Source of the DNA: a virus
Virus record (IMG/VR): IMGVR_UViG_3300035034_000418
Span: 1-33,637 of that record
DNA: 33,637 nucleotides
Direction: 5' to 3' (one strand)
Shown: positions 1-33,637 of the stretch, piece after piece
Numbering within the stretch: the first letter of the stretch is position 1
Layout of the letters: every line of letters starts with the position of its first letter
Made by a program: the position numbers and the translations under genes
The notes under the pieces: generated by a model
Told to the model about the DNA's origin: nothing
Databases searched by the model: none
The model's input: the letters and a program-made list of their open reading frames with translations, nothing else

Positions 1-500
1 CAAAACGAAGTGACTAATGAGACAAAATCTTGTATTAAATCATCTTCATCTTCAACAACTTCGTTGATGACAATTATTTCTCCGCCGAATAAAGTTTCAA
101 TGTATTTAAAACCAAATCTAGTTAATCTATCTTTATGTTCAACTACAATACGAGTAACCTTTTTATTATTAAGTATATCTAACAATTTCTTCCGTGAATC
201 ATTCAATCCACTTCCAACTTCCACAACTGATTCATTGACCACCCAACCCTTCGCTGAACAAAATTGTTCGACCCGTTCTTTCTGAGTTATGAGGTTTGGT
301 TTGTTTTCCGACGAACTTACACGAGAATATACTACAGTATAATCTTCAGTCACGTTATCATCCGGAAGTTCAACTAATATCGTGCCTGTGCTGGTTTGGA
401 ATGCTCCGTCGATTGATTTCGACTGCCATAAATTAAATGCTCCTCTGTAAGTGTAACCATTTAATTTTGCCCATTTTGAAAGTTTGATTCGTTGGTTCAT
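1..500 (-). CDS. tnpA: IS607-family serine recombinase (TnpA), 3' end outside window
   Basis: The reverse strand from ATG at 500 reads to the window edge without a stop (about 166 codons visible). The first 45 residues are a MerR-like helix-turn-helix (KLSKWAKLNGYTYRGAFNLW, then a GTILVELP wing), as in IS607 transposases. A resolvase domain follows: YSRVSSSE (residues 58-65, containing the nucleophilic serine), NLITQKERVEQF, then EHKDRLTRFGF, a hallmark of the IS607 group, and GGEIIVINE. IS607 TnpA catalyses DNA-sequence-tolerant serine recombination. Its usual partner, TnpB, would lie downstream, beyond position 1, and is not visible. IS607 elements lack inverted repeats, so the element's other end cannot be placed; it should lie between 500 and about 600. 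It could also be a stand-alone phage recombinase. Confidence 0.88.
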   Translation of the reverse strand, partial: MNQRIKLSKWAKLNGYTYRGAFNLWQSKSIDGAFQTSTGTILVELPDDNVTEDYTVVYSRVSSSENKPNLITQKERVEQFCSAKGWVVNESVVEVGSGLNDSRKKLLDILNNKKVTRIVVEHKDRLTRFGFKYIETLFGGEIIVINEVVEDEDDLIQDFVSLVTSF

Positions 501-601
501 AACTATAAGTATATACATTTACAAGTTTTTTGTTATTTTTCAACAATTAATATAAACGAATATTATACTTTTCATTATGATCCACTGGTATAAATATAAT
601 C

Positions 602-1372
602 TCATTCGAAAAACTGTGACGTTATCGGCTCAACATCATGTTGTGTAATAATCGGATCTACTGTATTAGCATCAGACGGGTAATCAACACACTTATGTTT
701 GAGAGTATTAAGAATACTTTTACGTTCCTTCTTGTTGGTCATAATCCAGAAATATCTATGTTTACCGCTTTCTTTTTTTCTCCAGAAAGTAGCACCAACG
801 GCTTTTTTCAACTTCTCAACGTTATGACTTCCATATCTTTCAGATACCGTTCTTGAGTGAATCCACTTATACGGTTCCTTAGTTAGAGATACAGAGAAGT
901 TAGGCATCAACGCAATAGCAGTTCCTTGATAATAAGCATTAGTTGCTTTATAGATACCGCCTTGATGACCCTGTTCACTATCCGCATAGCTCATGATAAC
1001 CTTAATACGATTATGATTTCTTTTGATATGACGTAATGCGGCTCCTATACAATAACTCTCAATATTTTTTCCGTAAGAGTCCGCAATCCACAGTCGAGTC
1101 AGTTCCCAGACTTCTGATATATCAACCTCTTCACTAAAAGATGCGGCAGCCGATCTACCAACAGGACATCCAAAAACCATACATCCAATTAATTTGTCAT
1201 CCTTTACATCAAAGAAATCATGGTCGGTATCGGATTTGTAAAATACTCCAATCGCCAATGAACACATAGTCCAAGCGTGACTATAATGATTTTTTACAAT
1301 TATATCCTTAGCAACACTCGCTTGAATTTCCTTAATGTATACTTTATCTGTATCTACAAAATCTTCTTCCAT
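602..1372 (-). CDS. mom: Mom-like DNA adenine modification protein (GNAT-type fold)
   Basis: The 256-residue protein matches the pattern of phage Mu Mom-like proteins: NHYSHAW near residue 28, a strand LIGCMVFGCP (61-70), ELTRLWI (90-96), and SYADSEQGHQGGIYKATN (128-145) followed by YYQGT. Mom proteins have an acetyltransferase-like fold and convert adenine in phage DNA to a methylcarbamoyl form that blocks host restriction. That role here is inferred from family resemblance. Translation starts at ATG 1372, with AGGATAAT just upstream; the stop codon of the helicase C-piece lies inside this ribosome binding site, so the two are translationally coupled. The tail from about residue 205 is basic and then acidic and looks family-variable. 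A different GNAT activity is possible. Confidence 0.75.
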   Translation of the reverse strand: MEEDFVDTDKVYIKEIQASVAKDIIVKNHYSHAWTMCSLAIGVFYKSDTDHDFFDVKDDKLIGCMVFGCPVGRSAAASFSEEVDISEVWELTRLWIADSYGKNIESYCIGAALRHIKRNHNRIKVIMSYADSEQGHQGGIYKATNAYYQGTAIALMPNFSVSLTKEPYKWIHSRTVSERYGSHNVEKLKKAVGATFWRKKESGKHRYFWIMTNKKERKSILNTLKHKCVDYPSDANTVDPIITQHDVEPITSQFFE

Positions 1373-1373
1373 A

Positions 1374-1859
1374 TTATCCTAACTCCGATAACGAACTTTT
1401 ACCTACCGACATGCTATGCCACTTTTCTCTTAAATGGTTTCTTACGTCAGTTTCTCCATTCGCAAGTTTCTTTTGAAGTTCTTTTCCTTTTTCGGAATTT
1501 GTTTCATAAAGCTCCAACGAACCACATGAGGTATCAAAAGCAGCGTTATAAGTCAATCCATCAGGACCGAAACGATTTTTAATAACATGAACTCTAGCTG
1601 TATTATTCAACTTGTCTTCCATCTTACGACTTAACGACATAACAAAGTCAGCAGTCATAATCTTACGATATGAATCCGAAATTGAATCAGCTTCAATAAT
1701 ATCTTCTTTAGCAGCTGAATTGTGGGTATAGATATCATTGGCATAAAACATATGTGTATCATCAACTGTAATATCCATAGTTAATTTTTCACCAATGAGT
1801 TCTATCGATTCTATTTCGTCCAGATTGAAATCTGCGGGTATTAGATTATGTTCTTTCAT
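1374..1859 (-). CDS. 41: Replicative DNA helicase, C-terminal piece with split-intein C-part
   Basis: Residues 1-47 are an intein C-fragment: TMDITVDDTHMFYANDIYTHN gives intein blocks F and G, ending in the His-Asn that performs the last splicing step. Ser48 is the first C-extein residue. Residues 48-161 are the C-terminus of a T4 gp41/DnaB-type helicase (MTADFVMSLSRK, then VIKNRFGPDGLTYNAAFD, the arginine-finger region). The partner N-part is at the end of the 2099-3220 gene, after ASQSNR. The insertion site and Int-C resemble the known gp41-8 split intein. The ATG at 1859 overlaps the stop of the decayed endonuclease frame upstream (ATGA). Without splicing this piece lacks both Walker motifs, so it is not a helicase on its own. 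Confidence 0.93.
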   Translation of the reverse strand: MKEHNLIPADFNLDEIESIELIGEKLTMDITVDDTHMFYANDIYTHNSAAKEDIIEADSISDSYRKIMTADFVMSLSRKMEDKLNNTARVHVIKNRFGPDGLTYNAAFDTSCGSLELYETNSEKGKELQKKLANGETDVRNHLREKWHSMSVGKSSLSELG

Positions 1860-2374
1860 ATTTCAGCATGTTCCATTATGTAATTAATACACTGTTTTAA
1901 AGTTTTATGTTTATCTTTATTGTAATTAAATTCCTTGATTCGTAGAACACTATACCCCTTGATTTCAGATACATGTCTCTATGTTTGTCTATTTGTTTCG
2001 TTTCTGTTAATCTATGTCAATAACTTCCATCGAATTCTATAATGACGTTTAAGCACTTGAAGTCAACATAAATAATTTTAGAATCTAACATACCCCATCT
2101 ACTTTTTTTTGGTGAAAAGTTTGTCTCCTGCCTGTAAACCCGTTCTGATGGATTTCATGTTTCCATGTTGTGTGGGAAATCTATGTTCTGCTGATACGTC
2201 TATGTATTTTCCACTTTTCAATTTTATTCTATACGTTGGCTTTGATTCTGATTCAAATATATGAGATACTTTCTTATATCCTTTATGCGTCAAAACCTCA
2301 TCCCCCACAGCCAATTCCTTAGCCCTTATGTGTTTTTTATTTTTTTCATACACGATACTATCTATACAAAAACA
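1719..2374 (-). other. Split intein at helicase site 2 (Int-N 2102-2374, Int-C 1719-1859)
   Basis: Int-N starts at Cys283 of the 2099-3220 product (CFCIDSIVYE, block A), with block B at VSAEHRFPTQHG, and is 91 residues long. Int-C is the first 47 residues of the 1374-1859 product. These are canonical split proportions, like gp41-8. Splicing would join ASQSNR to SAAKED, restoring the helicase just after the Walker B and sensor region. The DNA between the halves is a dead endonuclease gene. Confidence 0.9.
1856..2091 (-). pseudogene. Decayed Vsr-like homing endonuclease between split-intein halves
   Basis: The gap between the two helicase genes reads, from ATG 2091, as a Vsr-like nuclease core: MLDSKIIYVDFK, NVIIEFDGSY, then TGA where Trp is expected, then H and a DKHRDMYLKSRG segment. 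The frame is then lost at a GGGG run; one extra G would restore YSVLRIKEFNYNKDKHKT and the end at 1856. So there is one nonsense and one frameshift mutation in about 78 codons. The IEFDG(x)YWH and GYxVLRI(x)E signatures are those of the endonucleases found between the halves of fractured phage genes. The stop overlaps the start of the next helicase piece. Only the nuclease core remains; no zinc finger or DNA-binding repeats are present. Confidence 0.75.
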
Positions 2375-3220
2375 ACGATTTGATTGACTCGCAGTCCAAC
2401 ATGGGATTTGTAACTCACCTGCGACAGCACGGAGTTCTTCATAAATACCACCAGCTTCAGAATACGAATTAGCATTCTTATCAGCGTGAATAGGTCTTAA
2501 GATGTCAGCATAATCAACAACCAACAAATCAACTTTTTGACTTGTCAATGTTTGAATTCTCTCAACATAGTTTTTCAACGTCAAAGCCGATACCGTCTTA
2601 ATAGGATAGTATTTGATTTTCATGAAACCATCGATGTTTGACAATGCCTTAATAACAGCGTCTTTATTATCTACGATGTTTTGGAAATCAATCCCTGTAA
2701 AGTTACAGTCATATCGGCGACCAACGTATTTTTGACCGAGTTCCAATGTGAAGTGAACCACATTTTTACCTTGTTTCATTGCCTCAACACCTAACTTAGT
2801 TAAGATCCACGAATTGTGACTTAAAATTCCATTTGAGTAATAACAGTGTACGTCTTTTACACTGATGTCATACAATATCTCATCATCACCTTTATTAAAA
2901 TTGGTAATTTTGGTTGTGCCGTTGTCACATTCTACTAACTGACCTTTGGTTAGTTTAGATACATACTCCCACTCCCCATTCGATTTTAATCTATGACTAA
3001 GTGAAGTCTTCAGTGTTTTACCATTTCCAAAATACGTAGTTACTGTAGATTGTTTCTCCGTTCGGAACGCGGTTTGTATCACATTCCACCCAAACGGGGT
3101 CTTAACACACAACTCAAATGGTATATTAAGTTGAGCGTGTTCTTTATTCGGAATTTCCAATGTATCGAATAAATCTTTTATCTTTATAGTTTCTTCTGTA
3201 TTGCGTATTAGTAGTTTCAT
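2099..3220 (-). CDS. 41: Replicative DNA helicase, middle piece flanked by two split-intein parts
   Basis: Three segments are visible in 373 residues. Residues 1-136 form a long intein C-fragment with block B (KTSLSHRLKSNG, 71-82) and blocks F/G (ILYDISVKDVHCYYSN, GILSHN), ending His-Asn. Residues 137-282 are gp41 helicase: SWILTKLG completes the Walker A loop, VDLLVVDYADIL (230-241) is Walker B, and GIYEELRAVAGELQIPCW and TASQSNR are motif 3-like. Residues 283-373 are the N-part of a second intein starting CFCIDS. The protein must therefore be spliced at both ends. After both reactions the helicase would be about 204+146+114 = 464 residues, close to T4 gp41. ATG 3220 overlaps the stop of an endonuclease remnant (ATGA). 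Confidence 0.94.
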   Translation of the reverse strand: MKLLIRNTEETIKIKDLFDTLEIPNKEHAQLNIPFELCVKTPFGWNVIQTAFRTEKQSTVTTYFGNGKTLKTSLSHRLKSNGEWEYVSKLTKGQLVECDNGTTKITNFNKGDDEILYDISVKDVHCYYSNGILSHNSWILTKLGVEAMKQGKNVVHFTLELGQKYVGRRYDCNFTGIDFQNIVDNKDAVIKALSNIDGFMKIKYYPIKTVSALTLKNYVERIQTLTSQKVDLLVVDYADILRPIHADKNANSYSEAGGIYEELRAVAGELQIPCWTASQSNRCFCIDSIVYEKNKKHIRAKELAVGDEVLTHKGYKKVSHIFESESKPTYRIKLKSGKYIDVSAEHRFPTQHGNMKSIRTGLQAGDKLFTKKK

Positions 3221-3576
3221 GTTATAAAATCTTTTATAGTTTGTATTGTGTTTTCTCTATCGTTGTGCCATTCCCATTCCCACCCGACTAGCGTCTTATA
3301 TCCCATTTCATTTAATATCCGTATACGATTTACGTCCCTTTATCACCTAAAATCTTACGAATTTGGGGAAAGTTTTTCCGATTCAAGTCGTGACAGTTCC
3401 CATAATATGTTGTGTATTTGCCAACCATACGCATTGTCATATCCGTCTACGATTCCTGATATGTCGTATTTTTTCATAGGATTTATCCACAATACAACTG
3501 GGTTTCCTATATTTCCCACTACTTCTATACCGAGTTCGGTATATTTAACATCGATCTTCGTATTAGGACCGATACA
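2813..3576 (-). other. Asymmetric split intein in the helicase Walker A loop (site 1)
   Basis: The helicase frame is interrupted after ACAGAGK by Cys205 (CIGPNTKIDVKYTE, block A only) and resumes after GILSHN with SWIL, so the break is inside the P-loop GAGK|S. Blocks B, F and G all lie in the 136-residue C-part. This is the reverse of the usual proportions and matches the class of atypically split inteins with a short N-part. How much of the 73 residues after Cys205 is needed is unclear; the part after about KYTE looks unrelated to an intein and may be insertion debris. Confidence 0.82.
3217..3339 (-). pseudogene. Remnant of a second Vsr-like endonuclease in helicase gap 1
   Basis: In a different frame from both helicase pieces, the gap reads RDVNRIRILNEMGYKTLVGW, then EWEWHNDRENTIQTIKDFIT and a TGA that overlaps the next start codon as ATGA. 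This is the C-terminal part of a Vsr/DUF559-type fold (xxRxxxLNxxGYKxLxxWExEW), the same piece that survives in gap 2. The nuclease core before it is missing or unrecognisable; TAA and TGA codons lie directly upstream in this frame. The stretch 3355-3510, which extends the preceding Int-N frame, may be part of the same decayed insertion. Confidence 0.6.
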
Positions 3577-4188
3577 TTTTCCAGCACCAGCACAAGCAGT
3601 AATAACTCCAAGTTCACCAGCACCTAAACCACCATCCATGATATTATCAAGAACCTCTAAGTTTGTTTTAATTGTATCACGGCAATCATCCTCAAGACGC
3701 TCAGCAATTTCAGTTAGATAATCGTGACCATCATCACGTTCCATACCAGCCTTCAGAGCTTCTTCAACTGTATGTTTTATCTCTTCATATCTTCCTTCCT
3801 TGAGAAAGTCGGCTGACTCCATGATAGCAGCTTTCATAGTCTGATTTTGACAGAATTCTAAGAAAGTCTCTCTGATATATGTTAAGTCAGTGTCCTGTAA
3901 TTTAGCGTGGACAATTTTCAAGTTCTCAACGATAGCTTGTTTCTCAACCACATCGGACACCACATCTAACTTGTGTTTAAATACATCCAACGTTGGCAAA
4001 TCTTTATACTCCGTAAAGTAGTCCAGTGTTGTTCTTAATATCCATTTATGAGACTCATTTTCGAAAAAATCCTCATGTACAATATCCAATATTCGTTCCA
4101 AGAACGACTTGTCTGATAGTATTCCTGCCAAACATTTGTTCTGGAATGCTGATCCAAATTTCTTTAAATTATCTACTTTGTGTTCCAT
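3355..4188 (-). CDS. 41: Replicative DNA helicase, N-terminal piece with split-intein N-part
   Basis: Residues 1-204 are the N-terminal domain and the start of the ATPase domain of a T4 gp41/DnaB-type helicase: an early AFQNKCLAGILSDKSFLERI, then LEVLDNIMDGGLGAGELGVI and the first half of Walker A, ACAGAGK. Cys205 begins the intein N-part (CIGPNTKIDV). The final 60 or so residues (WINPMKKYDISG, YGWQIHNILWELSRLESEK) match nothing I recognise. The leader GTAAATAAACATG closely resembles those of the SSB and RNase H genes and has no strong Shine-Dalgarno. A 16-base perfect palindrome lies 12 bases upstream. The product has only half a P-loop, so it cannot bind ATP normally until trans-spliced. 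Confidence 0.92.
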   Translation of the reverse strand: MEHKVDNLKKFGSAFQNKCLAGILSDKSFLERILDIVHEDFFENESHKWILRTTLDYFTEYKDLPTLDVFKHKLDVVSDVVEKQAIVENLKIVHAKLQDTDLTYIRETFLEFCQNQTMKAAIMESADFLKEGRYEEIKHTVEEALKAGMERDDGHDYLTEIAERLEDDCRDTIKTNLEVLDNIMDGGLGAGELGVITACAGAGKCIGPNTKIDVKYTELGIEVVGNIGNPVVLWINPMKKYDISGIVDGYDNAYGWQIHNILWELSRLESEKLSPNS

Positions 4189-4199
4189 GTTTATTTACA

Positions 4200-4215
4200 T
4201 ATCGTATATACGATA
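4200..4215. promoter_or_regulatory. 16-bp perfect palindrome upstream of helicase N-piece
   Basis: TATCGTATATACGATA is a perfect inverted repeat centred about 20 bases before the helicase ATG at 4188 and just after the RNase H stop at 4236. It has no loop and no T-run, so it is more like a protein-binding site than a terminator. Operator function is only a guess. Confidence 0.3.
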
Positions 4216-4235
4216 GATTCCTACTTGATATAAAT

Positions 4236-5312
4236 TTATTTAGTATAGTAATCCAATTCTCCAAACGTATCCTTCAGCCAAATGTGGTGTGTTGGAAACG
4301 CTGAAAAAAGTTTGAAGTCTTTAAGCTGTCTCGTTAAATCAAAGGTATTCGTTCGATCTATCTTTTTTTCAGTTGCTGCTTGGATAGTCATTTTAGAATG
4401 ACTTGAAATATCAATATTTTGTAACTGCATTAAGTCAAAGTTACGTTTTAAGAGAAGTTCATTGTCAGCGACATTTCCGTAAGCCTTCAATTTGCCGTTT
4501 CTGTTATCTCTAGCGTGGTTCAGAATATCATCGGTCGTGTATTCTACTTCCTCAGACAAGAATGGAAACAATTTTTTAACTGTTTTTAGACCAATTCCTT
4601 TTATACCATCGATATTATCCCCGTTATCGCCATTCAGAGTTTTGAAATGAATGAAGTTCTGAGCAGTAACACCGAATTCTTCGAATATCTCATTTTTTCC
4701 GTATAATCTTTTCTTGGTTGGGCTCCATACTCTCACTTTGTCGTTAATCAATTGATAAAAGTCTTGGTCACTACTCATTATAATAATGTCAAGAGTTTCA
4801 TCTGTGTTGAACATATCTGTAGACATGAAAGCAATAGCGTCATCCGCTTCAATATTCTCAATTGCCATCATGTTCATTGGAAGGTTCTGCATCATTAAGG
4901 CAATCATTTTCATTTGTGCCTTCATGTTCTTACCTTCCATATCAGCGTCTGATATATCATCGTAAATTCTATTCAGTCTAACCTTAGTGTTTCGTTGACC
5001 TTTATATTCTTTAAACAACGCTCTTCGTCGTTGACTACCACCTTTGCCGTCGAACGCTACAATCACTCTTGTAGGTTGTAACATTCTGATAGCGTACCCA
5101 ACACTTTTGAAAAAACCTTGAACACCGCCAATATGTTGACCGTCTTCGTTTAATGCTGGATTGGCACAGTGAGAACGAATGAACGTGTTTGTCCCATCGA
5201 CTAACAAAATCTTAGTATTTTTAGTTCTTGGTGGAAGATTTTTTTTATCTTCCTCGATATTTTCAAAAATAGAAAATAACTTCTTTCGATCTTGTAAGGA
5301 CAAATTGCTCAT
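4236..5312 (-). CDS. rnh: RNase H / FEN-type 5'-3' exonuclease
   Basis: The 358-residue protein has the full T4 RNase H (flap nuclease family) order. There is an N-terminal metal ligand strand KILLVDGTNTFIRS, then VIVAFDGKGGSQRRR and the helical arch YKGQRNTK. The acidic sites IEADDAIAFMS and MSSDQDFYQL follow, and then a helix-three-turn-helix NGDNGDNIDGIKGIGLKTVK. It removes RNA primers and flaps from lagging strands, working with the gp32-type SSB and the helicase encoded nearby. It is slightly longer than T4 RNase H (about 305 residues), mostly at the N-terminus (residues 1-33, KKLFSIFENIEEDKKN) and C-terminus. The leader GATAAATAAATATG matches neighbouring replication genes. Confidence 0.92.
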   Translation of the reverse strand: MSNLSLQDRKKLFSIFENIEEDKKNLPPRTKNTKILLVDGTNTFIRSHCANPALNEDGQHIGGVQGFFKSVGYAIRMLQPTRVIVAFDGKGGSQRRRALFKEYKGQRNTKVRLNRIYDDISDADMEGKNMKAQMKMIALMMQNLPMNMMAIENIEADDAIAFMSTDMFNTDETLDIIIMSSDQDFYQLINDKVRVWSPTKKRLYGKNEIFEEFGVTAQNFIHFKTLNGDNGDNIDGIKGIGLKTVKKLFPFLSEEVEYTTDDILNHARDNRNGKLKAYGNVADNELLLKRNFDLMQLQNIDISSHSKMTIQAATEKKIDRTNTFDLTRQLKDFKLFSAFPTHHIWLKDTFGELDYYTK

Positions 5313-5327
5313 ATTTATTTATCATGT

Positions 5328-5337
5328 GATATTTATA
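5328..5337 (+). promoter_or_regulatory. GATATTTATA motif before the plus-strand gene
   Basis: GATATTTATA lies 25 bases upstream of ATG 5362 on the plus strand. The same motif precedes many minus-strand genes in the minus orientation. It is the best evidence that the motif is read in the direction of the gene. It also sits in the RNase H leader, where it reads as TATAAATA on the minus strand. Confidence 0.4.
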
Positions 5338-5361
5338 AGCAAAGTCAATCTATAATAACCT

Positions 5362-7398
5362 ATGAATCAAACAGTATCAGATATAATCTTAAAAAAATGG
5401 TGTGAGAAACTACCAAAAGGTTTCCCGATAACCGAAACCAACGGAAACATAAACGAACGGGATTTGAATATCTTAAAAGAAGTAATAGATGGTATTATAA
5501 AAAGTCCAATTGCTGAAGCTAGACTCTTCGCGCACCCTGAGGCTAGTTACATTCCAAACCCAAGTTATAAAAATAAATTGGTAGATGTTTTGGGAGATAC
5601 TGCTATCGTTGATTCTATGTCTGAAATGCCGTTGGTTTATAACGACTCTCCGAGACTATCTAATAATTCAACGATTTTTATAGTAGGAGCTCAAACTTTG
5701 AAAGACGTTGGTAAATACAAGGATATACAAGACGATATTAAAAAGATATCAAGGTATGAAAGAGAGATCGATAAAGCTCCTACAAAAAAAGAACGTCAGC
5801 GGTTGGAAAGGTTAGTTGATGGCTTGAAGAATTTGGATGAAATGTTATCTCTCCATAGTGACCATACAGTATGGCAGTCTGAAGCATTGCCTGAAACATA
5901 CTTTTTTATTGAGAAGACGGGTATCAAATTGTTTACAGCTATGAAAGGTACTGAAGTTAAAGGATTGAGTGCAAACTCAACCGACCTAAAAGAAGCTTTG
6001 GTAGGCTATGGTTACTTCATGGATTCTGCTGAGTTACAAGAGGTGTTGAAATACCTATATGACAAAGAACCAGCATCATTACAAACTCTAAATGTCGGAA
6101 TGGCAGAGATTCCAGACATGGAGAAATATTTCGGTGTCGATTTGACCGATTTTATAACTAGATTATTCACTACTCCCCTAAATCAATTGAGAGATGATGA
6201 AAGAAAAACTGTTTTAAATGCTTTTTCATCAGCGACCAAAATCAAAGAAATGTTCAATGATAGATCAATAGTTGACAGAGGCAAATTTTTTGAGTCTATA
6301 AGAAAGAAAGCCCGAAAGCTTATCAGTGACCAAGATTTGAAAGTAGACGCCGACAAGTGGTGTCCTGCTGACATATATTTATATGGAAATTACATCGATA
6401 CAAATGTATTAGATTCAGTTGAAACTCTAACAGGCCCAACAGGATTAAATGCACTATTCGCAAACAACTCAAACGAATTGGATAAGATAGTTGCAGTTTC
6501 ATTAAAAGAAGACAGGGCTTTACAAGGAAAATCGACCAGCATCGTTAACGTCTCAAAGGATTTGAAAATACCAGACAAAGAATTTTCTAAATTACGATTG
6601 GATTCTGAGATGCGTAACTACTTGAATACATTACAAGTTGAAATTCGCAAGGTGTTATCTAAACACGGAATTGAAATAAAGAGTCAAAGAACATCACTTA
6701 ATTTAGGTGGTCTGTTACGTGGTAAAGGAGTTGTGGAATTACAAAGACTTAAACCAAACAAAAATGGACCAAATCCAAAATTCAATCCTGAAGCACTTAG
6801 AGATTTGATTGAACTATCAAACCAACAGAAAGCTCAACATCAGAAATTTATAGAACACTTCAAGAAGTATAGAAATAAATTCTATGGTGTCGTAACTGAA
6901 TATAACGCTTCACAACCTTCTTATACAGAGGATGATATTCCTATTGATACTATGATTAAAAAGGCAGGTGTGTACAAATTCGCCTTGTTCGTATCTAATC
7001 GAGAGTTCTTTGACCAGATTAAGAAAGCGTTGTCCAAGAAAAACGTAGGTCAACAAACCATGAGACAATATACAAATCCGTTTGTTGCATTATGTGCTTA
7101 CGCAATTGGGATTAGTGGTTTGAACCCAACATTCTGGAAGGTCACAGGATCTACAAACAACACACCTCCATCAGTTGTAAAACTTCAAGGCGATACTATC
7201 CTTAAATTTAATGGCGAAACCGATATGGAAATCGTTGATAACTTCAAATCAACTGACATGACCATTAAATATATAGTTGACTCTAACATCGAAGATGGGA
7301 CAGGAACTAAAAACAAGAAATATAAAGTCTCTATTCAATTCAGATATTCCTTGGATTCTATCAGAGTTGAAGTTTCTGAGTTCAAAGAAGACAAATAA
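5362..7398 (+). CDS. Large phage protein of unknown function (678 aa)
   Basis: I do not recognise this protein. It is soluble-looking, mixed in charge, with no signal peptide or membrane segment. A basic helical stretch at about residues 130-160 (DIQDDIKKISRYEREIDKAP, KKERQRLERLVDGLK) could be a coiled coil. Around residue 333 the motif DKWCPADIYLYG is followed by a strand VAVSLKEDRALQGKST; an acidic-then-SLK arrangement recalls nuclease-type cores but is not diagnostic. The C-terminal 60 residues look like a beta-rich domain (YKVSIQFRYSLDSIRVEVSEF). It is the only non-mobile plus-strand gene here, set between replication genes, with its own upstream motif and a terminator directly after the stop. 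There is no clear Shine-Dalgarno before ATG 5362. Confidence 0.85.
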   Translation: MNQTVSDIILKKWCEKLPKGFPITETNGNINERDLNILKEVIDGIIKSPIAEARLFAHPEASYIPNPSYKNKLVDVLGDTAIVDSMSEMPLVYNDSPRLSNNSTIFIVGAQTLKDVGKYKDIQDDIKKISRYEREIDKAPTKKERQRLERLVDGLKNLDEMLSLHSDHTVWQSEALPETYFFIEKTGIKLFTAMKGTEVKGLSANSTDLKEALVGYGYFMDSAELQEVLKYLYDKEPASLQTLNVGMAEIPDMEKYFGVDLTDFITRLFTTPLNQLRDDERKTVLNAFSSATKIKEMFNDRSIVDRGKFFESIRKKARKLISDQDLKVDADKWCPADIYLYGNYIDTNVLDSVETLTGPTGLNALFANNSNELDKIVAVSLKEDRALQGKSTSIVNVSKDLKIPDKEFSKLRLDSEMRNYLNTLQVEIRKVLSKHGIEIKSQRTSLNLGGLLRGKGVVELQRLKPNKNGPNPKFNPEALRDLIELSNQQKAQHQKFIEHFKKYRNKFYGVVTEYNASQPSYTEDDIPIDTMIKKAGVYKFALFVSNREFFDQIKKALSKKNVGQQTMRQYTNPFVALCAYAIGISGLNPTFWKVTGSTNNTPPSVVKLQGDTILKFNGETDMEIVDNFKSTDMTIKYIVDSNIEDGTGTKNKKYKVSIQFRYSLDSIRVEVSEFKEDK

Positions 7399-7435
7399 CA
7401 AAAAACCCCACTTTTTAAGGTGGGGCTTTTGTTTA
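7399..7435. terminator. Bidirectional terminator between the 678-aa gene and UvsX
   Basis: CCCCAC (7406-7411) pairs with GTGGGG (7420-7425) around an 8-base loop. The flanking A-run and T-run extend the stem and give a U-tract on both strands. It lies between two convergent stop codons, at 7398 (+) and 7440 (-). Confidence 0.88.
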
Positions 7436-7439
7436 AGTC

Positions 7440-8768
7440 TCAATCTTCCAACTCATCGTCGGTGTATTCGAGTTCATCGCTTTCACATTGGGTATGGTCT
7501 TTATATTTCATTATATGAATGTCACATAACTTTTTGTAAAGATCATCTTTTACAACTGTATTAGTTTTCAATAGATTAGTGAAACTAGCCTTAGTCAACT
7601 CATACGTCATACCATCAGAACAGTCGTATTTATATTTAGTTCCTGAACCGCCTACTTCAACAAGATTCTTTAATGCGTCTGGATCTTTTTTCAAAGCATT
7701 CTTTTTCACATCTTGAGTCTGAGCATTCTTTAGAACTTTCGCTTCTTTAAGAGTTTCCAACCAATTTCCATAGTTATCCAACCCACGGTCAAAGAAGATA
7801 TCGAATTCGGAACTTCTCATTGGGGGGCCCATTCGATTCTTGGTAATTTTACATTTAGTCTTAATACCAATAACTCGTTTTTGAGCATCCTTAATCTGAC
7901 CAATCGCTTGTAGTCGCAATCTCAAACTAGCATGGAAGCCAAGAGCTTTACCACCACTTGTTGTATATGGATCACCAAACATTGCGTTCATTTTCACACG
8001 AAGTTGGTTGGTGAAAATTAAACAGATTTGTTGACGAGCAATCATCGTTGTAATCTTTCGTAGAGCCTTACTGATAATGATAGCCTTTGCCGTAGCATAA
8101 CCATCTTTACCGTGTTCCGATTCCATTTCTGTTTTAGTCGATGCAGCAGCAACAGAGTCGATTACGATAGTAACCAATCGATCTTTGTTTGACGAACGAA
8201 CCTTCTGAATAATCATTTCCATGTGTTCGAAGATTTCCTCAACGTGGTCACATGAAATATACAAAAGTTTCGAAATGTCAACACCAATCGCTGTAACGAA
8301 GTTCTTATCAAGAGAAGCTTCAGTATCAATAAAGATAGCAAGTCCACCCTTCTTTTGTGTTTCCGCTAAAGCGTGCATTGCTAACAATGTTTTACCTGAA
8401 TTGTGATTTAACATCCCGTTCCCATAGTAACATTGTTCTGGGTGGTCAACTGCTATATCCACGATATTATAGTCTCCGATGTAATCAACGGAGGTTACTA
8501 CACTGAAAGAATCGTCATCACATTTTATACAGTTAATCGTCGGTTTTAAATCTTTACACTGTAACCATCCGGTGTCTGTGAAAAACAAATGACCATCCGA
8601 AACTTTTATGGATGTCTCATTTTCAAGGGTTACTTTATATGTCTTCTTAATTCCCTTTTCTATATAATCGGATATTGGAGAATATTCACCACCGATGGTT
8701 TTTACTTTCACTGACTTTCCTGTATTCAGCAAATCTTTTACTTCTTTAATTTGTATTTTCATAAACAT
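7440..8768 (-). CDS. uvsX: UvsX recombinase, C-terminal piece with long split-intein C-part
   Basis: Counting from the most upstream ATG (8774), residues 1-125 are an intein C-part with block B-like IKVSDGHLFFTDTG and blocks F/G YNIVDIAVDHPEQCYYGN, GMLNHN. Ser126 starts the RecA core: SGKTLLAMHALAE completes Walker A, GLAIFIDTE follows, LVTIVIDSVAA is Walker B, QLRVKMNAMFGDPYTTSGG is the L2/DNA-binding region, and IKTKCKITKNRMGPP lies in the C-lobe. The acidic tail (ESDELEYTDDELED) is typical of UvsX/RecA. Start choice: AGAGG lies directly against ATG 8774 but 6 bases before ATG 8768, so 8768 fits better; ATG 8762 is also possible. Spliced UvsX would be about 409 residues (T4: about 390). Confidence 0.94.
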   Translation of the reverse strand: MFMKIQIKEVKDLLNTGKSVKVKTIGGEYSPISDYIEKGIKKTYKVTLENETSIKVSDGHLFFTDTGWLQCKDLKPTINCIKCDDDSFSVVTSVDYIGDYNIVDIAVDHPEQCYYGNGMLNHNSGKTLLAMHALAETQKKGGLAIFIDTEASLDKNFVTAIGVDISKLLYISCDHVEEIFEHMEMIIQKVRSSNKDRLVTIVIDSVAAASTKTEMESEHGKDGYATAKAIIISKALRKITTMIARQQICLIFTNQLRVKMNAMFGDPYTTSGGKALGFHASLRLRLQAIGQIKDAQKRVIGIKTKCKITKNRMGPPMRSSEFDIFFDRGLDNYGNWLETLKEAKVLKNAQTQDVKKNALKKDPDALKNLVEVGGSGTKYKYDCSDGMTYELTKASFTNLLKTNTVVKDDLYKKLCDIHIMKYKDHTQCESDELEYTDDELED

Positions 8769-8825
8769 CACCATCCTCTATAATTATTCCACAATTACAT
8801 CGATTATTGTATCTTCCGTGACACA
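8400..8825 (-). other. Highly asymmetric split intein in the UvsX Walker A loop
   Basis: Int-N is only 13 residues, CVTEDTIIDVIVE (8787-8825), then TAA. Int-C (8400 to 8768 or 8774) holds all other intein blocks and ends LNHN. Splicing joins GLEH to SGKT, giving a perfect P-loop GxxxxGKT. Only about 10-15 bases separate the stop from the restart, and no endonuclease lies between. The restart has its own AGAGG. Confidence 0.9.
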
Positions 8826-9095
8826 ATGTTCCAATCCTGTAATTTCTGTAATACGACCTGCTGGATATCCACCCACTGGTCTATTTGCCATTATAATATC
8901 CAACTGATCGTTTCCACTTGGAATCCAATCGGATATGTTTGAAGGGTCATCTTCATTATCATCACCAAATACGAAAGCTACGTTGCCTCCGTCTTTATTG
9001 GCTTTGTTTAACATTTCTGCTATTTCATCAACCAAACCATCACGGTCATCAGCAGTCATATCGACCTCTACTTTTTTCGAGCCATTCTTTGCCAT
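8784..9095 (-). CDS. uvsX: UvsX recombinase, N-terminal piece with 13-residue split-intein N-part
   Basis: Residues 1-90 are the N-terminus of a RecA/UvsX protein. A helical, acidic start (DGLVDEIAEMLNKANKDGG) is followed by SDWIPSGNDQLDIIMA, PVGGYPAGRITEITGLEH, which leads into the Walker A loop. At residue 91 the intein begins with CVTEDTIIDVIVE and the gene ends. The leader AAGGAAATAAATGG combines a Shine-Dalgarno with the AAATAAA element seen before the SSB and helicase genes. The SSB terminator lies upstream at 9131-9158, so this gene must have its own promoter or rely on readthrough. It has no ATPase activity by itself because the GKT lies in the other piece. Confidence 0.93.
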   Translation of the reverse strand: MAKNGSKKVEVDMTADDRDGLVDEIAEMLNKANKDGGNVAFVFGDDNEDDPSNISDWIPSGNDQLDIIMANRPVGGYPAGRITEITGLEHCVTEDTIIDVIVE

Positions 9096-9123
9096 TTATT
9101 TCCTTTTTGTTAAAATTTTAAAG

Positions 9124-9158
9124 TAAAAAAAAAGTGGGGACATGATAGTCCCCACTTT
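9124..9158 (-). terminator. Terminator after the SSB gene
   Basis: A 10-bp perfect stem (AAAGTGGGGA 9131-9140 with TCCCCACTTT 9149-9158) is followed on the minus strand by a run of nine T residues. It sits about 18 bases after the SSB stop and separates SSB from uvsX. Confidence 0.9.
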
Positions 9159-9175
9159 GTTATAAAGAGTTCCGA

Positions 9176-9985
9176 TTAGCTGCCGAATAATTCGTCAAAA
9201 TCACTGGAAGCATTCTTTACGGAAGTTTTCTCAGCCTTTGGAGCTGCCTTCTCTTCGGTAACTGACTTTGATTTCTTTGATTCCCCTGTTGACGAGTCGT
9301 CGGATGTGAACGCATCTTCTGATGTGTCTTCCTCTTCCTCTTCCTCAGGGTTCAAGTACTTATCAAGAGCCGCTTTGAGATCATCATATGAAGATTCTGT
9401 GAATACCTCTGTGATAGCTACTTCAGCCTTAATAGAGTCGATTATCTTAGAATCTCCAACAACACTCTTCTTTGGTCGTGCCATGATTTGAGTCTCTGGA
9501 AATGACTTTCCACTTTCTTCCATCGGAATGTATGTAACCTTAATGTCATGACCTTCCTTAATATCAGAAATGTCACCATATTCATCATCAGCGATCAGAG
9601 CCAATAGAGCCTGATACGCTTGTTTTCCGAATCCCCAGAATCGAACGCCTTGATCTTCTTCACCACGAACGACGATAGGAACGTAAATTCTCATCTTAGG
9701 ATAGAACTTCTTTGAAAGTTCATAATCCTCTTTATCGTTGGAGCTTCTGAGCTTGTTAGCAAACTCTACAAGAGGGTCTGGCCGGTCGAATGACTTTGGT
9801 GACAAATAGTTCTTGCCGTTGAAGTCATAGTGAAACCACAATTCAATGAATGGGTTTTCGGGTTGAAACTTGTAAGGAACTAATCTTACAAGTTGTTCGC
9901 CATTTGAAGGTTTCCAAATGAGCTTGTTCTTTGTGTTCTTATTTGAGATTTCTCCCAAACGCTTTTTGAGTGCGTTGATGTCCAT
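9176..9985 (-). CDS. 32: gp32-type single-stranded DNA-binding protein, without zinc ligands
   Basis: The 269-residue protein resembles T4 gp32-type SSBs. The basic N-terminus MDINALKKRLGEISNKNTK corresponds to the cooperativity domain. The OB-like core begins WKPSNGEQLVRLVPYKFQPE and continues FIELWFHYDF, then RIYVPIVVR, VRFWGFGKQAYQALLALI and DIKVTYIPMEESGKSFPETQ. The C-tail is very acidic and Ser-rich (NPEEEEEEDTSEDAFTSDDS) and ends SSDFDELFGS, the part that usually recruits replication partners. There is no cysteine anywhere in the protein, so the Cys/His zinc site of T4 gp32 is absent. The leader AAAGGTAAATAAACATGG is shared with other replication genes. A GATATTTATTA motif lies at 10114-10124. 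Confidence 0.88.
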   Translation of the reverse strand: MDINALKKRLGEISNKNTKNKLIWKPSNGEQLVRLVPYKFQPENPFIELWFHYDFNGKNYLSPKSFDRPDPLVEFANKLRSSNDKEDYELSKKFYPKMRIYVPIVVRGEEDQGVRFWGFGKQAYQALLALIADDEYGDISDIKEGHDIKVTYIPMEESGKSFPETQIMARPKKSVVGDSKIIDSIKAEVAITEVFTESSYDDLKAALDKYLNPEEEEEEDTSEDAFTSDDSSTGESKKSKSVTEEKAAPKAEKTSVKNASSDFDELFGS

Positions 9986-10127
9986 GTTTATTTACCTTTG
10001 TTTATTTGTTATTATCTAATATCCAATATGAGATTGCCATCATAGTCAACATATAAGAAGTTATTTCATTTCTCAACTGTCAATTTTCAATATTCAATAC
10101 CCAATTACTGGAATAATAAATATCAAG

Positions 10128-10152
10128 TTACACCCAAAAATCGTCGGTGTAA
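10128..10152. terminator. Possible weak terminator hairpin
   Basis: TTACACC (10128-10134) pairs with GGTGTAA (10146-10152) across an 11-base loop, just after the stop of the 10165-10554 gene. No good T-run follows on the minus strand, so termination may be weak. The rest of 9986-10164 holds AT-rich sequence with short AATAT(C/T)CAATA repeats and nothing else I can name. Confidence 0.4.
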
Positions 10153-10164
10153 AGTTATAAAAAT

Positions 10165-10554
10165 CTAAAGATTTATTATTTTAAATAATGATGTCTCACG
10201 TATTTTTAAACCTTCATTATCAGTCAGTATTATGGTGTTATAATAATCTTCCCAATTGATTTCGAACGACCTATCAAGCACTCCGTTGTTACTTTCCATG
10301 ATCAACTCATTCAATGCATTGATCGTATAGATGGTGTTAGTATTCTTCTTCCTATGAATCGTTAGGGTATGAGGCAAAAACTGTTGTTTGTAGGATGTGT
10401 CGATGTTATACGTAATGTATAAACGGCGTGGGTCATCTACAGTTTGTAAGATAAATATCTTATTGAATATTACATCATAATTTGATGTTATTCTGATCAA
10501 CTCCGATTCATAATCGTTTTTATTGCTGAACGTACAAAGAAGCTGAGTTCTCAT
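10165..10554 (-). CDS. Conserved-looking hypothetical protein (129 aa)
   Basis: I do not recognise a function. The 129 residues look like a small alpha/beta protein: MRTQLLCTFSNKNDYESELI, a strand FNKIFILQTVDDPRRLYITY, then FLPHTLTIHRKKNTNTIYTI and a C-terminal helix with EINWEDYYNTIILTDNEG. The style (short hydrophobic strands, Asn/Tyr-rich) is like small proteins common in T4-like marine phages. It begins 4 bases after the stop of the upstream acidic protein, with AAGG at the end of that gene acting as ribosome binding site, so the two are probably co-translated. It sits between the polymerase-like gene and SSB, which suggests a replication-related or regulatory role, but nothing in the sequence shows it. 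Confidence 0.8.
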   Translation of the reverse strand: MRTQLLCTFSNKNDYESELIRITSNYDVIFNKIFILQTVDDPRRLYITYNIDTSYKQQFLPHTLTIHRKKNTNTIYTINALNELIMESNNGVLDRSFEINWEDYYNTIILTDNEGLKIRETSLFKIINL

Positions 10555-10557
10555 TTT

Positions 10558-11397
10558 TTAAACCTTAGCGTCTGGATTCCTTTTCAGATAGTCTTCCAAC
10601 CAAATTTCCATTTCTTCTTTGATCTCTTGTTTGGTTGGGTCCAATTTACCATGTTTATCTGTGTGAGCTCTAAATTTTCCAAGTTCATCAAACCATTTAC
10701 CACTTTTATCGAATTCCCACTTTTGTTTCAGAGCAAATAAAATGCTTGGGTGTAGTTCACCTGGCGATATCATCGCCGTCGGAGATTTTTCATTTGTATC
10801 ATCATCTAATTGAGATTTCTTTATAGATGTTAAAACATCATAGATGTGGTGGGTTTCGTTGACATCCTCCGGTTCTTTAACAGGGTTTATTTCAAATTCA
10901 GAATATTCAGTTGGTGTATCTGGATCAACCAAAGCGAATTCTTCTTCTGGAGTTGTGTAGTCGGCAAAGATGCTTTCAGGCTCCTGTTCTTCAGTCTCTT
11001 CCCCACCGACTTCATCATCCCCCGTGTCAACTTCAGGGTTTTCGTCTTCGCCAGCGTTATCTGAAGTTGATTCGTCTTCACTATTTCCGACACCACCGGT
11101 AGGATCGTTGTTTGTGTGAGTCTTGCGGTCTAACGCTGCCTTCTTCGATTCTTCGTCGGGGAAAGTAACTAAGATACCATCTCCATTATAAGCTTGACGT
11201 TCTGGGAAATTTCCTTCTTCGATTATCAAGGCGTCCATCAAAGCAGTGGCGAATTCGCCATCGACCTTCTCAGCAGCATATTCGTGTAACAAATCGAGAT
11301 GATTTGTATCTGTGATGTTGAAGGTTCCATTGGGTATTCTATCATCAAGACAGATATCTTCCAATAACGATTCTATAAATTCTGAAACATCTTTCAT
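10558..11397 (-). CDS. Acidic hypothetical protein with low-complexity centre
   Basis: The 279-residue product (from ATG 11397; a TTG six bases earlier is less likely) has an N-terminal alpha-helical part with SEFIESLLEDICLDDR and EFATALMDALIIEEGNFPER. A strongly acidic, Asp/Glu/Gly-rich centre (residues about 95-145, including EDENPEVDTGDDEVGGEETE) follows. The C-terminal domain has Lys/Trp-rich helices (PSILFALKQKWEFDKSGKWF, EIWLEDYLKRNPDAKV). The acidic centre looks disordered. The function is not recognised. The position between PolA-like and SSB genes may mean a DNA-replication accessory protein; an acidic linker of this kind can also mimic DNA. This is inference only. Confidence 0.8.
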   Translation of the reverse strand: MKDVSEFIESLLEDICLDDRIPNGTFNITDTNHLDLLHEYAAEKVDGEFATALMDALIIEEGNFPERQAYNGDGILVTFPDEESKKAALDRKTHTNNDPTGGVGNSEDESTSDNAGEDENPEVDTGDDEVGGEETEEQEPESIFADYTTPEEEFALVDPDTPTEYSEFEINPVKEPEDVNETHHIYDVLTSIKKSQLDDDTNEKSPTAMISPGELHPSILFALKQKWEFDKSGKWFDELGKFRAHTDKHGKLDPTKQEIKEEMEIWLEDYLKRNPDAKV

Positions 11398-11418
11398 AAG
11401 CAATAACTATAACAATTT

Positions 11419-12807
11419 TTAAAAGTTGAATTTTTCCAACTGTTTATAATTATCACCCAACTTAACTTTTATCGGATATTTGTCATTATTCGTCATAATG
11501 TGTTTTATATCCATCAAAGTTTCTTGTCCGTCGTCTCTATGAAAATCAAACAACATGCTATCGTAAGTATACAATACCATCTTTGATTTTTTGCCTTTCA
11601 TATACTGCAAGACTCTATATGCGGTAGATAATGCCACCTCAGTTTCAAACGATTGTAATAAGAAATTAAAAACCTTATTGGCATCAGCAGACTCACCAAG
11701 CATCTGTTTGTTTATTTTACGATTGTATATTGGAGTTTCGATATATCCGTTCTCTTTATAAAAATTCCACCGCTGATCAATAAATTCTTGAACCTTTTTG
11801 AAGTATGGAATATCTTTATACTCTGGTACTATACGTCCGTATAGTTGTTTGAACGTAAGGTTCTTCGATTGTTTTATTTGGATATTTGATAATGAGTCGG
11901 TATTGAAATAATATCGTCCAAGGTATGCGTATATGTCTACGTCAGCAGTAAGATTGTATCTCACCAAATTGGCTATCAAGTGGGGGTGAAATGCTGTAAA
12001 ATCCATATCCACCAATTTACCATCTTTCCCATGACGGCTAATAAATGACATTCTAACCGAACCGTCGTGGCTCAACGCAGCATAATTCACACCGCCAAAT
12101 GAATTTGATGGCCTTCCTGTACTTGTGAACATGCTGTAATTTGTATACACCATATCATCATCAGAAACCAAATGTTTTCGATGGTCTCCAAAGTTGTCTA
12201 AAAAGATGTTTCGATCAACCTTTAAACCACTCTTTTCGATTTCGGTCAACACATATGTTAACTCAGTGTTCATCTTAGTAAACGACTCCTCTTTTAGTTC
12301 TCGTTCATGTTTCGAAACCAAGTCTTCCGCAAAGTTGACTAGAAGCTGGAACTTCTCTAGGTGTTTATTGATTGGTATGATTCTGTTTAGTATATTACAC
12401 TTTGGAAACTGTGAGTGGTAGAATCTATGAGCGGAGGTCGGTAACACCGAATCATCAATTATCTCATTCTGTATTAGGTATGATAGAATGTTAATGTCAA
12501 TCGTATCGTCGATGGCCGTCAAATGCCAGAATGTTTTCTTATCAATAACGAACTTTCGTTTTGCTACGGTGTTAATAATGTCACATACTTCTTTTAAAGA
12601 AACTGACGATTGTGCGTCAACGTGGTTGAATGGTATTATAAAAACGTTTTTTGAAGTCAATCCTTTTGCGAACATGACGCACGGTGTATTGACTACGGGA
12701 TGACTTCTCACATCTCCAGCAACCACATATAAAAACACATCTTCTTCTCTGAGTTTGGTTCTCAGAGACTTTAGATCGTCTTGACCTTCTATAAAAAATG
12801 TATTCAC
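11419..12807 (-). CDS. polA: Family A DNA polymerase-like protein with atypical catalytic motifs
   Basis: The 462-residue protein follows the PolA layout. Residues 20-160 resemble a degenerate 3'-5' exonuclease domain (VVAGDVRSHPVVNTPCVMFA). ELTYVLTEIEKSGLKVDR (182-199) is the start of the polymerase domain, followed by MFTSTGRPSN (226-235). Motif A is VDMDFTAFHPHLIA with Asp269; motif B is KQSKNLTFKQLYGR (312-325); motif C is YTYDSMLFDF with Asp416. Both catalytic aspartates are kept, but motif A lacks the usual SQxELR and motif C has YDS in place of HDE. It is also short. It could be an active specialised polymerase, a repair polymerase or a structural relic. Translation appears to start at GTG 12807. 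T4-like phages normally use a family B polymerase, which is not in this window. Confidence 0.8.
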   Translation of the reverse strand: MNTFFIEGQDDLKSLRTKLREEDVFLYVVAGDVRSHPVVNTPCVMFAKGLTSKNVFIIPFNHVDAQSSVSLKEVCDIINTVAKRKFVIDKKTFWHLTAIDDTIDINILSYLIQNEIIDDSVLPTSAHRFYHSQFPKCNILNRIIPINKHLEKFQLLVNFAEDLVSKHERELKEESFTKMNTELTYVLTEIEKSGLKVDRNIFLDNFGDHRKHLVSDDDMVYTNYSMFTSTGRPSNSFGGVNYAALSHDGSVRMSFISRHGKDGKLVDMDFTAFHPHLIANLVRYNLTADVDIYAYLGRYYFNTDSLSNIQIKQSKNLTFKQLYGRIVPEYKDIPYFKKVQEFIDQRWNFYKENGYIETPIYNRKINKQMLGESADANKVFNFLLQSFETEVALSTAYRVLQYMKGKKSKMVLYTYDSMLFDFHRDDGQETLMDIKHIMTNNDKYPIKVKLGDNYKQLEKFNF

Positions 12808-12848
12808 TCACAAAATTTACAGTGACAATACCATACTGTCAACTTATT

Positions 12849-13232
12849 TTAATAACCACACCAGAACTCAAGTGGGTTAGTCAATACTACGTCTACATTC
12901 TTGAAGCCTGATTCTCTAACTTCTTTTATAGACTCTTGGTTGAAATCCAATACCCCCTTGATTTCGATTATATTATTTCGAGTTACATTTCTTTGAGGGC
13001 CAGTGACTTTCCATTTGACGTTCCATACTCTATACAGTGAACTTAATTTGTTTGTGTTAGAATCCGGATTAATCTCATAAACGTGTCCACTGTTTACTTT
13101 CTGTATGAATAAACGTTCGACGGTTTCGTTTGAATAGTCAATGTCTGGCTTCGCAGGTGCCGGTGGCTTCCCAAATTCTGTTTGGAAATTTGACAGTGTT
13201 AAACTATCATACATTTCTTTTAATTCGTTCAT
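12849..13232 (-). CDS. Small hypothetical protein coupled to baseplate genes
   Basis: The 127-residue protein begins with a Pro-rich segment (EFGKPPAPAKPDIDYSNETV) and continues with a beta-rich part: VYEINPDSNTNKLSSLYRVW, NVKWKVTGPQRNVTRNNIIE and VDVVLTNPLEFWCGY. I do not recognise it. Its ATG overlaps the stop of the large upstream protein by four bases (ATGA), a sign of translational coupling and joint function, so it probably belongs to the baseplate module rather than to the replication genes that follow. GGAG lies 9 bases upstream of the start. Confidence 0.8.
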   Translation of the reverse strand: MNELKEMYDSLTLSNFQTEFGKPPAPAKPDIDYSNETVERLFIQKVNSGHVYEINPDSNTNKLSSLYRVWNVKWKVTGPQRNVTRNNIIEIKGVLDFNQESIKEVRESGFKNVDVVLTNPLEFWCGY

Positions 13233-15622
13233 TCTACAGTAGCTCCTACTAATTTAGGAGATGGTCTAAGGGCAGCCTCAACAACGGTTTTCCAATCGTT
13301 TCCTTTTAGAACGTGTTTTACATTTTTTACTTGAAATATAACCTCAGTGTCATATGGAAATGGTAAACTATCTATCATGAAACAATCCATAAATCTAATC
13401 CCCGAAATTCCAAGAGTTTCAAACCCAATTGTAATTCCTGGAACAACTCTATTATATACAGTTGTATTTTTAGGTGACGTGTCTCGGAGCATCCCCGATC
13501 TTGCTATTTCCTCATTGGGTTCTGTAAGTCTTAATGTGAAATCCCCTTTTGTCGTACTTTTTGGATTTACTTCAAGCATAAGACAATCCGTACTAGAATT
13601 GGTATATATACCATTATTTACCTTGGCGCCAATTTCGACATCTCTATTATTGCCTGAGAATCTACTGTATATATCTTCCACGGCAACTCTTGTCCCATCT
13701 CTGGTTTTGACAGGCGACCTAAAAAAGTCAGGATTTGATGTTAAAGAATCCGGGTTTTCAAATAAGGTCTGCAACGCTACAACTGCGGGTAAGTCGGCTT
13801 TGAAATCCACCCCTGAAATCACAGAATTTGAGTCTAGACTTGAGAAGGTGTATAATTTCTCAATTAACTTATCGACCCCTATTATACCACCATTCTTTTT
13901 ATCGGTTCCTGGATAGTTTGTGTCTATGATTGACATTACACTGTAAGACTCATCTACGATGGAAAACTCCCATATTCCAGAAGCGGCGGCCGACATTTTA
14001 TCTAATATTTCTTGAACCATCTTTCGAACGGTTTGTTTATTTGCAAACGCCTTTTTAATCATAGAGTCTGAAATAAATATAGATGATAATTTGCCAGCGT
14101 AACCTCCGTAGTATGGAGTGTAAAGTGGAAAGGTAATATCGGTCTCGTCTCTAGCTCCTCTACCTGTTAGAATTTTGGCTAGATCGAATCGTGCTACATT
14201 AAAGTTTTCTACATCATATATTTCTTTCGTGCCATCTGCTGCACTAACAAGTGATTCTTTCAGTTTATCTAAAGCCGCGTCCGCTTCATCTAAGTATTTG
14301 GTGTTTTTAGAGCGGAAAATACCAGTCCCTTTAACGTTATTGACCATATCGGAGATTCGATCACCTTCATATGCCCAACACGGAGTTGCTGAATTTGGAA
14401 TTAAAACATCTTCTGATATTGATTTTATGTTGGGGTGTCCACATATATCCGACGATGATATATCAAAAACCAAAGCATCTCGTATTCCATTTGTTCCTCC
14501 TTTATTCTTGTGTGTTCTAGATGACCACCTATTGATCAGGTCAATAAACAACCCAAAAGATATCCACTTTTTATCTTTCGGTATGTTTTTGTCATCTAAC
14601 GTTAGATCAAACCTGTTAAAAGATTCTCGTGTAAAAGCGCTTATATGATTGTTTACATACTCTTTTCTGTATGGAATGTATTTTGATATTTTCTCTTTTT
14701 CGTTTTTAACAGAAGTCTCCTCAGTGGACCCACGATTTATGTAAAACTCTTGTTGTTCTACATTACCAATGTGATATTCTAAAAACGAAGAAAAATCTTT
14801 TGTTATTTGTTTTTTATCACTGTCTTTAGATTGTTTATAAGTTTGTTCTTGTGCGGTCTCATAAGCATAAATCTGTTCAGATACGGATTTCAAACTAATG
14901 TCGCAGTTGAATGAATTGTTAGATTCCAGCGTGTAACCGAATTTATCTACGATTCCTAAGAATATGTCATATTTCCCACACGACCTACATCGTTTGTATT
15001 CCCATTCATCCCATGAGTTTATTAATTCCGGAATCTTATCGTTTTCAGGGTCTAAGTCCACTAAAAGATCAGATCCTTTTTGATCCATATCATCCCAGCC
15101 CCATTCAACTAATACTGTTATTCCAGGGGTTAGAAAGTATGGAGTCAAATATTCCAATTGATATTTATCATGGCATTGTATATTAAAAGATAACTGTCTA
15201 AACACACCTTTACCACCTAACGTCTCAGAGTTCATTGATGTTACTCCTGGTGCCGGAGTTTTCAATGATGGGTATCCCAGACCAACATCTAAAGTATGTG
15301 GTTCTCCTGACCTATCTCTCCCCAATAGTTGATAGTTATTGTTACTGTTATTAAAGCCATATGTCGAATCAAACCCTTCATTGTTATACAATACAAATCC
15401 TTGTCGGTTTCTAGTTCCGTTTTTTATGGATACACGACCCAACGATGTAACACGACACCAAGCCGCACGCGTAGTATCACGTAAGTTTTTAGGATGGTCT
15501 AAGTTTCTATTTAACTTTCGAGTCTCAAACTGATCCTTTACATATTCACTAAAAGGACGTAACGGATAGATATTCTTATTTGTTACGTCATGAAAAATTT
15601 TATCACATTGTTTGTGGGCCAT
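13229..15622 (-). CDS. Large baseplate or hub-type virion structural protein
   Basis: The 797-residue protein has an N-terminal region (PAPGVTSMNSETLGGKG, RQLSFNIQCHDKYQLEYL, LTPGITVLVEWGWDD) of a type seen in large tail proteins of myoviruses. A two-Cys knuckle (CRSCGKYD) lies near residue 213. The middle holds a possible insertion rich in Lys/Glu, and the C-terminal domain has ITIGFETLGISGIRFMDCFM and PYDTEVIFQVKNVKHVLKGN, a beta-structure often found in tail-tube-like or hub proteins. It sits directly after a gp53-type gene (1-base TAATG overlap), in a run of baseplate genes. A hub or wedge role is inferred from context; no enzymatic motif is seen. Confidence 0.7.
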   Translation of the reverse strand: MAHKQCDKIFHDVTNKNIYPLRPFSEYVKDQFETRKLNRNLDHPKNLRDTTRAAWCRVTSLGRVSIKNGTRNRQGFVLYNNEGFDSTYGFNNSNNNYQLLGRDRSGEPHTLDVGLGYPSLKTPAPGVTSMNSETLGGKGVFRQLSFNIQCHDKYQLEYLTPYFLTPGITVLVEWGWDDMDQKGSDLLVDLDPENDKIPELINSWDEWEYKRCRSCGKYDIFLGIVDKFGYTLESNNSFNCDISLKSVSEQIYAYETAQEQTYKQSKDSDKKQITKDFSSFLEYHIGNVEQQEFYINRGSTEETSVKNEKEKISKYIPYRKEYVNNHISAFTRESFNRFDLTLDDKNIPKDKKWISFGLFIDLINRWSSRTHKNKGGTNGIRDALVFDISSSDICGHPNIKSISEDVLIPNSATPCWAYEGDRISDMVNNVKGTGIFRSKNTKYLDEADAALDKLKESLVSAADGTKEIYDVENFNVARFDLAKILTGRGARDETDITFPLYTPYYGGYAGKLSSIFISDSMIKKAFANKQTVRKMVQEILDKMSAAASGIWEFSIVDESYSVMSIIDTNYPGTDKKNGGIIGVDKLIEKLYTFSSLDSNSVISGVDFKADLPAVVALQTLFENPDSLTSNPDFFRSPVKTRDGTRVAVEDIYSRFSGNNRDVEIGAKVNNGIYTNSSTDCLMLEVNPKSTTKGDFTLRLTEPNEEIARSGMLRDTSPKNTTVYNRVVPGITIGFETLGISGIRFMDCFMIDSLPFPYDTEVIFQVKNVKHVLKGNDWKTVVEAALRPSPKLVGATVE

Positions 15623-15888
15623 TATATAACACTTTCTATTCTAGCAGGTATACGGATTTGTTTGCCGATGTCAACTGAATAACCAAATCCGATTCCATTC
15701 GCCCTCGCGATGACCCACCAATATGATGAATTTTTGTAATATTGTAAAGCTAGTTTATCCAACCGAGTAGTTTCATCTGTTATGATATAAATATCATTAT
15801 CTGATTTTGGGATGGGTTTTAACATCTTAGACGCAAAAACTCGTCTACCGTCGTATCTATTTCTTACGTTGTTATCTGATCTAGACAT
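15622..15888 (-). CDS. 53: gp53/LysM-like baseplate wedge protein
   Basis: At 88 residues this is a compact LysM-type tail protein. IITDETTRLDKLALQYYKN (34-52) and SSYWWVIARANGIGFGYSVD (53-72), then IGKQIRIPARIESVI, form the standard pattern found in T4 gp53 and Mu gpX-type proteins. Such proteins clamp baseplate wedge components together and may touch peptidoglycan-like geometry only by fold, not by activity. T4 gp53 is about 196 residues, so this is a minimal version. The start overlaps the previous gene's stop by 8 bases, and the stop overlaps the next start by one base. Confidence 0.8.
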   Translation of the reverse strand: MSRSDNNVRNRYDGRRVFASKMLKPIPKSDNDIYIITDETTRLDKLALQYYKNSSYWWVIARANGIGFGYSVDIGKQIRIPARIESVI

Positions 15889-18154
15889 ATTGGTTGTTGA
15901 TTGAAATGGGATCGACGGGGTTGAACATCGAATTGGGATCGAATTGATCTGCTGGCAATGGAGGTTCCATAATAGCTGGCTGTCTTAAAGAAAAGTCGTC
16001 TCTGTCGCCGAATATAGGAACGCCCGTTTTTGGAAGCTCTTTTTCAAGCAGTGTAGTTGATAGTGACAACTCAACTAAGAATGGGAGTTGGCGATATAAG
16101 TCTTTTTCAGCACCAGGAGGTGGTCCTATTTCCCAAGACGATTCATCCGGAACACTTAATGCGATGGACTTAATTATTAAAGGTTGTTTTACGAACAAAT
16201 CACCCATCGTTAACTTTATAAAAGGTGGTAAGTTTATATTATATCCCCCATGGTGTAGAGTGTTCGATGGGTATGTCATAGTTTTTAGATAGTTAATCTT
16301 CTTCCACATGGGAATGAGGTCTTCAACGGAGGTGGCATACACTCTAAAGTTGAAACTTAAATCTCGTGTAAATCCGTTATATGAATACACCTTATCAGCA
16401 CGTCCGACATATCTCATGTCTGACCATTCAGCGGTTGTGTTGTTGGATATAGATTTAAGAGTTGCTCGGAACGTCAAATATTTTTGGTTCACAACATCAA
16501 AAAACTTAAATTTTATCAAGTCTTTAAGTAATGACGACTGATTCTCTTCCGGCGTTTCTAACAACTGTTTTGTTATTGGGTCCGGTCTATGCATTCCAAG
16601 AGAAACTCTCGTTTTCAGTTTTCCGCTATATTCTGGAAATTTATACTTGTTTTCAATGGCAGACTCACGTAATTTTCCATAATATATGTTTGAAGGTGTC
16701 ACATATCCCCCCACGTTATCACCGGTGCCGATTTTATTTCTGGCACCCGCAACACGGCCCATAGTTTCTCTTAAATCTTCGTATGGATACTCTTCAACCG
16801 AATCTTCTTCACTGAATAAACGGCGACGGTAGTTCGTCTGGTAATCTTTAAAAGGCTTTTTTTCTACTAAACCACTTCCGTGTTTTCCGGTTTCGCTGAG
16901 TATATCTTCATATCCGTTTCCGGATGGGGCGACTTTTTTACCACTTAAGGTCGGGTCACCGCTGTTATACTGTATATCTTCTGGCCCATCGTTTTGTAGC
17001 AACGGAAAAGCGTTACGTAAGAATCTCGATTGGGGGTTTTTGCCATACTTATTCTGTAGATGTGGTGGGGTGTCTTTATACTCTTTTAAATATTGTCTGA
17101 GTTTAGACTTGTCATTTGTTAAGAGGCCATAACGTATGTTCTCAACAGCATTTGAATATGTACCCTCACGGTTGATTCCAAGCTGGCTATTCACAATACT
17201 GAGGGTTTCAGTTGGCGCGGAATATTCGACCAATCGTTCTTTAGATTCAAACGGGTTTATTGTTGTATATAAGGTGTTGACAGGAAGAAGCCGTGTGGTT
17301 GATATTTTATTAGATTCACCAATCATTAAACTGTATGTATCTTCATCGGCTCTATATTTAAAAGATCCCGGCTGGCTGGCACCGACACTAGGAGCGTACT
17401 TACTTAACAGAGTTTTAAAAAATCCCGAACTTTTGGGGTCACCCGGATCCCAGATTTTCTTTAGGTTATTAAACCCTGCCGTCGCTGTATTTCCTCTCAG
17501 TAAACCGTAGTGACTATCACTGCCTTCTCCTTTACTATGTGGTAAAACGTTGTCAGAAACGTCTACAGTTGAGTTCGGGATTCCGAAATCTTTACCGCCT
17601 AATTTATTTATTACAGCGCCGAGTAGACTTCCGCCACCCAAATGTTTTGTTACTCTAGGAATCAATCCTAACCCGAGTGACCTACCCGTCGATACCAAGT
17701 GTGACGTGGGGTCGTTGATGTTCGTTTCGTCAAACGGTGCTTGAAAATGTAATAGTTGTTGAAGCAATAAAAACTTCAATCCATATCCAGAAAATGTGAA
17801 TTTGGTAATTCTTTCAACGTCTTGAATCGAAGACCCAACCGGAAACATTCGACTATCGAACCTCTTTATACCTTTTTTAAAATCAGAATCTCCTGGATTT
17901 ACTATGACATAAGGCTGTTGTGCTCCAACAGCATAGAACGGAGCCCCCTTATTATAATCAGCATCGTCTCTATATAACCTCTTTTCTTGTGCGTCGAATC
18001 GAGTGGCGTTGTTGCTATAATTGCCTGGAACTATGCTTATAGGTTGATTACCCAGCCCACGGGGTGAAAACTGTGAGTTTGTGTTTTCTGTAAAAACAGT
18101 TGGCGAACTTGAATTGTCTAAAAGTCCTATTAAATTACCATCGATATCTGCCAT
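15881..18154 (-). CDS. Large tail/baseplate structural protein (757 aa)
   Basis: Residues 100-150 contain SIQDVERITKFTFSGYGLKF and LLLQQLLHFQAPFDE, a pattern found at the start of large phage tail proteins. The middle is Gly/Asn/Ser-rich with low similarity to anything I know. The C-terminal 200 residues are the best conserved-looking part: YLTFRATLKSISNNTTAEWS, MRYVGRADKVYSYNGFTRDL, SFNFRVYATSVEDLIPMWKK and LPPFIKLTMGDLFVKQPLII. This resembles a tail-tube-initiator or LysM-adjacent baseplate domain that recurs in myoviruses. It lies between the tape measure and gp53-type genes, where tube-initiator or hub proteins are expected. Function is inferred from location. Confidence 0.7.
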   Translation of the reverse strand: MADIDGNLIGLLDNSSSPTVFTENTNSQFSPRGLGNQPISIVPGNYSNNATRFDAQEKRLYRDDADYNKGAPFYAVGAQQPYVIVNPGDSDFKKGIKRFDSRMFPVGSSIQDVERITKFTFSGYGLKFLLLQQLLHFQAPFDETNINDPTSHLVSTGRSLGLGLIPRVTKHLGGGSLLGAVINKLGGKDFGIPNSTVDVSDNVLPHSKGEGSDSHYGLLRGNTATAGFNNLKKIWDPGDPKSSGFFKTLLSKYAPSVGASQPGSFKYRADEDTYSLMIGESNKISTTRLLPVNTLYTTINPFESKERLVEYSAPTETLSIVNSQLGINREGTYSNAVENIRYGLLTNDKSKLRQYLKEYKDTPPHLQNKYGKNPQSRFLRNAFPLLQNDGPEDIQYNSGDPTLSGKKVAPSGNGYEDILSETGKHGSGLVEKKPFKDYQTNYRRRLFSEEDSVEEYPYEDLRETMGRVAGARNKIGTGDNVGGYVTPSNIYYGKLRESAIENKYKFPEYSGKLKTRVSLGMHRPDPITKQLLETPEENQSSLLKDLIKFKFFDVVNQKYLTFRATLKSISNNTTAEWSDMRYVGRADKVYSYNGFTRDLSFNFRVYATSVEDLIPMWKKINYLKTMTYPSNTLHHGGYNINLPPFIKLTMGDLFVKQPLIIKSIALSVPDESSWEIGPPPGAEKDLYRQLPFLVELSLSTTLLEKELPKTGVPIFGDRDDFSLRQPAIMEPPLPADQFDPNSMFNPVDPISINNQYV

Positions 18155-18180
18155 ATAGATAAATATCTATAAAATAGATT

Positions 18181-21100
18181 TTAATCAATTGTTCGGAGAG
18201 CGCCAACCAATTTCGTTCTATCAATATAAACGTTGAACTTATCTTCTTCGAATATTTGAATCAATCTATCTAATTTTTTATGCAATTCCGTGTCAGGTTT
18301 ATGTTCCGTGGAGCGTTGGTTCTGACTTCTGTTAGAAACCTCCCCTATAGTATTAATAGAACCTATCCCTTTTGTAGAGGTTATTGTCTCCATGACAACT
18401 TTCACATTCCCCATGTTACTCGCAGTGTCAGCCAACTTGCCCAACGCCTCAGTTAGACTCGCGATATGAGTTGTCATGCTCTGTAGATAATCATTGATTC
18501 CTGAGTTAACAATAGTAGCCACGCTTGACGAAAACAATTTAAACCCCACACCGACCATCTGAGCGGCATCAGCCACTTTCGCAAATGTATTTGATATGAA
18601 ACTGAAAGCCTTCTTGAATGGCCATGTTAGAACTCCAAATAAACCACTACCAACAGATGCTATCCCCTTTAATATAGCTAATCCAATCTTAGAAGGAGAT
18701 TCTCCTGGAAGTCCACTATCTTTCCAGAACCACGAAAGGAACTTCTTAATTGGCGCTTTTAATTTATCATATAACATACCACCCACAGATATTATTCCTT
18801 CTACGATATTCAAACCAAGTTGAGAAAGAAATTTTCCAAAAAACGTACCCGATAACCAATTCCACACATCTACAAATGGTGCCAATAACAAATCGTATAT
18901 GACCAACCCTAATGCTTTTATTCCCTTCCAGATATTCATGAAAATGCCGCCTCCCCAGTCTACTTCTGAGAATCGTTTAAATGCTGAGAACAGAGCTTGA
19001 ACTGCTAAAACTGCCCAACCAATAGGAGTCAACCATTTACCAAAAAAGACAGATAACTTGCCAACGATTTTAGTAAGTGGACCAAATGACTTTAAAAAGT
19101 TGACTATGGTGGTTCCCATCTTCACGAACCACGTAACAACGTTTGATGCGGCGATGGATATTCTGAAGAAAAATGACCCTATCCGGTCCGCTGTTCCAGC
19201 AATCTTTTCGGACCACACTGCTAATATTAAGAAGGATTCTCTTATCCCTATGAGCAAAGCCCCAGCTTTTGCTATGTAGACATATAATTGTAGTGTTATA
19301 CCAACGGCTGAACCGAGAACATTACCCAACCACTCAGCACTCTTAATTATCCATTTGAAAGCATCTCCTGTTCCATTCGTGGTTTTCGTTAGATTGGTCA
19401 TATAGTCTATTGCTGATATTATAGGACTTAGAAACCCTCTTATGAGTGCACCGACCACTTGGAGAATTGGTACAAGAACTTTCGTTATTAAAGCTACGAT
19501 AGGATACAACAAACTTGCAAAACTAGTCCACAACGACTTAAGTTCGTTCATCATCTTCTCCTGATCAGATTGCATCTGTTGTTCCAGTGTTCTACTTTTC
19601 ATCAACTCATCGTTGATGGATTTCTGATCATTTAAAAGATTGTTTAACTCTGTCTGATTCTTCACACTAAATCCAACATTTAAAGCTTTTATTCTTTCTA
19701 ACTCTGCGATTTTAGAAGCGGTTTTTTGGATTGTGGCCATTCTATCTTCTTGTAACTTCAACGCTGATTCTTGGTCCTTGGTTAAGCTGTTCAAGAATTG
19801 TGCCTGTGCATTCATCTTCTGCATCTCACCCACAGAAACACCAAGCATATCAGCAAAAGCCTTTTGTTGGTAGTAATTTGCGTCTGATACATCACCAACA
19901 GATCGTAACATACTTAACTGTTCATTTAATACACCTGTCAAATCACCTGCGAATGCAAGTTCACGAGCCTTCTGCATATTAAAGTTCTTACCGAACAATG
20001 TAGACGCTTCCAGTTCTTTAGTTATGGAGGATTGAAAATCTAAAAGTCCATCCGCCGCTGATGATACTGACTCCATAGAGGTTCCGAATCGTCTTGCTTC
20101 TATAGCAAGTGATATCATTTCTGGAACACTGCCTCTAAGCAAAGCCTTAGTGGCGTCGGAAGCGTTAGCCATATCTTTAAATACCTGTTGCGGTGAAACT
20201 CCCATTATATTCGCAATTTCAGCACCCACCATAGCCATATTCTTAGCAGTATCGGATGACGAGTCATCCATACCCATGAAATTTTGTAGAACCTTAGCAG
20301 AATCTTCTTCAGCAATTCCAAGGTTGGCTTTCATTAATGTTACAAACTTAACATTTTCTTTTACAGCGTTTATGTTATTGTTAAACACACCAGCGATAGC
20401 AGACGCGGATTTGAAAACGCCATCGATGCTTACTCCTAAATGAGCGAACTCAGTACTTATATCTTCAACTTGATCCACAAGCCCACTCATCTGACTTCGT
20501 AGAATGCCTGTTGTTTTTCTGAAATCGCCAGCTGCTTTATCTAACGCCACGAATCTGTTAACAGCGGCTAATATCAATATTGAAACTAATACCATCGGAT
20601 TTAACATCCTAGCCGCTGCTTGTCCTATTGACGCGAATGATTTACTAAAAACGTTTTTCAAGTTTCCTGCGGTCATTTTACCTTTAGTGAAAAACGATTT
20701 AAAATTTTGACTTAAATTCTTACTTAAGTCACGTTTTATTTCTTCTGTACCTAACGCTCTCTGTAGAAACTTGCCGCCGATTGGGATTTTATCAAATATA
20801 CCCATTACACTGTCGGCTAACTCATCCGCGCTCTCAACCGATAATCTTTGTGTTGCGAGGGCAGCGTCTTGTAAATTATTAAAACTCTCAAGATTTTTTA
20901 AAACATCTTCCCATTTATTCTTATATTCACCTGCGAGATTGGAGGTCGATTGTGTGTGGTGTGCGATCTTACGCTTAGCCTCCGCGACCGCTTCCGTAGT
21001 ATCTACAATCTGTAGTTCACTATTGTATGTTTCTTTAGATGCATTTAACTGTCTAGTTGCTTCGCTGACGATATCTTGCATCTGACTAAGTTGTGCGGCT

Positions 21101-21210
21101 CGTAAAGAGCCCCCACTTTTAATAGTAGAGTTCACCTTCTCACTTAACTCATTCAATAAATTAACTTGATCCAGTAACTTTTCAACTTCATCTGAATTTA
21201 TATCAGCCAT
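18181..21210 (-). CDS. Tail tape measure protein
   Basis: This 1009-residue protein is the longest here. Residues 1-120 are helical coiled coil (EVEKLLDQVNLLNELSEKVN). A hydrophobic segment follows (MVLVSILILAAVNRFVAL, about 206-223), then a long helical region with IMGVSPQQVFKDMANASDAT, RRFGTSMESVSSAADGLLDF and AFADMLGVSVGEMQKMNAQA typical of tape measures. Several more hydrophobic segments lie at about 560-800 (LYPIVALITKVLVPILQVVG; VGITLQLYVYIAKAGALLIG). The C-terminus has a short coiled coil (ELHKKLDRLIQIFEED). Tape measures set tail length and leave the tube on DNA ejection. Position after the gp26/gp51-like pair agrees. T4 gp29 is about 590 residues, so this tail should be longer. Confidence 0.88.
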   Translation of the reverse strand: MADINSDEVEKLLDQVNLLNELSEKVNSTIKSGGSLRAAQLSQMQDIVSEATRQLNASKETYNSELQIVDTTEAVAEAKRKIAHHTQSTSNLAGEYKNKWEDVLKNLESFNNLQDAALATQRLSVESADELADSVMGIFDKIPIGGKFLQRALGTEEIKRDLSKNLSQNFKSFFTKGKMTAGNLKNVFSKSFASIGQAAARMLNPMVLVSILILAAVNRFVALDKAAGDFRKTTGILRSQMSGLVDQVEDISTEFAHLGVSIDGVFKSASAIAGVFNNNINAVKENVKFVTLMKANLGIAEEDSAKVLQNFMGMDDSSSDTAKNMAMVGAEIANIMGVSPQQVFKDMANASDATKALLRGSVPEMISLAIEARRFGTSMESVSSAADGLLDFQSSITKELEASTLFGKNFNMQKARELAFAGDLTGVLNEQLSMLRSVGDVSDANYYQQKAFADMLGVSVGEMQKMNAQAQFLNSLTKDQESALKLQEDRMATIQKTASKIAELERIKALNVGFSVKNQTELNNLLNDQKSINDELMKSRTLEQQMQSDQEKMMNELKSLWTSFASLLYPIVALITKVLVPILQVVGALIRGFLSPIISAIDYMTNLTKTTNGTGDAFKWIIKSAEWLGNVLGSAVGITLQLYVYIAKAGALLIGIRESFLILAVWSEKIAGTADRIGSFFFRISIAASNVVTWFVKMGTTIVNFLKSFGPLTKIVGKLSVFFGKWLTPIGWAVLAVQALFSAFKRFSEVDWGGGIFMNIWKGIKALGLVIYDLLLAPFVDVWNWLSGTFFGKFLSQLGLNIVEGIISVGGMLYDKLKAPIKKFLSWFWKDSGLPGESPSKIGLAILKGIASVGSGLFGVLTWPFKKAFSFISNTFAKVADAAQMVGVGFKLFSSSVATIVNSGINDYLQSMTTHIASLTEALGKLADTASNMGNVKVVMETITSTKGIGSINTIGEVSNRSQNQRSTEHKPDTELHKKLDRLIQIFEEDKFNVYIDRTKLVGALRTID

Positions 21211-21219
21211 AGTAAATTG

Positions 21220-21642
21220 TTAAATCGACGAGTATGACGGTTTTAAGTTTATGAATTTCAATAAAGAATCTACGTATTCATTTTGACTTGATTTATTCAT
21301 AGTGTGTATATCTTCATTTTCATATCTTCTGCCGGTAGTTAGATTGAACCTATTAATAAAATTTCTAACATCTTTTTCTCTCATTCTAGCAGAAGATGAT
21401 CTCTCATGAATCTTTTTTAAAATCTTTTCATTTGTTTTATATGCTATAACATACGACTTTATAATTCTGTCACGAAAATCATTGTAAATCTTTTGTGCTT
21501 TTTTACTTCTTGTTTGAGTTCTAGCAATTTTTTCGAACGCACCCTTCGGAGAAACTATAGTTCCTAAACTATCCAAGAATCCTTCTTGTGTAAGTTCATC
21601 GATGGATTCTTTGATAATGTTTCTAAGTTCATTTTTGTTCAT
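21220..21642 (-). CDS. Small basic protein with amphipathic leader MNKNELRNIIKESIDEL
   Basis: ATG 21642 is preferred over a TTG five codons upstream because it has the leader GATATTTATAAACATG seen at other starts. The first 17 residues, MNKNELRNIIKESIDEL, form an amphipathic helix closely similar to the start of several other proteins in this window. The rest (about 124 residues) is basic and helical: GAFEKIARTQTRSKKAQKIY, then RDRIIKSYVIAYKTNEKILK. It sits 9 bases before the tape measure start and after a terminator, so it may lead the tail operon. The function is not recognised; a packaged or virion-associated protein is possible from the leader. Confidence 0.72.
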   Translation of the reverse strand: MNKNELRNIIKESIDELTQEGFLDSLGTIVSPKGAFEKIARTQTRSKKAQKIYNDFRDRIIKSYVIAYKTNEKILKKIHERSSSARMREKDVRNFINRFNLTTGRRYENEDIHTMNKSSQNEYVDSLLKFINLKPSYSSI

Positions 21643-21645
21643 GTT

Positions 21646-21655
21646 TATAAATATC
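21646..21655 (-). promoter_or_regulatory. GATATTTATA motif, 4 bases before ATG 21642
   Basis: The minus strand reads CTTGATATTTATAAACATG. The site falls between a terminator (21668-21695) and a start codon, a strong place for a promoter. If it is a promoter, the mRNA would be nearly leaderless, or the TSS would lie inside the gene; a ribosome-loading role is the alternative. Confidence 0.4.
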
Positions 21656-21667
21656 AAGACGCATGAA

Positions 21668-21695
21668 AAATCCCCAAGAACAATATTGGGGATTT
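21668..21695 (-). terminator. Terminator after the gp51-like gene
   Basis: A 10-bp stem, AAATCCCCAA (21668-21677) with TTGGGGATTT (21686-21695), has an 8-base loop and a short T-run on the minus strand (GGATTTTTC). It ends the gp26/gp51 transcript and isolates the 21220-21642 gene. Confidence 0.87.
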
Positions 21696-21701
21696 GTAAG
21701 T

Positions 21702-21992
21702 TTACCCTTTGGGTATATTAGGTCGTGTGATAGGAGGTTGTGAACTCTGAGATTCCGATCCCTTGTCCATCTGTTTCTTTTCTTCTTCTTTAGCCAATTT
21801 CAGTTCATTTAGATAGAAACGTCTAAGGTTAACAGGTAAGTTGTATACGACGTCCTGATTGAAAGCGCCTTCGGAGTAGTAAGATAGACTAAAGATTTCT
21901 TTATGGAGTTCGACTTTATAACTCGGCGTCAGGCCAAAAAAAGCTGATGCCCATTGGCATCGGTATCCTCCCCTCATGATCACAATGTTCAC
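21702..21992 (-). CDS. 51: gp51-like baseplate hub/tape-measure chaperone part (possibly frameshift product)
   Basis: As a separate reading frame this gives 96 residues: FFGLTPSYKVELHKEIFSLS, YNLPVNLRRFYLNELKLAKE, then a charged tail. The YNLPVxxRRFYxxEL pattern is typical of the small protein, or fused tail, encoded just before the tape measure in T4-like phages (gp51 or GT-type). The first 25 residues before FFGL overlap the gp26-like gene and look unlike protein (MNIVIMRGGYRCQWASA). No Shine-Dalgarno precedes ATG 21992, while AGGGGAGG lies inside. It may be made only as a fusion through a +1 shift at the T7 run (21936-21942). If so the product joins SFF to GLTPSYK. Confidence 0.7.
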   Translation of the reverse strand: MNIVIMRGGYRCQWASAFFGLTPSYKVELHKEIFSLSYYSEGAFNQDVVYNLPVNLRRFYLNELKLAKEEEKKQMDKGSESQSSQPPITRPNIPKG

Positions 21993-22812
21993 ACACGAAG
22001 TCGAAGGTCATGTCAAAGTCGGGAGATGATTCTTTTATATGTTTTCTAAACTCTCTAGCGTCACGAGCTGTTAATTCTTTGTCCACAAAGTTCTTAACCA
22101 ACTGTCTGTCAGTCTTCCCGTCAACGGCAACAATCATATACTTTAACCTTGTAGTAACTTCTGGACTTGTCGCATTCTTATTCACCTTCGATAGAGATTC
22201 TAATTCTTGTGAAATTGATTTCTCATCGTTTCCAGTTAAGAATTTGTAAGTAATATTTCTCTTTGATATTGGGAGTTGGTAAGTAAACTCATTAACTCCC
22301 TTCGTAAAGCCACTGAAATCAAAATCCTTATTGGCCATAGCAGCCAAGTCAATTGTCACTTGGTTTTCTTCGCCACATTTAGGACATGAAACCTTAACCT
22401 CATACTTAGGTCCATACGCCAAAATACGAGCAGCGACGAATACAGCATTTCTATCTCCTACGATTAGATCGCCCGATGAAACGCCGTTAGTAACTATCAA
22501 CTCATCAAGAAGTCGGTCGAGAACAACACCCTTCTTAATCAAATTTTGTGAAGTTAAAATATCTTCTTCCTTGGCGGTCATATATTTCAACTCAAGTCTA
22601 CCTTTAGAGAGGATGGAATCCTCCGGGTAAAAATACCCCTCAGACGGTAAATCAATGGTTTCTGTGGGATACGTAAATGTCGTTTGGTTATTTCCGCGTG
22701 AAGATTGTTGTGCTACGTCGTTCTCTAACTGTGAAAGAACCTCTGGAGATACATCGATATTCTTATTAACCTGATTAGAATCAGACTTACGGATTGGTAT
22801 ATTATCACTCAT
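21916..22812 (-). CDS. 26: gp26-like T4-type baseplate hub protein with zinc knuckle pairs
   Basis: The 298-residue protein fits the T4 baseplate protein family (gp26 and relatives). PTETIDLPSEGYFYPEDSIL (50-69) and LELKYMTAKEEDILTSQNLI are the conserved start. LIVGDRNAVFVAARILAYGP follows, then a CxxC pair (VSCPKCGEENQVTIDL) and a second pair near the end (VCEHCDHEGRIPMPMG), which could form one zinc site. The C-terminus ISFFWPDAEL is the usual end. Such proteins build the central hub and probably chaperone the tape measure before tail assembly. The upstream leader lacks a strong Shine-Dalgarno. The gene overlaps the gp51-like frame by 77 bases. Confidence 0.82.
   Translation of the reverse strand: MSDNIPIRKSDSNQVNKNIDVSPEVLSQLENDVAQQSSRGNNQTTFTYPTETIDLPSEGYFYPEDSILSKGRLELKYMTAKEEDILTSQNLIKKGVVLDRLLDELIVTNGVSSGDLIVGDRNAVFVAARILAYGPKYEVKVSCPKCGEENQVTIDLAAMANKDFDFSGFTKGVNEFTYQLPISKRNITYKFLTGNDEKSISQELESLSKVNKNATSPEVTTRLKYMIVAVDGKTDRQLVKNFVDKELTARDAREFRKHIKESSPDFDMTFDFVCEHCDHEGRIPMPMGISFFWPDAEL
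21936..21942 (-). promoter_or_regulatory. Candidate +1 slippery site (T7) between gp26-like and gp51-like frames
   Basis: The gp26-like frame reads AGC TTT TTT TGG. A +1 slip of the second TTT onto the same run gives AGC TTT TTT (T) GGC CTG, exactly the gp51-like frame. The stop of the first frame is 18 bases later. An internal AGGGGAGG lies about 22 bases upstream. Confidence 0.45.
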
Positions 22813-22850
22813 AAACTTTATTTTGGGTTGTAACTTTACTTATATATATG

Positions 22851-22870
22851 AATCAAACTGAAGTTTGATT
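22851..22870. terminator. Possible hairpin after the 22883-23413 gene
   Basis: AATCAAAC (22851-22858) pairs with GTTTGATT (22863-22870) around TGAA. No T-run follows, so it may be an RNA-processing or stability element rather than a terminator. Confidence 0.3.
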
Positions 22871-22882
22871 GTCTATAAAATC

Positions 22883-23413
22883 TTATTTCAAAAGGGCACC
22901 GAAGTCTTTAACTTCAAATAATGGTTCTTCGTCGGAAGTCTCTTCATCAGCAACGTCTTCTTTATCATCTTGTGCGTCAGATGTAGTTTTCTCTAATGAC
23001 GGATCATATTGTCCTTGATCGGATAACTCATCTTGATTATCGTCAAATGTGTGTTGATCTGTCAAATCCTCATCTGCCATCTCATCCTCTGGTTGAGGTT
23101 CTGGATTGGCCGCTGAAACATATGAAGGAGCTGTGTTTTGGAGGTGGGTCATTAAGTCGGCTACAATCTTTTCAACTTTTGATATGTCAACGCCTTGTAA
23201 AGCGCCTGAATTAACTAAAGTCTTTACAGCTCCCGTAATGATTCCTTTTGCTTTGTTAGGATTTAAACCACTCTTAGATTGTTGCTGGGGGTCGTCCGGC
23301 TGTTGTTGACCCTGTTGCTGATCCTGTTCAGGCTGAAAAGCTTCCGCTAACAATCTTTTTCTCTGAGTTCTAATCTCTTCTTTTACAATCTTTTTGATAT
23401 CTGATGACTTCAT
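22883..23413 (-). CDS. Acidic Gln-rich protein with amphipathic leader
   Basis: The 176-residue protein starts MKSSDIKKIVKEEIRTQRKR then LLAE|AFQP, a basic amphipathic helix ending in a sequence that looks like a T4-type prohead protease site (LxE). A Gln/Pro-rich stretch (DQQQGQQQPDDPQQQSK) follows, then one ordered helical part (AVKTLVNSGALQGVDISKVE, KIVADLMTHL), and then a long acidic tail ending ADEETSDEEPLFEVKDFGAL. It resembles prohead core or internal proteins in composition: charged, helical and disordered. The leader AATATTTATACACATG contains the shared motif. The function is not known. Confidence 0.75.
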   Translation of the reverse strand: MKSSDIKKIVKEEIRTQRKRLLAEAFQPEQDQQQGQQQPDDPQQQSKSGLNPNKAKGIITGAVKTLVNSGALQGVDISKVEKIVADLMTHLQNTAPSYVSAANPEPQPEDEMADEDLTDQHTFDDNQDELSDQGQYDPSLEKTTSDAQDDKEDVADEETSDEEPLFEVKDFGALLK

Positions 23414-23416
23414 GTG

Positions 23417-23426
23417 TATAAATATT
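23417..23426 (-). promoter_or_regulatory. AATATTTATA motif before the acidic protein gene
   Basis: The minus strand reads AGTAATATTTATACACATG, with the motif 3 bases before the start codon at 23413 and overlapping the stop of the preceding gene (23425). Confidence 0.35.
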
Positions 23427-23841
23427 ACTTGTTTTTAAAATGTGTCGATTTTAATCGTTCAGCGATTTCAGATTCTACTCCGTCTTCGGAAGCACTCAAT
23501 ACCTCAAACATCTTAGGCATATGATCTCTACGAACTAAAAGTCGATGGTTCCCTTTGTCATATGACATTTTAGTATCACATCCCTCTTCTTTTAAATGAT
23601 ACGATATACCGTTTACAGCTGCATAATCGGTTCCCTTCATTATACCACAATAGTCTCCCTCCATCATAGGTGATAATCCTCCGCCGCCTGTTCCGTGGAA
23701 CTGATTGGGAGAACTAGAATATCCACACCCAGCAGAATATTCTTGTAATACCTCAGCGATACATGTTCGTATGAGTTCTTTTAATTGTACCGGATGGTTT
23801 TTAAGTCTTTCTTTGGGTTTATATATAATATTTTCTGACAT
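23425..23841 (-). CDS. Hypothetical protein with internal amphipathic leader-like helix
   Basis: The 138-residue protein has a helix NHPVQLKELIRTCIAEVLQE at residues 15-34, very like the N-terminal leaders of other proteins here, followed by YSAGCGYSSSPNQFHGTGGG. The C-terminal half looks like a small alpha/beta domain (VNGISYHLKEEGCDTKMSYD, NHRLLVRRDHMPKMFEVLSA). It starts at ATG 23841 with AAGGA provided by the end of the upstream gene (CAA GGA TAA). The function is not recognised. If the LQE site is cut, about 104 residues would remain. Confidence 0.75.
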   Translation of the reverse strand: MSENIIYKPKERLKNHPVQLKELIRTCIAEVLQEYSAGCGYSSSPNQFHGTGGGGLSPMMEGDYCGIMKGTDYAAVNGISYHLKEEGCDTKMSYDKGNHRLLVRRDHMPKMFEVLSASEDGVESEIAERLKSTHFKNK

Positions 23842-23843
23842 GA

Positions 23844-24146
23844 TTATCCTTGTAATAATTGGGTTGGTTTCTTTTCAATAACACCCATCTTAGATTTTAA
23901 CATTCGTAATGCGGATTTCGGAGACATTCTCCCACAGTTAAATCCAACGATTCCATGCTCCATGCAAAAGTCTTCCAATTCTTTTACATCTTCTTCGTTG
24001 TGTGGTGTTACTGTGAAATCAACATTCTCTCCGTCAGCCATCTGTTTACGTTTTAACATCTCAGCGAACGGGTCGAACCCACCAAACTGTTGAGTCATTG
24101 GTGTGTGACCTGCTGGATAATTTAAATTATCTGTTGTTAAGTGCAT
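23844..24146 (-). CDS. Small hypothetical protein (100 aa)
   Basis: The first 30 residues look disordered (MHLTTDNLNYPAGHTPMTQQ). The rest is a compact alpha/beta segment: DFTVTPHNEEDVKELEDFCM, EHGIVGFNCGRMSPKSALRM, LKSKMGVIEKKPTQ. The pattern is that of a small adaptor-like domain; I do not recognise a family. The start ATG 24146 overlaps the region of the preceding stop, with TATTTATAGGTATG giving both the shared motif (24150-24157) and AGG. It is transcribed with the following two leader-carrying genes. Confidence 0.75.
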   Translation of the reverse strand: MHLTTDNLNYPAGHTPMTQQFGGFDPFAEMLKRKQMADGENVDFTVTPHNEEDVKELEDFCMEHGIVGFNCGRMSPKSALRMLKSKMGVIEKKPTQLLQG

Positions 24147-24148
24147 AC

Positions 24149-24921
24149 CTATAAATAGTCTGTAGGTATAAGATTTTTGAGTTTAATATTTTCGGCTGCT
24201 ATTGGTTTATATTTGTCTGGGTTCATCAACTTATCCATCTGACGCATATCTTTCATCGTTTTTATAAACTCTGCTCGTTTATCCTTATCCATCTTACTAA
24301 CAAACGAATAACTATCAGAACCTAATAAACGTTTCATATCTTCGGGTTTGAAATTTGAGGGTTGTATTATCTTTTTTAGGTTATGTTCGAATACAACCCC
24401 AACCTTTTGATCTGGCAACCTTTTCAAAATTACTCTTTGACCTTTCTTATTTCCTAATATCGCTTGTTTTCGAGACTTAGCAACTTGTGGTAATAGCAGA
24501 AAATCTTAATCCATTTGAAAAATTTCTTTGGGTCTTCAACAATCTGAGATGAAAAGTATCTGAACTCTATTGTATTTCGGCGACGGGTGGATTGTAAATT
24601 TGTACCGAATTATCAGGTTCTGGATTGTCATATTCCCAACTACCCACATCGTCGGGCGCGGGATATTTTTTTACAACCCATTCAAAATAATTAAACTCAA
24701 ATGGCAGAGGTTCAAATCTAATTAGGTGGTCTACAATCTTAGATTCGTAGCGCTGGGCCAGCTCATCTATATCCACATCATAAACCTTACCAAATTCAAA
24801 TTCTACTCCGAATGTTCCTGGTCCAAAAGCTTTTTGTCCGTGTTTTTTTTAAACCACGTTCAACGTCTCGTAATTTATCAAACGAAACCTTTTCAATCAA
24901 ACTTTTTAATTTCACACTCAT
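24149..24921 (-). pseudogene. One gene broken by three frameshifts (unknown function, amphipathic leader)
   Basis: Two separate ORFs here (24149-24427 and 24567-24776) and their flanks read as one protein if three single-base shifts are allowed. From ATG 24921: MSVKLKSLIEKVSFDKLRDV and ERGLKK, then a shift at an A8 run (24843-24850) to HGQKAFGPGTFGVEFEFG and DIDELAQRYESKIVDHLIRF. A second shift near 24590 leads to RRRNTIEFRYFSSQIVEDPK, and a third near 24507 leads to DFLLLPQVAKSRKQAILGN and the C-terminus ending LIPTDYL. The TFGVEFEF strand recalls amidoligase-like proteins, weakly. The start again has the leader helix. Decay or sequencing error are both possible; total length would be about 255 residues. 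Confidence 0.7.
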
Positions 24922-24938
24922 AGTTCTATAAGTATAGA

Positions 24939-25568
24939 CTATCGAGCATAATAATGTAATCTTACATGGTTGGTATATCCAAAATCTATCAATACCGGCA
25001 ATTCTTTTCCATTCCTTTTAACAACACCCCAACTACTAGGTCTTACTATATCGTCTACCTGCAGCTCTATGTTGCCGACTAAGTCTATTAGTTGAGAAAC
25101 ATATTCATGTTCCCACAAGTCATCCATACGTTCCTGTGAGATGCCGTGGTCGTAGTTATGAGCCATTCTATTTTGTGGGTCGTTTGCATTTAAAAAAGTT
25201 TCCAACTCATCCAACTTAATACCTAACAAATTTTCCAATTTCTTTTTGGCCCTTGACAAAGGTATGGCTAATTCCATTTCTATCCAATACGGTGAATCGT
25301 GCATATCGTCGTAGTCTAATACATCAGCTGTAATATCCATCAGTCCAAAATACCCATCGGTTTCGACTTGGTTTTGTGCTAAACCTTTAGGGTTATGAGC
25401 AACTTTAAGAACTTTTGTGGAGTCAATTTGAAATACGGTTCTTGATGAACCAGAACCTAATCGCTTCAACTTTTCATTGGCATATCGTTTTCGTGCTGCA
25501 TACGAAGGAATCGCATTAAACTTGGCCATTGAAAACGATTCCGGATAATCTTCATTTATAATTTTCAT
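24939..25568 (-). CDS. Protein kinase-like protein
   Basis: Residue numbers are counted from the farthest possible start (25631). LGSGSSRTVFQID (58-70) is a glycine-rich loop, VLKVAHN carries the nucleotide-binding Lys76, YWIEMELAIPL (115-125) is like a hinge, DDIVRPSSWGVV (193-204) takes the place of the catalytic loop, and VLIDFGYT (213-220) is the metal-binding DFG. The catalytic-loop HRD is not visible, so activity is uncertain. ATG 25568 is chosen because it overlaps the previous stop by only 17 bases and follows AAAGAAAG; ATG 25589 gives MNLTKESMKIINE, similar to the leader peptides. It directly follows the ADP-ribosyltransferase-like gene. It may be a virion-delivered host-takeover kinase; this is inference. 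Confidence 0.68.
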   Translation of the reverse strand: MKIINEDYPESFSMAKFNAIPSYAARKRYANEKLKRLGSGSSRTVFQIDSTKVLKVAHNPKGLAQNQVETDGYFGLMDITADVLDYDDMHDSPYWIEMELAIPLSRAKKKLENLLGIKLDELETFLNANDPQNRMAHNYDHGISQERMDDLWEHEYVSQLIDLVGNIELQVDDIVRPSSWGVVKRNGKELPVLIDFGYTNHVRLHYYAR

Positions 25569-26166
25569 ACTTTCTTTTGTTAAATTCATATGCTGCCAAT
25601 AAATGTTCCACGGCGCCTTCGTCGTTTTCATAAAAATTGTCTCTTGGGTATTTGTTAATACCTATTATCTTTTCGCCATTTTTAATTCTTTCTGCCCGTT
25701 TTCTGCTTCCATTAGAAAGTTTTAAATACCTATCTTTCATGTCTATAGTTTGTGGGTAGTACCCCCACTCCAACAACGAATTCCCTTCGGTAAATATATC
25801 TCTAGCAGATACCGTCTTAGATACAATCTTAAATTCGTTGTTTAATGAATTCTCTCCGTGGTCTTTAGCATATTGTCGTGATATTGTTACCCAATCACCA
25901 ACATTAATAGATGGTTTTATACCTTTTGGGATTGATCTATATATTTTCAAGTTTTGATTCGGCTTTCCTTTGAATGATTTAATCATGTGATACGCTCTAA
26001 TATCATCGGCTTCGCCGGTTGTATAATACCTTGCGCCGTTATGGGAGTAGAAGTCGTCGGGATATATCCCCCCCAATGTCACGTCATATAATGGTGAACC
26101 ACTGTCTTTATCAGGAGCAGAGTGTTGCCCTCTGTAAGACTCAATTATTAAATCCTTGAGATTCAT
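25552..26166 (-). CDS. ADP-ribosyltransferase-like protein with leader peptide
   Basis: From ATG 26166 (preferred over TTG 26187, giving MNLKDLIIESYRGQ) the protein is 204 residues. LKIYRSIPKG holds Arg77, GDWVTISRQYAKDHG holds Ser96, and LLEWGYYP holds Glu133. Together these give the R-S-E triad of ADP-ribosyltransferases, in the style found in phage head and polyvalent proteins. Such enzymes transfer ADP-ribose from NAD to host proteins. T4 Alt, a packaged ADP-ribosyltransferase with a cleaved N-terminal targeting peptide, is the obvious parallel: here MNLKDLIIE|S could be that peptide. The gene overlaps the membrane/coiled-coil gene upstream by 26 bases and the kinase-like gene downstream by 17. 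Confidence 0.72.
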   Translation of the reverse strand: MNLKDLIIESYRGQHSAPDKDSGSPLYDVTLGGIYPDDFYSHNGARYYTTGEADDIRAYHMIKSFKGKPNQNLKIYRSIPKGIKPSINVGDWVTISRQYAKDHGENSLNNEFKIVSKTVSARDIFTEGNSLLEWGYYPQTIDMKDRYLKLSNGSRKRAERIKNGEKIIGINKYPRDNFYENDEGAVEHLLAAYEFNKRKYENYK

Positions 26167-26713
26167 ATCGTATTCTGAGACTTTCAACGCCAGCTTCGAC
26201 TTCTTCGAATCTACGGTTGGATGTCGTCTGTTCGGATTTGAGAATTGCTATCGAAGAATCAATGGAATTCACTTTGTCTATAAGCTGGTGACCCTCCTTT
26301 TTGGTAAACATTTCGGTTTCTATCACGTATACCTTTGATGCCAATCCAGATACAATCTCCGAAACATATGCGTGTTTCGTTTCATTTATCGTAGACTTGG
26401 AGTATTGGAGACTACCCCATGTTACCAAGGCGATTAATATACCACACGCTCCGAACACGGAAGTCATCCCAATTTGTTTAGAGTCTTTGTAATTATCAAA
26501 TTTAGAATGTAACTTATCAGCGGTCGTATTCGAATGGGATAATAACTTCTCGGCCATTTCATTTGAGTGAAGCAATAGCTTTTCAAACTTATCAGATACA
26601 TTCGCTTCCATCTTATCGAACTTAGTATTTAAGTTGATGATTGCTTTCTCAGTATTCTCAATACGCTGTTTCAGATGAATTACGTCGGATTGTATGTGGT
26701 TGTTTTCTTCCAT
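26141..26713 (-). CDS. Coiled-coil protein with one transmembrane helix
   Basis: Residues 10-75 are a coiled coil with repeated helices (VIHLKQRIENTEKAIINLNT, HSNEMAEKLLSHSNTTADKL, a near-repeat of LLLHSNEMAEKLLSHSNTTA). A hydrophobic segment FGACGILIALVTWGSLQY (about 87-104) would cross a membrane. A second coiled-coil part follows (GHQLIDKVNSIDSSIAILKS, RRFEEVEAGVESLRIRYESQ). It has no signal peptide. Holin/spanin-associated or DNA-injection membrane proteins can look like this, but no family is recognised. It overlaps the ADP-ribosyltransferase-like gene. A TATATTTATA motif at 26749-26758 lies about 35 bases upstream. Confidence 0.78.
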   Translation of the reverse strand: MEENNHIQSDVIHLKQRIENTEKAIINLNTKFDKMEANVSDKFEKLLLHSNEMAEKLLSHSNTTADKLHSKFDNYKDSKQIGMTSVFGACGILIALVTWGSLQYSKSTINETKHAYVSEIVSGLASKVYVIETEMFTKKEGHQLIDKVNSIDSSIAILKSEQTTSNRRFEEVEAGVESLRIRYESQGFNN

Positions 26714-26795
26714 AATGTTTTATAAATCGTTATATACGTTTAGTTGACTATAAATATAACAATTTTATAAAAACGTGTGACATTGTAACTATAGA

Positions 26796-28448
26796 TTAGA
26801 GATTTCTATTATAACTCCTCCATATATACTTTATATTCCCACAGTCATATATTTTATCATAGCCGTTTAACTGCATATTCTCATACTCTGACAACTCAGT
26901 GTGAAATACTTTCAATTTCTTATGCAAAATCGATTTTCTAAAATTGAAACGGTGGTGTCTTATATTATAACCATTCTTGTAATACCAATAGTTTACCTGA
27001 GTTAAATGTGAAAAGACGAAACCCATCTTATCATACACCGATTGGTGAACAGCGGTAAACCTTCTATCTGCATATGTAACCACTGTGTTCGGTGAGTTGG
27101 TTCTAATGAAATGTTTAAATAATTTACTGGCGATTCCAATTATATTTGTTTTTGTAGCAAACCTCATCAATTCGAATTCTGATGGTGATGGGTGACTCCC
27201 CAGTGATATTCTACCACTTCCAAATGTCATAACCGCTACCAATTCGTCATTGTAATACGCGCCATATCGTATTGAACTCTTATCGTTTCCTTGTATATGA
27301 TGTGATTCTAAGAAGTCCCGTTTTGTATTAGGTGAAATTTCTTTAATTATACACTTTCTGGCATAAATCTTGTAATTCACACACCCCAATTTATGTCTCA
27401 GCTTTTCTTTTATAACATCTTTCTTGTTAATCCATTCATCTTCAAATATATGAATTAACTGAACACCCATCTCTTCACATAATTCGGTCTTTTGTAAATG
27501 ATATAGTTTATCGACTGATGAATATGAGTGATAATATAGTGAGTTGTATTCAATCGCTATTTTCTTATTCTCTATATATATGTCCAATTCTCGGTCTTTA
27601 ATTACGTCTCTACGGTGTTGAGTGAGTTGATTCGGCGGCATAATCTCTTCTAAGAATTCTACAATCTCATTCTCACATACCGACCCTTTATTTAAGGGAT
27701 AACAATTTAGACATCTAGGAAGATGTCCACCGTCAATGTGATCTTTAAATTCACAGTCACATCTTAAACATTTAAACTTGTAATGATTCCTTCGGTCGGT
27801 TGTGATGTATTCATCAAACTCGAATAATGGAACTACCTTTAAATTCAATTTATGAACGGTCTGTAGCTTATTATAAAAACTCTTTTTATATGATTGATGC
27901 TTTCGATCCTGAATTTCTCTGACCTGAGACGGATGAGTTACTCCGTAGTTGTTCGTATAGTAGTTACATATCTTTTGTTTGATTTCATCAGATGCAAACA
28001 CATTATCGACTCCATAACGTTCGTTTACAGTATCCTTTACAGCTTTTTTGGTAGATTCCAACTGTGACATGTTATCCACTCCGAATTTATCTTTTATATG
28101 TTGTTTGAACTCATCGGTTTTAAAATATGAATCCGTCCCGTAATGATCAATACAACTCTGTTTAATCTTTTTCTTAACATGATCAGATTTAGATACGTTA
28201 TCCACTCCGTATTTTTTTATACATGTAGATTTGGCTTTGTTTGGATTTACGAAACTACCATTACCGTAGCGTTCGAGCTTTGTTTGTTGTATCTTCGACA
28301 ACCTATCCACATCGTTTGCTGTATATTGGGATGAACATTTACCGTTACAAAACTTCTGCGCTCGTGATATCAAGCTTTCAAATTCACTGCCACAGTGTTG
28401 ACAATGTTGAGTGTGCCAATATTTTGGATTTTTGTCATTCGTAACCAT
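26796..28448 (-). CDS. Large Vsr-like homing endonuclease (copy 1)
   Basis: This 550-residue protein has an N-terminal zinc finger (CQHCGSEFE, FCNGKCSS). A series of about five DNA-binding repeats of the form (I/V)xxRYGVDNVxxSDxxKxK follows (about 45-180), with a second zinc finger (CLRCDCEF, CLNC) at 227-249. The Vsr-type nuclease core is RELDIYIENKKIAIEYNSLYY (286-306), then LIHIFEDEW. A conserved C-terminal domain follows (SHHIQGNDKSSIRYGAYYND, VVTYADRRFTA, YDKIYDCGNIKYIWR). Free-standing homing endonucleases cut phage genomes that lack them and spread by repair. It lies directly after the tail tube gene. AGGTTGAG sits before ATG 28448, and reading is intact, so it is probably functional. 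Confidence 0.86.
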   Translation of the reverse strand: MVTNDKNPKYWHTQHCQHCGSEFESLISRAQKFCNGKCSSQYTANDVDRLSKIQQTKLERYGNGSFVNPNKAKSTCIKKYGVDNVSKSDHVKKKIKQSCIDHYGTDSYFKTDEFKQHIKDKFGVDNMSQLESTKKAVKDTVNERYGVDNVFASDEIKQKICNYYTNNYGVTHPSQVREIQDRKHQSYKKSFYNKLQTVHKLNLKVVPLFEFDEYITTDRRNHYKFKCLRCDCEFKDHIDGGHLPRCLNCYPLNKGSVCENEIVEFLEEIMPPNQLTQHRRDVIKDRELDIYIENKKIAIEYNSLYYHSYSSVDKLYHLQKTELCEEMGVQLIHIFEDEWINKKDVIKEKLRHKLGCVNYKIYARKCIIKEISPNTKRDFLESHHIQGNDKSSIRYGAYYNDELVAVMTFGSGRISLGSHPSPSEFELMRFATKTNIIGIASKLFKHFIRTNSPNTVVTYADRRFTAVHQSVYDKMGFVFSHLTQVNYWYYKNGYNIRHHRFNFRKSILHKKLKVFHTELSEYENMQLNGYDKIYDCGNIKYIWRSYNRNL

Positions 28449-28520
28449 CTCAACCTATAACTATATCATAAATATATGAAATGCCAAGACGTTTTATCTA
28501 TAAAAAACCAACGGACATAA

Positions 28521-28547
28521 AAAAACCCTCAAATAATGAGGGTTTTT
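28521..28547 (-). terminator. Terminator after the tail tube gene
   Basis: AAAAACCCTC (28521-28530) pairs with GAGGGTTTTT (28538-28547) with a 7-base loop; on the minus strand a run of T residues follows (GGTTTTTTTATG). It lies 26 bases after the tail tube stop at 28573 and keeps tail tube transcription out of the endonuclease gene. Confidence 0.88.
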
Positions 28548-28572
28548 CGTTAATTTTATTAAAAAACTTTTT

Positions 28573-29069
28573 TTAATATTGTAAAATAGCATAGTCAAAT
28601 GCTAACGTGCAGTTAACCATTACTGGCTCACCATTACTCCAATCCATTCCGTTAAAGTTGGCACTTGCAACAAATGCACCTTTCAATGTCCACTCTTCAA
28701 CTTTATCACCTACAGGACCGAGAACATTGATAGTAATATCCTTTTTATAAAAATCAGCGTAACCGTCTCTACCTGTAACGGATTCGTGTGATAAACGAAT
28801 CCACTCCATAACTGCTTGTGCAGCCGAAGGAACGATTGGGTCGTAAAGTGTGATATCAAGATCAGCCCACTCTGACTTACCCTTTAGTTTACGGTAGACA
28901 TTGATGTGGTCCAATTTGATTGGATTGTTGTTAATTTGTGGTCTAGCTGCTGTCTTGATAAGATATGCAGGAATTCCATCAATATACATGATAAAACGAT
29001 TTTGAACTTTTGGTTCAAAAGCGGTAAGAGAATAAAAAAAATTTCATTAGCTTCCAATAAGTCTGCCAT
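28573..29069 (-). CDS. 19: Tail tube protein (gp19-type), frame broken at a T8 run
   Basis: The long open part (from ATG 28989) is IMYIDGIPAYLIKTAARPQI, DHINVYRKLKGKSEWADLDI, TLYDPIVPSAAQAVMEWIRL and TLAFDYAILQY, a clear gp19-type tail tube protein. The true N-terminus is in another frame: ATG 29069, after AGAGGATC, gives MADLLEANEIFF; after the T8 run (29034-29041) the frame YSLTAFEPKVQNRFIMYID continues. Joining them needs one extra T or two fewer. The tube protein is essential for a contractile tail, so either the assembly has an indel, or the phage slips at this run. Two endonuclease genes flank it, one on each side. Confidence 0.85.
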
Positions 29070-29222
29070 GTTTTCGATCCTCTATTTAAGTTATTGTTGA
29101 TAGACCTTTATAATACTGTATAATATCGGTCTAATCATAAGTATAAAAGATATTCAGTTATATTGACAATTTTTTATAACAATGTTGATAGTTATTGCTA
29201 TTGAACCTAAAGAATAAATATC

Positions 29223-30719
29223 ATGGGAAGGCCAAGAAAAAATCCACTGACAATTAAAAAGATATGTGAACATTGTAATAAGGAATTTGAAATTTCATAT
29301 AACAAGAAGAATCAGAGATTTTGCAACAAACACTGTTCGAACTCATGCAATACAACTAAAGATAAGATACGGAAATCTCAAAATATTACATTTGATAAAA
29401 AATACGGCGGACATCCAATGACAACTGACAATGTAAAAAAGAATTTTCAGTCCGCTATGGAATCTAAATATGGAGTAAAACATGCTCTTCAAAACTCCAA
29501 CATACTCAAAACCATGAAATCCACTAAAATTGAGAGATATGGAGATGAGAATTACAACAACGAAGAGAAAAGAAAACAAACCTGTCTACAGAGATATGAC
29601 GTTGATAACATAAGAAAATGTGAGTGGTATAAACCTATATTGGCAGACCACCGAAGAAATAACCATTATGAGTATCTATTAAACTATTTCAAAGAGAGAA
29701 AATTAACTCTTCTTACTACACCGCAAGATTATAATGGTATCTGGTCAGGCGACAAATATGAATTTTGTTGTGATGATTGTAATAATAGATTCGTGAGGCC
29801 GTTATATTCTATTGCAAGCATAGAATGTGACGTATGTAATCCCAGCCCAAGATATAAAGAAGAGAACTCCTTACATACATTTCTATTAGAAACGTGTAAC
29901 GATTTAATAATAGAACGTAGAAACCGAATAATACTGAAAGGTCAAGAGTTGGATTTTTTAATACACAAAAAAAGATTAGCAATTGAGTATAATGGGTTAT
30001 ACTGGCATTCAGAATCTAGAGGAAAAAATAAAATATATCATTTAAATAAAACCGTTCGGAGTTTAACTATGGGATATAATTTAATACATATATTTGATTA
30101 TGAATGGAATACAAAACAGGAAATTGTAAAGAGTATAATTCGTTCAAAAATTGGTGAGAAGGTAGAATTGTTATACGCCAGAAATTTCAAAGTTAAACAA
30201 GTCGAATCTAACATTTCAAATTCATTCTTAATCAACAATCATATACAAGGAAAAGACAACGCTCCTATAAGATATGGGTTGTTTAACAAACATGATGAAT
30301 TAATGTCATTGATGACATTCCGCAAGTCTAGGTTTGATAAATCTGTAGAATATGAGTTGAGTCGTTTTTGTAATATATTAAACGTTTCTATCACAGGTGG
30401 AGCAAGTAAATTATATTCCCATTTTGTTAAGAATCATAATCCCAACAGCGTAATATCATATTCCGATAGAAGATATTTCGATGGAAATTTATATAACGTA
30501 TTAGGATTCGATTTTATCAACAATACTGCGCCTGGATTCCATTTTGTTTCGCCGGATTATAAAACACTATACAATTGGCAACAGTTCCAAAAACATATGT
30601 TGAAAGATAAACTAACAGGGTTCGATCCAAATTTGACCGCATGGGAGAATATGAAAAACCACGGCTTTGACCGAATATGGGATTGTGGAAATTCCAAATG
30701 GATATGGAAGTCTACTTAA
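29223..30719 (+). CDS. Large Vsr-like homing endonuclease (copy 2), plus strand
   Basis: The 498-residue protein is the same family as the 26796-28448 product: zinc finger (CEHCNKEFE, FCNKHCSN), repeats (IERYGDENYNN, LQRYDVDNIRK), a second zinc finger (CCDDCNNRF, CDVC) and the nuclease core KGQELDFLIHKKRLAIEYNG (about 239-258) with LYWHSES and LIHIFDYEW. The C-terminal domain (NNHIQGKDNAPIRYGLF, VISYSDRRYFDG, FDRIWDCGNSKWIWKS) is closely alike. It is inserted between the tail tube gene and the 73-residue gene, on the opposite strand. Its stop overlaps the stop of the convergent gene over TTAA (30716-30719). TTGACA at 29163 with a weak -10 about 17-18 bases on is a possible promoter. Confidence 0.86.
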   Translation: MGRPRKNPLTIKKICEHCNKEFEISYNKKNQRFCNKHCSNSCNTTKDKIRKSQNITFDKKYGGHPMTTDNVKKNFQSAMESKYGVKHALQNSNILKTMKSTKIERYGDENYNNEEKRKQTCLQRYDVDNIRKCEWYKPILADHRRNNHYEYLLNYFKERKLTLLTTPQDYNGIWSGDKYEFCCDDCNNRFVRPLYSIASIECDVCNPSPRYKEENSLHTFLLETCNDLIIERRNRIILKGQELDFLIHKKRLAIEYNGLYWHSESRGKNKIYHLNKTVRSLTMGYNLIHIFDYEWNTKQEIVKSIIRSKIGEKVELLYARNFKVKQVESNISNSFLINNHIQGKDNAPIRYGLFNKHDELMSLMTFRKSRFDKSVEYELSRFCNILNVSITGGASKLYSHFVKNHNPNSVISYSDRRYFDGNLYNVLGFDFINNTAPGFHFVSPDYKTLYNWQQFQKHMLKDKLTGFDPNLTAWENMKNHGFDRIWDCGNSKWIWKST

Positions 30720-30937
30720 CGAGTCTTTTTTTGAAGGGTAGGATGGCGTGTGTAAGACGCTTGTCGTATTTCTACTTCATAAGCATTTCCATCGGTCATT
30801 CTTACAAGAGCTGCCATGCCGTCTACTGTTGTCGAAACCTCAACAACTTTGTCTACACCTGACATTTTCTTCAATTCCTGTATAAAGTTCACTATACGTG
30901 TAGGTCTTGACTCTTGTAATAGTGATTTTAAGTTCAT
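30716..30937 (-). CDS. 73-residue protein with leader-type N-terminus
   Basis: The protein begins MNLKSLLQE|SRPTR, which fits the short leader pattern ending in LxE, then a small alpha/beta domain: RIVNFIQELKKMSGVDKVVE, VSTTVDGMAALVRMTDGNAY, EVEIRQASYTRH. If the leader is removed, about 64 residues remain. The function is unknown. Its stop overlaps the stop of the plus-strand endonuclease, so the endonuclease gene abuts it exactly. Confidence 0.72.
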   Translation of the reverse strand: MNLKSLLQESRPTRIVNFIQELKKMSGVDKVVEVSTTVDGMAALVRMTDGNAYEVEIRQASYTRHPTLQKKTR

Positions 30938-30957
30938 TTGATAAGATTTAACGGGTT

Positions 30958-31458
30958 TTAACGAAGTTCTGATATAACTTCACGTATACACTCTCTAATA
31001 AGAGATTTCAATTTAGATTCTTGTAGGTCTTCTGGCCAGATAAGTTCTCCTGGTTGTACCTTACCATTTGTTGATATAATATCATAAACTTGACCGCTGA
31101 CTTCTCTAGCTTTTTCTAAAGCCATTGTTTGTGCTTCTCCGTCACCATACTTTGAGAACGGAAATGAGATATATTTTCCATTTTTCAACTTTACGACATA
31201 TCCCAAACGTGACTGTGTGTTCTCACGTATAACATTAAGACCACCCGTTAAAGCCTCACCCAAATGAGCGCCTGATTGTAATTGTGAATTTATCTCATCA
31301 ATGTCATAATCAGCGCCGGCTTCACCGGCATCAACTTTAGTAACTTTACTGTTTTCAACAGTTACTTGGATTTCTTTATCACCGTCATATACAGTAACGT
31401 CTTTAGTACCCACTAAATCGGGCGCTTTTAGATAATAGTTTTTTGTTGAGTCTTCCAT
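30958..31458 (-). CDS. Hypothetical protein with leader-type helix at its C-terminus
   Basis: This 166-residue protein has an N-terminal beta-rich part (DVTVYDGDKEIQVTVENSKV), a middle alpha/beta part (RLGYVVKLKNGKYISFPFSK, YGDGEAQTMALEKAREVSGQ) and ends LQESKLKSLIRECIREVISE then LR (residues 145-166). This last helix is nearly the same as the N-terminal leader of the 32583-32834 product (MNKSKLKSIIRECVTEILSE), but at the other end. A swap of the helix to the C-terminus while keeping its sequence suggests that it works as a portable sorting tag. The gene starts 1 base after the stop of the upstream gene (31460). No other function is recognised. Confidence 0.75.
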   Translation of the reverse strand: MEDSTKNYYLKAPDLVGTKDVTVYDGDKEIQVTVENSKVTKVDAGEAGADYDIDEINSQLQSGAHLGEALTGGLNVIRENTQSRLGYVVKLKNGKYISFPFSKYGDGEAQTMALEKAREVSGQVYDIISTNGKVQPGELIWPEDLQESKLKSLIRECIREVISELR

Positions 31459-31459
31459 A

Positions 31460-32278
31460 TTATATGATTCCCGACTCTTTAATTGCTTTGTGTATAGAGT
31501 CTCTTACATTATCATTGGTGTAATATACGTCTGATAACGTTTCAACTATAAAACCCCAAGATTGACCTGATACATTTTCAACATACTTCTCAGCTAACTC
31601 CAGCAATACATTTGAATGTAACATTGGAAGTTTGGAATATAAATCTTTTCTTGATAATGAATCAGTATCTTCATAAAGATATTTCATAAATTGTGAGGTA
31701 TCAACCGATGGAGCATTTGTGGATACAAAGCCAATCGGTTTCAATGGTGTAATCCCAGCAAAACCCATCATTCTTTCAGTTACAAGAGACTTCTCATGAA
31801 CTTTAAACTTTGTGATTTTGTGTGTCATACCCAAAGTTTCTCGTCTAGTATCTTCATTCAGAGAACCATAACGTTCATCAGCATTCTTTTGTGCTATTGG
31901 GTCATGTTCCGAACTATCAGCCGCTAGTTGGATATAATAATTCTCATGTTCGTCTTCATACAACTCAACAGTTGGTTCACCCGTGAAACCAACAACGCCG
32001 TTTCCATTTGAACTTCTAATTACAACTCCGGTTTTATTTTCAATTCCCATTACTTCACCCATTGCGCCTGGAACTTTACTTTCCACACTAACGCCTCTGT
32101 CTAACGCGTCTTTCAGTTCAGTGTAAAACTGGTCTGGGTTTTCGTTTGTCGTAATAACTCCCGCACCGTGGTGTTCATTGATAGTAGATGGAGTGTTGGT
32201 TACAAACCCAAGGCTTGGCATTGGGTGAATTCCGGCTAAGCCAAGAACACGTTCATTTAAAAGCTGTTTGTTTTTCAT
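31460..32278 (-). CDS. Hypothetical protein with an internal duplicated motif
   Basis: The 272-residue protein has the same short motif at two places: LLNERVLGLAGIHPMPSLGF (6-25) and LVTERMMGFAGITPLKPIGF (165-184), each followed by a VxTNxPS-type tail. Both have a (L/V)xE|R step that could be a protease site. Between them is a beta-rich segment (GVVIRSSNGNGVVGFTGEPT, VELYEDEHENYYIQLAADSS). The C-terminal part is helical (YSKLPMLHSNVLLELAEKYV). A polyprotein-like or tandem-domain virion protein is one reading; the function is unknown. The upstream region has the TATATTTATA motif (32286-32295). Confidence 0.75.
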   Translation of the reverse strand: MKNKQLLNERVLGLAGIHPMPSLGFVTNTPSTINEHHGAGVITTNENPDQFYTELKDALDRGVSVESKVPGAMGEVMGIENKTGVVIRSSNGNGVVGFTGEPTVELYEDEHENYYIQLAADSSEHDPIAQKNADERYGSLNEDTRRETLGMTHKITKFKVHEKSLVTERMMGFAGITPLKPIGFVSTNAPSVDTSQFMKYLYEDTDSLSRKDLYSKLPMLHSNVLLELAEKYVENVSGQSWGFIVETLSDVYYTNDNVRDSIHKAIKESGII

Positions 32279-32285
32279 AGTTAAC

Positions 32286-32295
32286 TATAAATATA
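32286..32295 (-). promoter_or_regulatory. TATATTTATA motif before the 272-aa gene
   Basis: The minus strand reads AACCTATATTTATAGTTAAC then TATG. The motif is 7 bases before the start codon and lies directly after a terminator (32305-32338), the place where a promoter is needed. Confidence 0.4.
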
Positions 32296-32304
32296 GGTTA
32301 ACAC

Positions 32305-32338
32305 AAAAAAACCATCAACATTAAATCGATGGTTTTTT
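32305..32338. terminator. Bidirectional-type terminator after the 52-aa membrane protein
   Basis: AAAAAACCATC pairs with GATGGTTTTTT around an 11-base loop (CCATC 32312-32316 with GATGG 32328-32332, plus A/T extension). On the minus strand the T-run follows the stem. It lies 20 bases after the stop at 32358. Confidence 0.85.
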
Positions 32339-32357
32339 GATATGAGGGTTTTACTTG

Positions 32358-32516
32358 TTATAGTAAAATTGCACCTGCTGCAAATACTACTCCTACGAAT
32401 AGAATAATAGCTGCTTTTTCATAGCCTGATGCTGCTTTAAAGTATTTGAAGAAATTCAAACCTTCGTCTTTTACTTCCGCTAGGAACTTTTCGATTTTTT
32501 CTTTATTGTCTGCCAT
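32358..32516 (-). CDS. 52-residue single-pass membrane protein
   Basis: From ATG 32516 the reading frame gives MADNKEKIEKFLAEVKDEGL, then NFFKYFKAASGYEKAAIILF and VGVVFAAGAILL, stop TAA at 32358. The first part is a charged amphipathic helix with a FLAE|V step like the leaders of neighbours, and the end (37-52) is a membrane helix. Codon use and flanking terminator support a real gene. It could be a small tail or membrane protein, or a holin-like peptide, but no family is recognised. Confidence 0.72.
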   Translation of the reverse strand: MADNKEKIEKFLAEVKDEGLNFFKYFKAASGYEKAAIILFVGVVFAAGAILL

Positions 32517-32582
32517 AGTTTCTTGGTGTTATCTGATGGTTCATTCCATCGTATATAAGTATTGAGTAGTTAAGATTTGATG

Positions 32583-32834
32583 TTACTTTAACATCCGTAT
32601 GGCATCATCACACATTTCAGCGTCATTCGGATTAATATGTCCAACGGCAGATTCCACTTTGTCTAATAATTCACCTACCATTTGATACAACTGCTGATTC
32701 TTCTTGGTTTCAGCATAACGCAAAAGATTTTGTAAATCATCAGTTACACTTGTTTCACCTGTTTCACCTGTGGTTTCTGATAATATCTCAGTTACACATT
32801 CCCGAATGATAGATTTAAGTTTCGATTTGTTCAT
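32583..32834 (-). CDS. 83-residue protein with amphipathic leader
   Basis: ATG 32834 is chosen over upstream starts because it gives the leader MNKSKLKSIIRECVTEILSE, which ends LSE|TTGETGE. The leader is preceded by GATATTTATAACC. The rest is acidic and helical (SVTDDLQNLLRYAETKKNQQ, LYQMVGELLDKVESAV, NDAEMCDDAIRMLK). The extended upstream frame overlaps the next gene and is unlikely to be translated. The leader closely matches the C-terminal helix of the 30958-31458 product. The function is unknown. Confidence 0.74.
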   Translation of the reverse strand: MNKSKLKSIIRECVTEILSETTGETGETSVTDDLQNLLRYAETKKNQQLYQMVGELLDKVESAVGHINPNDAEMCDDAIRMLK

Positions 32835-32837
32835 GGT

Positions 32838-32847
32838 TATAAATATC
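32838..32847 (-). promoter_or_regulatory. GATATTTATA motif before the 83-aa gene
   Basis: The minus strand reads TTTGATATTTATAACCATG, with the motif 3 bases before the start. It overlaps the stop of the endonuclease gene (32846), so the gene would be expressed apart from the endonuclease. Confidence 0.4.
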
Positions 32848-33637
32848 AAACAGTTGGAGATTCCCATATAAATTTTAAATTCCCACAATCCCAGATTCTA
32901 TCATATCCGTTTAACTGCATATTTTGCCACTCAGTTAAGGTTGGGTCAAAATTTTCTAACTTGTCTTTTAACTTGTGTTTTTGAAAGTTAACTCTGTTGA
33001 GTATTTGGGAGTTGGTAATGTAATGATACGACGGGGGTGTATTTCCAACAAATTCAAATCCCAGGTTTAAGTAAACCCCTCCATTAAAATATCTCATGTC
33101 TGAGTAACTTACAATTGATATCGGATCATTGTGTTTAACAAAATATTTAAACAGTTTCGATGCTCCCCCAACTATTCGTGTGTTGAGGATGTTACAATAT
33201 CTACTCATTTCATATTGAACCTTCTTATCAAATCTTGATTTACAGAAAGTCATAACAGATACTAATTTCCCATCCATAAAAAGTCCGATTCGTGTAGATG
33301 ATCTATCAGACCCCTGAATATGGTTTGCGTTCAAAAATGCAGAACATATACTAACAGGTATTTCCTTTATAATACATTTTCTTGCATAAACTATATTATC
33401 ACATGAGCTGAATCGGTTACGTAATATGCTTTTTACTATTTCCGTTTTGTCAAACCATTCGTTTTCAAATACCTGTATCAATGTGATGTTCTTCTCAATA
33501 CACATATCCCGTTTCGATAAATGGTATTGTTTGTCTTTACCACCGGAGATTTCCGAATGCCAATATAATCCATGATATTCCACTCCCAACTTCAATTGTG
33601 GATCGAATACGTCGATTTCCATCTTATTATCTAACGG
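32846..33637 (-). CDS. Vsr-like homing endonuclease (copy 3), 5' end outside window
   Basis: The reading frame is open to the window edge; the visible part begins with the nuclease core LDNKMEIDVFDPQLKLGVEY, then HGLYWHSEIS and LIQVFENEW. It keeps the full C-terminal domain (NANHIQGSDRSSTRIGLFMD, SIVSYSDMRYFNGG, YDRIWDCGNLKFIWE). The N-terminal zinc finger and repeats seen in the other two copies should lie beyond 33637. It is closer to copy 2 than copy 1 by eye (VGGASKLFKYFVKH versus TGGASKLYSHFVKN). The gene is upstream of the 83-residue gene and reads through to its leader. Confidence 0.85.
   Translation of the reverse strand, partial: PLDNKMEIDVFDPQLKLGVEYHGLYWHSEISGGKDKQYHLSKRDMCIEKNITLIQVFENEWFDKTEIVKSILRNRFSSCDNIVYARKCIIKEIPVSICSAFLNANHIQGSDRSSTRIGLFMDGKLVSVMTFCKSRFDKKVQYEMSRYCNILNTRIVGGASKLFKYFVKHNDPISIVSYSDMRYFNGGVYLNLGFEFVGNTPPSYHYITNSQILNRVNFQKHKLKDKLENFDPTLTEWQNMQLNGYDRIWDCGNLKFIWESPTV

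Follow-up and report, generated by a model that had tools for sequence, protein, structure and literature searches.

Dassa et al. (2009) are said to have described genes fractured by split inteins and accompanied by a free-standing Vsr-related endonuclease, and Liu and Yang reportedly found a single replication gene, Trichodesmium dnaE, to hold several inteins, one of them split. As for split inteins with short N-parts, PMC13014065 puts the published ones at 15-37 aa, with VidaL (16 aa), PolB16 (15 aa) and AceL TerL (25 aa) as natural cases, and gives 11 aa for the N-part of the artificially split M86. Orthogonal split inteins have been used in the laboratory for tandem trans-splicing of three segments and for multi-part assembly (PMC12707363 and PMC7090010). 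Our literature search, which did not reach into most subscription journals, found neither a gene broken by two split inteins nor a split intein in UvsX. Here we describe a 33,637-nt stretch of viral DNA (the window) whose gp41-type helicase is encoded by three genes on the minus strand (4188..1374) and which, in our best reading of the sequence, is very probably assembled by two protein trans-splicing reactions, in other words by natural tandem trans-splicing.

The three helicase ORFs (4188..3355, 277 aa; 3220..2099, 373 aa; 1859..1374, 161 aa; all minus strand) dissect into an extein of 204 residues followed by a 73-residue intein N-part (IntN1), a middle gene, flanked by intein parts on both sides as an earlier note on this DNA had it, in which an extein of 146 residues lies between a C-part of 136 (IntC1) and an N-part of 91 (IntN2), and a last gene with a C-part of 47 (IntC2) and an extein of 114. 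Extein 1 (3577..4188) ends in GAGK of the Walker A loop, inside which the first break falls (between GAGK and S), and matches the DnaB-like replicative helicase family phrog_19 at 2.5e-24, its Pfam DnaB match (0.0033) being below cut-off. Extein 2 (2375..2812) runs from SWILTK to ASQSNR, after which the second break lies, and extein 3 (1377..1718) opens with SAAKED; both were delimited by dissection and phrog_19, and all three are on the minus strand. The three window matches to this family cover profile positions 156-366, 367-507 and 515-588, the first two abutting exactly and the third beginning six residues into extein 3. With intein parts removed, the joined exteins come to 464 aa, which bears out the earlier note in placing their sum near gp41 length (475 aa for the 8dtp chain), and their best match among solved replicative helicases, 8due (E 2.3e-22, query 20-402 of 464), aligns without a gap across either junction. 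We take 8due and 8dtp to be T4 gp41. The flanks at both sites rejoin into an intact conserved protein with the N domain and RecA-like C domain of a DnaB/gp41 helicase, Walker A, and a Walker B that reads LLVVDYAD. Dissection, phrog_19 and the 8due alignment agree on a gp41-type helicase in three genes, and each break carries a complete intein pair in which Cys1, the terminal His-Asn and Ser+1 are intact, both as originally claimed.

At site 1, IntN1 (3358..3576, minus strand) is a 73-aa tail starting at Cys1 and composed of CIGPNTKIDVKY plus an insert (..LWINPMKKY..GWQIHNILWEL), and IntC1 (2813..3220, minus strand) ends in NGILSHN; the former was delimited by dissection and comparison with relatives, the latter by dissection and comparison with the relative L002. 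The split positions do differ between the two sites, as had been proposed; the accompanying idea of a short N-part at site 1 did not hold, for its 73 aa (33-74 aa in split relatives) lie outside the short-IntN class of 15-37 aa. The insert is shortened in L095 and L096. Its homologue in L207, a contiguous relative, is predicted by AF2 to be beta-beta-beta-alpha, and the site-1 intein of L207 is modelled with a pLDDT of 95.6 and as a Hint fold (Z up to 20 against solved inteins; Z 19.4 and rmsd 1.9 over 137/204 residues for VidaL, 6vgv). Foldseek and VIA-align matched the L207 model as a Hint fold, in each case the whole model and not the insert by itself. Judged by this relative, the combined site-1 parts are predicted to make a Hint fold. 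We considered the tail past the first strand as a mere endonuclease remnant and rejected this, as the tail is conserved in split relatives where the endonuclease-like ORF is separate, is also kept in contiguous L207, L115 and L097, and folds at high confidence in L207.

At site 2, IntN2 (2102..2374, minus strand) starts with CFCIDS and matches, by sequence, the solved gp41-1 intein 6qaz (1.7e-13), while IntC2 (1719..1859, minus strand) ends in IYTHN and is 67% identical to its L002 counterpart. The middle ORF passes the Pfam Intein_splicing cut-off (3.5e-10) and IntC2 alone falls below it (0.018). The insertion position, after SQSNR and before Ser, is presumably that of gp41-8. Among 50,697 phage records, IntC1 found 24 at E up to 0.01 (best 7e-5) and IntN2 found 35 (best among the matches listed 3e-7), none of them close. 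One IntN2 match, in Shigella phage ESh36, sits at a DNA primase/helicase gene.

From these parts we would propose that IntN1 of the N gene pairs with IntC1 of the middle gene and IntN2 of the middle gene with IntC2 of the C gene, so that two reactions would ligate 204+146+114 residues into one helicase. Before site-1 splicing the P-loop lies in two polypeptides, and therefore no helicase activity is expected. Such a scheme would call for orthogonality: the middle protein begins with an IntC and finishes with an IntN, and if these two reacted with each other it could close into a circle. Three features may provide it: first, the split positions, as IntN1 with IntC2 would lack the middle of the fold and IntN2 with IntC1 would have it twice; second, charges that tend to oppose, IntN1 being negative, IntC1 mostly positive (neutral in the window, -3 in L158), IntN2 positive and IntC2 negative; and third, the site-specific insert in IntN1. 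The same charge polarity is seen in singly split loci and therefore did not evolve for the double split, an idea that we rejected on this ground.

The best surviving alternative, which we nonetheless regard as improbable, is that the two inteins cross-react, that some of the middle polypeptide ends up circular and is lost, and that slow splicing serves as control of helicase dosage or timing. The middle gene does have the IntC-extein-IntN order that is used for cyclisation in vivo. A large C-part, moreover, has been published to cross-react with foreign short N-parts (PMC3443213). Set against this are the unlike split positions, the mostly opposite charge polarity and the recurrence of the double state, and we infer that the two window inteins probably do not cross-react.

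How often the double state recurs was assessed among relatives. A first scan of the best 80 of 154 confirmed relatives gave 71 with both junctions uninterrupted at these codons, seven split at site 1 only, one at site 2 only and one at both; another scan likewise covered the best 80, of 429. After three intein scans, 8 of 78 deduplicated loci, each with extein 1 and extein 2 and the window included, are doubly split. Outside the 78 stand L092, L201 and L210 (too short), L108 (without extein 1), L197 and L217 (without extein 2) and intein-only matches in other genes (L116, L117, L119, L121-L134, L163, L164, L166-L189). Long open frames at L158 and L165 were rejected for in-frame stops after IntN2, and a pattern search of genome contigs yielded 590 matches, 0 of them confirmed. 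On a quick extein tree the doubly split loci are scattered, with 8 label changes of which 7 are forced by supported branches. Cys at 1 and His-Asn at the end are kept in 28/28 split site-1 and 17/17 split site-2 relatives scored, and this is more than chance; here, as for the charges of relatives, the scoring does not include the window, nor at site 1 the loci L158 and L118, which have no IntN1 match at threshold, and charges for the window and L158 come from a complementary count.

Both gaps between the helicase genes hold remnants of endonuclease-like ORFs, absent from the earlier note, which point to the origin of the breaks. The site-1 gap (3221..3354, minus strand) retains about 35-40 residues near the C-terminal end of such an ORF (tblastn with the L002 site-1 ORF, E 6e-5), and the site-2 gap (1860..2098, minus strand) the C-terminal 80 or so residues in two frames and with a stop (tblastn with the L143 site-2 ORF, E 4.6e-17), both E-values resting on a database size that we chose. 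In the eight doubly split loci, long endonuclease-like ORFs occur at both sites in four (L002, L091, L094, L143), at one site in two and at none in two. What lies between the window's halves is C-terminal scraps and not a free-standing endonuclease gene, and we therefore describe the window, from its sequence, as a probable descendant of the fractured-gene arrangement rather than a full member.

That both window endonucleases are wrecked might be taken to mean that gp41 is a decaying pseudogene, broken by two homing elements, with its role filled by an intact helicase encoded elsewhere in the genome, and the virus record, at 33.6 kb, leaves some room for one. We consider this quite unlikely: three helicase ORFs and four intein parts have stayed open with their end residues kept, right beside remnants with stops and frame changes, and no second gp41 was found when looked for in the window (with phrog_19) or on the searched contigs, all of them fragments, of the other seven doubly split loci (for L105 through its twins L106 and L107). 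More doubtful still is the notion that the three pieces are separate non-covalent subunits with the intein parts as passengers. Some split enzymes do work by association; here, however, the Walker A loop itself is interrupted, the pieces would all bear bulky intein parts, and the site-2 +1 Ser and the terminal His-Asn, needed for splicing, are kept in every occupied relative scored. Least credible of all is an assembly or sequencing error, conceivable for the metagenomic consensus of a single contig, since other contigs show both breaks, again with intein parts, and the window parts are not copies of their L002 counterparts, with which they share only 63% (IntC1), 55% (IntN2) and 43% (IntN1) identity.

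Assembly by two trans-splicing reactions thus stays our preferred reading, and relatives suggest how it may have come about. Each break would have begun as a cassette (IntN, free-standing endonuclease, IntC) homing into an intact gp41 and co-converting flanking codons, the two cassettes having entered separately. For the window itself the nearest rows are about 66% identical, and it has no near-identical empty partner; in close relatives, by contrast, the cassette is present or absent at the same codon, and some nearly identical phages are distinguished by having or lacking the site-1 cassette, together with recoded junction codons. Of ten occupied/empty pairs compared, four reach an identity of 96% or more on either side of the cassette, among them L005/L018 (96.9% and 99.1%, a 1,376-nt cassette) and L003/L074 (99.6% and 99.0%); in the other six, identity is lower (75-95%) on one or both sides. 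The site-1 Ser+1 codon is TCN in 32/32 occupied loci with Ser, as against AGY in 28/37 empty ones, of which the other 9 also use TCN; on independent tree pairs the signal is 5.7 to 0 (median p 0.03, range 0.016-0.125), and the pair L002/L045 has no codon difference at this site. At site 2 the +1 residue is Ser in 18/18 occupied versus 11/55 empty loci. Of the 78 rows this count omits five, three of which have IntN2 without a matched extein 3, and the signal is not significant on independent tree pairs (3.5 to 0, median p 0.25). The relatives suggest that the double break of the helicase gene may have arisen more than once, through mobile DNA cassettes. In the window phage both endonucleases would later have decayed, and we propose that what keeps the inteins intact is the present dependence of the helicase on them.

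The window holds a third split intein, which the earlier note likewise passes over, in UvsX, where an extein of 90 aa is followed by a 13-aa IntN, CVTEDTIIDVIVE (8787..9095, minus strand), and an IntC of 125 aa precedes an extein of 319 aa opening with SGKTLL (7443..8774, minus strand); the 13-aa part falls outside the short-IntN class. The widest form of our proposal, on which we are evenly divided, is that natural tandem trans-splicing recurs in this phage clade through two independent homing cassettes, that opposite split geometry, inverted charge and the conserved folded IntN1 insert as an address tag would give the orthogonality preventing self-circularisation, and that endonuclease decay would lock the phage into depending on three or more splicing events, two for gp41 and one for UvsX.

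If so, three-segment tandem trans-splicing, an engineering scheme in the literature that we found, appears to have been made by evolution repeatedly in a replication gene, and the alleles at hand (empty, split once, split twice, contiguous or endonuclease-less) allow one to trace how a mobile element leads to a protein encoded by several genes. The system further provides intein pairs expected not to cross-react, as well as two N-parts that are out of the ordinary: that of UvsX, at 13 aa, and that of gp41 site 1, with its folded insert. Like Trichodesmium dnaE, the window helicase is a replication gene with several inteins, except that in dnaE reportedly only one is split. As in the fractured genes attributed to Dassa et al., a split intein interrupts the gene of a conserved phage enzyme, and in relatives an endonuclease ORF separates the halves at both sites; the difference is that here two different split inteins interrupt a single gene and that, in the window, both endonucleases have been reduced to remnants. 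The site-2 pair has the canonical long-N, short-C geometry of the gp41-1 and gp41-8 split inteins, the kinship of IntN2 to gp41-1 (6qaz) being distant. Site 1 and UvsX instead share the long-C geometry of the short-N inteins, split in the first part of the fold, as set out in PMC13014065; compared with these, the site-1 N-part is longer because most loci carry an insert of about 45 residues there, and that of UvsX is below the natural minimum of 15 aa published there. Finally, the engineered systems of PMC12707363 and PMC7090010 use the same order of N-extein/IntN-a, IntC-a/middle/IntN-b and IntC-b/C-extein, yet they are laboratory constructs, whereas the window presents a natural gene arrangement.

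The gp41-type replicative helicase of this virus (record length 33,637 bases) comes in pieces, as an earlier note had claimed: three ORFs of 277, 373 and 161 aa lie between 4188 and 1374 on the minus strand. Cuts at Cys1 and after His-Asn delimit extein 1 (204 aa, with Walker A GAGK at its end), IntN1 (73 aa) and IntC1 (136 aa), the intein parts at site 1 (GAGK|S), extein 2 (146 aa), IntN2 (91 aa) and IntC2 (47 aa), the parts at site 2 (after ASQSNR), and extein 3 (114 aa). The helicase profile phrog_19 matches three times (profile positions 156-366, 367-507 and 515-588), the first two matches abutting and the third beginning six residues into extein 3. The profile search of the 33.6-kb window returned no further match outside these pieces, hence no sign there of the intact gp41 that the note had named as its refutation. 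Together the exteins make 464 aa, close, as predicted, to the 475 aa of the 8dtp chain, which is of the same kind as 8due (both presumably T4 gp41), and the solved helicase 8due aligns to the joined exteins (E 2.3e-22, query 20-402) free of gaps at both junctions.

On the split positions the earlier note was right for site 2, where the pair (91 + 47 aa) has canonical geometry and a sequence like that of gp41-1 (6qaz), but not for the supposedly short N-part of site 1, which at 73 aa (33 to 74 aa among split relatives) is neither canonical nor minimal and faces a large C-part of 136 aa. Most site-1 N-parts share a GNSGK.Y.LWINPF.KY...LFGWQ..N-like stretch (shorter in L095 and L096, loci of relatives from metagenome contigs), and a stretch of GNSGK.. 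type is retained in all three of L207, L115 and L097, where the site-1 intein lies within one ORF (204, 193 and 187 aa). An AlphaFold2 model of the contiguous L207 intein (39 alignment rows; pLDDT 95.6, pTM 0.88) has strands at 26-31, 36-39 and 42-45, a helix at 46-62 and a later strand at 71-81; it is weaker at block 61-70 (mean 75) between this helix and strand, around which split N-parts stop and C-parts start in the alignment. The remainder adopts a Hint fold, with Z scores reaching 20.0 (Z 19.4 against VidaL 6vgv, rmsd 1.9, 137/204 residues). Model and part boundaries together indicate that most site-1 N-parts contain a folded insert ~45 residues long.

We propose that IntN1 pairs with IntC1 and IntN2 with IntC2, two ligations then giving a 464-residue helicase. 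The middle protein runs IntC-extein-IntN, an arrangement that yields circles in engineered systems, so cross-reaction would waste it. Orthogonality of the two inteins, the least certain step, may be provided by geometry (short-N plus short-C halves would be without the mid-fold, long-N plus long-C halves would have it twice), by charge (IntN1 and IntC2 negative, IntN2 and mostly IntC1 positive) and by the IntN1 insert acting as an address tag. Among the doubly split loci, IntN1 and IntC2 are each negative in 8/8, IntN2 is positive in 8/8 and IntC1 in 6/8, with 0 in the window and -3 in L158. That this polarity evolved for the double split can be rejected: site-1 split loci have negative IntN in 27/28 and positive IntC in 23/28, and at site 2 the polarity holds in 17/17 both ways, totals that take in most doubly split loci; since the other split loci follow the same trend, charge did not evolve for orthogonality.

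With the middle gene as query, an initial scan confirmed 154 relatives, and in the best 80 of these both junctions are uninterrupted at these codons in 71, site 1 is broken in 7, site 2 in 1 and both in 1 (L002). Further scans used alignments of IntC1, IntN2 and IntN1 as queries and found 54, 55 and 28 loci, respectively, on partly shared contigs. In a census of 78 deduplicated loci having exteins 1 and 2, both sites are empty in 32, site 1 alone is split in 21 and site 2 alone in 7, and eight are doubly split (the window, L002, L091, L094, L096, L105, L143 and L158); three combine a contiguous site-1 intein with a split site 2, two have the contiguous site-1 intein only, and in five site 2 is incomplete (three with IntN2, two without). 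For each of the seven doubly split loci besides the window, phrog_19 falls into exactly three pieces on the contigs searched (those of the twins L106 and L107 in the case of L105), with no extra gp41 copy there. The extein tree takes 8 label changes for the 8 doubly split rows, 7 of them forced by supported branches, and these rows cluster no more than shuffled labels do; as this is a quick tree with several long branches, L096 included, we leave the number of gains unspecified. Mixed states occur in L135 and L142 (a contiguous 369-aa insertion at the gp41 Walker A plus a split site-2 intein) and in L097, whose contiguous site-1 intein (187 aa) accompanies a site 2 split around a 402-aa ORF and is possibly a re-fusion after endonuclease loss.

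The breaks probably arose by homing. In relatives, an endonuclease-like ORF sits between the intein halves. Five of these ORFs, taken from L002, L143 and L007, were tested. All match phrog_22677 (listed as unknown function), and two match phrog_13076 'endonuclease'; matches to Pfam REase_MTES_1575 and DUF559 also occur, mostly under cut-off. We read the ORFs as Vsr-like homing endonucleases. Long ORFs stand at both sites in 4/8 doubly split loci (site 1/site 2: L002 241/396 aa, L091 242/349, L094 316/403, L143 301/348), at site 1 only in 2/8 (L158, 301 aa; L105, 287 aa) and at neither in 2/8 (L096 and the window). The window keeps scraps, at site 1 (3221-3354) of ~35-40 residues near the ORF end (E 6e-5) and at site 2 (1860-2098) of the last ~80 residues, spread over two frames and interrupted by a stop (E 4.6e-17).

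In four of the ten occupied/empty pairs compared, identity is 96% or more on either side of the cassette, the other six diverging more on at least one side. Among the four are L005/L016, L005/L018 (differing by a 1,376-nt site-1 cassette, with 96.9% identity in 3.9 kb of upstream and 99.1% in 5.0 kb of downstream flank) and L004/L047; in L003/L074 (99.6% and 99.0%) the cassette is 650 nt and the endonuclease gone. These close pairs are all relatives, the nearest rows to the window being just ~66% identical. Junctions are recoded with GSGK|S unchanged (e.g. GGT AGT GGA AAA|AGT to GGC TCG GGC AAA|TCT): the site-1 Ser+1 codon is TCN in all 32 occupied loci that have Ser (another 4 have Thr) and AGY in 28/37 empty loci with Ser (another 5 have Thr), and a test on independent tree pairs favours this by 5.7 to 0 (3.3 pairs undecided; median p 0.03, p from 0.016 to 0.125). 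No codon difference of this type separates L002 from L045. Since it takes two changes to get from AGY to TCN, the simple reading of these codons is co-conversion with the cassette. L056 (near 5009) has an uninterrupted gp41 whose junction codons resemble the occupied allele L006 (GGCTCGGGCAAA|TCC), either the scar of a clean loss or an endonuclease-resistant allele.

Several signs point to function. All split relatives scored (28/28 at site 1, 17/17 at site 2) retain Cys1 and the terminal His-Asn. The site-2 +1 residue is Ser in 18/18 occupied alleles, as splicing chemistry demands, and Ala in 35, Ser in 11, Gly in 4, Met in 4 and Thr in 1 of 55 empty ones; tree correction leaves the same direction in an underpowered comparison (3.5 to 0 at a median p of 0.25). 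Neither endonuclease of the window is intact, while the helicase and intein frames are open; the parts retained are those that splicing needs.

A Walker A break (GLEH|SGKT) also divides the UvsX recombinase, whose two ORFs lie at 7440..8774 and 8784..9095 on the minus strand. Its 13-aa IntN (CVTEDTIIDVIVE) runs into two in-frame stops, and the ORF of the 125-aa C-part begins 9 nt past the first of these. N-parts of 13 aa also occur at this position on two other contigs, in L203 (contig of L002) and L213 (contig of L008), and L207 and L208 have a contiguous intein of 137 aa; the position is empty in 188 of 211 loci with a UvsX match, a set not deduplicated, and 17 are without assignment. If all splicing works, at least three splicing events are needed for two replication proteins of the phage.

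Elsewhere on the minus strand, a Mom-like DNA modification protein directly follows gp41 (602..1372; Pfam Mom 1.4e-45, phrog_1384) and a DNA-polymerase-like ORF of just 462 aa (11419..12807) matches the C-terminal part of phrog_17. There are also three homing-endonuclease ORFs of phrog_3339 (26796..28448, 29223..30719 and 32846..33637). The C-terminal part of the last also has matches to the Mom family (phrog_1384 4.6e-6; Pfam, below its cut-off, 1.9e-4), a region that the other two share by eye; these may possibly be nuclease-acyltransferase fusions.

Split inteins and fractured phage genes are already known, and both site types have known cousins. Among the papers searched, none described a natural gene that two different split inteins interrupt, though an earlier description is possible. 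In the same literature, PolB16 has the shortest N-part characterised for natural split inteins, 15 aa (PMC10189870), compared with which the 13-aa UvsX N-part of the window is shorter, and three-segment tandem splicing is an engineering scheme (PMC12707363).

What the first reader, a model, noticed from the sequence alone, without database searches (positions are those of the whole stretch)
2813..3576. Site-1 helicase intein and UvsX intein share P-loop location and near-identical split position
Both interrupt a Walker A loop of a RecA-fold ATPase, both keep only block A in the N-part, and both C-parts begin with an Ile/Lys-rich strand leading to (V/I)KDL(L/F). So two inteins of one atypical split class occupy the equivalent site in two proteins of one phage. 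Cross-splicing, which would produce helicase-recombinase hybrids, would need to be avoided. The residues after about KYTE in the helicase N-part look foreign to inteins.
Basis: partly seen in the sequence, partly recalled or inferred. Interest (0 to 1): 0.7.

Follow-up and report, generated by a model that had tools for sequence, protein, structure and literature searches.

The report
Two unrelated split inteins in phage ATPases
An uncultured T4-like phage makes its replicative helicase and its UvsX recombinase as separate pieces that should be stitched together by self-splicing inteins cut at the same odd place; relatives show that the two inteins are different lineages, each apparently cut by its own homing-endonuclease gene, and that the cut can heal again.

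Summary
At 2813-3576 (minus strand) the Walker A loop of a gp41/DnaB-like helicase is split (GAGK|S) by an intein whose N-part holds only block A. A second intein splits the UvsX Walker A loop (GLEH|SGKT). Both are cut between beta2 and alpha1 of the intein fold, the published S1 position of VidaL and PolB16.

The insertion points differ by three residues. The C-parts are 30% identical and fall in different clades: helicase with gp46 and TerL P-loop inteins, UvsX with VidaL, PA5oct UvsX and PhoH (94/96; an AU test cannot exclude a joint clade). The residues after KYTE are not foreign: they are a conserved ~55-residue module under purifying selection, in line in three unsplit relatives and predicted ordered.

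In relatives each gap holds an endonuclease gene, of a different PD-(D/E)XK-like kind at each site. The window keeps a 40-residue remnant at the helicase site and none at UvsX. At the helicase site, endonuclease and intein co-diverged (Mantel r 0.81), so unsplit relatives nested among split ones are probably re-fusions. The UvsX IntN is 13 residues (13-14 in 13 contigs); the shortest characterised is 15. Trans-splicing itself is inferred, not shown.

The parts
3577..4188 (-). helicase N-extein, residues 1-204, ending GAGK
   Evidence: PHROG phrog_19 163-366, E 2.5e-24; model closest to T4 gp41 in PDB
3535..3576 (-). IntN-1 core, block A: CIGPNTKIDVKYTE
   Evidence: translation; Cys1 and G-N-T pattern conserved in relatives
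3358..3534 (-). IntN-1 tail: inserted module between beta2 and alpha1 (strands plus a helix)
   Evidence: conserved in ~20 contigs; in line in unsplit L108, L126, L163; AF2 pLDDT mostly 73-83; pN well below pS
3355..3357 (-). stop codon TAA of the helicase N-part
3217..3339 (-). remnant of a homing endonuclease C-terminus (40 aa RDVNRI...DFIT plus stop TGA, which overlaps the ATG of the C-part)
   Evidence: blastp E 1.5e-9 against the endonuclease in the same place in L106, and matches to the other helicase-gap endonucleases
2813..3220 (-). IntC-1, 136 aa, blocks B, F and G, ending SHN|S
   Evidence: 58-63% identical to 7 relatives; TS..H, DISV, SHN invariant
2375..2812 (-). helicase middle extein, 146 aa (SWILTK...SQSNR)
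   Evidence: PHROG phrog_19 367-507; DnaB_C E 7.5e-10
2102..2374 (-). IntN-2, 91 aa, second and canonically split intein of the helicase
   Evidence: Pfam Intein_splicing E 3.5e-10
1862..2098 (-). frame-shifted endonuclease remnant at helicase site 2
   Evidence: weak blastp matches, best E 0.002
1719..1859 (-). IntC-2, 47 aa, ending THN|S
   Evidence: Pfam Intein_splicing C-end, E 0.018
1377..1718 (-). helicase C-extein
   Evidence: PHROG phrog_19 515-588
8826..9095 (-). UvsX N-extein, 90 aa, ending TGLEH
   Evidence: PHROG phrog_97 1-82
8787..8825 (-). UvsX IntN, 13 aa: CVTEDTIIDVIVE, followed by TAA
   Evidence: 13-14 aa IntN in 13 different contigs
8400..8774 (-). UvsX IntC, up to 125 aa (MVMFMKIQIKEV...LNHN); start could also be the ATG at 8768 or 8762
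   Evidence: alignment A6; VidaL PDB 6vgv E 2.9e-5 over residues 2-120
7443..8399 (-). UvsX C-extein (SGKTLL...)
   Evidence: Pfam RecA E 2.3e-54; phrog_97 83-256

Best explanation
Both are working trans-splicing inteins cut at the S1 position, but of two separate lineages that reached the same architecture in parallel. In each lineage an intein in a phage P-loop is cut between beta2 and alpha1 at the place where relatives carry an endonuclease gene (MTES_1575/DUF559-like at helicase GK|S, phage-endonuclease-I/TnsA-like at UvsX |SGK), leaving an N-part with block A only. The halves would associate after translation, Cys1 and Ser+1 would react, and the helicase and recombinase P-loops would be made whole; neither half has a complete Walker A before that. 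In the helicase lineage the intein already held a small module between beta2 and alpha1, which stayed on the N-part. The endonuclease can then decay, leaving a split intein without its own endonuclease (the window), and in some relatives the halves have fused again. Shown: anatomy, conserved catalytic residues, conserved split, conserved tail, endonuclease families, decay states, unsplit relatives nested among split ones, co-divergence of helicase-site endonuclease and intein. Inferred: actual trans-splicing, that the endonucleases caused the splits and home, direction split to fused, role of the tail.
For: Seamless extein joins. Conserved blocks A, B, F, G and Ser+1. The same split in many independent contigs. 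The empty helicase site, GSGKSWVLSKLG and variants, in L012-L083 shows mobility. Tail conserved, in line in L108, L126, L163, predicted ordered in the window and in L163 (pLDDT mostly 73-83 and 78-89), pN much below pS. Endonuclease ORF of about 240-340 aa in the helicase gap of 16 of 20 listed loci; gap of -3 to 51 bp without one in L005, L107, L110, L124; 40-aa remnant in the window, E 1.5e-9. UvsX-gap endonucleases of 367-438 aa in five loci, no blastp match at E 0.01 to the helicase-gap set, remnants in L178, L184, L194. Two clades with 94/96 support. Helicase-site endonuclease and C-int identities correlate, r 0.81, permutation p 0.0002. Unsplit L163 (95/86) and L126 (99/99) nested among split relatives.
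Against: No splicing assay exists. The AU test does not reject a helicase+UvsX clade (p 0.216); C-parts give only ~124 columns. The deeper root is not inferred, so fused-to-split changes are not strictly excluded in any one lineage. The endonucleases are homing endonucleases by family and position only; Pfam scores are mostly below the curated cut-offs.
Confidence: 0.78

Rival explanations
1. One reading: the two inteins are one lineage that was already split at S1 and copied itself from one P-loop to the other within these phages.
For: Same split slot, both in P-loops, 30% identity clearly above shuffles (z 8.3), HHalign 96.7% between C-part profiles; AU test does not reject a joint clade.
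Against: The window helicase C-int is closer to the gp46 intein L127 (41%) and the TerL intein of Kuja (35%) than to UvsX (30%); the best tree separates them (94/96); different endonuclease families; three-residue site offset; the helicase module is absent from UvsX inteins; unsplit members occur in both lineages.
Confidence: 0.1
2. The unsplit inteins are ancestral and S1 splitting with endonuclease insertion happened several times within each lineage; no re-fusion ever occurred.
For: Unsplit forms exist in both lineages and in gp46 and TerL relatives; the tree root is not inferred.
Against: Helicase-site endonucleases are homologous and co-diverged with the inteins across the group, pointing to one old acquisition there; unsplit L163 and L126 lie inside clades of split forms; several endonuclease-free but still split states look like steps towards fusion.
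Confidence: 0.15
3. The splits are decay: helicase and UvsX pieces are pseudogenes or read-through artefacts and no trans-splicing takes place.
For: Endonuclease remnants are frame-shifted or stopped; in the window the UvsX halves are in one frame, separated only by TAA TTA TAG.
Against: Purifying selection on N- and C-parts of relatives; catalytic residues kept; the same 13-14 aa UvsX IntN in 13 contigs; UvsX and a replicative helicase are expected to be needed; an AGAGG precedes the UvsX C-part start.
Confidence: 0.04
4. The tail of the helicase N-part is a piece of the lost endonuclease fused onto IntN rather than part of the intein.
For: In the window the tail and the endonuclease remnant are in the same reading frame.
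Against: Relatives have the same tail and in addition a complete, separate endonuclease ORF after it; unsplit inteins carry the tail in line.
Confidence: 0.02

Closest known systems
VidaL split intein (PDB 6vgv/6vgw; 16-aa IntN, S1 split)
   Same: S1 split; VidaL IntC aligns with window UvsX IntC from residue 2 to 120, E 2.9e-5; groups with the UvsX inteins
   Different: UvsX IntN here is 13 aa, not 16; 24% identity. From memory only: Neugebauer 2017 names a VidaL helicase intein and a VidaL UvsX intein; that paper could not be opened
PolB16 OarG split intein (15-aa IntN; PMC10189870)
   Same: S1 split with a very short IntN
   Different: Ser1 and Ser+1, in a PolB gene; 15 aa is stated there to be the shortest characterised, the window UvsX IntN is 13
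AceL-TerL, GOS-TerL, Cat (S2 split; 25-37 aa IntN; PMC13014065, PMC11766414)
   Same: short N-part, phage P-loop ATPase; TerL inteins are among the closest relatives of helicase IntC-1
   Different: split after alpha1 (S2), not before; no S1 module
   Same: gp41 helicase in pieces, endonuclease ORF between the halves; window site 2 is of the canonical split type
   Different: from general knowledge those inteins are canonically split; site 1 and UvsX are cut at S1 and the UvsX-site endonuclease belongs to another family
TerL1-a 'classic' P-loop inteins (PMC5050341; Kuja, Kevin, PhiW-14)
   Same: inserted between Walker A Lys and Ser/Thr, as the helicase intein is; 27-35% identical C-parts
   Different: Kuja and Kevin forms are contiguous

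Membership tests
Split intein (class 1) | Cys/Ser1 at the N-junction, block B T/SxxH, block F, block G HN, nucleophile at +1 | tested here: met
   Helicase: C1, TSLSH, DISV, SHN|S; UvsX: C1, SDGH, DIAV, NHN|S
Split intein (class 1) | Intein and exteins divided between two genes, exteins rejoining without loss | tested here: met
   PHROG positions 366|367 and 82|83
Split intein (class 1) | Trans-splicing activity | not testable with these tools
   needs expression of both halves
S1 (VidaL-type) atypical split | Split between beta2 and alpha1; N-part with block A only | tested here: met
   Block A in N-part, alpha1 KIKDLF / IKEVKDLL starts the C-part; AF2 of the unsplit relative shows strand, module, then helix
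S1 (VidaL-type) atypical split | IntN of 15-37 aa, as in the characterised atypical inteins | tested here: not met
   13 aa in UvsX, 73 aa in the helicase: two outliers
VidaL lineage | C-part grouping with VidaL | tested here: inconclusive
   UvsX intein groups with it at 94/96, not starred; the helicase intein does not
Fractured gene with homing endonuclease | Endonuclease ORF between the halves | tested here: met
   Met in relatives; the window keeps a 40-aa remnant at helicase site 1, a frame-shifted one at site 2 and none at UvsX
One lineage for both window inteins | The two C-parts form a clade | tested here: inconclusive
   best tree separates them; AU p 0.216

The most novel reading that the evidence does not exclude
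S1-split inteins arise by insertion of an endonuclease gene between beta2 and alpha1, and the process is reversible: after the endonuclease is lost the halves fuse again, independently in at least two intein lineages with two different endonuclease families. The UvsX branch carries the shortest natural IntN (13 aa), and the helicase branch carries an extra folded module on IntN that may steer pairing of the right halves.
Probability: 0.5. Interest if true: 0.72.

Novelty: new variant of a known kind. Interest (0 to 1): 0.58.

Why it matters
How atypically split inteins arise is unclear. Here two lineages show graded states (split with endonuclease, split with remnant, split without, unsplit), so the origin and reversibility of intein splitting can be tested on real sequences. 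The 13-residue UvsX IntN is shorter than any characterised natural one (15), which matters for protein semisynthesis. One polypeptide carrying IntC-1 and IntN-2, alongside other P-loop inteins in the same cell, is a natural test of split-intein orthogonality.

Tried and rejected
(1) Tail of the helicase N-part as foreign sequence: rejected, conserved and in line in unsplit relatives. (2) Tail as a piece of endonuclease: rejected, relatives have both. (3) Tail against Pfam (best 0.0074, two members, PAS_GdpP) and PDB profiles (best E 0.83): no credible match. (4) tblastn of the IntN-1 with tail in the phage collection: no match. (5) Aligning IntN and IntC fragments with unsplit inteins without extein anchors misaligned them; anchoring with exteins fixed it. 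(6) The genome-contig scan with the IntC-1 profile found no relative, and the helicase region has no DNA match in isolated phages, so the host is unknown. (7) Literature: Dassa 2009, Burton 2020 and Neugebauer 2017 were not held; searches for Lake Vida and T4Lh gave nothing. (8) VIA-align and Foldseek rows for the L163 model were filled by the helicase domain, so they say nothing about the fold of the module.

Full report
What is there. The finding's interval, 2813-3576 on the minus strand, runs exactly from the first residue of the helicase intein's N-part (Cys205 of a 277-aa protein, 4188-3355) to the last Asn of its C-part (start of a 373-aa protein, 3220-2099). Exteins match one family without a break: PHROG DnaB-like helicase positions 163-366 in the N-part, 367-507 in the middle part, 515-588 in a third part (1859-1374) that follows a second, canonically split intein (IntN-2 91 aa, IntC-2 47 aa); UvsX positions 1-82 and 83-256. 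The helicase is therefore a three-piece protein needing two trans-splicing events, and UvsX a two-piece protein. The predicted structures of the window N-part and of an unsplit relative match T4 gp41 best.

Where the inteins sit. Helicase: AxxxxGK|S, between Walker A Lys and Ser, called the 'classic' P-loop insertion (PMC5050341). UvsX: GLEH|SGKT, three residues earlier. So the sites are neighbours, not equivalents. Both splits fall between beta2 and alpha1 of the intein fold, the published S1 position (VidaL, PolB16; PMC13014065). The C-parts open with alpha1 (KIKDLF; IKEVKDLL) and hold blocks B, F and G; the N-parts hold block A only.

The 'foreign' tail. Scans of IMG/VR with IntC-1 and with the tail gave several dozen contigs with the same helicase intein, besides 72 loci (L012-L083) with an empty site, which I read directly. 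The tail after KYTE is present in nearly all, with an invariant WI.P and GWQ core in the first eight and total IntN lengths of 33-74 aa. In L108, L126 and L163 the intein is one chain and the tail lies in line between block A and alpha1. AlphaFold2 gives it three to four strands and a helix: window residues 219-272, pLDDT mostly 73-83, and L163 residues 224-279, pLDDT 78-89. Between relatives pN is well below pS in the tail (for example 0.12 against 0.83, 0.08 against 0.60; weakest in the near-identical pair L005/L006). It is a conserved S1-inserted module of this intein lineage, kept on the N-part at splitting. It has no credible match in Pfam or PDB. Its role is unknown; a docking or pairing role is a guess.

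What splits the genes. In 16 of 20 listed helicase loci the gap between N- and C-part holds an ORF of 242-341 aa with MTES_1575/DUF559-like nuclease similarity, weak by Pfam cut-offs but repeated, and PHROG endonuclease matches. L005, L107, L110 and L124 have gaps of -3 to 51 bp. The window keeps a 40-residue C-terminal remnant (E 1.5e-9 to the L106 ORF) whose TGA overlaps the ATG of the C-part. In the UvsX gap of L176, L179, L182, L183 and L192 there is instead a 367-438 aa ORF whose best family matches, found in three of the four members scanned, are phage endonuclease I and TnsA-like nucleases. It has no blastp match at E 0.01 to the helicase-gap set; remnants remain in L178, L184 and L194, and only 9 bp in the window. 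So the two sites are served by different nuclease families.

UvsX IntN. In 13 contigs with a split UvsX P-loop intein the IntN is 13 aa (10 contigs) or 14 aa (3), mostly CVTEDTxIxVIIE followed by a stop. The shortest characterised natural IntN is 15 aa (PMC10189870). Three UvsX inteins are unsplit: L177, L186/L187 (the contig whose helicase intein is also unsplit) and L195/L196. In the window the two UvsX halves are in one frame, separated by TAA TTA TAG, with AGAGG before the C-part start.

Relationship of the two inteins. Window IntC-1 and UvsX IntC are 30% identical over 117 positions, z 8.3 against shuffles: true but distant homologues. IntC-1 is closer to a gp46/SbcC-like P-loop intein (L127, 41%) and to a TerL intein (Kuja, 35%) (families). 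In the careful tree the GK|S/T inteins (helicase, gp46, TerL) and the |SGK inteins (UvsX, PA5oct UvsX, VidaL, PhoH) are on opposite sides of a branch with 94/96 support; an AU test does not reject a helicase+UvsX clade (p 0.216; p 0.183 with the earlier row set). In that earlier, larger row set the VidaL group sat on the helicase side instead, so the deep placement of VidaL depends on sampling. I take parallel splitting as the better account, not as proven.

Direction of change. At the helicase site, endonuclease and IntC identities correlate across 15 loci (Mantel r 0.81, p 0.0002), and the trees share groups. So the endonuclease was probably present in the ancestor of the sampled split forms. 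Unsplit L163 and L126 are nested in supported clades of split forms (95/86 and 99/99). The simplest reading is loss of the endonuclease and re-fusion of the halves. The deep root is not inferred, so this remains an inference; no such congruence test was made for the UvsX endonuclease.

Cross-splicing. Not testable here. The sharper hazard is inside the helicase: the middle polypeptide carries IntC-1 at its start and IntN-2 at its end (2102-3220), the arrangement that circularises a protein if the two fragments pair. L004 has the same arrangement.

Known or new. Split inteins, the S1 split, P-loop sites and fractured gp41 genes with endonucleases are known. New here, as far as the held literature shows, are the S1 module retained on IntN, the 13-aa natural IntN, endonucleases of different families at the S1 split of two lineages, and the graded series down to unsplit forms. 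Several key papers could not be read, so priority claims are provisional.

Noticed in passing
window 2102-3220 (-): One polypeptide carries IntC-1 and IntN-2 around the middle helicase extein, the layout that makes cyclic proteins if the halves pair; the same in L004.
   Followed up: partly
L085:5980-8781: A second UvsX split intein (site before TTSGGKA) with a 15-aa IntN CVDPITTKIKIRYKP and a Vsr-like endonuclease between the halves; IntCs at the same site in L004 and L113 form one clade.
   Followed up: partly
L127-L144: A further family of P-loop inteins in gp46/SbcC-like genes at GK|S/T, many with a 29-aa IntN; L134 and L136/L137 unsplit.
   Followed up: partly
L089 (Pseudomonas phage PA5oct): The annotated UvsX-like recombinase begins with an IntC; the ORF upstream looks like an endonuclease. 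The UvsX N-part was not looked for.
   Followed up: partly
L088 (Delftia phage PhiW-14): gp17 is annotated without its first part; a 43-aa IntN ends a separate ORF just upstream, so this TerL intein also looks split.
   Followed up: no
L091:1096-3415: PhoH-like P-loop gene beginning with an IntC (|TGKT) directly after an endonuclease-like ORF in a 462-kb uncultured phage.
   Followed up: no
window 602-1372 (-): Mom-like DNA modification protein (Pfam E 1.4e-45) directly after the helicase genes.
   Followed up: no
window 26796-28448 (-), 29223-30719 (+), 32846-33622 (-): Three Hef-like free-standing homing endonuclease genes; the third also has weak Mom similarity in its C-terminal half.
   Followed up: no
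window 1-520 (-): An ORF cut by the window edge that looks like an IS607-type serine recombinase (by eye, not searched).
   Followed up: no

What the first reader, a model, noticed from the sequence alone, without database searches (positions are those of the whole stretch)
8400..9095. UvsX recombinase split by an intein whose N-part is only 13 residues
The first UvsX piece ends GLEH|CVTEDTIIDVIVE-stop, and the second begins within 10-15 bases with a C-part of 121-125 residues ending LNHN|SGKT. Splicing restores a perfect Walker A. Known atypically split inteins have N-parts of roughly 16-37 residues, so 13 would be at the extreme low end. There is no endonuclease between the halves, and the restart has its own AGAGG. 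The split thus looks like a single stop plus a ribosome site inside a once-continuous intein.
Basis: partly seen in the sequence, partly recalled or inferred. Interest (0 to 1): 0.9.

Follow-up and report, generated by a model that had tools for sequence, protein, structure and literature searches.

The report
UvsX split intein, 13-residue N-part
A phage recombination gene is broken in two by a self-splicing protein element whose front half is only 13 amino acids; a dozen other phage contigs carry the same split, which makes it a conserved and apparently the shortest natural split of its kind, although no splicing has been demonstrated.

Summary
UvsX lies in two adjacent ORFs: 9095-8784(-), ending GLEH|CVTEDTIIDVIVE-stop, and 8774-7440(-), whose 121-125-residue intein part ends LNHN|SGKT. 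A second contig (99.98% over 4.35 kb) has both. An intein-less sister UvsX has uninterrupted GLEHSGKT, the predicted splice product.

The decisive new evidence is a family. Twelve further, diverged split inteins sit at the same UvsX Walker A site. Counting the window, the N-part is 13 residues in 11 cases and 14 in two. The gap between halves runs from 9 nt (window) to 1.34 kb; five gaps hold an intact PD-(D/E)XK-like nuclease ORF, others remnants of it. Five continuous relatives exist. N13 and the C-part are under purifying selection. A fold of the window intein (pLDDT 92) matches VidaL best (TM 0.85).

So this is a VidaL-like atypically split intein, two residues below the shortest characterised natural N-part (15, PolB16). 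"A single stop in a once-continuous intein" is too simple: the split is an old, conserved family trait tied to an endonuclease cassette. Trans-splicing is inferred.

The parts
8826..9095 (-). UvsX N-extein, 90 aa, ending ITGLEH
   Evidence: ORF; phrog_97 UvsX-like 1.7e-08
8787..8825 (-). Intein N-part, CVTEDTIIDVIVE, 13 residues
   Evidence: Sequence; same length in 10 of 12 diverged split relatives, 14 in the other two
8784..8786 (-). Stop TAA of the N-piece
   Evidence: also in L083
8778..8780 (-). Second in-frame stop TAG between the halves
   Evidence: also in L083
8775..8779 (-). AGAGG, probable ribosome-binding site; 6 nt from ATG 8768
   Evidence: Sequence; inference
8400..8774 (-). Intein C-part, 121-125 aa depending on start (ATG 8774, 8768 or 8762), ending LNHN
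   Evidence: PDB sequence matches; AF2 fold and VidaL match; family alignment
7440..8399 (-). UvsX C-extein, from SGKT (second half of Walker A) to stop
   Evidence: Pfam RecA 2.3e-54
9176..9985 (-). Upstream gene: single-strand DNA binding protein (gp32-like), context only
   Evidence: phrog_1192 4.2e-13

Best explanation
The two ORFs are the halves of a phage UvsX recombinase fractured by a class 1 mini-intein that is split after its second beta-strand (site S1, as in VidaL). The 13-residue N-part on the N-piece docks into the 121-125-residue C-part; Cys1 does the N-S shift, Ser+1 takes the N-extein, and Asn cyclisation next to the penultimate His releases the intein, joining GLEH to SGKT and creating the UvsX Walker A. 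UvsX activity would thus depend on trans-splicing. The split is a conserved trait of a phage UvsX intein family in which the S1 loop is also the place of a PD-(D/E)XK-like endonuclease ORF; in the window that ORF is absent and only two stops, an AGAGG and restart codons remain. Shown: gene layout, motifs, conservation of the 13/14-residue split, purifying selection, high-confidence intein fold. Inferred: trans-splicing and its chemical steps (from established class 1 intein knowledge), the start codon used, and nuclease loss as the route to the present layout.
For: Layout and stops. Intein-less sister with GLEHSGKT. PDB matches by sequence: 7cfv 1.1e-9, 6qaz 2.8e-7, VidaL 6vgv 4.4e-6 aligned over the whole C-part from its start. 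AF2 of the read-through intein with 17 relatives: pLDDT 91.7, pTM 0.86; best PDB fold VidaL, TM 0.85/0.89, 2.2 A. Twelve diverged split relatives, N-part 13 (10 of them) or 14 (2) residues. Gaps: 9 nt in the window; 77, 97, 102, 138, 189, 219, 445, about 1119, 1127, 1129, about 1298 and 1341 nt in relatives; intact nuclease ORF in L208, L209, L212, L226, L230, whose ends meet the C-part ATG, mostly as ATGA. N13: pooled pS 0.68, pN 0.15; C-part median dN/dS 0.26 (synonymous sites near saturation). Catalytic N3 His, C2 Asp and terminal His-Asn invariant in the family.
Against: No splicing has been shown. The restart has three possible ATGs. The window gap shows no statistically convincing trace of the nuclease tail (null fraction 0.075), so nuclease loss in this lineage is inferred from relatives only. 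The intein tree is unresolved. The fold was run as one chain with the two stops read as Gln, not as two chains, and the N-parts of split relatives were not in its alignment.
Confidence: 0.85

Rival explanations
1. The window copy arose on its own from a continuous intein such as that of L199, by local mutations that gave stops and a restart, independent of any endonuclease. It still trans-splices.
For: Gap of only 9 nt; no significant nuclease vestige in it; the continuous L199 is in the same extein clade as the window (100/100).
Against: The split falls at the same codon as in 12 relatives, several with nuclease or remnant. Among inteins the window is nearest to the split L205 (63%), not L199 (60%). 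Two stops and a longer loop, not one stop.
Confidence: 0.25
2. The intein is a decaying pseudo-intein; the break has inactivated UvsX and the phage lives without it or has another recombinase.
For: The contig is incomplete (33.6 kb), so another recombinase elsewhere cannot be excluded; no activity shown.
Against: Purifying selection on N13 and C-part in the family, catalytic residues intact, both ORFs open with a ribosome site, the same 13/14-residue split in 13 contigs, confident fold.
Confidence: 0.07
3. Sequencing or assembly artefact: the intein is continuous.
For: None beyond the short gap.
Against: Two separate in-frame stops plus an extended loop; the second contig L083 agrees; diverged relatives are split at the same point.
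Confidence: 0.01

Closest known systems
VidaL split intein (PDB 6vgv/6vgw)
   Same: Split site S1 after beta-2, long C-part, Cys-dependent, same mini-intein fold: best structure match (TM 0.85/0.89) and a sequence match over the whole C-part.
   Different: N-part 16 aa (PMC13014065) against 13 here; 22% identity in the structural alignment; no splicing measured here.
PolB16 OarG split intein (PDB 8cpn/8cpo)
   Same: Atypical S1 split; holds the record of 15 aa for a characterised natural N-part (PMC10189870).
   Different: Cysteine-less (Ser1), N3 His dispensable, 168-aa C-part, in a B-family polymerase; here Cys1, N3 His conserved, 13 aa, in UvsX.
Second UvsX intein of the same relatives (L199, L205, L214, L230: CVDPxTTKIKIRYK[V/P/I]-stop)
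   Same: Atypically split intein in UvsX with a short N-part (15 aa).
   Different: Different insertion site (after FGDxx), different N-part sequence, continuous in L212.
Fractured-gene split inteins of environmental phages (gp41-1, gp41-8, NrdJ-1 type; arrangement described from memory)
   Same: Phage replication genes broken between split intein halves, often with a free-standing endonuclease gene in the gap; gp41-1 matches by sequence and fold.
   Different: Those split near the canonical endonuclease site with an N-part of roughly 90-100 aa; here the break, and the relatives' nuclease ORF, are in the S1 loop, and that nuclease looks PD-(D/E)XK-like.

Membership tests
Class 1 intein | Cys/Ser at position 1, N3 block with Thr/Ser and His, C2 Asp, C-terminal His-Asn, Cys/Ser/Thr at +1 | tested here: met
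   Window: C1, S and H in VSDGHLF, D in IVDIAV, HN, S+1; N3 His, C2 Asp and HN invariant in 18 rows
Class 1 intein | HINT horseshoe fold | tested here: met
   AF2 pLDDT 91.7; the 50 best PDB matches listed are inteins or other HINT (BIL) domains
Class 1 intein | Protein splicing activity | not testable with these tools
   Needs expression of the proteins
Atypically split (S1) intein | Gene broken directly after beta-strand 2, giving a short N-part and a long C-part on separate ORFs | tested here: met
   13-residue N-part; model strands 12-18 and 24-30 flank the break; stops confirmed
Atypically split (S1) intein | Trans-splicing of separately made halves | not testable with these tools
   Only inferred, from conservation and selection
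UvsX/RecA recombinase (host protein) | RecA-family extein with Walker A restored on splicing | tested here: met
   Pfam RecA 2.3e-54, phrog_97; GLEHSGKT uninterrupted in L003/L004
Fractured-gene intein with endonuclease cassette | Endonuclease gene between the intein halves | tested here: not met
   Window gap is 9 nt; the feature is present in relatives L208, L209, L212, L226 and L230

The most novel reading that the evidence does not exclude
This is the first recognised family of natural split inteins with a 13-residue N-part. Its split state is tied to an endonuclease cassette in the S1 loop, and a whole cycle is visible at one site across phages: continuous intein, nuclease inserted at S1, nuclease decay, bare split (the window), and re-fusion to a continuous intein (L219 reads CVTEDTIIDVIIE-MKKEKIKISEI, keeping what looks like the start Met of a former C-part).
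Probability: 0.35. Interest if true: 0.7.

Novelty: new member of a known kind. Interest (0 to 1): 0.55.

Why it matters
If it splices, the N-part would be the shortest natural one known (13 against 15), useful as a synthetic tag for protein labelling, with about a dozen natural variants to choose from. The family also offers an uncommon comparative series at one site (empty, continuous, split with nuclease, split with nuclease remnant, bare split) for asking how split inteins arise, whether they can re-fuse, and why phages keep a recombinase gene broken at its ATP-binding loop.

Tried and rejected
Nuclease-tail vestige in the window gap: one frame reads IIIEDGDVYENTN, which looked like the relatives' nuclease tail, but a score test was not significant, so it is not claimed. 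Single-stop model: two stops and the family argue against it. Assembly error: rejected by L083/L203. Direction of split versus continuous changes: the tree is too short to resolve; an AU test rejects the continuous copies as one clade (p 0.025 for five, 0.015 for four), so more than one change is likely, but the groups were chosen after the tree was seen and the direction is not shown. A scan of genome contigs for the family found none. tblastn of phage isolates gave one clear relative over the whole intein, a continuous one in Salicola phage SCTP-2 (E 7e-6). Papers on VidaL (PNAS 2020), fractured genes (2009) and GOS-TerL (2015) were not held.

Full report
Observation. The window carries uvsX on the minus strand in two pieces. 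The first, 9095-8784, is 103 aa: a 90-residue N-extein ending ITGLEH, then CVTEDTIIDVIVE and TAA. The second, 8774-7440, begins with a 121-125-residue intein C-part ending GNGMLNHN, followed by SGKTLLAMH. Pfam and PHROGs identify both exteins as RecA/UvsX. The pieces share a reading frame; read-through gives VIVE*L*RMVMFMKIQ, with two in-frame stops. AGAGG is 6 nt from ATG 8768. A second contig, 99.98% identical over 4354 bp, has the same sequence there. No other UvsX is on this 33.6-kb contig, but the contig is incomplete.

It is an intein. The fused parts match the DnaX, gp41-1 and VidaL inteins in the PDB; the VidaL match begins at the start of the C-part. The nearest intein-less UvsX (L003/L004; 79% identity over the compared extein) reads GLEHSGKT, exactly the product that splicing would give. 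AlphaFold2 on the window's own read-through, with 17 relatives in the alignment, gave pLDDT 91.7 and pTM 0.86, and the break lies between predicted strands 12-18 and 24-30. Foldseek put VidaL first (E 2.6e-11, TM 0.85/0.89, 2.2 A), and the 50 matches listed are inteins or other HINT (BIL) domains. This corresponds to split site S1, described for VidaL and PolB16 (PMC13014065).

It belongs to a family. A pattern scan for HN|SGKT junctions found L199, a continuous copy at the same site (GLEG|CVTEDTEIDVIIDNPTKIKIKEV...GNGMLNHN|SGKT). Alignment-based scans then found 12 further split members and four more distinct continuous ones. N-parts of the split members: 13 residues in the window, L205, L207-L214 and L230; 14 in L206 (CVTEDTLIEVIIDD) and L226 (CVHPDTIVEILIEN). 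The gap from the stop to the first Met of the C-part runs from 9 nt in the window to 1341 nt (L226 and L230). L208, L209, L212, L226 and L230 have an intact ORF in the gap that ends at the C-part ATG, usually as an ATGA overlap. It resembles PD-(D/E)XK endonucleases (phrog_15427, E 5e-7 to 1e-9; Phage_endo_I below its cut-off). L210 keeps only the C-terminal third of that ORF, and L206, L211 and L213 keep short stretches like its tail; in L205, L207 and L214 the resemblance, judged by eye, is weaker. A score test for such a vestige in the window was negative.

Selection. Among the split members, N13 has pooled pS 0.68 and pN 0.15, and the C-part a median dN/dS of 0.26 (synonymous sites are near saturation, so the exact ratios are rough). 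The catalytic His of N3, the C2 Asp and the terminal His-Asn are invariant. That is not the pattern of decay.

History. On UvsX exteins, the window, L199 (continuous intein) and L003 (no intein) form one clade (100/100), but by identity the window intein is nearest to L205 (63%) and that of L199 to L208 (68%), both in distant exteins. Different copies may have arrived by transfer; the intein tree itself has no well-supported branch near the window. The continuous copies as a single clade are rejected (p 0.025), with the caution that the group was named after the tree was seen. L219 reads CVTEDTIIDVIIE directly followed by MKKEKIKISEI, as if halves had been joined at the old start codon; this suggests re-fusion but could be chance.

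Comparison with what is known. Characterised natural atypically split inteins have N-parts of 15-37 aa (PMC13014065), and PolB16 with 15 is called the shortest (PMC10189870). Artificial splits with 11 residues work (M86; the CL intein at S11, slowly), so 13 is chemically plausible. I found no report of a 13-residue natural N-part, but several key papers were not available. The kind, an S1-split intein, is known; the length, the family at the UvsX P-loop and the nuclease ORF in the S1 loop appear new to the literature I could read.

Verdict. Real, conserved and very probably functional; a new and extreme member of a known kind.

Noticed in passing
window 4188-1374 (-): The replicative helicase (gp41/DnaB-like, phrog_19) is in three pieces separated by two more split inteins: GAGK|CIGPNTKIDV.. 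(N-tail of about 72 aa) with a 136-aa C-part ending ILSHN|SW, and ASQSNR|CFCIDS.. (about 93 aa) with a C-part ending YTHN|SAAK. The first C-part starts like that of an S1-split intein, so the long N-tail may hold non-intein residues.
   Followed up: partly
L199/L218, L205, L214, L230 (continuous in L212): A second intein lies further down UvsX: FGDxx|CVDPxTTKIKIRYK[V/P/I]-stop, an N-part of 15 residues in four contigs; L199 has an endonuclease-like ORF between its halves.
   Followed up: partly
window 26796-28448 (-), 29223-30719 (+), 32846-33622 (-): Three related free-standing homing endonucleases (phrog_3339) in one 33.6-kb contig; none lies at the split inteins.
   Followed up: no
L219:5001-5435: Continuous intein that reads as the exact junction of a 13-residue N-part and a Met-initiated C-part: a candidate case of a split intein re-fusing.
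   Followed up: partly
window 602-1372 (-): Mom-like DNA modification protein (phrog_1384, E 8.6e-46) just downstream of the split helicase.
   Followed up: no
L215:2501-2941 (Salicola phage SCTP-2, gene 204): Continuous VidaL-like intein in a protein annotated as hypothetical, at a Walker A site (GDSG|CLPEDA..SHN|SGKS).
   Followed up: no

What the first reader, a model, noticed from the sequence alone, without database searches (positions are those of the whole stretch)
24939..26166. Adjacent ADP-ribosyltransferase-like and kinase-like genes, both with leader-type starts
R77/S96/E133 in one and a Gly loop, Lys and DFG in the next suggest two protein-modifying enzymes made from overlapping genes in a structural-gene region. 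This resembles a host-takeover cassette delivered with DNA. The kinase lacks a visible HRD motif, so it may be a divergent kinase or a pseudokinase.
Basis: partly seen in the sequence, partly recalled or inferred. Interest (0 to 1): 0.72.

Follow-up and report, generated by a model that had tools for sequence, protein, structure and literature searches.

The report
Likely head-packaged phage kinase and partner
Two neighbouring phage genes appear to make a stripped-down kinase and an ADP-ribosyltransferase-like protein, both starting with a short tag like the removable one phage T4 uses to load proteins into its head, so the phage may inject them with its DNA to reprogram the bacterium.

Summary
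The motifs are real and where stated. The gene at 24939-25631 (-) encodes a divergent, C-lobe-truncated kinase: its AlphaFold model (pLDDT 87.7) matches kinase-superfamily structures in all 50 listed Foldseek rows. Gly61, Lys76, Glu90 and Asp216-x-Gly218 are kept in at least 49 of 50 homologues, but the HRD Asp is Glu189 in this copy. Pfam has no model for it. The gene at 25552-26166 (-) has invariant R77 and E133 (48 of 48) in ART-like order. Calling it an ART is probable, not proven: the best structural match over that domain is KptA at Z 5.3, and a profile comparison with T4 ModA/ModB/Alt found nothing.

The strongest result is the leader. Both proteins begin with a stretch ending in I-x-E, the T4 gp21 cleavage motif, just before the fold. 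In the kinase family [LIVMF]-x-E precedes the fold in 44 of 50 homologues. The VH7D relative of the ART-like protein begins MKTYTEFLSE, nearly T4's capsid-targeting sequence. Slicko01 and L042 carry rows of leader-bearing genes with this kinase; an ART-kinase fusion exists (L041). Gp21-type protease genes occur in 4 of 5 tail-module relatives tested.

Best reading: ejection proteins packed with DNA. No virion or enzyme data were obtained. New variant of a known kind.

The parts
25552..26166 (-). ART-like protein P0002 (204 aa); phrog_2579, which PHROGs names 'ParB C-terminal domain'
   Evidence: AlphaFold pLDDT 86.3
26140..26166 (-). Leader of the ART-like protein, MNLKDLIIE: hydrophobic P7 (L3), P4 (L6), P3 (I7) and P1 Glu9
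   Evidence: sequence; strict leader motif hit; T4 motif L/I-x-E from PMC9026906 section 9
25747..26139 (-). ART-like core, residues 10-140, with R77 (beta 1), T94-x-S96 (beta 2), E133 (beta 5)
   Evidence: A4 columns, DSSP of the model, KptA match over residues 15-138
24939..25631 (-). Kinase-like protein P0001 (230 aa from the first ATG); phrog_4301, unknown function
25551..25589 (-). Probable leader of the kinase from Met15, MNLTKESMKIINE, ending at Glu27 (I25-N26-E27)
   Evidence: A3 alignment: Glu 45/50 at the neighbouring column (P0001 is shifted by one), [LIVMF]xE 44/50; residues 7-17 and 19-26 have pLDDT <50
25440..25457 (-). Glycine-rich loop G59-S-G-S-S-R64
25404..25406 (-). Lys76 (VAIK-type lysine)
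   Evidence: 50/50
25050..25067 (-). Catalytic loop E189-L-Q-V-D-D194 (HRD Asp replaced by Glu here; Asn replaced by Asp)
   Evidence: secondary structure
24978..24986 (-). D216-F-G218 (DFG)
   Evidence: D and G 50/50
21220..21642 (-). Other leader-type protein, MNKNELRNIIKE|S, between the 1009-aa gene and the hub gene
   Evidence: strict motif
22883..23413 (-). Acidic protein (pI 4.3) with leader-type start MKSSDIKKIVKE|E (loose motif, Val at P3)
30716..30937 (-). 73-aa basic protein (pI 9.8) starting MNLKSLLQE|S, the window N-terminus most like that of the ART-like protein
   Evidence: (p = 0.052)
32583..32834 (-). Leader-type protein from an internal ATG, MNKSKLKSIIRE|C

Best explanation
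The two genes encode ejection (internal head) proteins of a distant T4-type myovirus, probably of a Bacteroidota host. Each has a short N-terminal capsid-targeting leader that ends in I-x-E. Inferred steps: the leader loads the protein into the prohead core; a gp21-type (S77) prohead protease removes it; the mature enzymes, about 195 and 203 aa, stay in the head and enter the cell with the DNA. There the kinase-fold protein binds ATP and phosphorylates (or otherwise modifies) a host protein, and the ART-like protein ADP-ribosylates a host target, so that the host is changed before phage genes are expressed, as T4 Alt does. Shown here: the kinase fold and conserved ATP-site residues, the invariant R/E residues of the partner, the conserved leader with an L/I-x-E-type site in homologues, leaders shared among unrelated neighbouring genes in some phages, an ART-kinase fusion, and S77 protease genes in relatives. 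Inferred: packaging, cleavage, injection, enzyme activities and targets.
For: Kinase fold: the 50 listed Foldseek rows are kinase-superfamily enzymes, best E 3.4e-5; VIA best Z 8.3, its 50 listed rows all kinase-type folds. Leader: [LIVMF]xE in the six residues before the conserved Pro in 44 of 50 homologues, 38 of 50 with L/I, against 11 of 266 tails (L/I) before other prolines of the same proteins (a count made after seeing the pattern). The low-confidence start of the model ends where that site lies. Standalone relatives of the ART-like protein start MKTYTEFLSE (VH7D), MYSFSEFINLAE, MKLTNLINFLLEE (L042), MKDLFSILLRE (L093), MINFKEYLME (L129). T4 control: the strict motif finds 8 of 194 T4 CDS typed from the first 133 kb, among them ipII, ipIII and gp24. 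In the 80 kinase loci 73 of 1085 called genes have the motif (P3 = L/I/V) against 199 of 9012 internal stretches. Slicko01: 6 of 22 ORFs of the locus carry the strict motif, in one row that ends with the kinase (whose own start, MKIYNLYSTLLE, is similar but misses the strict pattern); one of the row is ART-PolyVal, E 2.1e-11. L042: 6 of 16 ORFs, including three kinases and this ART-like family. Leader sharing between the kinase and other genes of its locus: 9 of 59 loci p<0.05, combined p 7.5e-5. ART-PolyVal fused to the kinase in L041, E 4.5e-19. S77 protease: 17 of 31 records with the kinase or, for VH7D, the ART-like protein; 5 of 5 isolates; 4 of 5 records related by the tail module.
Against: No virion proteomics or cleavage data for any member were obtained; the XacN1 virion paper does not name ORF170 in its main text (passages). 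The window's kinase leader lacks the hydrophobic P7 (Ser21), needs an internal start, and is not significantly similar to other window N-termini (p = 0.74; 0.48). Only 21 of 59 kinase ORFs pass the strict CTS-like pattern. In the first, Shine-Dalgarno-based run the window was at background (1 of 35 genes). The window holds no protease gene (fragment). The ART assignment is not confirmed by profile comparison or Foldseek. The genes lie in a tail module, and leader-type starts also occur on window genes of unknown place in the virion. RM378 and Muenster homologues show no evident leader although both phages have an S77 gene. [quoted passage not shown]
Confidence: 0.62

Rival explanations
1. The leader is a targeting or interaction helix for another structure (tail or baseplate) and is not cut; the two proteins are tail-associated or assembly factors that never enter the host.
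For: The genes sit between tail tube and hub genes. Leader-type N-termini (strict or loose) also occur on other genes of the same region: 5 of 17 called genes after 21.2 kb, the ART-like one included, against 0 of 17 before it, p 0.022.
Against: In two relatives the same kind of start is on genes next to the S77 prohead protease (L183, L181; in L181 also on the protease ORF itself). The motif ends in the gp21 recognition sequence in most aligned kinases, and the VH7D relative starts almost like T4 IPII/IPIII.
Confidence: 0.17
2. The pair acts inside the cell after expression, as a toxin-antitoxin or anti-defence pair, and the leaders are coincidental.
For: Overlapping genes; the mycobacteriophage relative (Wiggin) has no leader and lies among small, mostly hypothetical genes, with no S77 protease found in its record.
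Against: The pair is not a conserved couple: this ART-like family was found in 3 of 24 kinase-bearing records searched (window, G010, G017) and 0 of 5 others. Each also occurs alone, in large ORFs, or in rows with other leader-bearing genes.
Confidence: 0.12
3. The kinase-fold protein is an ATP-binding pseudokinase, or uses ATP for another transfer such as AMPylation, and the partner is not an ART but another NAD- or nucleotide-binding domain.
For: HRD Asp is Glu189 here; Asn is Asp in 50/50; no ART profile match; no Glu or Gln two residues before E133 in P0002, where ExE-type ARTs have one (ExE recalled).
Against: The catalytic-loop Asp is kept in 32 of 50 relatives; Lys, alpha-C Glu and DFG Asp are kept. 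The only listed VIA row over the partner's core is KptA, an ART-superfamily enzyme (superfamily per PMC9503650).
Confidence: 0.3

Closest known systems
T4 internal head proteins IPI-IPIII and Alt with capsid-targeting sequences cut by gp21 (PMC9026906, passages and section 9 read)
   Same: Short N-terminal leader, L/I-x-E cut site, hydrophobic residues at the positions that matter for targeting (ART-like protein); perhaps the same kind of enzyme as Alt.
   Different: No similarity of the mature part to T4 ModA/ModB/Alt in the profile comparison; no kinase is named among the T4 internal proteins in the passages read; packaging not shown.
Polyvalent proteins of phages and conjugative elements, with ART and kinase domains (PMC5512222, passages read)
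   Same: ART and kinase domains as probable injected host-modifying enzymes; many relatives of the ART-like protein are domains inside very large ORFs; this kinase too lacks most of the C-lobe.
   Different: Here they are small separate proteins with leaders. The conserved Gln that the paper gives for the last N-lobe strand is not seen: in strand 116-120, as I read it, position 120 is Glu in 47 of 50. The paper's alignment file was not seen.
Putative protein kinase of Klebsiella/Salmonella jumbo phages (Muenster gp043, Munch)
   Same: Homologous by tblastn; the Muenster annotators called it kinase from HHpred.
   Different: Muenster's copy has no evident leader.
Bacterial effector minimal kinases (SteC, NleH2)
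   Same: SteC is the best PDB sequence hit, E 0.0078; NleH2 is among the structural hits.
   Different: Sequence similarity is weak and over the N-lobe only; they are secreted effectors of bacteria, not phage proteins.
Phage P1 DarB capsid-targeted antirestriction protein (PMC9024508, passages read)
   Same: N-terminal capsid-targeting segment that can carry a reporter into the head.
   Different: No common sequence among the P1 Dar N-termini according to that paper.

Membership tests
Protein-kinase-like superfamily (P0001) | Kinase fold | tested here: met
Protein-kinase-like superfamily (P0001) | Gly loop, VAIK Lys, alpha-C Glu, DFG Asp | tested here: met
   G61, K76, D216, G218 50/50; E90 49/50; G59 35/50
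Protein-kinase-like superfamily (P0001) | HRD Asp and following Asn of an active kinase | tested here: not met
   Window: Glu189 and Asp194. Alignment: Asp 32/50 at 189, Asp 50/50 at 194. Lowers 'active canonical kinase', not the fold.
Protein-kinase-like superfamily (P0001) | Full C-lobe with activation segment | tested here: not met
   Protein ends 12 residues after G218; only one short helix follows
ADP-ribosyltransferase superfamily, R-S-E clade (P0002) | Arg on beta 1, [ST]-x-S on beta 2, Glu at beta 5 (pattern recalled) | tested here: met
   R77 48/48, T/S94 46/48, E133 48/48; S or T at 96 only 24/48; placement by DSSP
ADP-ribosyltransferase superfamily, R-S-E clade (P0002) | Fold match to solved ARTs | tested here: inconclusive
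   No Foldseek hit with E<0.001, cholera toxin A1 at rank 50 with E 5.7; KptA Z 5.3, rmsd 3.0, 74 aligned, the only one of 50 listed VIA rows on residues 15-138
ADP-ribosyltransferase superfamily, R-S-E clade (P0002) | Profile similarity to known phage ARTs (ModA, ModB, Alt) | tested here: not met
   hhalign Prob 0.1 (of 100) against a three-sequence profile; no ART family among Pfam or NCBIfam matches of 48 members
T4-type capsid-targeted, gp21-processed internal protein | L/I-x-E in the N-terminal region before the fold | tested here: met
   I7-I8-E9 in P0002; I25-N26-E27 in P0001; 38 of 50 aligned kinases
T4-type capsid-targeted, gp21-processed internal protein | Hydrophobic targeting residues at CTS positions 4 and 7 (P7 and P4) | tested here: inconclusive
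   P0002 met (L3, L6). P0001: I24 at P4, Ser21 at P7; strict pattern in 21 of 59 kinase ORFs
T4-type capsid-targeted, gp21-processed internal protein | S77 prohead protease in the same genome | tested here: inconclusive
   None in this 33.6-kb fragment; present in 4 of 5 tail-module relatives and in 17 of 31 other records
T4-type capsid-targeted, gp21-processed internal protein | Cut protein found in virions and ejected | not testable with these tools
   needs virion proteomics

The most novel reading that the evidence does not exclude
Distant T4-type myoviruses use one removable capsid leader as a general loading signal. Genes that acquire it (minimal kinases, ART-like enzymes, ParB-like proteins, sometimes fused with a protease site between the parts) form exchangeable rows of head-delivered host-modifying enzymes, so a phage can bring kinase and ADP-ribosylation activities into the cell before it expresses any gene.
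Probability: 0.5. Interest if true: 0.78.

Novelty: new variant of a known kind. Interest (0 to 1): 0.6.

Why it matters
If true, it extends the T4 Alt/IP principle to a kinase family that no Pfam model matched and of which one conserved pattern found 180 confirmed stretches in IMG/VR. It would also give a sequence rule, L/I-x-E after a short amphipathic start, for predicting which unknown phage genes are injected, and so a testable list of cell-entry effectors from raw genomes.

Tried and rejected
Single-sequence IMG/VR searches with P0001 and P0002 found no relative; alignments were needed.

Gene calling by Shine-Dalgarno gave wrong starts in the window, because it has almost no such sites (3 of 27). 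In that run the leader motif in window genes was at background (1 of 35; 13 of 407 internal stretches). First-ATG calling was used afterwards.

ART by profile: A4 against T4 ModA/ModB/Alt, against five genes of the Slicko01 row and, as a negative control, against the kinase alignment gave nothing. The PDB profile searches gave no hit and one hit I take as chance, E 0.28. The 15 BFVD hits with E below 0.001 bear no ART name; a MuF-C protein follows at E 0.011.

The strict leader pattern missed T4 ipI and Alt, and besides ipII, ipIII and gp24 hit mobB, agt.5, 49.2, gene 2 and gene 30, of which I count at least four as chance: it is neither complete nor specific. Same-strand genes one or two places from a kinase carry it in 17 of 156 against 22 of 443 elsewhere, p 0.011: weak. 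The window kinase shares no leader with its neighbours.

S77 absence in 24 records chosen for ART-like relatives is a poor control: most are small or fragments, and two of them, L093 and L129, do carry leader-type copies.

None of five tail-module relatives tested carries the kinase; RM378, also related by the tail module, does. Papers: no hit for 'internal head protein' with 'protein kinase', 'virion' and 'bacteriophage', nor for RM378 with 'prohead protease'; subscription journals and preprints are not covered.

Rows dropped: A3 uses 49 of 58 dereplicated hits (of 83) plus P0001; A4 uses 47 of 57 (of 81) plus P0002. 60 of 80 kinase loci were kept; 59 of 63 loci were usable. IMG/VR returned the best 80 of 180 and 80 of 232 matches. 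The T4 control leaves out some short and split CDS of the tables and everything beyond 133 kb.

Full report
What is there. On the minus strand, 26166-25552 encodes a 204-residue protein (P0002) and 25631-24939 a 230-residue protein (P0001), partly overlapping. The window is a 33,637-base virus record. Around them are a gp19-like tail tube gene (28573-28989), a baseplate-hub gene (21916-22812, phrog_150), a baseplate-wedge-like gene (15622-15888), a 1009-aa gene without family match that stands where Flavobacterium phage immuto has its tape measure gene, and further on replication genes and homing endonucleases. The seven records found by the 15881-18154 protein are four Flavobacterium phage immuto records, an uncultured 484-kb phage, Microcystis phage Mel-JY01 and Rhodothermus phage RM378. 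Shine-Dalgarno sites are nearly absent (3 of 27). Of six genome contigs that encode the kinase, three are titled Paludibacteraceae, Bacteroidota and Lishizhenia (all Bacteroidota, the first and last recalled) and three Clostridium or Clostridiales. A Bacteroidota host is likely, not shown.

The kinase. P0001 belongs to phrog_4301, function unknown; all 50 members of my alignment hit it. Pfam has no model that matches it (one of 50 members reaches Pkinase at E 0.091). The AlphaFold model from 50 homologues has mean pLDDT 87.7 and pTM 0.81. Foldseek lists aminoglycoside phosphotransferases APH(2''), CK1, ULK1 and NleH2, best E 3.4e-5, 8 matches with E <= 0.001. VIA-align gives Z up to 8.3 and lists only kinase-type folds in its 50 rows. 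By sequence, the best PDB hit is the effector kinase SteC, E 0.0078. Lys76, Asp194, Asp216 and Gly218 are 50/50 and Glu90 49/50. Residue 189, at the HRD Asp position by secondary structure, is Asp in 32 of 50 but Glu here; the usual Asn five residues on is Asp in all 50. The protein ends 12 residues after the DFG glycine, so most of the C-lobe is missing. It is a minimal, divergent kinase; whether this copy is active is open.

The partner. P0002 belongs to phrog_2579, named 'ParB C-terminal domain'. A relative in record G017, which also holds a leader-bearing kinase, has before the ART-like part a stretch that looks ParB-like to me; Pfam did not confirm that. Of 173 phage records with a relative, 150 are mycobacteriophages and 9 Vibrio phages; others are large ORFs of uncultured phages. 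Arg77, Glu133, Tyr99, His103, Gly90 and Trp92 are 48/48. Strand/helix order puts Arg77 on the first long strand, T94-x-S96 after the next strand and before a helix, and Glu133 at the last strand: the order expected of R-S-E ARTs (recalled). But hhalign with T4 ModA, ModB and Alt gives Prob 0.1 of 100, Foldseek finds nothing significant in the PDB (cholera toxin A1 is rank 50, E 5.7), and the only listed VIA row over the core is the ART-superfamily enzyme KptA, Z 5.3. I put the ART assignment at about 0.65.

The leader. T4 gp21 cuts after L/I-x-E; CTS residues 4 and 7 direct targeting, 8 and 10 processing (PMC9026906, section 9 and passages). Relative to the cut Glu these are P7, P4, P3 and P1. 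P0002 starts MNLKDLIIE|S and fits all four. A relative in VH7D starts MKTYTEFLSE, against MKTYQEFIAE in T4 IPII and IPIII. Across the kinase alignment a Glu stands just before the fold in 45 of 50 at one column, and [LIVMF]xE lies in the last six residues before the conserved Pro in 44 of 50 (38 with L/I). The L/I form precedes other prolines of the same proteins in 11 of 266. This count was made after seeing the pattern. In P0001 it is I25-N26-E27; residues 7-17 and 19-26 have pLDDT below 50 and the fold follows. P0001 itself lacks a hydrophobic P7. Where the kinase is fused behind another part, as in L046 (DUF6934 in front) and L056, the same motif stands between the parts, which suggests processing of a joint precursor.

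The leader moves between unrelated genes. In Alishewanella phage Slicko01 a row of genes starts MKIDxLYExxLEE or similar; one is ART-PolyVal (PF18760, E 2.1e-11) and the last is the kinase. In L042 three kinases and a relative of P0002 share MKLxxLIxxLLE-type starts, among 6 of 16 ORFs with the strict motif. Mel-JY01 has three genes starting MIKLxSLxxE with an H-x-T segment that resembles ARTs to my eye (Pfam silent on the two tested). Over all kinase loci the motif is about three times commoner at gene starts than inside genes, 73 of 1085 against 199 of 9012; in the ART-like loci 18 of 833 against 94 of 7682. In a permutation test over 59 loci the kinase leader is closer to N-termini of its own locus than expected in 9 loci at p<0.05, combined p 7.5e-5; the window is not among them, p 0.74. 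ART-kinase fusion: L041, PF18760 E 4.5e-19; L051 has an ART-like N-terminal part by eye only, Pfam silent.

Protease. S77 (PF03420) was found in 17 of 31 records that hold the kinase or, for VH7D, the ART-like protein: 5 of 5 isolates, 10 of 11 metagenomic records of 195 kb or more, 2 of 15 smaller ones. Of five records related to the window by the tail module, four have it; the fifth is 7.5 kb. Next to the protease in L183 and L181 lie genes with the same kind of leader. In 24 records chosen for ART-like relatives, mostly fused or leaderless and mostly small, none was found.

Mechanism and confidence. I think both proteins are loaded into the prohead by their leaders, trimmed by a gp21-type protease, and ejected with DNA to modify host proteins. 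My estimates: kinase fold 0.95; the kinase family head-targeted 0.8; this copy 0.7; partner an ART 0.65; both acting on host proteins 0.55. The precedents are T4 Alt and the polyvalent proteins (PMC5512222, PMC9503650, passages read). PMC9503650 already argues that ARTs are often packaged in myovirus heads. No paper on a leader-bearing packaged kinase family came up in my searches (listings, with passages of seven papers read).

Noticed in passing
window 24567-24921 (-): A gene broken or frame-shifted at a run of eight A near 24850: the upstream piece starts MSVKLKSLIEK (read by eye), the other frame reads on as KKHGQKAFGPGTFGVEFEFG, which resembles putative amidoligases (recalled; Pfam finds nothing).
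   Followed up: partly
window upstream of 21642, 23413, 24146 (TATTTATA) and 18154 (TATTTAT): The motif starts exactly 11 nt before the ATG of these genes. TATTTATA lies within 40 nt upstream of 5 of 28 genes against 0.18 expected by its density. It may be a late promoter with nearly leaderless mRNA.
   Followed up: partly
window upstream of 4188, 5312, 9985: TAAATAAA starts exactly 9 nt before the ATG of three replication-module genes, 3 of 28 against 0.12 expected: a possible early-gene counterpart.
   Followed up: no
window 26796-28448 (-), 29223-30719 (+), 32846-33622 (-): Three homing-endonuclease-like genes of one family (phrog_3339) within 7 kb, one between the tail tube gene and the ART-like gene.
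   Followed up: no
window 1374-1859, 2099-3220, 3355-4188 (-): DnaB-like helicase matches (phrog_19) spread over three consecutive ORFs covering different profile parts; possibly split by introns, inteins or frame changes.
   Followed up: no
window 602-1372 (-): Mom-like DNA modification protein (phrog_1384, E 8.6e-46) beside the helicase pieces.
   Followed up: no
L177:33724-36166 (Mel-JY01): Leader-bearing genes (MIKLKSLLQE, MIKLKSLLKE, MIKLMSLVTE) with an H-x-T segment like that of the Slicko01 row; perhaps ART-like ejection proteins without a Pfam model.
   Followed up: partly
L039, L090, L077: The kinase domain lies in very large ORFs of 1220-1788 aa, so it also occurs in polyvalent-type proteins.
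   Followed up: no
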